Part shown: positions 1-64,000 of the stretch, piece by piece | Position numbering within the stretch: position 1 is the stretch's first letter | Layout: every line of letters begins with the position of its first letter | From: Hexactinellida sp. DTS-2022 | Taxonomy: Eukaryota; Porifera; Hexactinellida | Assembly (NCBI GenBank): GCA_028753945.1 | Contig: JAPNXP010000001.1 | Coordinates: forward strand, 15,614,501-15,678,500 | Direction of reading: 5' to 3' | Length of the DNA: 64,000 nt | Translations under genes and position numbers: made by a program | Notes under the pieces: generated by a model | What the model saw: only the letters and a program-made list of their open reading frames with translations | Told to the model about the DNA's origin: nothing | Database searches by the model: none

Positions 1-450
1 GAGACCGAAGGGCTCGTACCCTATATAATTTATGTCGGGTATAAGAACATCCCGGTTATAAGCACATCAAGTGCAGTTCCCGACGATGTGCTTATAACCG
101 GAATCCACTGTATTCGTGGCCCTAGTTAATATACTAGAGACAAAGTGGGGGTGGTTAATCGTTTCTCGCTATGGCTCTTCGCCAATGGTGTTGAATAAAT
201 ACGTAAAATCTTTAGAGTACGTATACAACGAGAATAAGACTCAGCTTTATCAAGTATATTAGCCTTTAATTAAAGTACAGTTAACTTATTCATTTAAAAC
301 AATTTTGACTGAAATTTTACTAAGCGACGAAGTAAACTCTTTGATTCATATGCAATAACTAATATTTAATAGATCGGTTAAATTGTCAATAAATTTGTTA
401 CCTGTTAACCGAAATTAACCGATATACCCTGATTGTAATTTATGTGTTCC
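1..450. repeat. Edge fragment of dispersed repeat R1 plus MITE remnant
   Basis: The first 18 bases repeat the GC-rich tail seen at 33434-33451 and, inverted, near 25908, so the window opens at the end of an R1 repeat copy. Bases 39-117 contain an inverted repeat built on GTATAAG-type arms and end in CCACTGTA, like the TA-flanked MITEs elsewhere in the window. No gene is seen between here and 578. Confidence 0.5.
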
Positions 451-577
451 TTAGTTTATTCCAACGAGGGGGGTTCCCGTATATAATAAATATCTGACAG
501 CATCAATTGCTATATTAACAACATTATACAAAGTAAAGATATATGTATACACAAAATATAAAATAAATACTCTAAAG

Positions 578-3500
578 CTAAGAACATGCTTTACAAATAA
601 AGTCCTCATCCTCGAAATCATCAAGCTGGACATGCAGACACGAGTCGTGGAACCATGTCTCACATTTCTCGCAACCAATCCATTTCCATTGTCCCTTAAG
701 AAGAGTCACTGGGACTCGCATATCGCAATGCTCACACACCCCATCACTCTCATCCCCTTCCGAGCAAGAAGAGCTAGCGTCAGATTCCTCAGAACAAGAA
801 GGTACACTGTGTTGCTTCCGTAATTTAGGTTTCTTGAGTACATCTTCAGTGTACTCATCCTCGGTATCAGATTCGCTATACTTGTCTGCAACCTTTGTCT
901 TCTTCCTCTTAGTGCCGGCTTTAGTCGCGTTCTGATCTTTGGTATCGGATTTAGACTTTTTAGATTCAACACCATTTGATTTCTTAGGTTTAGGCTCAAT
1001 TATTTCCTTCGGTTTAGGTTCAGTTATTTCCTTCGGTTTAGGTTCAGTTATTTCCTTCGGTTTAGGTTCAGTTATTTCCTTCGGTTTAGGTTCAGTTATT
1101 TCCTTCTCTTCTGGCTCAGTTGCTTTCTTAGGTTTAGGCTCAATTATTTTCTTCTGTTTAGGTTCAGTTTTTTTCTTCGGTTTAGGCTCTGTAGTTTTCT
1201 TCTGTTTTGGCTCTATAGTTTTCTTCTGTTTAGGCTCTATAGTTTTCTTCTGTTTAGGCTCTATAGTTTTCTTCGGTTTTGGCTCAGTATTATTCTTCTG
1301 TTTTGGCACAGTAGTTTTCTTCGGTTTTGGTTTATTAGTTTTCTTCGGTATAACTGGAGTTGTTTTCTTCTCCTGGTTAGTAGGAGTATCCTTATGAGAC
1401 TGAAATTCAGCTGTATCATGAATCTCTATCTCCATAGCATCAATAATATCGTTTTCAGTTCCATCCTGTATAAGATTTCCATCAGTATCAATCTTCAAAT
1501 CCTGTTCATTCGTCTCAACATTGTTTTCAATGCGATCCTCTTTATCAGGATTCGGTTTGTTTCTAACTCTAGATTTTCTAGCACTGCATTCAGTCTCAAC
1601 ACCGTGCTTGTCCGATTGGTATAAGATACGAGACGCAGCCTTGTCGTGCCTCCTTCTGTGCATTTCCCTATTCTTACTGTCAATCTTGCGCTGTCTCCTA
1701 TTAGCCTTCTTCTGGTCGCTCTTACCCCACTCCCGATTATAAATACGGACTTTGTCGTAGGATACGAACTCTTTGATGGAGTTAATAGACGGCTTAATGC
1801 CCAGCGCTAACAGAACTCCAACTAGAGCAGACTGCCCCTCATTGAAGCACAGCACACTCAGAGCTACAGATATGGACACGCAGGTGGGAGAAGCGTACTT
1901 TGTCTTGAGACAGCTGGACCAGATGCAGGAGTGTAGACTCTCATTTATGTTCTGTGTGGCGCCTAGAGTCAAGTGGCTGCAGACATCCACACTGGCGTAT
2001 ATGTTGAACTCCTCGCGGATCTTATCAAGGTCTATGTCAGTGAAATAACAGCGGCGCGTTTTGGGGGCGGGGGCTGAGGGCTCGTTTTCGTGTCTGTAGA
2101 GTTGTTTCTGGTAGAGACAGTAAGAATTTGGTCCCGTGGGACAGTCGTCGTGGTTCTCACTGATGTGTCCAAGCATTCTCCAGAGGGCACTGCTCATCTC
2201 CTCGGGCGGCTTCCCCACATGCTGTCCCACTACAACAGCGAATAGATGTGCCACTCTGTCTGCCTTGTGTTCTTCTAATGAGTGTTTTACGTATGTGTAG
2301 TTCTTTGTACTCTTGGTTGCCTTCATGAGATGGTTCTTAAGTCGCTTCTGCAGATGTCCGATGCACTCCTCCTTCTCAATCTTAACTTCTCCGTTGTACA
2401 CGCCGCTCCGTAGCACGCTCTTGTACCCGCTCCCGTCTCCGTCTCCGATAAACACGTTGTACACCAGGCCCCGCCCCTCCGACCTTCTCCACATGCGCAC
2501 TGCCGCCTCGGACTCCATGGCCAGACTCGTGCCGGAGAAGTTAGCCTTGCAGTGCGGCTTGTGCGTTTGGAACCAGGCTTCGTACTCCTCCTGCTTTTTC
2601 TCCATCATGTGTGTGGACCATCTCGAGCAGGCCTCGCAGTTTCTGTTAAGCAGTTCATAGTCTACCACTTTCTTAGACTCGCGCTCTATAACAGCCGCGA
2701 AACCCACGTTGCTGTAGTGGCCCCTCTGCTTCCAGGAGCCGTCGAAACTAACCGCGACCTCGACACACCCGGGCCGCACCGACTTGACCGCGCCCTCGCT
2801 GTCTGCTATGTGCTTACTCCACTTACGCATCGACTCGTCTACCTCTGCTAGGACAATCTCCGCGAACTTCATCTGCTCGGATCTCCGCATTACCGTGGTT
2901 GGGGTGGGTAGATCCATTATGTTAGCGAACTTCCTGAATCCCCTCCACGTTAGGCTGGTGGTGTGTACCCCTAGCATTGCGCGTACGTTGACCTCTGACC
3001 TGTCCATGAGTTTAATACCAAATCCGATATTTTGGTCCACAGGCTGATCCAGCTGTCGCGAAGAGCAGAACTTTGTTACAATATTACCGCAATAGGAGCA
3101 GAATAGCACGAAGGAATTCTGCATCCCGTGCTTGAATGTGGACTCGTATAGTTTGAGTTTCCCACCCCTGCAGCTGCTGAGGGGACAGTCGAGCTTCCCA
3201 AACACATCCGCCAGTATGTCTGCATTCATCATCCGCAGGCCCTGGGCAGGGGAGTAGCTGCTAATGCCCGACTTCCCATTCTCCACAATCTTCATCTCGA
3301 TGCTGTGCTTCGGATCCGGGTCAGGCAGCTTTATCTTCTGGAGATAGGGAGATTTGAAGTGCTCTTCCAGGGCAAAGTATTTATGTTTGGTAGATACCAT
3401 CTGCATTGTGGTGTCGTACGGCAACTCGCCTGTAGACCAGAACTGCATCGTGGGCTTAGAGACGTAGTTATTTGCCGACTTGCGACATTCACGGACCTCA

Positions 3501-5521
3501 GGTTGATACGAGTCATCTGAATCTGAGGGGCACTTAGTCTTCTCGATTAGTTTGTGTTTGCTTTTCTTCTTGTCATGCAGGTTGGGGAAGTACCTCCCCT
3601 CTCGTATGGCTTGCTCTTTCTGCCTGGCGTAGTGTCCCGGTGCGTGTCTCTTCTTCTTAAAGTATCTGCCCTTTCGGTTACGGACCAGTGGGGGAACTAC
3701 AACTTTCTCATATTTCCTCGGTCTCCCAATCCTTAGTTCTTTCTCTATGTGATCAGTATTCTCTGTTTCCACATCAACTTTGTCCTTTGTTTTCTGTATT
3801 TTATTCGGTTTCGGACTGCAGTCGGACAGCTCGCCATAAGACACGTCGGCAGATTCAGCCGACTCGGGGACGAAGGCTGGGTCTACTTCGGATTTATAGC
3901 GCTTCGTAATCTTCTCGGGTGCTTTGCGGGGTTTCCTCACTTTCGGTACGGGCTCGCTGTCCGATAGAGTGTGAACTGTGGCTTCAGGCATAGGCAGATC
4001 TACGTCATAGGCCCGCGGGTTGTCGAGATCAGCAATAGCAATGTTGAGATCGAAATTCTTGTTGTCCATGAGTTCTATCTGTGTGTACAGATCAGGCTCG
4101 TTCTCCGGCTCGTCTGAGGAGATACAGATAGGAGCTTCCTCCACTGGTGCCGCTGCCAGAGACTGCAGTCTGTCTTCCAGTGTGGATAGGATAGACTCAT
4201 CGATATCGATGTTGGGGTTCTCAGAATCTGAGGTAGCTACACTCTCGGCAGGAGATTGGGGAGTCTCAGTCATTTGTACCGAAGTTTCTTCACAGGGGAA
4301 AATGGTATTTCTCTGCGGACGCTTTCTGTCCATTCGGACTGGAGGCCTCGCACCGACTTGAATGTTCCTGTTGGTTTTTTTTGGAATAAAATATTTGAAT
4401 TTGGTAGTGTAACAACCTCTCGGTAGATACGAGTCTTCAGAAAAAGATGGGAATTTAGAATTTGAGTTCGCATTAGAGAATTGTCTAGAATTCACTGTAA
4501 GGTCACCTGTGTTAGAAATAGAACTGCTGAGGGAATGGGATCGAGAATTAGAGTTTGAATAGTGATGTGAGTTTGAGTTACGTTCTTCTATCAGCTGCTG
4601 GTAACCTTGGTAACGAGATATATTGTTCTCTAACGTTTGAGCATTAGCCTGTGAGTACAGAGGAGGTGAGGAGTGCTCAATAATGTCGATAGCATTCTCA
4701 AGAGTCTGGGATTGTGCAGTCAGCTCAGGGCTATTAGTAGGAGACTCGGGAATATCTTCATAGGAAATCTCAAGGGTTTGTGATTGAGGAATAGAGTTAG
4801 GAAAGTTATACGAATATTCAACTTGATCTTCTTGCGTTTGATTGTTTGGTTCTGCGTCTATTAAAATGTCTAGAGAAGTTGGAGTATAAGAATTTACTAG
4901 CGTTTGTGGCTGACAACTGAAGTCAACATTAGGAATGTCCCCGTTATCCTGAATATAATTCTCGTTCGTGGGATTAGGTGTAGAAGGAATGGAAATGGGT
5001 GAGTTGCCATTGCTAAGCGGGGAGTTTGTGGGAAAATCGAGTAATGAGTTGTTGTCGATGGAATTTGAAGCACTATCAACTGTGTTATCTTCTTGCGTCA
5101 AATCAAGTGTAGGAATAAATGTATCCGCTGTACCAGTTGTATCAGCGTTATAACTCGTGGCGCATTCAATGGTAGATATATGTGTGTCCGGTATAGCAAT
5201 AGGTACTGTAGAATAATCAAGTGATTCTTCAGCAGTAGGGAGTGTATTCAATTCACTAGTGGGATTCGTATCAGCTGAGAAGCTGCTAACCCAGGTAATA
5301 TCGCTGTCAGATTCCTGTTTATCAAGTACTTGCGGTTCCTGAGTAAATGATTGAGTTCCAATTGCATCTTGGAAAGTGGGGAAAGTAGAGTCATCCTGCG
5401 GTGTTAGAAATATATCGTTTGAATTCTGTGGTTCTTCATTACTAACTTCACCGTTTTGAGGAAGAGTAGGGGAACTAGAAAATTCGCCATCACTATCGAG
5501 AAATTCGCATTCCATTTCCAT
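578..5521 (-). CDS. Mutator-like DDE transposase with zinc ribbon and C-terminal PHD finger
   Basis: Single-exon frame of 1647 residues, counting from the ATG at 5521 (MEMECEF). An in-frame ATG at 5635 would add 38 hydrophobic residues and looks less likely. Order: a Ser/Asn/Gln-rich disordered N-terminus (about 1-400); a basic region; a C-x4-C...C-x2-C zinc ribbon near 773-812; and a transposase core (about 740-1265). The core carries FDGSW (Asp927), the GDGDGSG loop (Asp1027/1029) and NESLHS (Glu1194), which form a plausible DDE triad. After it come about a dozen 8-10-residue Lys-Pro repeats of EPKPKEI type (about 1397-1512). The last 50 residues are a Cys4-His-Cys3 PHD finger. The core motifs match the Mutator-like transposase domain family common in animal genomes. 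It is likely a transposon gene lying within or downstream of VPS15 on the same strand. The frame is undamaged, so it may be recently active or domesticated. No terminal inverted repeats were found by eye. Confidence 0.8.
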   Translation of the reverse strand: MEMECEFLDSDGEFSSSPTLPQNGEVSNEEPQNSNDIFLTPQDDSTFPTFQDAIGTQSFTQEPQVLDKQESDSDITWVSSFSADTNPTSELNTLPTAEESLDYSTVPIAIPDTHISTIECATSYNADTTGTADTFIPTLDLTQEDNTVDSASNSIDNNSLLDFPTNSPLSNGNSPISIPSTPNPTNENYIQDNGDIPNVDFSCQPQTLVNSYTPTSLDILIDAEPNNQTQEDQVEYSYNFPNSIPQSQTLEISYEDIPESPTNSPELTAQSQTLENAIDIIEHSSPPLYSQANAQTLENNISRYQGYQQLIEERNSNSHHYSNSNSRSHSLSSSISNTGDLTVNSRQFSNANSNSKFPSFSEDSYLPRGCYTTKFKYFIPKKTNRNIQVGARPPVRMDRKRPQRNTIFPCEETSVQMTETPQSPAESVATSDSENPNIDIDESILSTLEDRLQSLAAAPVEEAPICISSDEPENEPDLYTQIELMDNKNFDLNIAIADLDNPRAYDVDLPMPEATVHTLSDSEPVPKVRKPRKAPEKITKRYKSEVDPAFVPESAESADVSYGELSDCSPKPNKIQKTKDKVDVETENTDHIEKELRIGRPRKYEKVVVPPLVRNRKGRYFKKKRHAPGHYARQKEQAIREGRYFPNLHDKKKSKHKLIEKTKCPSDSDDSYQPEVRECRKSANNYVSKPTMQFWSTGELPYDTTMQMVSTKHKYFALEEHFKSPYLQKIKLPDPDPKHSIEMKIVENGKSGISSYSPAQGLRMMNADILADVFGKLDCPLSSCRGGKLKLYESTFKHGMQNSFVLFCSYCGNIVTKFCSSRQLDQPVDQNIGFGIKLMDRSEVNVRAMLGVHTTSLTWRGFRKFANIMDLPTPTTVMRRSEQMKFAEIVLAEVDESMRKWSKHIADSEGAVKSVRPGCVEVAVSFDGSWKQRGHYSNVGFAAVIERESKKVVDYELLNRNCEACSRWSTHMMEKKQEEYEAWFQTHKPHCKANFSGTSLAMESEAAVRMWRRSEGRGLVYNVFIGDGDGSGYKSVLRSGVYNGEVKIEKEECIGHLQKRLKNHLMKATKSTKNYTYVKHSLEEHKADRVAHLFAVVVGQHVGKPPEEMSSALWRMLGHISENHDDCPTGPNSYCLYQKQLYRHENEPSAPAPKTRRCYFTDIDLDKIREEFNIYASVDVCSHLTLGATQNINESLHSCIWSSCLKTKYASPTCVSISVALSVLCFNEGQSALVGVLLALGIKPSINSIKEFVSYDKVRIYNREWGKSDQKKANRRQRKIDSKNREMHRRRHDKAASRILYQSDKHGVETECSARKSRVRNKPNPDKEDRIENNVETNEQDLKIDTDGNLIQDGTENDIIDAMEIEIHDTAEFQSHKDTPTNQEKKTTPVIPKKTNKPKPKKTTVPKQKNNTEPKPKKTIEPKQKKTIEPKQKKTIEPKQKKTTEPKPKKKTEPKQKKIIEPKPKKATEPEEKEITEPKPKEITEPKPKEITEPKPKEITEPKPKEIIEPKPKKSNGVESKKSKSDTKDQNATKAGTKRKKTKVADKYSESDTEDEYTEDVLKKPKLRKQHSVPSCSEESDASSSCSEGDESDGVCEHCDMRVPVTLLKGQWKWIGCEKCETWFHDSCLHVQLDDFEDEDFICKACS

Positions 5522-5639
5522 ATATAAATATTCAACAAGTAAACTAGCTATTACAAATTGTGTAGTGCAATTCAACTGAACTAAAAGACTATATAGTGAA
5601 AGAATATAGTAATACGATCTGTAGAAGCTATACATTTTA

Positions 5640-6200
5640 ATGCTGCAGAAAATTAACTATGAAACTTGTATAGACTATATAGCATTCCAATATATGCACT
5701 GTGTTGATAAGATTAATGCATTAAAGCTATTCAGTGTAACTCAAGCATGGTAACCATAATTAGCAAGAGTTATTTACCACATAATTATTATATGTAAAAT
5801 AAAAACAAATTCAATAAACACAAAAATAACTAGGAACTGTTGTTAATTAAGTAAAATGAGAAAAATTTCGCAAAGGAAATATATAACTATGAGAAAACTA
5901 ATTTCTTAATAATGTAAACTAAATAAGATATTAAGACACCTTAATTGCGAAATTCATAAATGCGTAAAAATACAAACTAATAATCTAGCTAGCATTCCAA
6001 TCCCACAGTATGTAGTCATGTAGACATTAGTGAATGGATTGATATACTACTCCACCTAATAGCAAGGGTGGATTATAGAAACAGGGCTGTCCGAATGATG
6101 CAATACGTGGGCAACAGAGTAGTTAATTATCTGAAAGGTTCTATTAATTCCTTGAATATAGTGAGAATGAATACCATGCCTAATCTTATATATTAAATCA
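5640..6200. other. AT-rich non-coding stretch
   Basis: AT-rich sequence 5' of the transposase gene. I see no coding signal and no clear repeat structure. If the transposon has an inverted repeat on this side, it was not recognised. Confidence 0.4.
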
Positions 6201-6206
6201 CAATGA

Positions 6207-7265
6207 TTTGTTGTTGTTTTTGTTTTGTTCGGAATTGATTGAGAAACTGATAAGAGCTGTAGACTTGAAATTTGGCAGGGGGGTAGGGAATAGGTTTCTA
6301 GGACGAAGTTCTAATATATAAGAAAAATTTTCACATCTTCCCTTTCAAAAGGTGACAAAACCAACTAAATTCGAGTGTTTTCCCAGTATGGATTAGCAGC
6401 TACCAATCAATTAGTATAAATTGATTTTTAATGTCTATATCAATTGTTGAGTGCCTAACTCAAACTGTAATTGAAATGGTCGGGAGTCAATTCATTAATC
6501 CAATCGATTATTTGTGTCATGTCTGTCTAGCCATACAATTCTATATTCGATTGTGTCTATTCGATATCAAATGATTACCAATCAAAATACAATAGCTGTC
6601 CCCGCCTGGGTCTACAATGCTAAGTTAGGGGCTGGGCTACGAGAAGATAAATGGGATTTCTTAGTGGTAGTAATTACCATACATGGATTTGGTGTACTAC
6701 ACAAGGAGAGTAAGTATTATCCAGAAAATCATCGCTAATATTAGCATAAATTCGTATTCAAAAACACCGGCGATCACTGAATTAGTATTTTCCAATTGGC
6801 TTTCTTTGTCCCGATAAGAAGCCTAAAACTGGGATTCACAAGATGTTAGAAACGGCTTAGGGGCTCACAGCTAAAAAAAGATCGGGATTCACTGCTCTAC
6901 AACAACACTGCTACTTATATATATACAACGGTCATTTGCAGATAGGATAGCGACCAGTTAAAATAATCCTAAATGATTTCCGGTATTATAATCAACCAAT
7001 GTATGGGGCCTTTTAAACTAGCTTTTTATATAAAAATGACAAAAGGCGTGAAGTGGGGAAAGTGGTGAATAATTTTCGCTAATAACGTTTTAGCGGCTCA
7101 CCGGTTTCGGTCAGTCCTTTTGGTGGACGATACTGTTGCACTTTGCAAATGCAAGACTTAGAAGCATATAATTTGAAGTGTATACGCTTGAAATACAAGC
7201 AAGGGCCGCAGACCCGAGTGTAAGATGTAAGAACGCGTAGCGCGGACGAGCAGCTTGTATAAGTA
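6207..7265. repeat. Dispersed non-coding repeat R2, copy 1
   Basis: Three blocks recur in the same order at 35600-36840. They are 6207-6370 (matching 35605-35760), 6945-7060 (matching 36495-36720) and 7190-7265 (matching 36755-36830). The last block is a GC-rich segment with short palindromes such as GTAGCGCG in otherwise AT-rich DNA. No coding content is seen. It is probably one non-autonomous element family. Confidence 0.55.
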
Positions 7266-7658
7266 ACATAAGCAATCTCAATAGTTGTTTAAATCACTTT
7301 TCAGACCAAGGCCGCGGTTTAATTAAGAACAAAGTTGTTAGTAATGTACATAGGTACATAGGCATAGGACCCCCGTTTGGCAGGATCACGTTTTGTTAGT
7401 CTTGCTATTTAGCTTTCACAAACCTTATTTAGTAATTCCAGCTGGTCAGTATATGCTTAATCATATTTCCCTCGGCTAGTTGGAGAGTCCGGTATTTAAG
7501 TACTGTATTTAAGTACCGTATTTACTCGAATAATCGCCTACCCAAATAATAAGGGTTTAAAATTAACAATAGCGAATAATGCTAAATAAGGTATTTTAAT
7601 TCCGACTGGTGAACAAGACAGCTATAATATAGACTTATTAAAGTTGTCACTTAACATA

Positions 7659-7824
7659 CAGTGAACTCCCGTTATAATGAAGTCGGAAATAGCGAAATAC
7701 CCGCTTATAATGAAATGGAAATTTTCCCCCAGAGCTCTAAATTATCATTGGCTTATAACGAATATCCGGATATAACGAAAGAATTAACAGATCCCAAGCA
7801 CTTGGTTATAACGAGAGCTGACTG
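7659..7824. mobile_element. MITE, TA target site (Tc1/mariner/pogo-like)
   Basis: 166-bp element flanked by TA on both sides. Its ends form an imperfect inverted repeat beginning CAGTGAACTCCCGTTATAA and CAGTCAGCTCTCGTTATAA. A related element lies at 43232-43360. Confidence 0.75.
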
Positions 7825-8412
7825 TAATAGGTGTACAGTGTACAATGCTTCTAGGCTAAATTGGTACAAACTATGCATCGCACTCTATCGGTTATCCGGC
7901 TTGTACCGGTTTGGCCGACCATTCTTCGAAGTGGCGAGACACCACTAATGTATTAAGGTAACAATAGTATCTTATGAATCAACACACTTCTCTGTCTCCA
8001 GTGATAATATTAATAGGAGTAGAACAGGGATTTTCAACCTTTTTATGATACGCGATGCTACTCATTATATACGTTAAATATTCCCAGGAGCCCCCATAAT
8101 ATGATGTGACAAATGTCAACCTGAAGGGCAGTTTTGAACTATTCTAAAATCTGAATCTTAATATATCCCATATGTAGGCGTCGTAAACCACCTGGCAGCC
8201 CGGACATGTCCGGTGGCCTAGAGGAGCTACCCGGACTTTACCCGGAATCCGGATAAACTCCGGGTAATAGTCATACCTACCAACCTATTTGAGTCATATC
8301 ACTGTATGGGGTTCCAATTTTCCCCTATACAATGTTGGCAAAATCTCTGGGCACCCCAAAAGATTTGCCCTAGATTTAATTGACCGGGCGGCCCGAAGAG
8401 CCAACCCTCGTA

Positions 8413-8723
8413 CACTCCAACCGCCCTTATTCGGGCACTGTGGTCCGGAGGGCGCCCGTAACTCGGAATTTTCCCGAATCTGAGAAATACAATGGCTGGT
8501 ACACATGCAATTCCAAAGTGTATAATGCATATTTCAAAATTCATTCAAAATTTAAAACTGATGTTTTTAACGGGTGTGGATAATTTAAGATATGTATCTG
8601 CTGTACGTATATAATTTTGTCATTAAACTCCATTATTGATTAAATGAATACTTATTTAGTTTGTCTTTACACCAATAAGGGTGTCCGATTGAGGGAGGTG
8701 CCCGTATATGAGAGGTTTGAGTG
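8413..8723. mobile_element. MITE with CACTC-type ends, TA target
   Basis: Element bounded by CACTCCAACC and GGTTTGAGTG with flanking TA. Its internal sequence reappears in inverse orientation at 10014-10300. Confidence 0.6.
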
Positions 8724-9195
8724 TATTTATGTATATCTCATAAGGATGATAAGTTTGGCATGGTAATGTGTTACATTTTCAGGTTTCTCTTATCAATTGA
8801 TGATATATTGTATGAATGAATTACGTGTAATCAATAAAACTATTCGTTTCGCGCCTCCCTAGAAAGCCCAGGTTGAAAACCCCTAATGTGCATAGTCCTG
8901 ATGGTAAGAGGGAATGAGAAATAGGAGCTAATATAGCTGAGAATTAAATAAACCTGCATCTGTTCTTGCACTTAGCAAGTTTAGCACAGCACAGCATATT
9001 AATATACTGCCATCAATAATTAACAAGGGGAGTGGAGGACATAGTTTATATTGCAATACGCAGTTCAGTGAAACCTCGATTATCCGAACTGGTTGGACCA
9101 GTCTGACAAGTTCGGATAATGTAATACACAGTACTACTTTATGGAACAACATTGGGTTCGGGTAATCGAAGATTCGGGAAATTGCACTTAGTAGG

Positions 9196-9275
9196 AAGGG
9201 GTCATCTGGGTGCCAGGTGCTTGCAGTGTGATTCGATTTAGGTGCCGGGTATCTGAAAATCTTAGATAACCCCTG
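9196..9275. mobile_element. Short hAT-like MITE, 8-bp target duplication
   Basis: 80-bp element flanked by perfect direct repeats TTAGTAGG (9188-9195 and 9276-9283). Its ends (AGGGGTCATC / GATAACCCCTG) match those of the larger element at 49394-49682. Confidence 0.75.
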
Positions 9276-9428
9276 TTAGTAGGAATATGGTTTTTGGAAA
9301 ATATCATTTAGGAGCGCGAAAATTTGAATCTTCTCCTATACCGTAACATTAATTTCTGATTTACGCGTATGAAATTGGATCAAACGCGTATTTACAAATG
9401 ACTACAATCCCTGGTTATTAAAATGTAC

Positions 9429-12400
9429 CTGGTCTATGTCTCTGTGCAGCTGTCGTATCCTCAGATGCGGGGGGTCCACAGAAGCGCTGAACGAAGTCAG
9501 GAAGTGATGCAGATAGGAGTAGAAACACTCGGGTAGGACCTTACCCCTGCACAGGTCCAGGTACTTGGAGGCAGAGTGTCTGTGTGCAGGAGACACGTTA
9601 ATCATGTGGCGGACCAGGGATTGTATCTCTTTATCCGATATAAGATCCAGGGTAGAGTCCGGGGAGGATTTCCCGCTAGCGTAGTCTAGCAAGCGAGGCA
9701 GGTCGAATATAACCTGTCCGTTAGTGAAGAGCTCTGCTATGAGACAGCCGAGAGAGAATATGTCCATACGCGGGGACAGCTCCTGTACCTGTAGTATAAC
9801 ACAGTAATAACTCATGTAACGATTCAAAGTCAATCGATACATGATAATGGTATTGCCAGTTTAATGTTTGAAGAACTATTTATCAGGTACAGTCGACGCC
9901 GCTTAATAGAGTCACCTCGGGACCAGGCCGCTTTGACCCGATTAATCAGTGAAATCTATTAACCGGTGCCTCTATTAAGCGGAGTCGAATGTACACACAA
10001 AGTTTAGATCCATACCTCTCATATACGGGCACCTCCCTCAACTGGGCACCCTTATTGGTGTAAAGCCAAATATGTATTCATTTAAGCAATAATGGGGTTA
10101 ATGACTAAGTTATATGACAATACATATCTTAATTATACACAACCAGTTATATACATCAGTTTTGATGTTTGAATGAATCTACAATATATGGAAACACTTG
10201 GGATTGCATTTGTACTATCCATTGTATTTCTGAGATCCGGAAAATTCCCAGTTACTTGCACCCTCCGGACGACAGTGCCCGGATAAGGGAGGTTTGAGTG
10301 TATTAATTAGTGCCATTAGTTATAATAGAGCCACATAAGGTACATATTCCCATACAGGGACGGTAGGGACCACTATACCTTACAGTAAACAATATTATTA
10401 GGTGCAGATGCAATTAATCTTTACTGTAAATATTCACTTGTCAGTTGTCAAGTAATTTTTATTTTTCCTGTACGTGTATATATTCTTTTGGGAGAAAAAG
10501 AGGATAGTTTCCAATAATAAGTAAATAGATATGTTGAACCCAATTTGGAATGTATAAACTTTTAATAAGAATATTCATTGTTATTGTCACTCTTTTGACC
10601 ATTTTGTAATACAAAGCCTGCTCTGTCACATTAGATAATCACCCACCCACGGAAGCTATGTAACGTTCGAACCAGGGTTTCACCCAGGCGTGCATTTTGA
10701 AAGAAACTTGTCTAAGCGAGGAAAATCGAGAAATGCTCCCATAGACGTAATACAAATTTAGTATTTAGGTGCGTGTGAGCGAGCTCAAACTAAATCTAGA
10801 TGCGCAGTAAATTTTGCCTGGATGAAAGCCTGGGACCTTATTCACTAAAAAATCTTAACAGTTTTCTTAACTAATATTCATATAAATTCTAGGAGAAATA
10901 ATATAAATTCAGGAAGATTGCATAAATGGGCTTTTCATTGTAAAAGGTTAAATTCGTATCCAACCCAAATATCTGTGAAATATAACAACCAAGCTGGAAT
11001 TTCGTATAAAAATGAGTTAAGAAAAATTATAAAAGTGTGTTTACCTAACGGACTATAAACGGCCTATAAAATGTCTATAACGCTCCTATAAATAAGAGTG
11101 TGCGTACCTCCCTGGAGTCCGTGAACCTCTCGGGCGCCACGTAGCAGCAGGAGCGTCTGGAGGTGTCGAAGAAGAACGAGAATGTGGCTGGGTTGTCGGG
11201 CGGAAGACAGGTGGGTTTGAAGCTAGCGAAGTCTGTGAGCTGAACCCAGTTCCAGCCTGTCAGCAGCACGTTCTCTGCCTTTATGTCTCCGTGGCATATC
11301 TACATACACAGGGTGTATGCAAGGAATTATGCAGGAGCGCGAGACACTCCTTTTGGAGCATTATTTTTAGAAAATTTGAACTTAGAAGCGCGAAAATTTG
11401 GAATCTTTTCCTATACCGTAAGTCCGTAACATTAATTTGTGATTTAGGCGTTGTAAATTGGATTGGACTAGGATTAGGAGCGTATTACAAATGCCTGAAT
11501 AATACACTGGTGAGAGTAATAGCAAGTCGCATTTGGCATATTCCTTGCTAGTACGCGAACTTATATTAGAGGACAGAATTAACATTAAATGCTCGCTTGG
11601 GGACTGAAAATAACTTGCTAATAGAGCAATAACTATTCAGTAGAACCTCATTAATACGAACACCAAAGGACGGTAAAATTGTTCGCTTTATCCATAATTC
11701 GTAAGAACCAATATATCATTTGTACTGAAAAGGCTTTGAAGGGGACTGAAATAGTGTTCGTGATAACGATGTTCTACTGTATAATATAATATAAAATTGC
11801 TATTAGGCGAACACCACTGTATTAGCTACTGATGTTATGAAAATATTAGATATCCGTAAATAAAGGTGGCATGGTAAACTCGGTTAGTACGTACAGTACT
11901 TATAACCAATTCCCGATGGAATACGTTATAAAAGAGATCTACTGTATACTAAGTTGTATAATACGTAATATGTAAGCTAAAATATATAGGAAATATAGCG
12001 AATATACTAAGTAAAGTTATGCGGGAAATAATTATATAATGTCAATAACGTTTTCTGCGATAGTTGACTTATTTTACAGTTATAATACTATCTCTATCCC
12101 TAGTCATGGAATAAATACTTCACGTTTTAAACATACCATTTTTCATTTGTCCTATATATAATAGTCACGTGTAATACTTTATACGCGGAGGAGAATTCAC
12201 GTATTATAAAACTTTGACTGTACTATATACACACACACACACACCAGTGTATTATACACCCATTTGTAAATACGCTCCTAATCCTGGTCTGATCCAATTT
12301 TAATCTCCTAAATTACAGATTAATGTTACGGAATAGGAGAGGATTCCAAATTTTTGCGCTCCTAAATTCAAATTTCAAAAAATCATGCTCCAAAAATGAG

Positions 12401-13147
12401 CGTCGCACTCTCCTGGATAATTCCTTGATACACACAATAGAACTCGATTAGCATACCCTCGGGGAGAAAAATTAGTCCGTATTATCCAAGTCTTCGTACT
12501 AACTGAGTTGACACAACACATGCATATAAATTGGCTAACTTTGTTTATACAAGTAGTACGTACTAACCGAGTTCTACTGTATTCTCCTGAAAAGAAACAC
12601 AAATTGAATGTCCCATTCCCATCCCATTCACGTGGGTATGGGAATCCTCATGGGAATTCCCATACCCACGGCAACCCTGTATTACACAGGTGCTTACCTA
12701 CGAGATATAAGAGAGACTCACCCCCAGCTCGTGGCAGCTGGCTAGCGCGGTCAGCAGCTGGAACACAATCCACCTCTTCTCGAGGGGCTCGAGACTCGGC
12801 AGCGAGAACATCCTCTCTGCCAGGGAGTACCGCACGAAGGGACGGATGAGGAAGGCTGCCCTGTCCGACTCCTTCCAGATAGAGAAGGGCAGCAGGTTGG
12901 GCACGGGCCCGAGCAGGTCTCGTATCAGAGACAGCTGCTCCTGGTGGTGCTTCAGGGCCAGGTTGGGATCGTGCTTCACAAGAACTTTCACAACGATAGG
13001 ACCCTCTGTGTGTCTCCCGCGGACTACTTTGAAGAACCGCGTGGACCCCAGACTCTTGAGGGGCCGGTCCACCTCTGATAGCTCCGACACGTAGTGCTCC
13101 ACTGGGAGTATGAGGGAGGGGAGGATGGCAGTGGGCAGGTTACCCAT
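9429..13147 (-). CDS. PIK3R4: VPS15 (PIK3R4) pseudokinase subunit of the VPS34 PI3-kinase complex, exons 1-3
   Basis: Three exons on the minus strand: 12722-13147 (142 codons from ATG), 11108-11299 (64 codons) and 9429-9788 (120 codons). All introns are phase 0 with GT donors and AG acceptors. The start MGN is the myristoylation-type N-terminus expected of VPS15, and [10 protein letters not shown] and [11 protein letters not shown] follow the family. Exon 2 begins [10 protein letters not shown] (catalytic loop) and continues with LTDFASFKP (the DFG-equivalent is DFA) and VAPERF. Exon 3 carries the kinase C-lobe ([15 protein letters not shown]). VPS15 anchors VPS34 and Beclin-1 for endosomal sorting and autophagy. 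The HEAT and WD40 exons are not in the window and should lie to the left, which would make the 0.6-5.5 kb transposase gene intronic. Exon 1 has a near-identical second copy at 39265-39690. Confidence 0.9.
9890..9991. mobile_element. TA-flanked MITE in VPS15 intron 2
   Basis: 102-bp inverted-repeat element with ends CAGTCGACGCCGCTTAATAG and CATTCGACTCCGCTTAATAG, flanked by TA. It is a shorter relative of the element at 34367-34551. Confidence 0.75.
10014..10300. mobile_element. CACTC-type MITE, inverse of the 8.4-kb copy, in VPS15 intron 2
   Basis: Shares its interior with 8413-8723 in reverse orientation and ends GGTTTGAGTG followed by TA. Its left end lacks the first few terminal bases. Confidence 0.55.
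11290..12420. repeat. Inverted pair of repeat R3 in VPS15 intron 1
   Basis: 11345-11560 and 12255-12420 are reverse-complementary copies of one repeat. A third partial copy lies at 9291-9400, and the duplicated block has copies at 38205-38390 and 38590-38920. Recognisable landmarks are CCTATACCGTAA and GGAGCGTCG-type segments. 11638-11779 is a separate MITE. An (AC)n tract lies near 12230-12245. No coding potential is seen. Confidence 0.55.
11638..11779. mobile_element. MITE in VPS15 intron 1
   Basis: 142-bp element with ends CAGTAGAACCTC and CAGTAGAACATCG. TA follows the right end; the left flank is TT, so the target duplication is imperfect. Confidence 0.55.
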
Positions 13148-13179
13148 GGTGCTAACGTAATATTATACGGGAAAACCTT

Positions 13180-13375
13180 CAGACAGTGAACACCCTGGGG
13201 ACCAGTAAATTTTCATTTTTGAGAGGTGTTCACCAATCATGATTTATTATAATGTGTGTCTAACTCTAAAACATTGGGAAAATTTTGGGAACCGAGAAAA
13301 GGTGTTCATATATTTTGGAGTTGTTTATTTCTTGAAGGCGTTCACTTTTGGAGGTTTAGAGCAATAATTCAGTAA
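13180..13375. repeat. MITE-like element upstream of VPS15
   Basis: Ends CAGTGAACACCC and GGCGTTCAC are inverted-repeat-like, with repeated GGTGTTCA motifs inside. The same element is at 39727-39912 in copy B, so it predates the duplication. Confidence 0.45.
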
Positions 13376-14395
13376 GCTCAGATCTGGACTGGTGTAAGCG
13401 CGTTTAGAGAAAAGCTAGAATTTGGGGCTCGGATTTCGACCCTAAATACTAGCGATTTAAGGACTCGCGTTTTACAAACGGTGAGTATATTGTTTTGCAT
13501 CCTAGAATAACAACTACCGAATATTTATGAACATCATTATATAAATATTGGGGATAAGGACAGTTCACTACAGGATAGGTGGACCATGGCCTACTATATA
13601 ATACGGCTAGATAAGTCAAGTATTTGCCATTTTATTTCCAGGCCAGTGTTTACTTTCTAATTGCTCGTAAAATAAATTACCTATTGTCTTGGAATAAACT
13701 GAACTTAGGTTTTCAAATACGCTGGAAACATCTAAAATACTTTTGAGAATGATTTCTCATCGGATTTAACCACAATGACGTAATCAAATATACATACCCA
13801 TATATGGTAATGATGTTAAATAAATGTTAATTTTTTAGATAATTTGAGAATCCAACTTTGCCGTTTTTATCCTAATGCATTTTTCTTGTTGAAAAACTAA
13901 CTACAGTAACAAATTATGCCATTCCTTTCACTCAAATTCTATTCAACGTCAATGTAAGTAAATAATTATACTATTGTTATCAAACATATGTTTTGTATTT
14001 TTTTTGAAATGTATAGTTAGATTTTAATCTAAGTCTTAAAAGTGCTGTTCGACGACGTACATGTTGCCCAGTCAGTTTAATGACCGTTCTTGTGACTTAT
14101 TTAGCTAATGTTCACTGAATCTCTACTTCAATCTCTAGTAACTATTTATTTGTTAGGCTTTGTTACCATGTTATTTAGTCACATCTTATAAACACTATTT
14201 ATCAACAATTCCTTATCAAATCCAGTTGGTATTCATTGGCCAGTTCAAAGAGATGATTTATAGTAAGAATACTAATATAGTATCATATTGTGCCACTTCA
14301 TGCACAACACTAGTTTAATCGTTGCAAACAATTTTACATGGGCGAAAAATAACGTAATATGACACACACGTAGCTTATAGTATATACGTAGTATT
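13376..14395. other. Intergenic, no gene recognised
   Basis: AT-rich. 13480-13610 matches 43848-43975 in copy B, and the remainder (about 13620-14640) has no counterpart there. Nothing coding is seen. Confidence 0.5.
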
Positions 14396-14409
14396 TAACA
14401 ATTTAATGA

Positions 14410-14625
14410 ATTTCCACTCGATTCCACTGTTCAGTCGGTTTTTAGAAAATCCACTCGATTCCACCGTTCAGTCAATTCCACTAAAATTTAGTAATTCCAC
14501 TAGATTCCACTAGATTCCACCATTCAGTCACCCTAGATTCCACTAAATTCCACTGGATTCCACTAGATTCCACTGGATTCCACTAGATTCCACTGGATTC
14601 CACTAGATTCCACTATTCAGTGTTT
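14410..14625. repeat. Minisatellite of 10-bp ATTCCACTAG units
   Basis: About 20 imperfect tandem units alternating ATTCCACTAG and ATTCCACTGG, with interspersed CGTTCAGTCA. Absent from copy B. Confidence 0.8.
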
Positions 14626-14783
14626 CAGTCAGCCCCGTATTTAGTATGTTTGAATATCTACAATTAGGAAACCCTTATTTTTCTAGTTACATGATCAATA
14701 AAATTTCTTCCTGCTTATCTCGTATTGACCCAATGTAATATGAATGTATACAACAAAAACGAAATAGTTAGATTAATGAATTA

Positions 14784-15155
14784 CCTTATTATAGGAAATT
14801 AACGCGCCATGATATTAACGCGAAGGAAATTAACGCTCCATGTAATTTAACGCGAATTGGAGCTGAACATTCTCAAATACATGAAATTAACGCGAGTAAA
14901 TTTTATAACAAAATTTCAGGATTATTAACTCCTGATTTAATATTATTATTGTGCCCAAATAGGCTTCCAATCTACTTGATAGACATGGTATATCCTCTCA
15001 AACTAGTTGCACATCTAAAAATATGTAGCTCGGAAGTTTGTCCATCCATTGATTGTATAATTTTGTTAAATAGCAGGAAATTAAGGTCATGGAAATTAAC
15101 GCTCCATGAAATTAACGCGATTTGGAGAAATTCGCGTTAATTTCCTATAATAAGG
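14784..15155. mobile_element. MITE with TA target duplication, absent from copy B
   Basis: 372-bp element with perfect 12-bp ends CCTTATTATAGG / CCTATAATAAGG continuing into AAATTAACGCG arms, flanked by TA (14782-14783, 15156-15157). The copy-B site near 44290 reads straight through GAATTATAATT, an intact empty site. The motif AATTAACGC recurs inside. Confidence 0.9.
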
Positions 15156-15403
15156 TATAATTTTCTACAAAGTATGTTTTTTATTAGATATATACGTACA
15201 TAGATGTAGCAGAGATTTAAATATCTTCAAAAGTTCTAGTAATTTATGGATATTTTTCTTCTGGAGATTTCAAGGAATTTCATGACGATTAAAATGTGTT
15301 GTAATATTTAATCCACCCATGGTTGCATAGATCATTTAAACTAAACGAGAAAATCCGGACCGAAAACGTCTGAAATATTCGGTCGGGGGGACCAAAATGC
15401 AGA

Positions 15404-15700
15404 CCAGGTGTCATAGTGCCAGCGGTCCCCCCTAACCTATTGCACTAGGGCCAGATGTCCCCCCAGGACCTATGGCTCTAGGGTCAGATGTCCCCCATCA
15501 GGGTCAGATGTCTTCCCTCAGAAACCTCACACTAGGGTCCCAGAACAATAAATTTCACAATGCACATCACTATAGTTTCATATTCTACATTAAAGTAGTC
15601 CGATTTGGGGACATCTGACCCTAAGGGGGACAGCTGACACTAGGGCTACAGGTCGGGGGGACAGCTGACACGGGGGGACCGCTAGCACTCCGACACCGGA
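15404..15700. mobile_element. MITE inserted in copy A only
   Basis: About 297 bp with imperfect inverted ends (GTGTCATAGTGCCAGCGG versus GTGTCGGAGTGCTAGCGG) and G/C-tract interior repeats. Copy B near 44545 lacks it and runs continuously across the site. Exact ends and target duplication are uncertain. Confidence 0.7.
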
Positions 15701-15715
15701 CCCCAACAATGCAAT

Positions 15716-15845
15716 GTCTTTCTAAGGATCATGATCTGTGTACTTCCTAAGGATCACGATCTGTGTACTTTCTGAGGATCATGATCTGTGTACTTTCTAA
15801 GGATCATGATCTGTGTACTTTCTAAGGATCATGATCTGTGTACTT
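15716..15845. repeat. 24-bp minisatellite, about 5 units (copy A)
   Basis: Tandem units of CTAAGGATCATGATCTGTGT plus ACTT. The homologous site in copy B (44575-45112) has expanded to more than 20 units. Confidence 0.9.
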
Positions 15846-16241
15846 TTTGTTACCTCCCAAGTAAGGGATATAACGGTCTGGATCGATCCAATATTTTGAT
15901 CATACGGTCTGGACCGTACAGAAATAATCAATGACGGTCCGGTTCATTAAATTTCCGGACTGCTGCATCTCTGGTCCCCCTGCCTCCCAAAATCGACTGG
16001 AGCAACTGATAACACCGAAGACATGCCTTGTCGCACATTAAATTGTTTGTAGCATCTTTGTATTTATAGCAATATATTTGCTGTGATTTTGAAAAATGTG
16101 ATTTTGGAACACATAGCATGACAAAACGGTTCGACAGCACTTAACTTAAGTATCTGCACAAGAATGTTCATGTTGATGTCGAGTGTGAACTCGTTACAAG
16201 TACTTTTCCCCTGAATGATGATTGATGAATTATGCCTTGTA

Positions 16242-16618
16242 CAGTGGCGGCGCCAGGGCGCCGCCCCTGGGGGGGCACCAGGTGGGCAAACCTGAACCCA
16301 GGGGGGGCACACCTTTTTAGAAAAAAACGCAGGAATTTATAGTCGCCGTCGAGATTCGAGAATCCACATATTTTCCCAGTAAAGTATAAAAAACTAATCC
16401 CAATTTGCCCAAAACTCCAAGAATCGCAAGCCGTTCGCATTTCAAACTGGTGGATCTTGTTGTTCATGTTCAAATATTGTTCATATTTCGCTAAAAATAT
16501 CTGAGAATATTTGTTTTCCAAAGAATCTTTCAAAAGTGTGCCCCCCCTGGCGGGGGGGCACCATTTTCCTATGGGGGGGGGCACGTGCCCCCCCTGGCCC
16601 CCCCTGGCGCCGCCACTG
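16242..16618. mobile_element. hAT-like MITE with perfect 8-bp target duplication
   Basis: 377-bp element with ends CAGTGGCGGCGCCAGG / CCTGGCGCCGCCACTG, flanked by GCCTTGTA at 16234-16241 and 16619-16626. The corresponding sites in copy B (about 45490) and at 37670 are empty. Members of the same end-family are at 25991-26148 and 48020-48144. Confidence 0.92.
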
Positions 16619-16802
16619 GCCTTGTAATTGATTATTCCTTCATATTAAAGTTGTTGCTAATAAATTATGTACTTACTTTACATTCTATGGAGTGGGGAGT
16701 TTCAGGCTACGTACCATGCTTTTAAAATCTCTAGCAATGTCCCTGCACTATTACAAAGTAGACTCAAACCCGTGACCAACCTTTGGTAAGTTAAGTTTTA
16801 AG

Positions 16803-16912
16803 CCTGCGATTCCCAACCATTTAAACCGTGGAAACCCTATAGTAATTCTGTGGACCCCTCCCATTGACCGTAATACATCTTGTGGACCACAAGTTGGGAA
16901 CCACTGCTTAGG
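16803..16912. mobile_element. Small hAT-like element, shared by both duplicates
   Basis: Ends CGATTCCCAACC and GTTGGGAACCACTG are inverted repeats. A copy is present at 45707-45811. At 37868-37890 only its left end survives, and that is where the duplication junction lies. Confidence 0.6.
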
Positions 16913-17048
16913 AAATATCTTGCAAGATAAGCTTCCATGTCGTTCTGGAAAATCTGAGCAAACTTTTTGTAGATACAAATTCAAAATGGCAACAAATTCA
17001 TTAAAGTAAATTATTAATAAAATTTAGCATATTAGAAAATATACTCCT

Positions 17049-18210
17049 TTAAGTTGCATAATCTATGTTGTGTTTGTTTATCATCTTTTCAATCAAATCA
17101 GAACGAAATGAATACTTTCGACTCTTCATCGCTTTCTTTATATTCTTCATAAAGTAAAAACCCGTTAAGCACAAATAGGGAACCGTAATGATCAACAATG
17201 CCAAACCCATAGTGCCGCCTAAAATCATAACCAAGATTTGATCAACACTCAGTAGCACCCAATTATCCCATCTTACGAAATAGTCCATTGACACAGGTAT
17301 GTTGTATACACGGTTAAACCATTTCGGGTTGGTTAGAACGGTTAATACGATTGGATACAAGCCTTCGATAATGAATGCGATTAAATGAAAGAATAAAGAA
17401 GTTAACACGACTGTGGCACCGATTTTAAATTCGAAGTGTATTTGTTTGTAATACATAACTACACTAGTATGATGGTTCTCGTGGAAGCGGGCATCAAAAT
17501 ACCTTTGGTACAATAGCCGACAGAGTTTCTGAGACAACCTAATCAACCTAATATACTCATAGAAGAATAGGAATACTCCAACAACACGCTGGAATATCAA
17601 CAGCTGGACGACAGAGCTCAATAGCATAATGACTAATATTTTAACGCCGAGACGAGTAAATCCATGACAAACAGGATGCTTGCACTTCGATGGATAGAAA
17701 GTGTAGCATTCAATGAAACACACTGTTATCATAGTGATAATGTCAAGCATGGAAATCACGACAGAGATTAAAAAAACCTAACAGGAGTCTGTAATGGATT
17801 GAGATCAGATTTTGAAAATTATATATGAACGGTTGTAAGAAATACATATGGATTTGATAATTGATTGTATTTCTTGAAAATGAGTATCCCCACACTGAGA
17901 TTACGGTGACCGATACTACAATCTCAATGATGCACAACAGAATCAGCAAGAAATTTGTAGTCCGTTTTAATTTATAGATCCTTTCGATGCAATTCCACTT
18001 GTTACTATCCATGATATACCTACTCTTAAACTGATACTTAAAGCTTTTCGAATTAGAATACACTTGTGATACTAAAATGACACACCAGATTATGGATAGA
18101 ATGGCCCATAGTGAGAGAGAGAGAAACCCCACGAAACCATAAATGTGTGAGAACTTGAGTGATATGGCATTCAGGATATCAAAGGTTTTTTCTTGCGTTG
18201 ACTTGTTCAT
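17049..18210 (-). pseudogene. Multipass membrane protein, copy A, frameshifted
   Basis: Two minus-strand frames (17743-18210, then 17049-17759) together match copy B along its length. The break is an A-run near 17770, seven bases here against six in copy B. Read through the break, the product would be about 386 residues with six to seven hydrophobic helices. The C-terminal tail (ending DYAT) is intact here, whereas copy B is frameshifted there. I do not recognise the family. Topology and length are compatible with a lineage-specific receptor or channel-like protein, but no diagnostic GPCR motif (DRY, NPxxY) is visible. The shift could be real decay or an assembly error in a homopolymer. Confidence 0.7.
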
Positions 18211-19988
18211 GATATTACGCGAGACTTATTTCCATGTGTTCTATAAACTATTTATACTTGTTTGCAAGTGACTGATAACTATTAAAATACTATGCATAAT
18301 GGTCTGACATAACTATTAGACACACATTCTATCAGTGTAGGGAAGGTTGAATTTATGAAATTGATTCCTCTTCAAACATGCCTTAAGCAATTGTTATGTG
18401 GACTGAAAATGGATACTCAGTAAATTTTGCTTAATCTCTTTAGCTTCGGGGAAAAGGTTAACCAAATATTGTACTATTTATTCAGCACATATTAGACATA
18501 TTTTATAGCTGCATGGAATTCTGCAGGAATTCTCCAGACCATTTTTTTGTGGTTATAGATATCCATGGATATTGATAGATTTCCAAAACCTACATCAACA
18601 AAATATTCAGAAGACTGAATGTTGTACACAGGGTTCTCGCCAGGATTTTTGTTGTAAGGGTACATGAGAGTGAGATAAGAAGTGATAAAATATTATATGG
18701 TGTCATCGATGTTACTTTTTTTAATACTTATGTAATGTGTATAAGTTTGTCTCCACTAGCTTTCACTGCACTACTTTTAGCTAACTTGCGCTATGCCACC
18801 AAATAAGAAGATGAAGACTACAGATGGCCAGCAAAAGCTTAGCTTTAGTCTAGAACTGATTTCACCTGTTCCAGTAACTAGTATGAGCTCTACTGCTACA
18901 GCAGACTGCACAACTGACTCAAGACAACCGCTAGAAGAATCAGAATGTAACATTTTGATGAATACGACAACGCGTAGGGGGAATGTAGTTTCCTGGCGAG
19001 CCTTTGCTGACAGAAAGTGGCGTGATAAGCATCCCTGGCTTCAGCTAAAAGAGGATGGGATCTATTGTCTCTACTGCTCCCATGATACATTGAAAACTAG
19101 GACCAAAACACAGGTTTTTGTAACTGAACCGTTCACTGGAAACAGACCCGACAATCTCCTACAACACGAAGGCTGTGCTGCATATGAAGCATGTGCTTTT
19201 GCCTAACATGAGGGAATAGTACGGGTAGCAACAAAGCAGACAGTAATGGAGGTCATTGAAAATGTTAGCATACTTTACACTTGATGAGGTTGCTTTTCAG
19301 GATGCCCTATGATGCATATACTTTCTGGCAAAAAAGGAAATACCACACACAACTTACTTTGCAGATCTAAAGGAGCTAAGCATTCCGCTTGGTAATAGAA
19401 CATTGCCAGATCTTGTCAAGGGGAAGAATGCAAATTATCAATCCGAAAGTATCATGCTGAAATGGTTCAGGCAATTGATGTTACTCTGGAGGAAAAATTA
19501 TTGGAAGATATCAAGAAATCTCCATATTATTCATTAATCATGGATGAGGCAACTGATATCTCAGTGACCAAACAACTTGGATTGTGTGTTCAATACCTTG
19601 GTTCGGATGCTGAGGTACAAACAAGAAATCTGAAATTGCTTGAAGTGACTCAGGGAACTTCTGATGTTATAACAGATTTGATTGTAAATACCTTACCTGC
19701 AAAGCACCTATAGTACTAAATCTTTCTCAGCTTGCAGGTGGTGCTTGTGATGGAGCCGCCGTCATGGTTGGTGCCCACTCTGGCGTAATAACTCGTTTGA
19801 AAGAACAGGTACCTAATTTCATTGCTACCCACTGTGTAGCTCACCGACTTTCCCTTGTCACCTACAATGCACCTGAGAAGTCACGTCTGGTGAAAAGATT
19901 CCAACATACAAGGAATGAAGTGTATTTTTATTTCTCCAGAAGCACCGTCAGAACAGCAGCACTAAGGGAAATGGAACAGGCTTTAAAT

Positions 19989-20253
19989 CAGTAGTTCTAG
20001 CGTTCTTAACCTGGGGGAAATTTCCCCCTGGGGGGAAATCAATTTAGACAAAATTAATAATAATAATAAAACCAAAATAAAATAATACCTCCTAACATTG
20101 ATCCACTGGTGGCCAAGAAGCAGTTATCGCCAGACAGCTAATAATTTGTAATTTCAAGGCTACTTTATTCCTTATACTACAAATGAAGGGGGAAATCGGG
20201 TAGAGTGAACAGGCCAAAAGGGGAAATGACATAAAAAAGGTTAAGAACCACTG
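19989..20253. mobile_element. MITE nested in hAT transposase, 8-bp target duplication
   Basis: 265-bp element between perfect CTTTAAAT repeats (19981-19988, 20254-20261). Ends contain GTTCTTAACC / GGTTAAGAACCACTG. The transposase reading resumes after it. Confidence 0.93.
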
Positions 20254-21089
20254 CTTTAAATGATCCTGAGCTAAAGATGGAACCAACAACTGAAACAAGA
20301 TGGCTATCTCATCAAAGTGCTGTTAATGCATTAACTTAGCCATTAAGACGTTTCCTTAAGTCCGTAATGCTCTCACTTGAACAAGATGCTGCTGAAGGAA
20401 ATGCAATAATAGCTCTGGGACTTTCACTGCAAATGTCTAAGCCTAAATTTGTGGCCACATTACTTTTGCAATCAGACATTCTGTCTATCCTTGGAAACCT
20501 TTCGAGAGTATTTCAGGTAGCCACGCTTAACTTACTAGATGTGGACGCCATCTTACAGGACAGTTTGTCTGCTCTAGAAGTTGTGAAAAAGGATCCCCTA
20601 CAGAGTGGATACACGAGGAACCTTGAAACAACACTACAAGATATTGATATTTCTCATCCACTTATACCTGGTGACTTTGTAGGAGAAGCTCAAACCTATA
20701 TTGATGCTTTGATCTCTAATATCAAAGACAGGTTCCCACAAGCCAGGACACTTAGCTTATTTGGCTACCTTGACCCAAGGAATGTGAATAAGGCTTCTGT
20801 ACTAGCTATTACTGAATAGGAGAACTTATGAGCATTGACGGTTTGAAATTTGGGCAAGAATTCATATTCTACAGAAGTTTTGCTCAACGATATCCAGATA
20901 TTCAGCTGAGGTGAAACAAGTTTTGGGGATTGAGAATCAAAGAAGCAATGGCTTGTGCTTTTCCTCTTATCTGACTTACTGGCTCGACTTGCTGTACTCC
21001 CAGCATCCAGTGCGCATGTGAAACGAATGTTTTCAACAATGAAAAGGGTTAAAACAGCTCAACGGAACAGATTGAAAACAACTACACTC

Positions 21090-21284
21090 CAGGGGCGCCC
21101 GCAGGCATACGCACTATACGCACGTGCGTATAGTAAATTTTATCTGTTAATTAATTTTAACACTCTTTTGTGCTAAGATTTTTTGAAATTAGTCACAAGA
21201 CTCATGAGTTTGGAAATTGGATACAGAAACTTCCTGAAAAAACATATTGTGCGTACATTAATTTTTAACCTGCGGGCGCCCCTG
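21090..21284. mobile_element. Second MITE nested in hAT transposase
   Basis: 195-bp element with perfect ends CAGGGGCGCCCGCAGG / CCTGCGGGCGCCCCTG and direct repeats CTACACTC at 21082-21089 and 21285-21292. Confidence 0.94.
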
Positions 21285-21769
21285 CTACACTCGATAATCT
21301 TATTCGCATCTCTACTGAAGGCCCTCCAGTAAAAGAGTGGGATTGTAAACTTGCAATGAGAAGGTGGGAGTCTTGGGGGAAGAGGCGCCTCTCAACATCC
21401 AATTTCAGCTAGAACTATACAACATAAATAAGTAGTTTGTCATTATTTGTAAAATCTTTAGAATCACTAGAGTGTACTGTAAACACTGTATTTATTTGTC
21501 AATTTATTTAATGAAACCTTCAAATAATAATATTGACTCAAAGGGTATATGCCCACTTATAACATGTGAATGAAGGGTAGAATAGCTTTCAAGAAGGGCA
21601 TGTACCTTTTGATAGAGGCCTAGCGAGAACCCTGATAGTACATTAATAATACCAATATATCCCCTACCCAAATATGCCAACTCATTGTCAAAATATAACG
21701 TCATCTTGATAATATGTAAAAGAAAAACCTGAAAATACCGCTATATTTTGAAAAAATATATATAGTTTT

Positions 21770-22020
21770 CTGATTCGCGAGGCACGAAGTGCCGAGGGTA
21801 ACACACAACAACCGCCAAATGGTTGTTGTCTGGAGTTCGACACGAAGCGAACGACCGAGCAATCGTAGTATAATCAATGTTAGACGTGTATAAACCACAC
21901 ACCAACCGCGAAGCGTTTGGTGTGTGGTTGTGTTCTGTCGAGAAGCAATCTAGCTAGCGGAGCGCGCTAGTAACTATTAACTAATTAATTAAAATAGCAT
22001 TTTAATTAATTAGTTGACAT
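21770..22020. repeat. Hairpin-rich repeat segment
   Basis: Successive short palindromes with GCGAAGCG-like loops (CACGAAGTG; CACACAACAACC with its inverse; CTAGCGGAGCGCGCTAG), then an AT palindrome at about 21976-22018 (TAACTAATTAATTAAAAT and its complement). No coding content is seen. The style resembles the GC hairpins ending repeats R1 and R2. Confidence 0.45.
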
Positions 22021-22401
22021 ACTTGGCTTGCAAATAGCAGCATAGTGAATTGAGTACGTGTAATTTTCAAGTCACAGGTTTAACATAGTTAATCGGTCAA
22101 AGCGGGAATATCGACAGTTCAATTAACGGGATAGGAGCGTAAACTACCAGTAATTCATTAAAAAATATTAATACTCCTAACTATATTTTGACATGCTATC
22201 TATCCAAATCCATTTTTTAATTCGGACATTTTTGACGTCACCAAAGGTCAAAAAGTCGCCTTCATTTTGTAGAAAAAAATTCGCGGAAAATTTTCGGAAT
22301 GTGACCTTGTTTATGTAGAGGTTATCTCAAAAAGCATAAGTCGGACAGAGAAAAACTTTACCTAAAAAATGATCCTTATCAGTAGAGCTACCAATTTATG
22401 C

Positions 22402-22469
22402 GTCTCGATTATTGACTTTAAATGATATTTGTTATATGACAAATATCATTAAAAGTCGAAAATCGAGAC
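22402..22469. repeat. Near-perfect 30-bp-arm hairpin
   Basis: Arms starting GTCTCGATT and ending AATCGAGAC pair over about 30 bp with roughly three mismatches and a 6-8-base loop. It could be a tiny MITE or an RNA hairpin; the sequence alone cannot decide. Confidence 0.6.
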
Positions 22470-22950
22470 TATAATATAATCGAATCTATCACTGAGTGCC
22501 CATCACAATGTTACCTGCCCCCTAAAGTAAGTGTTCCTTCTCCAGGGGAAAATTACTTCGAAGTAACTTGTTCCTCCTTGTACTTTATTGTACAATATAT
22601 TTACACAGTAACAGTGAAGTTGGACTGAACCCTCGTTAATAATTAAAAATGACCAGCTTTCCCCCGGCACAATACAAATTAAATTGTAATAACAATTTAA
22701 TTTTATAACGCAGCACAAACATTACTGGATCCGCCGATGGAAGACAAGTTATATACATCAACTGACAAAAAGTATTTGAATAACAGGATTTATTCCAGAC
22801 AAAATATGCTTCCTGTAGCTTATTAATGGCTGTTTAAAACCCTGGATCTGCCCCAATTTCAAATTTAGTGTGGCTATGAAACGTATATGCTGCAATAAGG
22901 TGCCACCAGCACAAAAAGGTTGGGATTAGGAACCACTGCTATTTAGAAGT

Positions 22951-23069
22951 CAGGGCCGGCGCCACCGGGGGGTCCTGGATGTCCGGAAACCCACTGCCTC
23001 AAGGAAATGAAGCGATGCTTGTAAAGTGACACCCACTACACCCACACCTCATAATACGTGGCGCCGGCA
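22951..23069. mobile_element. MITE with GGCCGGCGCCA ends
   Basis: Inverted ends GGCCGGCGCCAC / GTGGCGCCGGC. The paralogous site near 28280 lacks the insertion. Flanking AGAAGT / GGAAGT gives only an imperfect target duplication. Confidence 0.7.
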
Positions 23070-23353
23070 ATGGAAGTCAAATATAAATGCGGTTTCTAAA
23101 ACCCTATAACTGTAAAATACAATACTCACTAACAAACAAACAAAATGATGGAGTTTTAACAAGATATATACTAAACGTAGATCATTCTGATTTTGTAAAA
23201 CCTGAATCTCTAGAATACTACAAATAAATGTCGATATTTAGTGGTTGTCATTAGTTATCATAAAATTCCTTTTACAAACTGAAAAAATTGTTGTATCTAT
23301 TCTGTATCGCAGAAAACAAATTTGTATGCCCTCTGTTTTCTGTGAGTAACATA

Positions 23354-24097
23354 CTACATTGGTATGTTTTCCCGTAAGTGGATGAGAGCATGTCTCTTGA
23401 GGTGACTCGCCGTAGAAAACTTCTTATTGCACGTGATACAGGTGTATAATTTTTCCAGAATGTGAGAACTCATGTGAACCGATAGATAATAAGCTGTATG
23501 AAACATCTTATTACATAGGAAACATTCGTAAGACCTCTCTCTAGCTCTGTTGTGAGTAAGGAGATGTCTGTTCAGAGTACCTTTTTGCGAGAACTTCTTA
23601 TCACAGAGAGTACATGGGAAAGGCCTCATACCAGTATGAGTAAGGACATGTTTGTTCAGAGTACTTGTAAGCGAGAACTTCTTAATACAGAAAGTACAAG
23701 GGTATGGCCTTTCACCAGTGTGAGTACGTTTGTGAATCGTCAAATTAGAGGAGTATGTAAACCTTCTCTCACATAAAGTACATCTATACGGTTTCTCTCC
23801 GGTATGAGTAAGGACGTGTCTATTCAGACTATTTGTATCCGAGAACTTCTTTATACAGAGAGTACAAGGGTATGGCCTTTCACTGGTGTGAGTACGTTTG
23901 TGTACCGTTAAACTAGAGGAGGATGCAAACCTTTTCTCACACAAAGTACATTTATACGGTTTCTCTCCGGTATGAGTACGGACATGTCTATTCAGATGAC
24001 CTTTTTGTGAGAACTTCTTCATACAGAGAGTACATGTGAAAGGCCTCTTACTAGTATGAATTCGTTTGTGCATCGTCAAACTATTATTTTGAGCCAT
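23354..24097 (-). CDS. C2H2 zinc-finger protein, eight fingers
   Basis: 247-residue frame with eight complete C2H2 fingers joined by TGEKPY-type linkers. An N-terminal half-finger (SLTMHKRIH) keeps only its histidines, so the real start probably lies in an upstream exon, or the first finger was lost. Finger types alternate ([33 protein letters not shown]), showing internal duplication of a two-finger unit. The last two fingers lack canonical linkers (ILEKLYTC). A nuclear DNA-binding role is expected from the family, but the target cannot be inferred. A truncated paralogue lies at 28938-29553. The intact frame suggests a functional gene or a recently lost one. Confidence 0.8.
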
Positions 24098-25900
24098 TCT
24101 ATACTTTAAGGCAATGCCGTGGTTGAATGGACTTGGACCATGGGTGAACTAGTATAGTATCGATTTTATTCAATAATTACATTACATGCAAATATGCTAG
24201 TAATTTAGGGTAACTTTGAGTTTTATCAATCCACCACCCATTATAAAAATATAGAATCACTTAGGAAGAATATATATTTATTCATTCGTATCAGAATAAT
24301 AAATAGAATAGTAAAAGTACAAGAACGAAGTATTCAAGAGTAGAGTAATAATGAGCTAAGTGTCGTCATAACAAGTCCATCTAAAAGTGTTGGTAGTTAA
24401 GTGAAAGAGTAGTACTATTAGGATGTTACTGAACTGGATACCTAAAAGTTAAAGAGAAAGAGAAAGTAGGAACTGAATTTCTGAAGCTTGGCATTATTGC
24501 GGCCAACAACCATATCATTAAAATTTCTCACTTCTTTGATAAAATACAATTCGCCACATTGTAAATATCCTTTTTAGAATTTTCCATTTCGAATTCATAC
24601 AAACACACCACCCCCTCCATATTTCACTATGATTATTTTCGACATCGAGTATAGCTAACTGAACTAAATTTCAGCGACAGGAACCCTCATAAAATAATTT
24701 ACTTAAACGTGAACTATTAACAATCTTAAGAAATATTTCATAAATAATTAAAACAGATCAAAAATACTCTCTGATGGATATTTAAGGAAACTTCTAACGA
24801 CCAATGAAATTCCAGTGTCGTTGTCAACTTCTATAACTTTGGGAAAGTTAAAAAGTTCTGACAGTCTGTGCAATGTGGAGATAGTTTCAAATAAGAAAAT
24901 ACTGCATACCCAGCAACAAAAGTTAAGCAGTCTATTTGTGAATTAGCAATATGGGGCAATCAATATTGGATAATTCATTAGTAAATATTCAAAATTAATA
25001 TATAATTGCATTGTATCGACATTATCATTATCTGTGAAAGTTTGTAAATATTCCTAAGAGAAATAGTATCACTTGGTTGTTTAATATAAAAGAACTTAAT
25101 AATATTTGATAACTGAAGACGAAGTTCACTCTATAAAATTTGAGAGTAAGATATATTATAGTTGGAGCCAGACATTTGACGATATAGTCCAAAGTGGTGT
25201 TCTAATGGATCATTTTGTACCCGAGATGTCAACAAATATTCAAAAACACATTATATGGTCAATCTACGAACTAAGAGTGGGAGAGCAATACAGGCGTGTC
25301 TAAAACTTGTAAATGTTTGCGGTGTAAGTCTCCCACTGGATGTAGGAATAGCCCTCCAAAAATCTAGCCATTGTACAACATTATCCAAGAAAGACAATCT
25401 CGGGAGTCTGGTCGTTAGGATGGAGTGGAGCTGGTAATGGGATAACTTATTGAAACGAATATCTTTTCCGACCCAGTTGACATTGAAAATGTTCCAAATT
25501 CGATTTGCTTATGAATTCGATAGTATGACAGCTTTCACATAGTTATTCTCATGATTGAAACTTGAGAGCCCCGCAGCTGTAGATTCATGAAAACCTTTAG
25601 AGCCAATTTTACATTTTGGCGTTCTAAGTGAGATGGTCAGCATGCTTTAGATGTCAATTTTGGGCCCTCTTAATCATGGAGAATTTGTCGGCTTTATATA
25701 AAACACGGAGATCGTTAAATGCTGCGTAATTGATTGAAGTATAATTTGACTTTGTGAATTTGGCAGAATTCAGAGAAATGTAACAATTGGTAAAGATATA
25801 TTTAACTGAGTGCATGATGGATTGACTGGATGAGACTGTTTAAAGTACAGTCCTCAAATTTGGAATACATAATGGTTTTCTCAAAATCATTCAAATTTAA
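24098..25900. other. Intergenic, no gene recognised
   Basis: AT-rich. Short open frames at 25106-25437 show no recognisable motif. I see no clear repeat edges. Confidence 0.4.
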
Positions 25901-25904
25901 CCAG

Positions 25905-26730
25905 TACGAGCCCTTCGGTCTCGGTCGCTTTGCGACAGATCGGTGCTACGCACCTCAAGTTAACGGCCGCTGTGCGGCCTTACTCCTCACCAGTGGCGGC
26001 GCCAAGGGTGGTCAAGGGTGGTCAGCTGACCACCTTATCAAAGTGCTTGACCACCCACCTGACTATACTATATTTGGTGTTTGACCCAAAAATACACATG
26101 CTGACCCATGGGTGACCACCTAGTGGTGGAGCACACGCGCCGCCACTGCTCCTCACACTTTTTACCATGGAAGTGGTAAAAAGGCACGTTATGATTTTGA
26201 ATTTTCATTAATTTGTTTACCTATTTGTGTAAACAACAACAACAACAACAAATACTCATATTAGAATTTTATAAATGCGAAATTCGTGTTCAACACATTT
26301 GTTAACTTATAATACCAGTAGAAAGCTAACTTCTAGGTTAATTTTGAATTTTCATTAATTTGTTAACCTATTTTGTGTAAATAACAACAACAAATATTCA
26401 TATTAGAAAATTTTAAACGCGAAAATCGTCTTCAGCATACTTGTTTTTCCTACAATACCCGTTGAAAACTAACTTCTAGGTTGATTTTGAATTTTCATTA
26501 ATTTGTTTACCTATTTTGTGTAAACAACAACAACAAATATTCATATAAGAAATTTTTAAACGCGAAAATCGTCTTCAGCATACTTGTTTACCTATAATAA
26601 CATTTTGAACATAGTTTCTATCAAAATTATAAATGCGGTTTCTAGTCCCCCATCACTTTAATACAATCCGGACAAACAAACAAACACACAAACAAACAAC
26701 AATCGAGATTTAATAATATAGATTTACGGA
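25905..26730. repeat. Dispersed repeat R1, copy with GC-rich hairpin end
   Basis: Begins with a GC-rich segment of small palindromes (AGCCCTTCGGTCTCGG, GCGGCCGCTGTGCGGC-like) and continues into roughly 190-bp sub-repeats containing ACAACAACAACAAA and TAAACGCGAAAATCGTC. It ends with CAAACAAACAAACACACAAA. The inverse arrangement is at 33125-33455, and partial copies are at 48490-48800 and 51940-52150. No coding content is seen. A MITE (25991-26148) is nested near its GC-rich end. Confidence 0.7.
25991..26148. mobile_element. hAT-like MITE nested in R1, 8-bp target duplication
   Basis: 158-bp element with ends CAGTGGCGGCGCC / GCGCCGCCACTG and perfect CTCCTCAC repeats at 25983-25990 and 26149-26156. 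The empty R1 site is visible in the inverted copy near 33366 (GTGAGGAGTAAGGCCGC). Confidence 0.92.
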
Positions 26731-26879
26731 TTGACTTCAATGTTAAAAAATAATATAAGATTGCAAGCTGGGTTACATGGATGTACAACCTTAGGATGCA
26801 TACATTTCCTAGATCTGACAATAATTTATACGTTCAAAGGATAATTATAGGTACTTATTGCTTGTACAAATAGACCACA

Positions 26880-27240
26880 GTTCTCGAAATCAAATATAGT
26901 TTGTTTAACTATGGGTGTAGGGAAGAAGCAGAAGAAGACCCCAGTGGAATTAAACGACAATGGTTGAAAATATTTTCATTAAACTCGAAACCATCATTGA
27001 AAATACAGTTGTAGGGGGGACCATTTGGAATGTCAATTGTGCCCAGAATCTTACCTTCCTTATAGAATGCATCACTGCGGATATGGACTTTGTCCATTTG
27101 AAGGATTACATGACGTTCTCGGGGACTGAACTTAGATGTTATTTGAAAAACTCGCCACCTATACCTAACGTGTTCTTTATAGCAAGTAAAATTCGCTCGT
27201 GTGGTAAACTAGCATATCGATGAATGAATAAATCGGTAAC
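26880..27240 (-). pseudogene. Possible P-element/THAP9-like transposase relic
   Basis: A short minus-strand stretch (in frame at 26909-27097) reads MDKVHIRSDAFYKEGKILG and then about 35 further residues. The pattern (Met-Asp-x-Val-His-Ile, then YK.GKI.G) resembles the first catalytic block of P-element-type transposases. No other block was found. It is short and broken, and the call rests on motif memory alone. Confidence 0.3.
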
Positions 27241-27404
27241 AAGCCGGTGAAATCCCAAAGATATTCAGTGAGAAAACTTGCGTAAAATGTTATAACGTCG
27301 ACTATTTTTCGAATTTGCTAAATTACTAAGTTGTCCAATAAAAAAGTGAAGTGAAATTTACAAAGATTGACTATTGGAATTTGAAGTATCATCATTGTCT
27401 AAAT

Positions 27405-27790
27405 CAAACGAATCACCTTCAAGAAGTCCCAAAAATTGGTCCCCAAAAAGATTCGTCCGGGGGACCAATATTCCATGGATTTTGGTACGGGGGAACATTT
27501 TTCCCCAAATATTGGTCCGGGAAACAAAATTCCATGGAAAAGGTCATAGACCAGTTTTCCATGAAATTTTGGTCCCGGATCAATTTTTCGGGCCCAATTT
27601 CCAATGACAACCTTATTCATAAAAATCTTTGGTCCAAATTTGGAGAAAAATCGCCTAGGCTACAATTCTAGTAAATACGGAAACAAAATATACACAAACC
27701 TCAGAGGGACCAATTTTGCACAGAATGACCAAATTTCCATGAAAATTTTGGTCCCCCAGGTCAATTTTCCAAAGGGACCAAAATTTCCGT
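27405..27790. repeat. Internally repetitive GGTCC/AATTTTCC-rich segment
   Basis: Short motifs such as AAATTGGTCC and TTCCATG(G/A)AAA recur on both strands and produce several overlapping spurious frames. It abuts the left edge of zinc-finger duplication copy 2. Probably a decayed inverted-repeat element. Confidence 0.4.
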
Positions 27791-28067
27791 GACAGTACTT
27801 TACTGTACAATATATTTATACTGTACCAGTGAACTATCGTTGATAATTTAAAATGCCAGCTTTCCCCCGACACCATACAAATTAAATGATACCAACAATT
27901 TAATTACTATAACGCAGCACAAACATTACTGGATCCACCAATGGAAGTTATATACATCAACCGACCAAAAATATTTGAACAGGAATTTATTCCAGTCGAC
28001 ATATGCTTCTTGTAGCTTATTAATGGCTGTTTAAACCCAGGATCATAGTGTGCTGCTGAAACGAATA

Positions 28068-28222
28068 CAGTGGAGTTTGCTTAATAGCAACCCGAGTTTG
28101 CCACAAATCTGGTTGCTAATAGGGGCATTAAATTAACAGCATTATCGCGCTTGGGACCCGAGAAGCGGGTGCTAATAAGCGATAGTGCTAATAGGGAAGT
28201 TGCTAATAAGCAAACTCCACTG
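28068..28222. mobile_element. TA-flanked MITE, absent from paralogous site
   Basis: 155-bp element with ends CAGTGGAGTTTGCTTAATAG / CTAATAAGCAAACTCCACTG and flanking TA. The paralogous site near 22885 is uninterrupted. A relative is at 56609-56783. Confidence 0.9.
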
Positions 28223-28596
28223 TATGTAGCAATAAGGTGCCACCAGCACAAAAAGGTTGGGATTGGGAACCACTGCTCTTAGTGAAATATAAATGCGGTT
28301 TCTAAACCCCCGTAACTTTAAAATACAATACTGATGAACAAACAAACAAAACGATGGAGTTTTAAAAAGATAGAAATATTCTAATTTAGGCCATGTAAAA
28401 TAAATAAATCGTTTATAATCCGGATTTTTTCAGAAAATAGGGACGGCGGAAGGGATTTTATTTTTTATTTTTTATTCCATTAATATGCAAATAGCAATAA
28501 TTTATCTTATGCAAACGATAAATATAAATATTTACTTAACTTAGAGAATCACATGATAATGCCCAAATAATTAAAGTAATTCCTTAAATACAAGCT

Positions 28597-28740
28597 AGGG
28601 TGCCGGCGGCTAGGGTGCACCCGTTGCTCCGGTAAATTTTTTGAAGGGGGGTGCAGGGGGCTTTGCCCCCCCCCCCCCGGTTTTGGTTCATCATTTCTAC
28701 TTGTGCATCCGTTGCTCCGGCGGATCGCCGGCGCCCCAGA
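28597..28740. mobile_element. MITE-like element with GGTGCCGGCG ends
   Basis: Ends AGGGTGCCGGCG and CGCCGGCGCCCC are inverted repeats around a poly-C tract; GTTGCTCCGG recurs inside. No clean target duplication was found. Confidence 0.5.
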
Positions 28741-28937
28741 CAAGACTAAGTATACATTAGTACTTTACACAAGTATATAGCTAATATCTGTACGATTATG
28801 TTCAAAAATAAAATTCGGGTAAAATTCTGGACGGACGGGGTGGATAAACAAGTTATTTCTTTTATATGGCTAAACGAAGATTATTATTATTTTTGTAAAA
28901 GCTGAATCTCTACAATAGTATACGTAAATGTAGATAT

Positions 28938-29553
28938 TTAGTAGCATTTATTAGTAATCAAAAAATTCCTTTTACAAACGGAACAAATTGTTTGAATATA
29001 TTCTGTATCGAAGAAAATAAATTTGTATGCCCTCTGTTTTCTGTGAGTAACATGCAATGGTATGTTTTCCCGTGAGTGTATGAGAGCATGTGTCTTGAGG
29101 TGACTCGCCGTATAAAACTTCATATTACACGTTTCTCCACAATGTGAGAACTCATGTGAACCGAAAGATTATAAGCTCTAAGAAACATCTTGTTACATAG
29201 GAAACATTCGTAAGACCTCTTTCTGTTGTGAGTAAGGAGATGTCTATTCAGAGTACATTTTTGTGAGAACTTCTTTATACAGAGAGTACAAGGGTATGGC
29301 CTTTCACCGGTGTGAGTACGTTTGTGAATCGTAAAACTAAAGGAGTTAGTAAACGTTTTCTCACAGAAAGTACATTTATACGGTTTTTCTCCGGTGTGAG
29401 TAAGGACATGTCTATTCAGAGATCTATTATCTGAGAACTTCTTAAAACAGAACGTACATGAGAAAGGCCTCTTACCAGAATGAGTAAGGACATGTCTGTT
29501 AAGATAGCTTTTATATAAGAACTTCTTAATACAGAGAGTACATGGGAAAGGCC
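28938..29553 (-). pseudogene. Truncated C2H2 zinc-finger paralogue
   Basis: Five fingers (29120-29553) match the C-terminal two-thirds of the 23354-24097 protein. A deletion near 29118 removes the cysteines of the last finger and shifts the frame, leaving STASHL-type residues in another frame (28938 on). The 5' end is cut at 29553, where the Ginger inverted repeat begins. Not expected to make a working protein. Confidence 0.85.
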
Positions 29554-29713
29554 TGTTTCGTGAGATTTGGAGACACATGAGATATGGAGTCATTTGTATT
29601 AGCATACCATGGATATAGTTACGCCGTGAGATTCGGAGTCAATTGTATTAGTTAACCAGGGATTATTGGATACCGTGAGATTTGGAGTCATGAGTATGAG
29701 AGAGCAAGACTAA
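29553..29713. repeat. Ginger left terminal inverted repeat
   Basis: 161 bp starting CTGTTTCGTGAGATTTGG. It pairs with 34935-35095 with a single mismatch near 29611. Confidence 0.93.
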
Positions 29714-29834
29714 TTAAAAGAAATTAGATTCAATGTATCGTTTTGATTTTATAACGGAATGGTATTAATGTATTCAACTAACAAGAATACATAAAAAACA
29801 AAAAATACTAAAATAATAATAATAAAACACCTAA

Positions 29835-32800
29835 CTAAATACTTGTACCCGTAATATCAATTTCATCTCTCATGCCATAAGTTAAGATAGAGCTGTATAT
29901 CATTGACTTTACAGGCTCGAAATGATTTCCAAAGTTGGTAATGTAAATTGAGGGCTGATTTATCTCAATATCAAAAGATGCTCGCAGTAAACTCCACCGT
30001 ATTCCTTTGGTACCATCTTCAGTTATGTAATAATTATTTGCGACATAAATATCAGTTTGCAATATTGATGCAAACGCAATTATTTCAACATCCCCACCCC
30101 AACAGCCCTCAATAAATACAGAATTTTCATTCATGATGTATTTGCACGGTGTTGTTTTCTTTTGGTGAAAGTACCATGCTAGTTGGCTTGTACCTTTGCT
30201 GGCGATGAAATTAGCAATAAGTGAACGAATTTTCAGAAGACTATCTTGGTTCCCAGTTAGTATTATTGAAAAACATCGAAATAAACAGTTGCCATCTCCT
30301 ATTACTGTGTATGTTTTCCCTGGCATGTATTTGGATAGCGGTTCTCCTATCCCGTAAACTGGCTGATCTGATTTCGATTCAAATGGTAATTTTAGTGATT
30401 TGCATTTTTCTTGCTGCCACGTCTCATCTATAACCAAAATCTTTGGATTTATTTCAAATTTAGGTAAATTAGTGGAAAATCCATCTTCAAAAGTCTCCCA
30501 TATCATTTTATTGAGATATTCCATTGCCTAAAGAATACAGCATTAGGAGATAAAGTTATGGAGATATGTAGGTGTAATTATAATCTCAATTACTTACAAC
30601 TCCATATAAAACTTTATCAGCATACTTAGCACATTTATCACCATCTTCGTTATGTAATAAGTCATCTGTCCAGTTGAGGAGTATTTTTCTTATTTCAGAT
30701 TTCTAAATTGAAGTAATTTTTTATGAATACAAGTGACATGTAACTGAAACCAATCTACTTCAATCTTGGACAATAATAAGATTGTTCATTTGTGTTTGCA
30801 AAATAATTGAGTAGTGTATTGATGCCATTAAGGACTTTCGGACACCCACTGCATCTAAGATCCTTAATATATACTACATACATTTATATAAACGTAGTTA
30901 CATTTATACGTATATAGTTCGGGATACGAATTTCTTATTCCCAAAATCTAAAATTCAATATTTGTTGATGCTACAATAAAATTTGAATGTACTAAATTAT
31001 AAGGCAAGAGTTCACACCATTTTTTACTTTAGTAACACATTAGTTTATTAGATTGGAATTTGGATCGAGGGCCGCAACACGATAATAAAATTTCCCCAAG
31101 ACAGATAAAATTTAATTTCAAATTGATACAAAACATGAAATTTATCAAACAGTATGGCTAAATATTCTATCACATAATATTATTCAGATGGGCCCATATT
31201 TGCTCCGATGGGCCGTATTTTGGGGACCCAGATTAAAACTACCGAGAAATTTAAATCAGATATTCGTTAATAATCAAGCAACTCGTATCTCAAAATAAAG
31301 AAGTCCCTCACCAGTTCATTTTCGTTAGAATCTTGTAAAAAATAAAAAAAGTACGTATTGGGTACACATAGATGGAATCTGTTGAGATTTCGATGTAATT
31401 CTCGGTGTAGCGTCGTCAGAAATGTACTTGCATTGACACATTGTTGAAGCAATGGCTAGATGGAAACAACAACGATTATACTAAGTTTAATTTTAGTGTA
31501 GTTTTGGATTGATATATACCTTTAGGTCAGCGATGTGTTTAAGGATGTTTTCTCTTGAAAATCCAAAGACGTTATGAGAATACTACAAGAATATGTTTTA
31601 CAAAAGATTTTCGTGCAATTTAATGAAAAAGATAACTAAGAATGTACCTTGGATTTTTTCAAAGTTTTCGTTTTTCTTTGTTGTAGGTGGTGTAGCGAGG
31701 TCTTTAAATTCTGTTTAGATATGGTTGGATCCTTCTCAATCTATCAATAAAAAATTGTATAAGTATATCTATATAATTGTATAAAGAAAAGAAATAACCC
31801 ATTAGAAACCATTTACCTTGCTAAATCGTTGTAGATACTTTCTAGTCAAATGTATGGGAAACTTCTTTATTTGAGATTTCCCTTTCTTTTCTATAATTGC
31901 ACATACATGACTATCTGTTAGTTTTTTTACTTTAAATGGACCGAGGTGTTTTGATTGTTCTTTTGTACCAGGAAGATGCTTCAATTTTCCGATATTTTGG
32001 ACGAGGATCGAATCACCCTCTTTGAATTCCGATCTAAAATATATAAAATAATAATGATTCTTTAATACAAAACTATATACTATTTACGAGTACTCTGGGG
32101 TTTTTATTATTTATTAATACTATAGATATGAAATACTTACCGATTTTTAACTACTTTCTTATCAAATATTCTTTTTTGCCGTGACTGTTCTAATTCAATT
32201 TTCTTTTTAGCTAACTGTAGATCAGATGTCCGACGATTAAAATCTTCACAAATCAATTCTTTCATTTTGATTTCATTCTCCGTTAATATGTTTGAATCAA
32301 TTATTACACTTTCATTCGTGTCTGATTGTTTTTCGTTACAATCATTCGACATGGTCAGGTTACTTGAATACGATTTAATCCAGTTCAACAAATTGTCTGA
32401 TTGACAGTCCCTCCCAAACATGAGTCTAAATGGTGTAAACCAGTGGATTGTTTTATCTGTGTATTGGCTGCGAAAACAACACTCTGTAACTTCGGGGGCC
32501 AATCTCCACCAGATTCTTCTCTCACTTTCTGAATTTTACTAAAATTATAATTTATTCATAAGAAATCACATCTGTGACAAAATAACTATTCGGCAATAAT
32601 TACGTTTTGATGATTTTGTTCTGAGATTCAACGAGTCCATTGCTCTGTGGGTAATAAGGACGTGTGCTACGATTGTCGACTTTGAGATCCTCATGAAACT
32701 CCTTGAATTCCTAAATTGAGTTTTTAACAATTGTAAGTTTTCTTAGTTATTATTTGCTATTGCAATTGTATTCTAGGAATACGTAACACCTCATTCATTT

Positions 32801-34759
32801 GAAGCCATAGCGAAACGAATCATTATAAATTCGGATACGTTCGCAAATATACGTACTAGTCATTAGGAATTTAGGATGAATTTGCAAATTCTACCAATTC
32901 ACGAGTAAAGTTATTGACTCGCTATACACAGTAATATGTTTCACTAGTGCTGAAATAGAGCACTACAATATTCCCCCATATTCTAAATGAATAAATCCCT
33001 CGATAAATATCACTAATCTAGTGATAACTAGACAGAATTATGGGGAATGTCTTAAAATTTGTTCGTCCTTCAGACAACATGGCCACATTAATAAGCAAGA
33101 ATAATTTAGTATATTTATATTATTAAAGCTCGATTGTTGTGTGTTGTATGTTTGTTTGTCCCGATTGTATTAATGGGGGAATAGAAACCGCATTTATAAT
33201 TGAAATATAAAAAACTTTTTAATGTTATTATAGGTAAACAAGTATGCTGATTACGAAATTCGCATTGAAAAATTTCTAATATGAATATTAATTGTTGTTG
33301 TTTACAAAAATATGTAAATATAACTATGCCAAATATATTTACTAACTTATATAATCAATTGTTTAGTGAGGAGTAAGGCCGCATATCGGCCGTTAATTTG
33401 AGGTGCGTAGCCCCGATCTGTTGCAAAGCGACCGAGACCGAAGGGCTCGTATATACTACATACGTATTACGTATGCAGTTGTACAATATGAAACCAAGTG
33501 GTTACGATAGTTTAGGTTTATATTAGTTGGGAAAATACACCACTACTAATATCTCAAATTATCTCTCTAGTAACAATACCTGGCTAGTAAATTCTTTCCC
33601 CTGGTCATGCTGAATTATTTTCGGAACACCGTATATTTGATATATATCCATCAATTCCTTGATAACTGCTTTTGAAGTTTTGCAACGGAGTGGTCTTGCA
33701 ACTGCATATTTAGTAAGGTAACAAGCTAGAACAAGGATATGGCAATAACCATCTGTGTTAGCAGGCATATTGCAGACTAGATCCATTCCGATATGATCCC
33801 AAGGGCTGTCAGGTGGAATAATAGGGTGAAGTTCCCGTTGGGGCTGTGGTAGTAACTTTTGCGTCTTTTGACAGACAAGACATGTTTTGACCTGATTATA
33901 TGACAATAATAAATAGAGTCATTGTATAATTAACAAAATTACAAAGCTTAAATAATTATACTAGCTTACATATTGTTCTACTTCCTCTGATAGGCGAACC
34001 CAGTAATAATTTTGGCGAATTTTGCTCACAGTAGTATTAATGCCAGGATGATCAACATCATGTGCACGCTTGATAATCTCCAGAGACTGTTCGATTGTTG
34101 GTACCTCAAGAAATCGTTCTGTACCAGTCGCATCGGGTATTGTCTATAATATTTGCAACTGTAATTATTATACGTATATTCACTATAGTAGGAAACATCT
34201 GCAATGCATATAATTAGTAATTAACTATTTTATTGTTAATTCATTCATTCAGAAATAACGAGATAAATTGAAATCTGTTAAAACAATATTAATCAGAATG
34301 GTCCTTGTCGTTCATAATTACCAGATATGACAGCATTATTCAATTTTACACTTATTTATTATAATACAGTCGACTCCGCTTAATAGAGCCACCGGGTAAT
34401 AGATTTCACTGCTTAATCGGGTCAAAATTTTACAGAATTTATAGGACGGAATTACATTTTGGCTTAAAATATTTTCGGTTAATAGATTTCTTCGCTTAAT
34501 CGGGTCAAAACGACCTGGTCCCGAGGTTACTCTATTAAGCGGAGTCGACTGTAGTTAAGTTTAATTAACTAATACGGTATGTATATGCGTACGTATGTAG
34601 TACCTTGAAAAGTTTGGAGACTTGTGATACACGAAAACTTGAAATCTTTCTTCTAAAGTTAAACTTTGCTTTAGAAGGTACTTTAGAGGCAAGAATATCT
34701 TCCGGATATTTGTCGTATTTGAGAAAACTCAATATTTGTTGTAGCTCCTTCGAATCCAT
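29835..34759 (-). CDS. Ginger transposase: GPY/F integrase fused to OTU cysteine protease-like domain
   Basis: Eleven exons on the minus strand: 34604-34759, 33970-34143, 33580-33891, 32605-32711, 32141-32538, 31817-32033, 31648-31740, 31520-31582, 31312-31455, 30598-30702, 29835-30527. Every junction has GT/AG and phases agree. Exons 2-3 hold the H2C2 integrase zinc finger (H..H, TCLVCQK). Exons 3-4 hold the catalytic core: Asp in GMDLV, Asp in QHDQGKEF, Glu in YPQSNGLVES. Exon 6 has the GPY/F motif (HLGPFKV). The last exon is OTU-like, with GDGNCLFRC (catalytic Cys) and NHFEPV (catalytic His). This architecture is known from Ginger1 transposons, which are related to Ty3/Gypsy integrases. 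One defect is visible: exon 5 lacks one base near 32447, between STG and FTPFRLMFG. Otherwise about 820 residues remain open. Confidence 0.9.
33125..33455. repeat. Dispersed repeat R1, inverted copy nested in Ginger intron 3
   Basis: Reverse orientation of 25905-26730, ending with the same GC-rich hairpin segment (GACCGAGACCGAAGGGCTCG). It lies between exons 3 and 4 of the transposase gene. The site used by the MITE at 25991 is empty here. Confidence 0.75.
34367..34551. mobile_element. TA-flanked MITE nested in Ginger intron 1
   Basis: 185-bp element with perfect ends CAGTCGACTCCGCTTAATAG / CTATTAAGCGGAGTCGACTG, TA on both sides. The near-perfect long arms suggest recent mobility. Confidence 0.92.
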
Positions 34760-34934
34760 TTAGTAATCCGGAAACAATATACGTAGTGCAATTTCGAATA
34801 ATAAAACAGATCAATATATAAGTGAAGTGCAAGTAAGAAAAAATAGATAAAGAATATTACGCGTACATATATAGATTAAAGATTAAAATTTGCTATTGTA
34901 AGCTTTCTGTAACAGTCATTATCACTGTTAATTT

Positions 34935-35095
34935 TTAGTCTTGCTCTCTCATACTCATGACTCCAAATCTCACGGTATCCAATAATCCCTGGTTAACTAA
35001 TACAATTGACTCCGAATCTCACGGCGTAACTATATGCATGGTATGCTAATACAAATGACTCCATATCTCATGTGTCTCCAAATCTCACGAAACAG
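34935..35095. repeat. Ginger right terminal inverted repeat
   Basis: Inverted partner of 29553-29713, ending CTCACGAAACAG. Confidence 0.93.
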
Positions 35096-35395
35096 TTCTA
35101 TCTATCAAATTTCTTCCCGCGTATCTCATATTCACCCAATATATGCAATAATACAACAAAAACGAAATAGCTAGATTACTGAATTATAAAAATTTGTACA
35201 AATATTATGGGTTTTTTCAGATATACGTAGATGTAGCAGCAGTTTAAATATTTTCGAAAGTTCTCGTAATTTATGAACATTTTTCTTGAGATTTCAAGGA
35301 ATTTCATGACGATTAGGCCATCAGATTTGTAAATTGTGTTGTAAACTTAATCCACACGTGGTTGCATAGACTAAACGAGAAAAAAATTCAGCATC
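35096..35395. repeat. Partial third copy of the 14.7/44.2-kb repeat segment
   Basis: Matches 14700-15345 (minus the MITE) and 44205-44490, for example TTTCTTCC and ACGAAATAGCTAGATTA. It stops near 35395. The next homologous piece resumes near 37315, with R2 and other repeats between. Confidence 0.75.
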
Positions 35396-35599
35396 GGATC
35401 TAGTATAACAACTTTCTGGAGGATGTAGGCGCAAGGCCATCCGGGATATTTTTAAGAATTTCTTCCAAATTCGAATTAAAACATAATAGTACAGTGTTCT
35501 AATAATTGGCTAATTAATCTTAACTACTTACAAGTATACATGAGTAGAACAAAACTTGGTACTCGTGACTTGACTAATTTTAGCAAAAAATCCAGTTAT

Positions 35600-36840
35600 T
35601 TACTTATCTTATAATTTTTTTTTGTTGGGAATTGATTGAGGAACTGATAAGAGCTGCAGAGTTGAAAGTTGGCAGAGGGGAGGGGAATAATGTTTCTAGG
35701 AACAAGTTCTAATATCTAAGAAAAATATTCATGTCTTCCCTCTCAAAAGGTGTCAAAACTATCAGCTGTTAAGTATGCATTATAGAGAGCCTAAGTGAGA
35801 CTGCAATTTAAATGCCTGAAAAAATAAACACAAATAATTCTGGGTCAATACATTTGACCAATAAAATTAACCCTATAAGTTAGTACTTCAATAGTCCCAT
35901 TAATCGCATAAATAGTCTATTTAGTAAAAGTTAAACTCAAAACCTTTCATTCCACCTTATAAACTCTTCATTTCCAAACTTTTGATTAATTAATCAATTA
36001 GATTTCAGATTTGCTACTCATAAACCCGAAAAAAGATATATTTGTTAGTTAGGAATAAATTTCGTATCAATGACTTTTTTAGCATGAAATAACTTATTAA
36101 TAAATTAATTAATGTATTAATTTACCGAGGATCATGAGCATATATTATTATGATTTAGTATAACCCTAATCTGACTCGGAATGTGAAATTGAAACTGAAA
36201 GTAAATACAATTTCAACTGAAAGTGAAAATGAAAATGGGATTTTTTCTATTTATACTAAAAACCCCAAAGCCGTATTAGGGGTTAATAATTATAAAAGTC
36301 TTTCTTTCTGAAATAAAAAATTTGTCTATTCTAATTAAGAATCAAAATTGTTGAAAATTCACGCGAGGGCCGAAGGCTCGAGAATAAGTTGTGAGAACGC
36401 GCGTAGCGAGGTTGTTCAGCTTAAATATACTGCTTAGGCGGCCACTACATACTGTAAAGTAGAATCTGCTAAAGGTTACTCTATACACGGTAATTTGTAC
36501 ATAGGCTAGCGGACAGCTATTATAATTCCCAAATGATTTCCCTTAATATAATTAACCTGCGAATGAGGCCTTCGAACGTTACGTAACGCTTTAGAGGGGG
36601 AGAAGGATTACGAATGTCACAGATCGTACTTTTTATTCCAAAATGGCAAAAAACGTGACGTAAGGAATGGGATGTATAATTTTTGTTAAATTTCCGTTGC
36701 ACTCCACAATATCTAAATACAACAGGCATAACATTTAAAAGGTATTTGCCATTAATACAAGCGAGGGCCGCAGGCCCGAGTGCAAGTTGTAAGAACGCGC
36801 GTAGCGCGGGCGAGCAGCTTGTATATCATAAAATAATAAT
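35600..36840. repeat. Dispersed repeat R2, copy 2
   Basis: Same block order as 6207-7265. Contains two related GC-rich hairpin segments (about 36365-36425 and 36758-36825). Nothing coding is seen. 36840-36965 ends in GGGAGGGTTGGCAACCCTG, an element end also seen near 43985 and 55581. Confidence 0.55.
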
Positions 36841-37314
36841 ATAGAAACAATTTCCATAAAGCGGAAGTTTGAAAAGTTTGGCGGGAGGTCGGGAGGATGG
36901 GAGAGAAAAAAGGCAAAAAAAGCGGGAGTCTCCCGCCAAAGCGGGAGGGTTGGCAACCCTGATAATATTATTTCAAATGAGCCACTTTTTTGAGCCATTT
37001 ACCTAAGCCACTTTTCGGAAAGATACCTTACTCTCGCACTTGAAATTAGGGGAAACGATTGTCCCCCTCCGGTCCGCTTATTTACAAGTGCGGTCTGGAC
37101 CGGTCCAAATTATCGATTTAACGGTCTCGACTGGTTCATTTGGTTTGGACTCATCCTAGATTGGACAAACGATCAGGCTCCAATCTGTTATTGCCCATGG
37201 TTTACAAGCACATAACTGACATAAGTAATAAGTATCTTATAAACACAAGTGCATATAATTAGCCACTCTACTATGCAGTCTGGAACCGTCCAAATAATGG
37301 ATATAAAACGGTCT

Positions 37315-37889
37315 GGACCGGTCCAGACGATCCAATATTTTGATCATACGGTCTGGACCGTCCAGAAATAATCAATGACGGTCCGGTTCATTAAATTTCC
37401 GGACTGCTGCATCTCTGGTCCCCCTGCATCACAAATCTACTGGAGCAACTGATAACATCGAAGACATGCCTTGTCGCACATTAAATTGTTTGTAGCATCT
37501 TTGTATGTATAGCAATATATTCGCTGTGATTTTGGAAAAGTGATTTTTGAACACAATAGCATGACAAAACCGTTCGACAGCACTTAACTTAAGTATCTGC
37601 ACAAGAATGTTCATGTTGATGTCGAGTGTGTTACTCGTTACAAGTACTTTTCCCCTGAATGATGAATGATAAGTGGCATTTGATTATTCCTTCATAGTAA
37701 AGTTGTTGCTAATAAATTATGTACTTACGTACTTTTACATTTTATGGAGTGGGGAGTTTCAGGCTGCGTACTATTTTTTTTAAATCTCTAGCAATGTCCC
37801 TGCACTATTACAAAGTAGACTCAAAATCTAGGTCCCGTGACCAACCTCTGGCAAGTTAAGTTTTAAGCCTGCGATTCCCAACCTTTTTA
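37315..37889. repeat. Partial third copy of the satellite-proximal segment
   Basis: Matches 15870-16830 and 45140-45720 but lacks the 24-bp satellite and the 16242 MITE. It ends inside the small hAT-like element (CGATTCCCAACC), and the next base pairs match 11950, giving an end-to-start junction. Confidence 0.8.
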
Positions 37890-38671
37890 ACCGTGGTGTA
37901 ATATGTGTAATACGCAATACGTAAGCTAAATATACAGGAATATAGCGAATATACTAAGTACTAGTTGTATGTGGAATATAATGTACAATAATCGTTTTAT
38001 GCGATAGTTAACTTATTTTACAGTTATAATACTATCTCTATCCCTCGTCATGTAATATTATTTTCCGTTCTAAACATACCATTTTTCATTTGTCCTATAA
38101 ATAATAGTCACGTGTAATACGTTATACGCGAAGGAGAATTCACGTATTATAAAACTTTGACTGTACTATATACACACACACACCAGTGTATTATACACCC
38201 ATTTGTAAATACGCTCCTAATCCTGGTATGATCCAATTTTCATACACCTAAATTACAAATTAATGTTACGGAATAGGAGAGGATTCCAAATTTTTGCGTC
38301 CTAAATTCAAATTTTCCAAAAATCATACTCCAAAAAGGAGCGTCGAACGCTCCTGGATAATTCCTCGATGTACACAATAGAACTTGATTAGTATACCCTC
38401 GAAAAGAAAATTTAGTCCGTATTATTCAAGTCTTCGTACTGAGTTGAAACAACACATACATTTAAATTGGCTAACTTTGTTTGTACAAGTAGTACGTACT
38501 AACCCAGTTCTACTGTATTCTCCTGAAAAGAAACACAAATTGAATGTCCCCCGACAACCAACGAGAGTACACTGTAGAGAGTACTCACCCCAAGGAATTA
38601 TCCAGGAGCGCGAGACGCTCCTTTTGGAGCATGATTTTTAGAAAATTTGGAATCCTCTCTTATACCGTAAC

Positions 38672-38838
38672 CAGTACCGTAGCCATCTTTTTTATTCGGG
38701 GGGGGGCAAGGTAATTCCAAACCCATAGTCCTTTGGGTTTTCCACTGATTTGGATTTATATATATATAATTGTAACTAATGAGCAAATATTTCGGGGGGG
38801 GGGCATGGCCCCCTTGGCCCCCCCTGGCTACGCCCCTG
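38672..38838. mobile_element. hAT-like MITE, perfect 8-bp target duplication
   Basis: 167-bp element (ends CAGTACCGTAGCC / GGCTACGCCCCTG) between ACCGTAAC repeats at 38664-38671 and 38839-38846, inserted into an R3 repeat copy. Confidence 0.9.
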
Positions 38839-38926
38839 ACCGTAACATAAATTTGTGATTTAGGAGATGAAAATTGGATCAGACCAGGATTAGAAGTGTA
38901 TTTACAAACGGCTGTATAATACACCA

Positions 38927-39222
38927 GGGTTGCCGTGGGAGTGGAATTTCCATTCCCATAGGATTTCTGTGGGAATTCCCATACCCACGGGAATGGGATG
39001 GGAATTGGAATCAGATTTCCCATATGGGAATTCCCATGTGAATCATTTGCAACTTTCCACACATACAAATAGGCTGCTATAACAATTCAGAAAAACCGGC
39101 TTTGTTCACTTGTATTGATATCCATAAGGGTTTCCTATGGTGATCCCCACAGGGGAAATCTGATTCCCATTCCCGTGGGTATGGGAATCCTCATGGGAAT
39201 TCCCATACCCACGGCAACCCTG
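38927..39222. mobile_element. MITE with CAGGGTTGCCGTGGG ends
   Basis: Inverted ends CAGGGTTGCCGTGGG / CCCACGGCAACCCTG around repeated TGGGAATTCCCAT palindromes. Flanks TAATACAC / TATTACAC give a 7-of-8 target duplication. A shortened remnant is at about 12610-12685 in copy A. Confidence 0.8.
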
Positions 39223-39264
39223 TATTACACAGGTGCTTACCTACGAGATATAAGAGAGACTCAC

Positions 39265-39690
39265 CCCCAGCTCGTGGCAGCTGGCTAGCGCGGTCAGCAG
39301 CTGGAACACAATCCACCTCTTCTCGAGGGGCTCGAGACTCGGCAGCGAGAACATCCTCTCTGCCAGGGAGTACCGCACGAAGGGACGGATGAGGAAGGCT
39401 GCCCTGTCCGACTCCTTCCAGATAGAGAAGGGCAGCAGGTTGGGCACGGGCCCGAGCAGGTCTCGTATCAGAGACAGCTGCTCTTGGTGGTGCTTCAGGG
39501 CCAGGTTGGGATCGTGCTTCACAAGAACTTTCACAACGATAGGACCCTCCGTGTGTCTCCCGCGGACTACTTTGAAGAACCGCGTGGACCCCAGACTCTT
39601 GAGGGGCCGGTCCACCTCTGATAGCTCCGACACGTAGTGCTCCACTGGGAGTATGAGGGAGGGGAGGATGGCAGTGGGCAGGTTACCCAT
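39265..39690 (-). CDS. Duplicate VPS15 exon 1
   Basis: Encodes exactly the same 142 residues as 12722-13147, including MGN start and GTGAGT donor. I see two base differences in the 426-bp exon (CAG/CAA and ACA/ACG codons), both silent. No exon 2 follows within copy B, so on its own it would give a truncated N-lobe. It could act as an alternative distal first exon spliced about 28 kb downstream to exon 2 at 11299, or be a very recent pseudo-exon. Flanking intron sequence has diverged more, mainly by indels. Confidence 0.85.
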
Positions 39691-40122
39691 GGTGCTAACG
39701 CAATATTATACGGGAAAACCTTCAGACAGTGAACACCCTGAGGAGTGACAGTGTGGACCAGTAAAATTTCATTTTTGAGAGGTGTTCACTTTTCATGATT
39801 TATTATAATGTGTGTCTAACTCTAAAACATTGGGAAAATTTTGGGAACCGAGAAAAGGTGTTCATATATTTTGGAGTTGTTAATTTCTTGAAGGCGTTCA
39901 CTTTTGGAGGTTTAGTGTAACAGAGCAATAATTCAGTAAGCTCAGATCTGGACTGGTGTAAGCGCGTTTAGAGAAAAGCTAGTGATTTAGGCCGGGGAGC
40001 CCGAATTAGCTAAGGGGTTTGTGGACTTAAGGTTCGACCCGCACGATGAACAAGGAGCCTAATTCACTGGAATTTGGGCTCGGATTTCGACCCTAAATAC
40101 TAGCGATTTAAGCCATATATTA

Positions 40123-40310
40123 AAAAGTACATACAACATGTAATATAAGTACATACAACATGTAATATAAGTACATACAACATGTAATATAAGTACATAC
40201 AACATGTAATATAAGTACATACAACATGTAATATAAAAGTACATACAACATGATGTAATATAAAAGTAAAAATCTAAAAGTACACATACAACAGGTAATA
40301 TAAAAGTAAA
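40123..40310. repeat. Subterminal 22-bp tandem array, left
   Basis: About eight units of AAGTACATACAACATGTAAT plus AT. The inverse array is at 43653-43835. Confidence 0.9.
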
Positions 40311-40894
40311 ATATTTTATTTTGAAAAGAAAACCTAATCACATGAAGTGAATCAAGGGATCTTCCTTAGGGTCCTCTTTTCTGCAGAGAATACTGAGACA
40401 AAAACAAACATAAAATAAATTAGAACAAATAAATGGCTAACAAGAAATTGCTGAAGATTAAAAGAGCATTGAGCTCCAGGTTTGATACTTCAGGAAGTGT
40501 TCGGAAATATGGAAGAAGTAAAGAAATAATAATGGTAAAATACAATATTATTATAATAAGTTGAAAAGATGGATGGTATCTCAAGAAATTTAGTGGAGAA
40601 AAAAGGGAATGTTGCGAGTTGCGACTGAGTTATTAAGTTAAGGCGAGATGTCCCCGGTGAATCAATTATTTCCTTTGATTATATATGTTTAGCTTAATAG
40701 AAGTAGAGAATTAAAAAGCTCTGCAAGATGTAAGCAAAATAACTTTTGAACAGAGATGTTCGCCCTAAGAATATAAAAATTAGTTCTGGAGTCCAGGATA
40801 TCATTTGTTGAGTGTTATTGAAGCAACTTTTGTGAACATTTTTCAATGTTTGTTTTATGAAGTTTTGATGATAAGTTTATTTTTGATCTTGAAC

Positions 40895-41015
40895 AGTGTT
40901 TGATCTGAAGAAGAAGAGTGTTTGATCTGAAGAAGAAGAGTGTTTGATCTGAAGAAGAGTGTTTGATTCGAAGTGTTTGATTTGAAGAAGAGTTTTTGAT
41001 TTGAAGAAGAGATTA
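40895..41015. repeat. 24-bp tandem repeat 5' of NRF1-like gene
   Basis: Five to six imperfect units of GTGTTTGATCTGAAGAAG(AAGA). Located 110-230 bp before the first ATG of the NRF1-like frame; could be promoter or leader sequence. Confidence 0.75.
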
Positions 41016-41128
41016 TATATAAATTGATTGATTTGAGAATCGATTTGCAAAAGCCAAAAGATTGATTTGATGAATGATGATCCTCCCTTACTATTATCTA
41101 TGATTGATTTGAACTCCTAATTAACTAA

Positions 41129-42476
41129 ATGATTCATGACTGTTCCCTGCCGCGGCGGAAGCAGTTACGATATGACAAATCTTTCTGCTTGCTTCAACTT
41201 AGAACTATACATATTGTCATGCCTCGTATGACAGCAGCCAATGCGAGGCAGATGCTGGCCGCAACATTGAAAAATTTCAGACATGTGACAAGAGAAGCTG
41301 TCGGAGCAGTATTTACATGGAAAGGGAGTTTATCTATATTGGGCACAGCTCAATACCAAAGTTATGTTTCAGATAACAAGGATTCGATATGGCGAAAGCT
41401 GATTACACTACCTGAAAAGAACTTGCCAAAGCCTGACCATGATCTCGAGCTGATGGAGTTGCTACAAGGCGATATAACAACTTATAGCGTCCCAACCCTC
41501 AGAAAACTTGTTTCATGGGTGCTGCAAAAGTACACTGGTATGTGATATAGTAGACTCTAAGTAGAGCATCAGGATTGTACGAACACAATCGGGAGCTTTT
41601 CTGATAATCGAAGAGGGATTTTTCACTATTAATCGGAATTGAGATCGCGATCAATTCTTTTTGCGATCGACTAAACCCTTACAATTAGACTTATGCATGA
41701 CATATGTTAAATATTACAGTTATTTGAGAGTACAGTCAACATCCGCTATTTCCAATGCCCGTTCACTCGAATATTCACTAATTTGAACAAATTTATTTTC
41801 TCGTTGGAAACCCCTCAAATCCGTTCATTAACTTCCGCTATCTTGAACAGATTTTGATTCCCCTGAAGGTTTGAGGTACCGGATGTTGACAATAGTTTAT
41901 CTTATCTCTTATTAATAACTCTCAGGTAAATCACGAAACATTTGGAGCTCTCCTCCACCACCTTGGTGGCTGAAGGATGTCCCCTTCAAGAGCATCTTCA
42001 AAGAAAAATACAATAAAAAAACTTTGCAACAGTTACTACAGTCGTACCAGTCCTTTACGAGCTTTGGGTTGCAAGCAGAGGATCCAACACTAATGGATAA
42101 TATACCTGAGCCAATGGATAATACACCTGAGCCAATGGATAATATCCCCGAGCTAATGGATAATCATACCTATTCTATTTCATCCCAAATATCAACTCAC
42201 TCAGATCCTATACAAGTTGAAGGAGATGTAGACATTGATACATCTAGTGAATCTTTTTCCCCCCAGTTAAGTGAATCTCTCAAAAGGCACCCGGAACAGA
42301 CTTATGATATATCATCCCCTTCACCAAGTATCGCACAATTATGTGGAGTAAAGCCTCTCCTTCCACTTGTGACTATGCCGCCTCGTATTTTGTCCGAAAA
42401 AATTACATCCACTTGCTTATCGGAGCTCGCATCTCCCGACATATTTTTGACAGATGTAACTATCAACGCGTTTTGT
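41129..42476 (+). CDS. NRF1/P3A2/EWG-like DNA-binding protein, two exons, inside a transposable element
   Basis: Exon 1 41129-41537 (an internal ATG at 41219 gives MPRMTAAN) and exon 2 41926-42476, joined by GT-AG with the split codon restoring Gly. Across the junction the product reads LRKLVSWVLQKYTG, then KSRNIWSSPPPPWW and LKDVPF. This layout (leucine-rich helix, K-x-T-G, W, then P-x-WW-x-D-(V/I)-P) mirrors the end of the nuclear respiratory factor 1 DNA-binding region. Exon 2 then has three MDN(I/T)PE repeats and a Ser/Pro-rich tail and ends at a GTAAGT donor, so a further exon is likely but was not found. The element may use it as its own DNA-binding protein, or the gene may be captured. 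Homology is judged from memory of the motif and needs a profile search. Confidence 0.5.
41733..41893. mobile_element. TA-type MITE in NRF1-like gene intron
   Basis: Left end CAGTCAACATCCGCTATTTCC-like after TA; right end CGGATGTTGAC is diverged. Lies between the two exons just before the acceptor. Confidence 0.55.
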
Positions 42477-42837
42477 GTAAGTGTGTGCCCGAGTTTGTTG
42501 AATTTAACTTGCATAATTCGAAATAGCAATGGCTCTATTAGCAAATATTTGTTTTGAAATTAGCATTTAATCATAATTTTGTTCCTATAATAGCACGTTT
42601 GGCTATTAGCAAGCAAATTTCATGCAAAATAGGACTTGCTATTCCCGAACCCAAATTTATTTGCTAAATTTCAGCTGTATCTTACAAGTTAATTCATAGG
42701 AAATTCTAAAGAACAGTTACCCTAAGGTGATAGGGCTACAAGATACAATTCTATCTCAGGTGAGCATTATTAATTACAGCATGCAATCTACTGTTTGCCC
42801 TATCCTGTTTCTATTACAAATTAGTATCAATATACAG

Positions 42838-43017
42838 GTAAACCTCCCAAAGCGGCACCTCCGAGTAGCGGCAACCTCCGAGAAGCGGCACAAAATCATT
42901 CTCCCGATGGGTGCCGCTTTGGGAGTTTTACCTTACGAGCAACCTCCCAAAGCGGCAACCTCCGAGAAGCGGCACAAAATCATTCTCCCGATGGGCGCCG
43001 CTTTGGGAGGTTTACCT
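42838..43017. mobile_element. TA-flanked MITE (pogo-like ends)
   Basis: Ends CAGGTAAACCTCCCAAAGCG / CGCTTTGGGAGGTTTACCTG with TA flanks. The body is an internal direct duplication containing CACAAAATCATTCTCCCGAT twice. Confidence 0.85.
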
Positions 43018-43231
43018 GTACCCGGTTCTTAAATTTTGATTACTATTCGATACCCGGGTATGAATAGCTTCTAACCCGGTATTACATTTTTTCAATGGGA
43101 CATTAAATATTAAATTGAATTCGTAGTCAGCATAATTGTTACCCATTTGGAAATATGCAAAAGACAAATTTCCAATGTATCAGCAGTAGTGGTGGTAGTA
43201 AGACTGCAACTACATGAATCTAATCTCCGTA

Positions 43232-43360
43232 CAGTCGGCCTATTCAACCCCCAGAGCACTAAATACATTAATTATTATCCGCTTAATCCGCTTAACGAAT
43301 ATCCGATATAACGAAGGAATTTACAGGTCCCAAGCACTTTGTTATAACGAGAGTTGACTG
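43232..43360. mobile_element. TA-flanked MITE, relative of 7659-7824
   Basis: Right half (GGTCCCAAGCACTTTGTTAT to GAGTTGACTG) matches the 7.7-kb element; the left end is diverged. Confidence 0.6.
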
Positions 43361-43497
43361 TATACATTTTATCAAATACTTGGGTATAGGGAACAAAAAA
43401 TCGAGAGATGTTAAAAATTTAAGATTCGTCTGACAGCCTACTTAATATGTGGTATGTACTTTTATATTACATGTTGTATGTATGTACATATATTACA

Positions 43498-43652
43498 CAG
43501 GGGTTTTTTTCAAGGCCGATCTTGGTGTAAATTTTGCACCAAGATTTTTTGGAGTTACACCACGATTCGGATCGGCCGCGGCCGCTGTAGTTTTGAGTTA
43601 CACCACGGCCCCGCTGAGTTACACCAAGCTCTCAACCTAAAAAAAACCCCTG
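43498..43652. mobile_element. hAT-like MITE splitting the right 22-bp array
   Basis: 155 bp with ends CAGGGGTTTTTTTCAAGG / CCTAAAAAAAACCCCTG and TATTACA on both sides (43491-43497, 43653-43659). The interior has GAGTTACACCA repeats. Confidence 0.85.
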
Positions 43653-43835
43653 TATTACATGTTGTATGTACTGTTATATTACATGTATGTACTTTTATAT
43701 TACATGTTGTATGTACTGTTATATGACATGTATGTACTTTTATATTACATGTTGTATGTACTTTTATATTTCATGTTGTATGTACTTATATTACATGTTG
43801 TATGTACTTATATTACATGTTGTATGTACTTTTTA
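43653..43835. repeat. Subterminal 22-bp tandem array, right
   Basis: About eight units inverse to 40123-40310. Two further units lie at 43446-43490, before the inserted MITE. Confidence 0.9.
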
Positions 43836-44574
43836 ATACCTCATTTAAGGACCCGCGTTTTACAAACGGTGAGTATATTCTTTTGCATCCTAGAATAACA
43901 ACTACCGAATATTTATGAACATCATTATATAAATATTTGGGATAAGGACAGTTCACTACAGGATAGGTGGACTATACCAGTTATCAGGGATGCCAACCCT
44001 AGACACCAAAAAGCGAGAGGTTTTGCCATTATGGCGGGAGTTTTACCAAAAAAAAAGGGGAGGTCGAAAATGAAAAAAACGGGAGAAAAGCGGGAGACTC
44101 AAAATATGCTATTTCTTTGAATCTATCATCAATAGAACGTTTCAATATCAGTATTTAGTACGTTTGAATATCTACAATTAGGAAACCCTTATTTTTCTAG
44201 TTATATCAATCAAATTTCTTCCTGCTTATCTCGTATTGACCCAATGTATGCAATAATACAACAAAATCGAAATAGCTAGATTAATGAATTATAATTTTTC
44301 TACAAAGTATGTTTTTTTATTAGATATACGTACATAGTATTAGATGTAGCAGATTTAAATATCTTCAAAAATCTAGTAATTTATGGAGATTTTTCTTCTT
44401 GAGATTTCAAGGAATTTCATGACGATTAAAATGTGTTGTAATATTTAATCCACCCGTGGTTGCATAGATCGACATATAAACTAAACGAGAAAATCCGGAC
44501 CGAAAACGTCTGAAATATTCGGTCGGGGGGACCAAAATGCAGACCCGGAGCCCAACAATGCAATGTCTTTCTAA

Positions 44575-45112
44575 GGATCATGATCTGTGTACTTCCTAAG
44601 GATCATGATCTGTGTACTTTCTAGGATCATGATCTGTACTTCCTAAGGATCATGATCTGTGTACTTTCTAAGAATCATGATCTGTGTACTTTCTAAAAGA
44701 TCATGATCTGTGTACTTTCTAAGGATCATGATCTGTGTACTTTCTAAGAATCATTATCTGTGTACTTTCTAAAAGATCATGATCTGTGTACTTTCTAAGG
44801 ATCATGATCTGTGTACTTCCTAAGGATCATGATCTGTGTACTTTCTAGGATCATGATCTGTACTTCCTAAGGATCATGATCTGTGTACTTTCTAAGAATC
44901 ATGATCTGTGTACTTTCTAAAAGATCATGATCTGTGTACTTTCTAAGGATCATGATCTGTGTACTTTCTAAGAATCATTATCTGTGTACTTTCTAAAAGA
45001 TCATGATCTGTGTACTTTCTAAGGATCATGATCTGTGTACTTCCTAAGGATCATGCTCTGTGTACTTCCTAAGGATCATGATCTGTGTACTTCCTAAGGA
45101 TCATGATCTGTG
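44575..45112. repeat. Expanded 24-bp satellite with higher-order structure
   Basis: More than 20 units of the monomer seen five times at 15716-15845. Variant monomers (AAGAATC, AAAAGATC, AGGATC, CATTATC) recur in the same order with a period of about 225 bp (blocks begin near 44593, 44818 and 45041), so blocks of monomers were duplicated together. Confidence 0.92.
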
Positions 45113-45947
45113 TACTTTTTGTTACCTCCCAAATAAGGGATATAACGGTCTGGATCGTCCAATATTTTGATCATACGGTCTGGACCGTCCAGAAATAATC
45201 AATGACGGTCCGGTTCATTAAATTTCCGGACTGCTGCATCTCTGGTCCCCCTGCCTCCCAAATCTACTGGAGCAACTGATAACATCGAAGACATGCCTTG
45301 TCGCACATTAAATTGTTTGTAGCATCTTTGTATGTATAGCAATATCTGTGATTTTGTAAAAGTGATTTTTGAACACAATAGCATGACAAAACCGTTCGAC
45401 AGCACTTAACTTAAGTATCTGCACAAGAATGTTAATGTTGATGTCGAGTGTGAACTCGTTACAAGTACTTTTCCCCTGAATGATGAATGATGCCATGCCC
45501 TGCATTTGATTATTCCACCATATTAAAGTTGTTACTAATAAATTATGTACTTACTTTACATTCTATGGAGTGGGAGTTTCAGGCTGCGTACTATGCTTTT
45601 AAATCTCTAGCAACGTCCCTGCACTATTACAAAGTAGGGTCAAAATTTAGGTCTCGTGACCAACCTCTGGCAAGTAAAGTTTAAGCCTGATTTTGATAGT
45701 TGCGGGCAGCGATTCCCAACCTTTTCAATCGTGGACCCCCTCCCATTGACCGTAATACATCTTATGGAGCCCCTACAGTCGTGGACCCCAAGTTGGAAAC
45801 CACTGCTTTAGGGAATATCTCGCAAGATAAGTTTCCATGTCGTTCTGGGAAATCTGAGCAAACTTTTTATAGCTACAAATTCAAAATGGCAACAAATTCA
45901 TTAAATAAATTATTAATAATATTTAGCAAATTAGAAAATATACTCCT

Positions 45948-47107
45948 TTAAGTTGCATAATCTGTGTTGTGTTTGTTTATCATCTTTTCAATCAAATCAG
46001 AACGAAATGAATAGTTTCGACTCTTCAACGATTTCTTTATCTTCCTAATAAAGTAAAACCCGTTAAGCACAAATAGGGAACCGTAATGATCAACAATGCC
46101 AAACCCATGGCGCCGCCTAAAATCATAACCAAGATTTGATCAACACTCAGTAGTACCCAATTATCCCATCTTACGAAATACTCCATTGACACAGGTATGT
46201 TGTATACACGGTTAAACCATTTCGGGTTGGTTAGAACGGTTAATACGATTGGATACAAGCCTTCGATAATGAATGCGATTAAATGAAAGAATAAAGAAGT
46301 TAACACAACTGTGGCACCAATTTTGAATTCGAAGTGTATTTGTTTGTAATACATAACTACACTCGCATCATGGTTCTCGTGGAAGCGGGCATCAAAATAC
46401 CTTTGGTACAATAGCCGACAGAGTTTCTGAGACAATCTAATCAACCTAATATACTCATAGAAGAATAGGAATACTCCAACAACCCGCTGGAATATCAACA
46501 GCTGGACGACAGAGCTCAATAGCATAATGACTGATATTTTAACGCCGAGACGAGTAAATCCATAACAAACAGGATGCTTGCACTTCGATGGATAGAAAGT
46601 GTAGCATTCAATGAAACACACTGTTATCATAGTGATAATGTCAAGCATGGAAATCACGACAGAGATGAAAAAACCTAACAGGAGTCTGTAATTGATTGAG
46701 ATCAGATGTTGAAAATTATTTATGAACGGTTGTAAGAAATACATATGGGTTTGATAATTGATTGTATTTCTTGAAATTGAGTATCCCCACACTGAGATTA
46801 CGGTGACTGATACTACAATCTCAATGATGCACAACAGGATCAGCAAGAAATTTGTAGTCCGTTTTAATTTGTAGTTCCTTTCTATACAATTCCACGTGTT
46901 ACTATCCATGACATACCTACTCTTAAACTGATACTTAAAGCTTTTCGACTTAGAATACACTTGTGATACTAAAATTACACACCAGATTATGGATAGGATG
47001 GCCCATAGTGAGAGAGAGAGAAACCCCACGAAACCATAAATGTGTGAGAACTTGAGTGACATGGCATTCAGGATATCAAAGGTTTTTTCTTGCGTTGACT
47101 TATTCAT
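45948..47107 (-). pseudogene. Multipass membrane protein, copy B, 3'-frameshifted
   Basis: Open from ATG 47107 to a premature stop at 46037 (356 residues). Hydrophobic helices near residues 25-49, 86-110, 142-168, 187-220, 262-290 and 315-347, with a basic loop about 221-261 (RLSQKLCRLLYQRYFDARFH). A run of four A's near 46056, against five in copy A, shifts the frame after LTGF, replacing the roughly 35-residue charged tail that copy A keeps. All six helices are retained, so a shortened protein is conceivable. Family unknown. Copies A and B are very similar and each carries one homopolymer indel, at a different place. Confidence 0.7.
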
Positions 47108-47541
47108 GATATTACGGGAGACTTATTTCCATGTGTTCTATAAACTATTTATACTTGTTTGCAAGTGACTGCATAAGGATCTGACATAAATAATAGACAC
47201 ACATTCTATCAGTGTAGGGAAGATTGAATTTATGAAATTGAATCCTCTTCAAACATGCCTTATGGAATTGTTATGCGACTGAAAATGGATACTCAGTAAA
47301 TTGTTGCTTAATCTCTTTAGCTTACTTGGAAAAGATATTGTATTTATTCAGCACATGCTGGGGACTCATTATTTTACCATAGCACAATTGATAACTAATT
47401 AATTTTATTATACATATTTATAGCTACATGGAATTCTGCAGGAATTCTCCAGAACATTTTTTTGTGGATATGGATATACATGGATATTGATAGATTTCCA
47501 AAACCTACATCAACAAAATATCCAGAAGACTGAATTTTGTA

Positions 47542-48019
47542 CTATATATAGACAAAGTTCGTCAATATCGGTATAAGCCTTCATGTTTTTTCGCCATAGC
47601 CTTGTTTTTTTTTTAAGAGAAAATAGTATAGCAAGTAGGATAAATGAAAAAGTAATATATAAAATTAAGGCAAGTAAAATTATTCTGGAGTGACCAAAAA
47701 AATTAAGACTAGTAAATAAAATTTAATAGACGGAAAGAAATAAAGCGTGTAAAAAATGAAGTCAAGTAAAATTTAGGTGAGTAAACTAATTGGGGGTAGG
47801 ACGGAAAAACTTAGGCGCATTAATTTTACACTCATTTTTAGAACCCTTGTTTGAAATATTTTCAAAAGTTCAATTATGAAATGGATTTCCACAATATCCA
47901 TGGATATGACAAAAACTCGATATCCATGGATATCCATATCCACTGCAAGCCTGGTATTCTGTTGAGTTCATATCACAAACAGATATTTGTTTGACTTTTA
48001 ACCAACCTTATAGCTGAGT
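47542..48019. other. Intergenic, no gene recognised
   Basis: AT-rich. TTTCCA(C/A)AATATCCATGG-like motifs near 47890 echo 18560 and 47470. Nothing coding is seen. Confidence 0.4.
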
Positions 48020-48144
48020 CAGTGGCGGGCGAACGTGCGGTCGCCCCCCCCCAAAATCCCAAAATATCCCAAGGTTTTATTGTATTTGCAATTAATACTA
48101 GGGTGTCGAACCCAGTTCTCCAGAAGCTCCCAGCGCCGCCACTG
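48020..48144. mobile_element. hAT-like MITE, perfect 8-bp target duplication
   Basis: 125 bp with ends CAGTGGCGGGCG / CAGTGGCGGCGCTGGG (inverse), between AGCTGAGT repeats at 48012-48019 and 48145-48152. Confidence 0.92.
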
Positions 48145-48489
48145 AGCTGAGTTATACTTTCACAGTATCTAAATTTAATATACTAAACATTCCTAACTAC
48201 AATGGTTGGCTGGTTAAATAGTTGCTTCAACCGGCAAGGCTAAACTTCCTTTTGTCAATTAAACACTATTAATACCTAACTTATTGATATGTAGATATCC
48301 TTTCTATGTATAATCAGATTATTTATTATCAAATTCCATTCGACAAATTCCGATAAATACTGTTAACTACAGTTACTTCGGCTCACCTTGGTACGAGGAT
48401 AGTTTGACCAGATTAAGCGGGGAACCCAATCAACCGAAATTGTGCTATTATGAGGGTATATCTATTTATGATACGCTATAATAAGAATC

Positions 48490-48800
48490 CGTAAAATAAA
48501 ATTCGATTGTTGTGGGTTTGTTTGTGTGTTTGTTTGTTTGTTTGTCCGGAATGTATTAATAGGTAAACAAGTATGTTTATTACGAATTTCGCATTTACAA
48601 ATCTATAATTAATATCAATATTTATTGTTGTTGTTTAGGAAAATAGGTGAACAAATTAATTAAATGCAAATATAAAATGAACCTAGAGGCTAGCTTCAAC
48701 GGGTATTATAGGCAAACAAGTATGCTGATTTCGAAGTTCGAATTTTAAATTTATAATATGAATATTTATTGTTGTTGTTTATCAAAATAGGTTTGACCCG
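48490..48800. repeat. Dispersed repeat R1, partial copy
   Basis: GTTTGTTTGTTTGTCCGGAA start and TATTGTTGTTGTTTA blocks as in 33125-33455, without the GC-rich end. Confidence 0.65.
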
Positions 48801-48928
48801 AATATTATCCAATTAATCACAAATTTGGATTTAATTAAGCAAATTTGGTGGATTGAGCCAATTCACCCAAATCTTGACAAAATAACAATATTTGACAAAG
48901 TAGTATCTATATATATATAAAGTAGTAG

Positions 48929-48931
<3 letters not shown>

Positions 48932-48975
<44 letters not shown>

Positions 48976-48977
48976 CT
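48932..48977. repeat. (GTCT)n microsatellite
   Basis: About eleven tandem GTCT units following a TATATATATAAAG tract. Confidence 0.95.
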
Positions 48978-49393
48978 CAGAACCATTAACTTAACAGAAC
49001 CTACTAATCGTTATACTGATAAATTAATTTGGATAGAACAGGTAATTGTATTAATTAAGTTACACAGTACCATCTCCACTGCTCTATAACACAGTACAAC
49101 GAACCACGTGGTCATTCTTCTGAGAATACACAGCTTACAATGTATGCAGATAGTATAGTCCTATCTTGTAAATGGCAGATATATTCAGTAACTGAATAAT
49201 AGTACATAATACACTACTGTACGTAATTCAGTAAATCCGACAAATCCGACAAACCTTCTGAATCTACGAATCAATTAGACATCAATTCTTACGAATCATT
49301 CTTCTGATTAAGCTTCTACAGCTGAGAAGTGAGATATCAGAACAAACAAACTGTAACAGGTGAGTTTTAAGCATCTCATTTATTTCATAAGAC

Positions 49394-49682
49394 CAGGGGT
49401 TTATCTAGGTGCCAGCCAGGCATCGGTTGAGGTGCAAAAGTGCTTGCAGTGTGATTCCATTTAGGTGCCGGGTTGACACTTAATTTGGTGCCAGGTCTCT
49501 GACAAGATTTTTTGGCCAAAGAAATTCTGGATAAATCCTGATTTTGTTACCGTACATATTTTACCTACTTCGAATAATGCCTCATTATTGAATTATGTAT
49601 TATGGCTGAGACCTTTAGGGTGCAATAAAAATTAACTTCAATAAAAAAAGTGCCGGCCAAAAGATTCCTAGATAATCCCCTG
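49394..49682. mobile_element. hAT-like MITE, 8-bp target duplication
   Basis: 289 bp with ends CAGGGGTTTATCTAGG / CCTAGATAATCCCCTG between CATAAGAC (49386-49393) and CATAAGGC (49683-49690). Relative of 9196-9275. Confidence 0.88.
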
Positions 49683-49699
49683 CATAAGGCACACACTAA

Positions 49700-51360
49700 T
49701 CTCTTCTATTCAATGTTGCGACTGATAATATCAAACTATGTAAACGGTATCACAAAAAAGAGAAACCTCTAGATTCTCAAAAGAGCCTAAAGTAATTGTA
49801 TGAATAATATTTTTATGCGGAATATATACTATTTTTGCCTACTAGGTAAACCAAATTCAAATTAATTCGCCTGTACAAAACTTTGGTTCGTATCATATAA
49901 AGATCACTGTGGTTTTTGATATTTGCGAGCATAATCAATTTAGCCATTCGCGGAGCAACATGCTTTATGTTAGTATTTATTATGCTTACCTTTATTCAGA
50001 GAATTAAATATTTCTAGTTCAATCCAAAACAGAGAATAGTCATTCAATCTCAAATAACGAAAACTCAATTTGGACCCAAACAATACGAGTTATTTGACTA
50101 TTTTGCATTTAACCATTTGCTAACGTGCCGTTTGTATACCTGCCAAATTAGTACAAATAATCTCTGAACCAATAATTCTCTGAACATATTTTAGAGGCTC
50201 GAAGTTTAAATTAACCGGCATAAGTCAATAATATTGACACAGAAAAAAAGCGGGACATTTTTCTAATTGAATGAAAGTACAAGTTATATAATATGGTACT
50301 ATAAGACCATAAAGTCTATATTAAATACATTGGCAAGTTTTTTACATCTTTCAGTGTTAATTAAATATTAAAATTCATAAAGTGGTATTGAATTTCACTA
50401 ACGGCCCTAGACGTTCCTACAAAATGTAATTTACCAGTATACTATTTAAAAAATCTGTACATAGATACATTGAATGCACTTGTAGTATACTAATGCGTAT
50501 ATTTCTTATTGGTTAGTTTAAACTTGAATACTAATATTGTCTCAATTTATAGAATACAATATTAACTCAACTAAACCAACGAATCAAGTTCGACAACTAT
50601 TCAGAGACAAGTGAGTTTATTTTACTCACTAAATAACGATGTCGGTACCACGTGTACATAAAGCACAGATACTTATACTGTGTTTGATAAATTGAAAACA
50701 TACTATATGTGTCAGGCAGTAGCCACTGGTCAGGTGGTCAGGTTGGTCAGGTTACAACCTGACCACTTTTGGTTGATGAATTTTCCCAATATGGCAACAC
50801 TCGGTCAGGTTGGTCAGATTAACCTGACCACTTTGATTTTGGTGGCTACAGCCTACAGCCCTGTATGTTCTTCAAATATTAAACTGACGGGGTCTACGAT
50901 TACAATGGGTCGAAGTGACTTTGAATACTTACATAAGTTATGTTGCATTATGTAAACAATTATAGCATTAGTTTCCATAAATTAGAATTTCATTTTTAAA
51001 TTTACATTTAAAGAAACTGATATTTATTCAGAATATTGACTAAAATGTGGCAAATTTTTGTCTAAATCGAAGGATCTTGGAATGATCGAAGATGATCAGA
51101 AGTTGGCCGATTTCTTCTGATAATGTATAGAATATTACTACTTTATGTAAAACCTTTTCATTGCAACTTTTGAATATGCAATTAATGGGATTTGTAAATG
51201 ATTAAAAAGCTGTTTGAAAAGTTTAAGACCACAAATATTACGTCAAGATTACAATTGTTTGGATTGTAAGATTGCCTCATTTCTATAGTATATCCAAAAT
51301 GGCTCTCACAAACCCATGTAAATAGTATTTAGCATCTATCTACTTCTACAGTTCAACAAT
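49700..51360. other. Intergenic, no gene recognised
   Basis: AT-rich. 50710-50860 holds GGTCAGGT repeats inside loosely inverted ends (CAGTAGCCACTGG / GGTGGCTACAGCC), probably an old MITE whose translation (50680-50955) is spurious. Nothing else is seen. Confidence 0.4.
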
Positions 51361-51484
51361 AAAAATCCAAAATTGCAGCCTGTGCAGACGCATGTTCCTT
51401 TTGTGGCACTATATTTGGTGGTGGTTTATTGATAGTGCCTTCAAAGGAACATGCTGTCGGCACAGCTGCAATTTTGGATTTTTT
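51361..51484. repeat. Long hairpin (about 50-bp arms)
   Basis: Arms AAAAATCCAAAATTGCAGC / GCTGCAATTTTGGATTTTT continue through GCATGTTCCTTT and TGGCACTAT with few mismatches. The loop is about 20 bases. A MITE or a hairpin-RNA source. Confidence 0.75.
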
Positions 51485-51605
51485 TCGCCATGTCATGAAC
51501 ATCACATGGTGTTTAGACTCATTTAACAATTTGTTTGGGACAAAGGAATGATTGTTGAATTTGAAGTTTATTTCTATCTTAAACCATCTTGAGTTTAAGT
51601 TTTTA

Positions 51606-51925
51606 CAGTAGAACTCGGTTAAGACGTACCACCTTGGGAGACAAGAAAAAGTACGTACTAACCGAGGTACGTCTTATCCGTATGCATAATCCATAAGTCG
51701 AAATAAATACTTCTAGAGTACGTACTAACCGAATTAAAATACATACATTTTATTTAATTGGGAATATAAATTGGTACGTCTTATCTGAGGTACGTCTTAT
51801 CCGAGTACGTATTAACCGAATCATTTATAATGGATCAAATAGGAGGAAAAATCGGTTATTAGAGAACAGTACGTAATATCCGAGAGTACGTCTTAAGCCG
51901 AGTACGTACTAAGCGAGTTCCACTG
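51606..51925. mobile_element. TA-flanked MITE with GTACGTACTAACCGA sub-repeats
   Basis: 320 bp with ends CAGTAGAACTCGGTTAAGAC / CTAAGCGAGTTCCACTG, TA both sides, and several inner GTACGT(A/C)TTA(A/T)CCGA copies in both orientations. Confidence 0.85.
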
Positions 51926-52169
51926 TATTTCCATTATAAATGCGTTTTAGACCCCCCTATCACTCTAATACAATTCGGGCACCAAACAAGCACACAAACG
52001 AATAGTCATAAACTAGAAATTCCATCTCAATTATCCATTGTTTATATATCAGTTATCATTTTGAAATAGAAATCAGCATACTTGTTTACTTAGAATGACA
52101 TATGGGATTAAGTTTATATTTCCATTATTTATGCGTTATAACCCCCCCCCCCTTACACTCTAATACATT

Positions 52170-52340
52170 TCTATAGTATAGTCGGCACAGTAAAAAAAAA
52201 AAAAACATCCAAGGCACTAAGACCAATACTGGGCCACTATACTATAGTATAGTCGGCACAGTAAAAACAAACAAACAAACCAAAGCACTAAGACCAATAC
52301 TGGGCCACTATACTATAGTATAGTCGGCACAGTAAAAATT
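52170..52340. repeat. Tandem array of an 80-85-bp unit
   Basis: CTATAGTATAGTCGGCACAG occurs three times, separated by A-runs and AAGACCAATACTGGGCCACT; the third unit is partial. Confidence 0.85.
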
Positions 52341-53050
52341 TGGCTGACTGTGAGGACTATTATTTGTGTTTCAGTTCGTCGGTAAATACAATAAAAATCA
52401 TAGTCACATGTATCTAAACACCAAATTTACCTTAGTGAGCTCATGTTAAATCCAAATAAGATGTTGTTCAAAACTAAACTGGAATTACAAATATAATGGG
52501 GAATAGTTGGGATAGCCCGACCAGGAAAGTCTTACTTCCTATGGGAACAACCAAATTCCTGGACTCATGACAAGAATATCACAGCCTGGATATTTTTATT
52601 AAGTGGTCGAATGTCTTAAAAAATTTGTTCACTCGCAACGGTCGCTCGGTGTTCATATAAAAATGTCCACAATAGTGAACCATTGTATGTCGGGTTAGCT
52701 GGACTTTGCAAATATGATACTTTTCTTAGCCAGTCATATTTCCGGGGCTAAATCACTTTGTCTAGACTATTCAACCAGTAAATATTAATTTAAGCTTTTT
52801 CTTCAGAGGCTTCGCCTGTCGCCCCATGCTAGTTAAATTTTTAGATAAAAATATTCATCTAAATTTTAATCAAATCTTCTTGTGTAGAAAGTACTAAAAA
52901 CCAATACAAAATTGATGTATGCATATAAAAATACTTTAAGCCCGAGTTATGTGCGCCTAAATTAATTTCAATAACAAAATTCAATAGGTTATGAAGTGAA
53001 AGCAATATCTTCTATCGACCCACTAAGTAGATACCTAGTCTCAGTGCCAT
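52341..53050. other. Intergenic, no gene recognised
   Basis: AT-rich without recognisable frames or repeat ends. Confidence 0.35.
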
Positions 53051-53059
53051 CTCACACAT

Positions 53060-53335
53060 GTAGGGTTTCATTTGGGGGGGTCCCCCCAATTTTGGGAGGG
53101 ACCCCCCCTAATCTGCTAATTTTCAAATATATTTGGGGGAGTCCCCCCAAATTTGGGGGGACCCCCCCAAATTTTCCAACTTTCGTTTCATTTGGGGGGG
53201 TCCCACCAAATTTGGGGGGGATCCCCCAAGTCTGCGAATTATCAAATTCATTTGGGGGGGACTCCCCCAAGTTTGGGGGTGACTTCCCCAAATCTATCAA
53301 TTTTTCCATAACTTTTGGGACTTCGTATAACCAAA
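53060..53335. repeat. Palindromic G7/C7 repeat cluster, left
   Basis: Repeated AATTTGGGGGGACCCCCCC-type palindromes spaced about 60 bp. The right two-thirds (about 53160-53335) is inverted at 55864-56030. It gives proline/glycine frames on both strands that are artefacts. Confidence 0.8.
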
Positions 53336-53696
53336 ATTGCATTTATGATCCTACAAGCTTTCCGACTTGGTGCGCAGGGCGTTGACTGTAGATAATATTG
53401 TTGATGATATCATTTTAAGTCAGTATACTCAATTCACAAGGCAGAATCAAGGGGAACTCAAGGGAAGTTCATTCTCTATCAAATTGAGAGTATAGGCGAA
53501 ATCGTTCCCCCCCCCCCCCTAAATGCATGGGAAAAGAGGCAAAAACCCCGATAGGCGAAACAATTCGATTTCAACTGTACGTATATGAATTGTGTTATGG
53601 AAAAACAAGTATGTGCAAGGGGGAAAAATAACCGGGGAGGCAAAACACCCGATATCGACTGTACCTAAGGATCAAAGCTTTGGTATCAGTAAATGT

Positions 53697-54209
53697 GTTG
53701 CAGTCCAAGTGCGTTACAACGCCAAACGCGTTTGGCCCATTTTAATTCAGCCAAACGCGTTTGGCGTGTTTCCATAAGCCATTCGCGGTTCTAACATTAT
53801 TTCCTTTTATTTGTTGTTATTTAATTAATGCTAGTTAGATTATTCACAAACAGAGTATGTATCTAATTAATATTCAAATATCTGTTCTACAATATTTATT
53901 GTTAATTTAATCTCTGTACTAAAATAATACCATTGCGACTTATACTAAATATTTAAAACCATTGTGAATTAAAAACTATTCACGTTCAAAACTAAGTAAT
54001 TGAACAATATGTACCTCTCCTTAGAGGGAAATATAATTCCGAATAATTCAAAATTATTTGTATTGTTGAACAAAATTTGAATTCAATAACACCAAATATA
54101 AAGAAATAATGTTAGAAACGCGAATGGCGTATATAAACACGCCAAACGCGTTTTGCTGAATTAAAATGCGCCAAACGCGTTTGGCGTTGAAACGCACTTG
54201 GACTGCAAC
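53697..54209. mobile_element. 513-bp inverted-repeat element with CCAAACGCGTTTGG palindromes
   Basis: Ends GTTGCAGTCCAAGTGCGT / ACGCACTTGGACTGCAAC and arms of about 100 bp containing paired AACGCCAAACGCGTTTGGC motifs. AAATGT is duplicated at 53691-53696 and 54210-54215. No frame inside. Confidence 0.88.
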
Positions 54210-54219
54210 AAATGTACAT

Positions 54220-55580
54220 TATTGGTAAATTTATCCCACTCAAGGGCTGAAAGTTATATGTGAACAACCCAGATAGTGGAAGCAAACGAATTGTCAAATT
54301 GTGTATAAATCCCAGTACAGCTAAAGGAATGAATGCATACATAGAATGAATAAATTGCATAACCAAAGAATAAATTGCATAACCAAAGTGAAAATGCATC
54401 TTAAGGTATTCCTGTATTGCTATTTGGGCAAATATGGTGAATCTCAGAATTGCATAATTTACTACTAGGAATACTCTAGATGATGTAGAGATTGACTTCT
54501 ATGATTTTTTTTTTCTTAATTTTCAGTAAATGATGGTGTTTTTTAATAAAATATGACGTAATCTCCCAAATATGGAAATTTTTCAAAATTGTTGAATCTT
54601 TTTGAAATTTTCAACATATTATTAGAAGACTATTTCTTCACAGTAATAGTCTTTATTTTAATTATTTTGCAGAAGAAACGATCCTATTACGTCATTTCTA
54701 AATTCGAAATTTTTTCCAAAAAGACACTTTGGGCAGAAAAATCTAAAAAATTCAATTTTTATCCTAGAAAGTCAAACCTTTTTTTAAAATGCTCAGTATA
54801 TGTAGGCGCATGTTTTCAATCGCGGTTGTAAGGGCATTATAATACAAAAAAATTGAATTAGTAAACTTTTAATGCAAAAATGTGGGTTTTTTTTGACCAA
54901 TTTCACAAAAATGACAATAACATAGAGTAGATGAAAGAAAAAGCACATTTAGGTCTGATTGAAAACATTGAGTATTGACTCAGGTATAATTTATAATTGA
55001 CATGTTTCGGGCTAAAAACTAAAATAAAAATTTTATGTAATTCCTTGGCTAGTATGGATTAGGCCTATATTGACATTGTCTAGTTCATAACTAAGGATAT
55101 ATACATAGTAGAACTCTAATATTTTCAGGGATATCTTAGATATATTAGTACTATCCAAAAACGCAATAAAAACATTAGGTCGTCGGGTGTCAAAATATCA
55201 GTACAGAGTACCCTTAACAGTTAACACGTATATAAATTGTGACAGTTAACACGTATATGAAATCATTCGAATCTAGTTTTGCTGATTATATAATCAATAG
55301 AAAATTTTCTGTAGTTTAAGGTGACATGACTTTGTTTGGATAAATTTCCCTTAAAGCAACAAGAAAGAGATATTTATGCAATTTAGAAATTTTAAGTACT
55401 TCTGTAGCCATCATATAATAGTTTGTTGTTAATGCACGATGTGGTAATTTTTCTCTAATTGTTCTATATTTATTTTACACAGGGCAACAAATCTGTTACC
55501 ATCTTCTAGGCATTTAAACAAAATTTACTTGCATATAACAAGAACACTCCCTTATTATGAGAGCTTACTAAAGTCATAGT
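54220..55580. other. Intergenic, no gene recognised
   Basis: AT-rich. GAATAAATTGCATAACCAAA repeats twice near 54350-54385. An 80-residue Lys/Phe-rich frame at 54589-54831 has no recognisable features. Confidence 0.4.
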
Positions 55581-55742
55581 TGCCAACCTGGCGTCTCACT
55601 AAGCCGTGAGATTTATTCTTAAAAGGCGTGAGATTTGGAATTTCTGCATCAAAATGTACTGATGAGAAGTAAAAATGTCGTGAGATTGGATTTTCGAAAA
55701 ACCATGAGTCTACCAGCTAACCCGTGAGAGTTGGCATCTCTG
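55581..55742. mobile_element. MITE with TTGCCAACC ends
   Basis: Ends GTTGCCAACCTGGCG and GAGAGTTGGCATCTCTG, with inner (C/G)CGTGAGAT(T) repeats that recall the Ginger arm motif. Flanks TAAAGTCA / TAAAGTAA match 7 of 8. Confidence 0.6.
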
Positions 55743-55863
55743 TAAAGTAATAAACATGAAATTTGAAGCAAAATATAGTAAATGTAAAAAACAACAAGTA
55801 CAAGTTCATTTATCGAAGCTGGGGTATAATTGGAGGGGAACCACCCTCAAATGTAGCTGAGGC

Positions 55864-56030
55864 CTCATGAAGTCATCCCAAAAGTAATGGAAAAATTGAT
55901 AGATTTGGGGAAGTCACCTCCAAACTTGGGGGAGTCCCCCCAAAATGAATTTGATAATTCGAAGACTTGGGGGGTCCCCCCAAATTTGGGGGGACCCCCC
56001 CAAATGAAACGAAAGTTGGAAAATTTCCGG
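55864..56030. repeat. Palindromic G7/C7 repeat cluster, right (inverted copy)
   Basis: Reverse complement of about 53160-53335, from ACTTTTGGGA-complement to GAAACGAAAGTTGGAAAATT. It lies 2.5 kb from its partner. Confidence 0.8.
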
Positions 56031-56608
56031 TCCATTAATTACGGTAAAAGGGCCATCGAATCGTGGGAGTAAATAGTCTTGAATAAAGTTCATTTTCAGC
56101 ATCACGGGGTTGCCTATCCAGATAGTTGTGTCATGCCTGTTTCTTTGTGTATTTGTAGAATCCTGTATAACTTACTTGTTGCTTCCTGAGACAATCCAAG
56201 TATTCCTCTTGGGAGTTGACCTCACCTTCTTGAGGTGGCTACACCAAGAAACTATCGATCAACGCGATTGCAATCCGCGAGTCAGCACTGATCATCCCAT
56301 TGCAGTAGATGGACTATTCTGCTAATAGATAGGGATGTAATCCCTTTCGATCATTCTGTCCAGCTGCTAGCAACGAATTACTTGTTTTACTATTCCCATT
56401 CAACCATCCGATCTGCAATAGGATTATTGGTGTAGTTGTCGTTTTCTCCACTCATAGGAGGTTACAAATCTCAGAAATTTCTTCCAACTATGCTACATCA
56501 TAGGTCACTTACTATCCACATGGTACACCATGTCACTGTAGATCCATTCTTGTTTAAATGAACTCACTAGGCTTGTTGCTTCTGCTTTTTAGTGGTTATA
56601 CGTAGTTA

Positions 56609-56783
56609 CAGTATAGTTGCTTTATTAGCAACTCCCCTATTAGTAATATTTATTGCTTCATTAGTAACCGCTTTTCAGATCCCAAGCGTGATAATACTGC
56701 TAATTTCATTCCCGTATTAGCAACATTTCTATTAGCAACCAGATATAGTGCCAAACACGGGTTGCTATTAACGAACTCCACTG
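56609..56783. mobile_element. MITE related to 28068-28222
   Basis: Ends CAGTATAGTTGCTTTATTAG and GCTATTAACGAACTCCACTG with inner ATTAGCAAC repeats. TA at left, TT at right. Confidence 0.7.
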
Positions 56784-57540
56784 TTATGCCTGGACTACAA
56801 AATCGAACAGGATGAGGAAATATCGGAAACATAATTCTGTCTCCAATGAAGAGTATGTATATCTCTGCCAATGGCGTTTCCTGGAGTATCGTTGCTGATG
56901 GTCATCCCTGTGGATATTCTTTGCAAACATTAGCTGGCTTTGTCCGACACCACCCATCTGGATATTTGGTAGGAGATATGGGTAGAAAATTAAAATATTT
57001 ACTGTAAAAATAAATATCACTAAAGGCTAGAAAACTGATGTTGTAAAATGATAGAAAACCAAATATTGTACAAATATTCGATGAATTATGTAAAAATGAA
57101 ATCAGGACCAAATAATTAGTACTGAGATATTTATTGTCGGTAAAAAAAAATTCATATAAAGTTATTAAACGATTTAAATGTAATTGCGAGCCCTTCTGTT
57201 ATGATTGAGACAACAAAGAAGTGTCAATGAAATACTTTAATAGAAAATTCGTGATCATTAAGATAACCTATACGTACTACGATAAACTATCAGATCTATA
57301 CTAATAGTATCTAACTTTGGTTGCAATAAGGTTCTAATCTATAGCACCACTTCCCCCCTGCTATGAACTTGGTTTCTTATCGTGTCGTGCTCGTCACAGT
57401 TCCTTGGTACTCGATCCCATGGCACAAATTCTTTATAGATTTTTGGAATACGTAGACGTGTAGGATACCGTGGAGCCGCTCCTCATACTCGCCATGCGGT
57501 AAATGCTCGCTACATTCTCCTTCTGTACCTGAACAACCTG
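56784..57540. other. Intergenic, no gene recognised
   Basis: Some open frames on the minus strand (56902-57111) without motifs. May include the 3' part of the Gypsy-like element, but no LTR is seen. Confidence 0.35.
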
Positions 57541-57599
57541 TAGGGTGGTCTTCTGTTGGATTGCCTATCTCAGGCTTAGATCGGGCACTCTTCCGTGTT

Positions 57600-60292
57600 A
57601 TTTACACCAATTTAAGTGTACTATTTCAAGGTACTCACCACCTGTTTGGCTTGTACGTGTCTCATTTCTACTGATGAACATACGAATTGGCACTCTTGGC
57701 TGTCGCCCGAACGTAGTATGCGAGGAGACACTTTATTAGAAGAATTATCTAAGTTGTTGCAATAGAATGCGACTTCAGGCAAAAAGAACGACCACGACCC
57801 CTTTCTAGGTTTCGTTCGAGCTACAGTCATCGAATCACTTGCTTACCAAAGCCAATATGACGTTCTGCCAGACTGTCCGAACCCGGATGATAAGGAGTTG
57901 TGCGTCTCTTCTGAATGCCTAATCCTGACACAACTCCTGTACTGCTGATCCGTCGATATTCCTCCCTTGACCAGTAACCATAATATATACACCATGGCCA
58001 CGATATACCCACCCGTCAAGGAATGCATTGACCACTGGAACGGCTGTCTGATCCTTCAAAGCCATCATTTCCACATGATATGATAAAAGGTTCACGATAA
58101 GCCGAAAATATCTGTGATCTCCGTCAGCCCTATACGCGTATTCACAGCTGCAACTGTAGAAGTTGATTATAAAACGTTCGAGGAAGATTTTAATTAATAA
58201 TTGTATAATAGATACCCCAAAATTCTCTCCTTGAAAGGTTGCAAGGTGCCTATATCATGCCAATAGCTTCTCATGGTTGAGTGATCCCGTGCGAGAAGGG
58301 TTCCAAAGATTCCTTTGGTTTGCGGGACGGTTTTTCCTTTTGACACACGATACACAACAATGCGTTTTTGATGTATCTAGATAGTCGGCCCAGTTGTAAC
58401 TTCGTCTAAGAGCTGGCGAGTTCTTGCATAACCGAAGTGCATTTCTACGTGTATTCTTTGAAGAATATCTCGTTGTAGAATTAGGTACTACCACTCAGCA
58501 TTTGAAGTATAGGACCCATATTGTAGCAGTAGATGGGGGAACTCTCTTGAACATGCCTCTCGAAACTACGTTTGCCTCTAGCAGCTGTGATACGGCGTTT
58601 TGTATAACTCTATCGTCTCTCTGTCCGACTATTATATCTCTGAAGCGGTCAGTAGGGCAGTCCAAGTGGTAAACCTTTTCCTCGAAACGCTCCTCGTTGC
58701 TAATTCTTCTGTCTACCTTGAGATCCGGTTTACTGGTTAAGTAATCGGGCAACGAATTATGTGCCCCAGGTTGATACAGAATGTGGTATGGTATCCCTTC
58801 TAACCCCATCAACCACTGGGAAAACGTGCACCGAGGGTTCTTCTGGTTGTGGGGCCACTGGAGGGGGCTATGGTCTGTTATCAGAGTTACTTTCGGGGCA
58901 GATTTCCGATACAGACCCCATTTCCTAGTTGCAGCCACCAAAGCCATGCTTCATGCTGACCCACAAAGTAAGTAGTATATGGCACGGTCGTTAATGCTGA
59001 AGAAAAGAAGTTTATGGGTCGCAAGGCAAATAGGGTTGTCCGTTAACATTTTTCGTATATCGTAGGAAATTTGGCACCCTACCACACTCCAATCCAACGA
59101 GCTCCATTTTGGGTGAGGGCATACAACGGGTGAGCAATTTTATGCAAAATTTGGAATATAGCCCCTGTAATCATTCAGGCTTTCAATGAATCGTGGAGTT
59201 CCTTATTGAACGAGGAACTGGTCTTTTCTGTGTCTCCCTTTTTTAAGGGGACAAAGCAATATCTATAGAAGGGAAATATAGGCTACCCCTGAGTTTGTCG
59301 AGAATAGTTTCGAGAATAGTTTCGAGTATCGAGAATAGTTGTATGCGTCCTACTTTGTCACACTGTTTAACATCCGGTAATCAATTGCAAATCGGAGACA
59401 GCTATCTCTCTTTTCCACAAGTACAACATGAGCAGCCCAAGGAGAGTGTGATGGCCTACACAGTCAGTTTGTAAGCGTCTCACCCAATTGTCACTCTAAT
59501 TCCACTTACCACTTTGGCGGCATGCGCTTCGGTCTATCCTTTATAGCAGTGGAATCACCAGTGTCAATGCTTCGCAAGGGTCGTCCATCCTGGTTTCTTA
59601 GGATCGCTTCCTCTTAGGATCTACTGCGAACATATCACTATTCCTAGCAAGAGTTCGTCTAACTCAACTCGTTCCTGAAGAGACCAATGGGGTTTTAGGG
59701 GTTTTAATTAACATCGAACGTATTATAACCACTTCTAGTTGCAACTGTGACATCGCGTATAGCAGTCTGTGCCCTAAATAAGGGAGTACCTCCCTTGATC
59801 GTAGATTCGATAGGTATCCATGTCTCTCCCGGGATACGTCCCCTTCTGAAATGAAAGTAATTTAGTCAAAACTAAAAGCAACAATTTCCAGTTTATCCAA
59901 AATATTCTGGGGTTTAGGGATGCTGTATTCGTTCCGCTTTGTAACAGCATTCAAAAGGTCTGTAGTCAACAGCGATACAAGGCGACAGTCTTTTTCTTGT
60001 TATCACGACATCTGAAGTCAGAAGAAATCCTTGGCTGGCAGATGGGCGAATTATCTAAACCAGGTCTACAAGCAGGCGATTTACATAAACTCCACTTAGT
60101 GGCATTCGAAGTGGTCTTTGTAGCTTGTTGGATGAGGTGTCTCCAGTCACTATAGCATGGAGCATATATTATTAGTCCGTCCTGAACATTTGTAATTTGT
60201 AACATGTGGAAGTACCGATCCATTAACTTGCATAGGCGCCAAGTTTGGGATCCGCTCCCCCTATGTCTGAAACTGCGAGGAGCTTGACACAA
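57600..60292 (-). pseudogene. Decayed Ty3/Gypsy-like pol gene
   Basis: Minus strand, broken by many stops and frameshifts. Order along the strand: RT N-terminus near 59600-59340 (DTGDSTAIKDRPKRMPPKW, SPWAAH, RFAIDYRMLN-type remnants); RT palm about 59300 (ILDKLRGSLYF); RNase H 58947-58495 (TDHSPLQW, YQPGAHNSLPDYL); integrase zinc finger about 58494-58255 (YNWADYL, CVSCVKRK); integrase core about 58070-57830 (HGVYIM, TPYHPGSDSLAERH); and integrase C-terminus to about 57620. 59966-60292 may be upstream protease/gag sequence. LTRs were not recognised. Order and motifs fit Ty3/Gypsy rather than BEL or copia. Confidence 0.8.
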
Positions 60293-60299
60293 CTTTAGG

Positions 60300-61009
60300 T
60301 TGATTTAATTGACTTTGTATGTAAGATGTAGTATACGTTCCTAGTCATTAGTGATAATCATATTCTACTATGGAATGTTTCAGATCAATAGTCTAAATAA
60401 GACAATAATTATTCAATGGTTTAGTATTAGACCCCCCCCCTAACGCTTTTGAAGGTACACCAAAACATGGCCCCTATGCCACTAAGTTCTGCACTTTCAG
60501 GCTAACTCTCACGTTCAGTTCTGGACTGAATAACTCCAGTGCGCTACTTATAATACTTTCACTATTTGTACCCTTGCTAATGGGGTGGCTCCATGCACGC
60601 TAGACTCAATATGTGTTAATGGTCGCACAGCTTGATACTGCACTTCGGAAAGTCAAACTCGACAAAATCTTGTTTTTGCTACTATTAATTTGTTTAATTG
60701 CTTCAAAATTATTTAGTTTAAGCTTGGAAGTCGTTAGAGCGACCCCTTGTTCCAGTTATAAACATAATGTATCTCGGTATTCACATGCCTAGTATGGTAA
60801 CGTGGGTATTATGCACTTGTACCGTATTGTCGATAAGTTTCGTTTCTTTCGCGGTTTTAACATCCATTACGCATGGGTTAGTTGTATTCTATTTACTAGT
60901 CATACAACTAGTTAAAGGCTTAAACAAATTAACATGCCTATAAATACTATAATGAGATAATTAGTAAGATAAGTAAGATGCAAAATAAATTGCACAGAGA
61001 GGAGAGGAC
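60300..61009. other. Region upstream of the NLR gene
   Basis: AT-rich, with a poly-C tract near 60430. No TATA or CpG-rich promoter could be assigned with confidence. Nothing coding is seen. Confidence 0.4.
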
Positions 61010-61158
61010 CAGGCCTGTAGCCAGAAATTTATAGTGGGTGGGGCTATGAGAATTGTAGGGGCGGCTGAGTCTCGTATAATATGAAACCCCTGCCTAGGTG
61101 TGTTAATAAAACGGATTTAATTGACCAGTAAACTCAGCCTCCCCTGTCTACAGGCCTG
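61010..61158. mobile_element. hAT-like MITE directly 5' of the NLR start codon
   Basis: 149 bp with ends CAGGCCTGTAGCCAG / CTGTCTACAGGCCTG between GAGAGGAC (61002-61009) and GAGAAGAC (61159-61166). It ends 42 bp before the ATG at 61201. Confidence 0.85.
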
Positions 61159-61200
61159 GAGAAGACTAGTTTTAATATTTACATTTTATTATAGATTACA

Positions 61201-64000
61201 ATGGCAGAGAGTAATTTTGAAGAAGTAAAGTTAATGAACGAACTCGCAAACTCGTTAACACAAGAAAATGTAAGAATGCTACATGAAAAGCTCGGCATAC
61301 CTTCCGCAATCGTTGAGAAAACAGGAACTAGTCAGATAGATTTCTTATTTGCATTGAAATATGATTGTCCCGATTTTGATCCGGTGGGATTGTTCGATTC
61401 ACTGGAAAGCATTGGGAGAAACGATCTCATTGCAATTGCAAACAAACTACCATGGATCCGTAGCAAACTTGGAAATGTACAAGAACAAATTGGAGCTCCA
61501 TCCGCTGAAACATTCGTTAGTTTGTTGAGAAGAGAAGTAAAGATGGGTCAGTGGAAGTTAATCATAGGCAGTGGAATGTCAGTGAGAGTAACACAAGATT
61601 TAAGTTTTGACACAGCTTTCAAGAAGTCAATTGAGGGAGGAATTATAACTCCAAATTTAGAACAACTGTGTGACGCAATGATAGCTGTAGAAAGACACGA
61701 TGTTGTAAAACAAGTGCAAAAGCACGCACATGTGTTCCATGGAATGACCAAAACAACTTTTCAGACATTATTAATGGACGAACTAGAAAGCGGCGACAGC
61801 GGGGAACAAGAGAACTGGGTTGTTAAGCTAAGAGAATACACGAAACAACAATATGAAAAGGTGTATCTTCGCTTCGATGATGACGAGGCAATTTCTCTCG
61901 AATCAGTATACACTCCTCTAACGGTTGTCAAGGAAATAGTAATGCAGTCGAGTGATGATACCAGTCTTAATGAAATAGATTTCCTAAGAAGAATGAGCGA
62001 AAAGGAGAAGTCATTGGAAGTAGTGGATTTTGTTAACATTATTTCGACGCTCGATCCGAAAACAACCACTGTGTTATGCTTGATTGGTAACCCAGGCTCT
62101 GGAAAATCATTTTTGTGCCAATATCTAGCTCTGCTGTATGGCAATAACAAAATAACCAACTTTGAATACGTTCTATTAATACATTGTCGTAGCGAAGAAT
62201 GGCATGTGATGGAAAAAACAAGAGAGGAGAAGGAAGAGAAAATTGATGAAATATTTTTACAAAACTGGTTGTTCCTTGCATTGTCAGTTGGTATCAGATG
62301 GTCCAAATCTCTAGCAAAGAATATAGCGAAATCAAGAGGAGAGGGCCTGCTACTAATCATTGACGGGGCAGATGAATTCATTAAGGATGTTCCATTTAAG
62401 ACTACACTGTTGTACTCGCTGCTGCAGAAACGCAGCCTGAGTAGATCCACCGTCCTACTGACTAGCAGGCCCGGTGCCTGGAGCAACATCAGGAACGAAC
62501 ATGGTCAGGAGTTGAAAGTCGAGACCAACTACCAGGTGCTAGGATTCTCTCCAAAAGACAGAGACGCATACTTCAAGAAGAGAATATGTACAGCAGATAA
62601 GCTAAGAGATACGAAACTGCTTTTTATCAGACACGATGAAATAAATCAACTGTCGCTGGTCCCCGTAAACGCCAGTCTATTCTCTTCTCTCTTTAACGAG
62701 ACAGCTAACATCCTGTCTCAGACGCTGACAAACCTGTACACGGAACTGATACTGTACATAGTCAGGCGTCAGCTGTCTAGAATGGGGCTAAAGAGGCTAA
62801 CGAGAGTCCATAAGATGTCCCAATTCCACCCATCCATCTGGAAATGCATCCGTGACATAGGCTACGAGGCATACGAGGGAATATTCCATAGAGAACTCAG
62901 CACTAGAGAGGAGGACATACGCATTCGAATTGACGAGAATGAATACACCACGGAGCGACTAGCCATCATGCAGGTGCATGTCAGTATAACGAAACTAGGC
63001 CAGAGAGTGAATGTTTGGACCTTCGCTCATTTAACAATTCAGGAACACATGGCAGCTGTATACCTTAGTGACTTGAACTGGTTAAAGGAATGCGTGATTG
63101 TTAGATTTCTGGTTAGCTCTGATGAAGTGTTTGCCATGTATAGGATGGTCGTGCGATTCCTCTGCGGCCTCTTGGAAGATAGAGCTGCCTGTCTCATTCC
63201 TATCATCTGTCATCACCTCACGACAGATACAATGCCATTAATAGAACTACCTATGATTCATCAGCTCTACTATGTTACTAACCTCGTTAATATCTCCGAT
63301 TGGTTAGACTTCATTAAGTCCTATCTCCTAATATCCACATTAATAATAGAGACAAACTCTCTCCTATTCCCAAAGTATTTCCGTTGCCTAAGAGAACTGT
63401 TACCAGAGAAATTATACTTTTATTTCACGGATGCTGTGTCTCCTAACGAATGGCACTGCTTTCTGCTGTCATTGATTTACATCAAGAAACTACAAATTGT
63501 ATTTATATACACATCTCTAATCAATCCAATCCAATTCAGTTCATTACTCGAACAGCTCTCCTCCTGCTCTCTCAGTTACCTAGCACTAAGCTTCCCAAGA
63601 CAAGATTACACAACAATACAGTCCTATACTACTCTCCTATCAGCTGGTACATCCGTACACTATAAGGTTAGTATCGAACTCAGTCGGTGTGAACTAACAG
63701 AGATGTCTCCTTCCACTCCTCTCTTCTCAACACAGAACCAATTCAAAGGAAGCATTAAGTTACATCATTCCAGAGTATCGGATGAAATCCTCACTCAACT
63801 AATGAATCAGTTCTCTTATATTGAGACTTTTTCCTATGCACCGAAATCTGATTATTCTGGCTTATCTATTATCTACCCGCAATTAACTAATAACATTCAT
63901 ATTAAGGGATTGCGCATGGTGGAACTTAAATCATCTGTATCTGCAATACCTCCAGATATTCCATTTGGTCTCTCTTCTCTGCAGGAGTTATATTTGTCCA
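61201..64000 (+). CDS. NLR-type receptor: tandem DED-like domains, NACHT, start of LRRs (3' end outside window)
   Basis: Open for 933 codons from ATG 61201 to the window edge without a stop. Residues 5-85 form a DED-like fold: ELANSLTQENV, LEKLG-type helix, then IGRNDL (Arg73-x-Asp75-Leu76, the DED RxDL motif). Residues 101-176 look like a second death-fold domain ending VERHDVV (165-168). NACHT: Walker A GNPGSGKS (296-303), Walker B LLLIIDGADEF (383-393), TSRP (421-424), LVPVNASLF (486 on). The winged-helix end has WTFAHLTIQEHMAAVYL (606-622). Leu-rich repeats begin by about 904 (LSSLQELYL). Such receptors sense microbial or danger signals in the cytosol and signal through death-fold adaptors or caspases. 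TTTTATTATAG at 61184-61194 could be a 3' splice site, making 61195 on the second exon. The first coding exon is unusually long and intact. Confidence 0.9.
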   Translation, partial: MAESNFEEVKLMNELANSLTQENVRMLHEKLGIPSAIVEKTGTSQIDFLFALKYDCPDFDPVGLFDSLESIGRNDLIAIANKLPWIRSKLGNVQEQIGAPSAETFVSLLRREVKMGQWKLIIGSGMSVRVTQDLSFDTAFKKSIEGGIITPNLEQLCDAMIAVERHDVVKQVQKHAHVFHGMTKTTFQTLLMDELESGDSGEQENWVVKLREYTKQQYEKVYLRFDDDEAISLESVYTPLTVVKEIVMQSSDDTSLNEIDFLRRMSEKEKSLEVVDFVNIISTLDPKTTTVLCLIGNPGSGKSFLCQYLALLYGNNKITNFEYVLLIHCRSEEWHVMEKTREEKEEKIDEIFLQNWLFLALSVGIRWSKSLAKNIAKSRGEGLLLIIDGADEFIKDVPFKTTLLYSLLQKRSLSRSTVLLTSRPGAWSNIRNEHGQELKVETNYQVLGFSPKDRDAYFKKRICTADKLRDTKLLFIRHDEINQLSLVPVNASLFSSLFNETANILSQTLTNLYTELILYIVRRQLSRMGLKRLTRVHKMSQFHPSIWKCIRDIGYEAYEGIFHRELSTREEDIRIRIDENEYTTERLAIMQVHVSITKLGQRVNVWTFAHLTIQEHMAAVYLSDLNWLKECVIVRFLVSSDEVFAMYRMVVRFLCGLLEDRAACLIPIICHHLTTDTMPLIELPMIHQLYYVTNLVNISDWLDFIKSYLLISTLIIETNSLLFPKYFRCLRELLPEKLYFYFTDAVSPNEWHCFLLSLIYIKKLQIVFIYTSLINPIQFSSLLEQLSSCSLSYLALSFPRQDYTTIQSYTTLLSAGTSVHYKVSIELSRCELTEMSPSTPLFSTQNQFKGSIKLHHSRVSDEILTQLMNQFSYIETFSYAPKSDYSGLSIIYPQLTNNIHIKGLRMVELKSSVSAIPPDIPFGLSSLQELYLS

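Follow-up and report, generated by a model that had tools for sequence, protein, structure and literature searches.

The element described here is a 3,730-bp insertion on the forward strand at 40113..43842 of the window, by which we mean the whole 64-kb stretch of DNA that was analysed. Of the two copies of a segmental duplication, it is present in one (B), whereas the other (A) has the empty site, and its limits were set by alignment to that site. The sequence ATTTAAG, which contains TTAA and is the longest perfect target-site duplication (7 bp), lies on the left at 40106..40112 and on the right at 43843..43849, and occurs singly in the same context at 13455..13461 of copy A. The left flank matches copy A in 96.2% of 818 columns and 95.7% of 47 columns, and the right flank in 97.0% of 133 columns; a separate indel of approximately 85 bp distinguishes the two copies on the left side of the insertion. 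Precise insertion of this kind, with a target-site duplication and an empty site, is as found in DNA transposons. A previous, sequence-only reading had described a clean insertion in copy B and an empty site in copy A, which is fully borne out; the span that it gave to the element, 40106-43849, counts both duplications and is narrowed here to the limits above.

Repetitive ends and nested insertions

Both ends are composed of short tandem repeats arranged in inverse orientation, an organisation that is foldback-like. The left end (40113..40310, forward strand) begins with the tip CCATA, followed by TATTAAAAAG and an array of seven 22-bp units, the inner ones degenerate. The right end (43441..43842, reverse strand) carries the same unit inverted in ten units, is split by a nested insertion and has the tip GAGG (read inwards). 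These 17 units were obtained by cutting the arrays at GTAC, and several are degenerate. The arms are 99% complementary over 84 nt and over 75 nt and mirror one another from TATTAAAAAG inwards; the outermost four to five bases differ, and the inverted repeat thus stops short of the tips. The unit has 12 matches (up to 3 mismatches) in the 64 kb, all within the element, against a mean of 0.00 in 100 shuffles, and no second 22-bp array was found elsewhere in the window. Hence the mirrored arrays noted previously are real, the tips themselves excepted. A 39-base piece of the array had no matches in viral contigs.

The element contains further repetitive features. A second short tandem array (40891..41011), of 19- and 22-bp units of the GAAGAGTGTTTGATCTGAA type, lies upstream of the gene and is unrelated to the end arrays. 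A palindromic insertion at 42835..43018, with the terminal inverted repeat CAGGTAAACCTCCC and TA on both sides, is by its features presumably a mariner-type MITE, and the insertion that splits the right array (43498..43652; tips CAGGGG...CCCCTG, TATTACA on both sides) is one that we take, on the same grounds, to be a hAT-type MITE. Outside the element, near the start of the window, lies a gene for a PHD-finger Mutator transposase, around which we found neither long inverted repeats nor the 22-bp unit. An Rfam scan of the window returned nothing at gathering scores.

A spliced gene between the arrays

The two longest stop-to-stop frames between the arrays, of 212 and 138 aa, are matched by 1 of 1,000 and 0 of 1,000 dinucleotide shuffles and are joined via a GT-AG intron in a predicted splice. 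Exon 1 (41219..41537, forward strand), counted from the first ATG of the proposed product, comprises 106 codons plus one base within an open frame at 41129-41542. Intron 1 (41538..41925, forward strand) reads GTATGT...CTCTCAG, and exon 2 (41926..42476, forward strand) encodes a WWLKDVPF motif, after which comes a spacer containing a 21-bp repeat that stays in frame. Shuffle-resistant frames together with a GT-AG intron uphold the proposal of one spliced gene.

Downstream, this analysis predicts a second intron (42477..42699, forward strand; GTAAGT...CATAG) and a third exon (42700..42759, forward strand) of 20 codons followed by the donor CAG/GTGAGC. Exon 3 is statistically weak and tentative: the interval 42477-43440 contains 110 open stretches of 30-300 nt bounded by AG and GT, five of them with a GTRAG donor, and exon 3 is one of these five, three of which end at the same donor. 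Its motif recalls what we take to be the start of the Ulp1/SENP protease domain. A Ulp1 identity would rest on that motif and found no support in Pfam, PDB sequences and NCBIfam, in which end pieces of 46 aa and 54 aa gave no match to Ulp1/SENP (C48). The copy would end before the Ulp1 catalytic region (His, Asp, Gln, Cys); translation of 42760-43842 in all three forward frames yields neither HW nor DCG. Because the gene seems to run out past exon 3, the copy is probably a deletion derivative of an element with a longer gene.

The element had been described as lacking a recognisable transposase, and this was confirmed in a Pfam scan (E up to 1) of all 44 ORFs of at least 40 aa: 33 of them yielded 16 families, none a transposase, and the other 11 yielded none. 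A transposase of its own, as an autonomous element would have, is therefore missing from these ORFs. A P-type transposase with a THAP domain likewise found no Pfam match in the product or the element's ORFs. Since the gene seems to be cut off, the lack of a transposase is a statement on this copy and not on its family.

Resemblance to the NRF1 DNA-binding region

At E up to 5-10, the sole Pfam family matching the spliced product is Nrf1_DNA-bind (PF10491), with E-values of 0.35 and 0.36, and of 0.047 for a 112-aa core. A match to NRF1 models, which the sequence-only reading had proposed to look for, was thereby found, but the bit scores of 11, 13.8 and 10.9 reach at best 13.8 against a curated cut-off of 23.5. 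Moreover, four of the 16 Pfam matches of junk ORFs in the element, to unrelated families, have E-values of 0.02-0.04, below the 0.047 of NRF1.

Scored against NRF1 alone, the core reaches 14.3 bits, and 20,000 shuffles reach at most 10.3. This score depends on the splice, the exons alone giving -1.9 and 4.0 bits, and the full 310-aa product gives 11.2 bits, barely above the best shuffle. The best independent ORF of the window, within a Vps15-like gene, scores 3.9 bits, the window's top ORF (4.3 bits) being exon 2's own frame. In a search of PDB sequences, NRF1 chains rank best for the core (8k4l, E 0.19; 8k3d, E 0.34), and NRF1 ranks fourth of eight for the full 316-aa product. The fold of exon 1 predicted from the single sequence has a mean pLDDT of 69, the other four models lying at 39-44, and the exon 1 model matched no PDB structure at E up to 0.001, those of NRF1 included.

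In its best-matching stretch the core is identical to human NRF1 at 11 of 40 positions. The relevant part of the NRF1 structural study gives R206, N242 and R244 as base-reading residues and W224 as a backbone contact (PMC10810270). In our hand-made alignment R206 and W224 are among the 11 identities, N242 is replaced by S and R244 by F, so that one of the three base-reading residues is kept; the backbone contacts G220, G223, S245 and D246 are absent. We considered a CATG/ACATGT palindrome in the 22-bp unit as an NRF1-type site, which would suit the retained R206, and rejected it; a 6-bp palindrome is present in 2,312 of 5,000 shuffled units, and its occurrence is thus no evidence for such a site.

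Relatives were sought in viral and prokaryotic records, and a negative result in these is of little bearing on animals. The 310-aa product gave seven pattern stretches in viral contigs and 59 in genome contigs, none of them confirmed, and tblastn against phages found none; the PF10491 profile had no match in one bacterial and 14 control genomes, which is uninformative. The DNA pattern for WW..DVPF has at least 120 matches in viral contigs, and among those listed one phage-like family dominates (...LAELLISTG-WWPPDVPFD...) and none looks NRF1-like. Compared with the domain of the element, two of these contexts reach 14.0 and 12.9 bits, values that we discount because the contexts were picked for sharing the string. 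The narrower pattern WWP[KE]DVPF has four matches in bacterial MAGs, in no NRF1-like context, and none in viral contigs.

Taken together, the product is colinear with NRF1 and outscores every shuffle, but its match lies below the Pfam cut-off and is equalled in E-value by junk ORFs. The NRF1 likeness claimed previously is for these latter reasons a lead, short of demonstrated homology, and kinship of the product with the NRF1 DNA-binding region is weakly suggested by sequence comparison.

Discussion

The reading that we favor, with somewhat less than even confidence, is of a non-autonomous transposon with foldback-like ends, mobilised by a transposase supplied in trans; its gene would have specified a helper protein, diverged from NRF1, that bound DNA at the end arrays. 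The element would have entered copy B once the segmental duplication had taken place, and its insertion would have doubled ATTTAAG. The N-terminal part of the gene product would be related, at great divergence, to the NRF1 dimerisation and DNA-binding region, and may have been followed by an Ulp1-like protease portion, truncated in this copy. Most likely the DNA-binding part recognised the 22-bp units at both ends, and the helper would then pair the ends for a transposase encoded by an autonomous relative at some other genomic locus. A precedent for such a role is reported for Galileo, whose transposase uses its THAP domains to contact several sites within the tandem repeats of the long, foldback-like ends (PMC3688188).

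It is also conceivable, although rather unlikely, that the element is an internally deleted transposon of a known superfamily (Mutator/foldback, P/Galileo or Ginger-like with Ulp1), its gene being a remnant or accessory and its NRF1 likeness convergent or coincidental. The Mutator transposase elsewhere in the window lends this some weight, yet the array unit is confined to the element and absent even around that gene, none of the 44 ORFs holds a transposase remnant, and the NRF1 score lies above all shuffles. The target-site duplications of Mutator elements are 8-10 bp in length, as against 7 bp here. Excerpts from the study of Ginger1 describe a 4-bp duplication of CCGG or CCGT and a start of TGTNR; they also place Ulp1 domains in Ginger1 and Mutator elements, and Ulp1 or OTU on transposon proteins (PMC2836005). 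The tentative exon 3 is reminiscent of a Ulp1 domain. Foldback-like repeated ends with 7-bp duplications are likewise described for Galileo, of the P superfamily, in a portion of a further report (PMC3573991).

That the gene is real and unrelated to NRF1, the WW-x-x-D-V-P likeness having arisen by chance, is in our estimation distinctly unlikely. The comparable E-values of the junk ORFs, the presence of WW..DVPF in unrelated phage and bacterial proteins and the two high-scoring, albeit string-selected, contexts speak for coincidence; none of the 20,000 shuffles, however, attains 14.3 bits, and the match is colinear beyond the motif and depends on the splice. Transposons are known to pick up fragments of host genes, and there is some NRF1 likeness across the splice junction. 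Nevertheless, pack-type capture of a piece of the host NRF1 gene is highly improbable, and the lesser of the two options (new transposon type or captured fragment) originally offered, because the best core is only 11/40 identical to human NRF1: a recent capture, itself unlikely on this comparison, should match far better, as sea urchin P3A2 and fly EWG do with reported significant similarity in both domains (PMC10810270, in part), and an old functionless piece should have lost frames that shuffles fail to reach.

On the favored reading of an NRF1-diverged helper, transposons may likewise employ the rare fold with which NRF1 binds DNA. The broader proposition, that animal genomes harbor a hitherto undescribed group of DNA transposons that read their repeated ends via an NRF1/EWG-type region fused to a protease-like part, we regard as unlikely. 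Were it true, NRF1, an otherwise isolated family of animal transcription factors, would be related by descent to a transposon protein, whichever of the two came first. Many transcription-factor families derive from transposon proteins; the sections of one account that treat them name ZBED, CENPB and THAP and leave NRF1 unnamed (PMC10027918). Within the open-licence literature we found no paper linking the NRF1 DNA-binding region to transposons. If additional members of the family bear out this link, it would become possible to test how NRF1 came by its unusual mode of reading DNA, described as novel in its structure paper, and transposons would gain a new kind of end-reading helper.

Among known systems, Galileo and other foldback-like elements share with the element internally repetitive inverted ends and 7-bp target duplications. 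Galileo, however, encodes a transposase and in it a THAP domain, neither of which was found in the element, and the element's tips are not mirrored. In the TTAA-specific superfamilies piggyBac and Kolobok, TTAA is duplicated and the repeats begin directly beside it; in the element TTAA lies inside the 7-bp duplication, and the adjoining sequence is not mirrored. With Ginger1 and Ulp1-bearing Mutator elements the common ground would be a cysteine-protease domain on a transposon protein, insofar as the tentative exon 3 is reminiscent of the first part of Ulp1; the element differs from both in having no integrase-like or Mutator transposase, and from Ginger1 in its duplication and its start. With NRF1, EWG and P3A2 (PF10491), the product shares the colinear order L-R ... 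T-G ... W ... W-W-x-x-D-[VI]-P; in contrast to these, the element's domain resides in mobile DNA, possibly fused to a protease-like part.

Results

A segmental duplication has left two copies of a segment, each several kb long, in the window (copy A, ~11955-18627; copy B, ~37290-47542); their longer aligned stretches are 89-96% identical. A Vps15/PIK3R4-like gene contributes its first exon to the start of the segment (copy A exon against PIK3R4 chains, E 1.9e-30). This gene and the mobile elements of the window point to a eukaryotic host, probably an animal. In copy B (near 39165-39982), the insertion lies ~0.4 kb upstream of the start of this exon and is absent from copy A. The junctions read ATTTAAG-element-ATTTAAG in copy B (element, 40113-43842) versus a single ATTTAAG in copy A (13455-13461). 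The element entered as a unit and its target was duplicated, bearing out the sequence-only reading of an insertion paired with an empty site. The insertion flanks diverge by 3-4% between the copies; the insertion therefore postdates the duplication, unless the element was precisely lost from copy A along with one ATTTAAG, which is much less likely.

Elsewhere in the segment, a 25-bp tandem array of CTTTCTAAGGATCATGATCTGTGTA has 22.2 copies in copy B (44567-45118) versus 5.2 in copy A (15718-15846), and hence expanded or contracted after duplication. Copy B also carries a hydrophobic receptor-like frame of 361 aa (46037-47122, minus strand), whose copy A counterpart (17049-18225, minus strand) is broken into two overlapping frames; no confident Pfam family was found.

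The 22-bp unit AAGTACATACAACATGTAATAT runs head-to-tail at the left end of the element (40113-40310); the right end (43441-43842) carries it inverted. The unit's 12 matches in 64 kb (≤3 mismatches; none expected) all fall within the element ends, so that the mirrored arrays claimed earlier stand. Cutting the arrays at GTAC gives 17 units, several of them degenerate. A palindrome in the unit, considered as support for array reading, was no better than chance. The inverse repeat starts at TATTAAAAAG, 4-5 bases inward of the tips, and the tips themselves are not mirrored, which is unusual and was seen in one copy. Two further insertions are nested within the element: one of 155 bp (43498-43652) splits the right array, with TATTACA at both sides, and a palindromic one (42835-43018) lies in the 3' part, with TA at both sides.

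Two plus-strand frames in the element, which span 138 and 212 aa between stop codons, connect across GTATGT...CTCTCAG with a continuous reading frame (proposed exon 1, 41219-41537; exon 2, 41926-42476, which contains an in-frame 21-bp repeat). Among 1,000 dinucleotide shuffles of 40311-43440 (mean maximum frame, 98), 212 aa was reached in one and a second frame of 138 aa in none. A third exon of 20 codons is proposed at 42700-42759, in phase and bounded by GTAAGT...CATAG and CAG|GTGAGC, although such segments are not rare by chance, given 110 open AG..GT segments, five with a GTRAG donor. The joined end piece is reminiscent of how Ulp1/SENP protease domains begin, a likeness unconfirmed by Pfam, PDB sequence or NCBIfam searches. 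Neither HW nor DCG was found in any forward frame past CAG|GTGAGC; thus, if the product was a protease of Ulp1/SENP type, its catalytic part is missing here.

No Pfam family other than NRF1 was listed for the spliced product (E up to 5-10); NRF1 matched at E 0.35 and 0.36, and residues 39-150, the core, reached E 0.047. Every score lay below the Pfam cut-off of 23.5 bits, and the profile check supports the claimed NRF1 DNA-binding likeness in part. Such values (E 0.05-0.36) alone prove nothing, because 33 element ORFs gave 16 unrelated families at E 0.02-0.35; a second set of 11 element ORFs matched no Pfam family. Against PDB sequences, NRF1 chains were the best two of three matches to the core (E 0.19 and 0.34), and NRF1 ranked fourth of eight for the full product. 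The core scored 14.3 bits over 102 residues of an NRF1 chain, above the best of 20,000 shuffles (10.3), a test that is conditional because NRF1 was picked once the motif had been seen. The same chain gave 11.2 bits with the full product, -1.9 with exon 1 alone, 4.0 with exon 2 alone and 3.9 with the best independent window ORF; that the match arises from exon joining at the predicted splice is in its favour. A hand-made alignment has 11/40 identities, including R206 and W224, DNA contacts of NRF1 in the cited excerpt (PMC10810270), with N242 and R244, which like R206 are base-reading residues, replaced by S and F. Judged from these comparisons, kinship between the product and NRF1 has a somewhat better than even chance.

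A search for relatives in viral and prokaryotic records found none. A single conserved context (...YRRSLAELLISTG-WWPPDVPFD...) surrounds the string WWPPDVPF in many IMG/VR contigs, among at least 120 viral loci (L001-L120), its carrier apparently being a common small phage protein. Elsewhere in the window, an open frame of 1,692 aa (578-5656, minus strand) encodes a Mutator-type transposase domain (E 1.6e-55) and, at its C terminus, a PHD finger under the Pfam cut-off (E 2.9e-4); no long inverted repeats were seen near this frame. An OTU-type cysteine protease frame lies at 29835-30527 (minus strand, E 2.1e-9); this domain is present on some transposon proteins too.

Discussion

We infer that the product of the element binds DNA and recognises its end arrays, and that a transposase supplied from elsewhere would perform the cutting and joining. 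Were the likeness to NRF1 genuine, the absence of N242 and R244, which read GC, would suit an A+T-rich target like the 22-bp unit.

The strongest rival is that the element arose by deletion from a member of a known superfamily. As far as the cited excerpts go, Galileo shows repeated ends and 7-bp duplications (PMC3688188, PMC3573991), features also of this element with its 22-bp arrays and ATTTAAG, and Ginger1 and Mutator elements carry Ulp1 domains (PMC2836005). Our element has for its part a candidate exon 3 with a tentatively Ulp1-like motif. Capture of a host NRF1 piece by a transposon is unlikely, because animal NRF1 relatives are, in the excerpted account, significantly similar over both domains (PMC10810270), unlike our product.

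Array reading by the element's own product would have a parallel in Galileo, whose THAP domain, according to the excerpt cited, binds in its repetitive ends (PMC3688188): there a THAP domain reads the repeats, whereas here a possibly NRF1-like product may do so.
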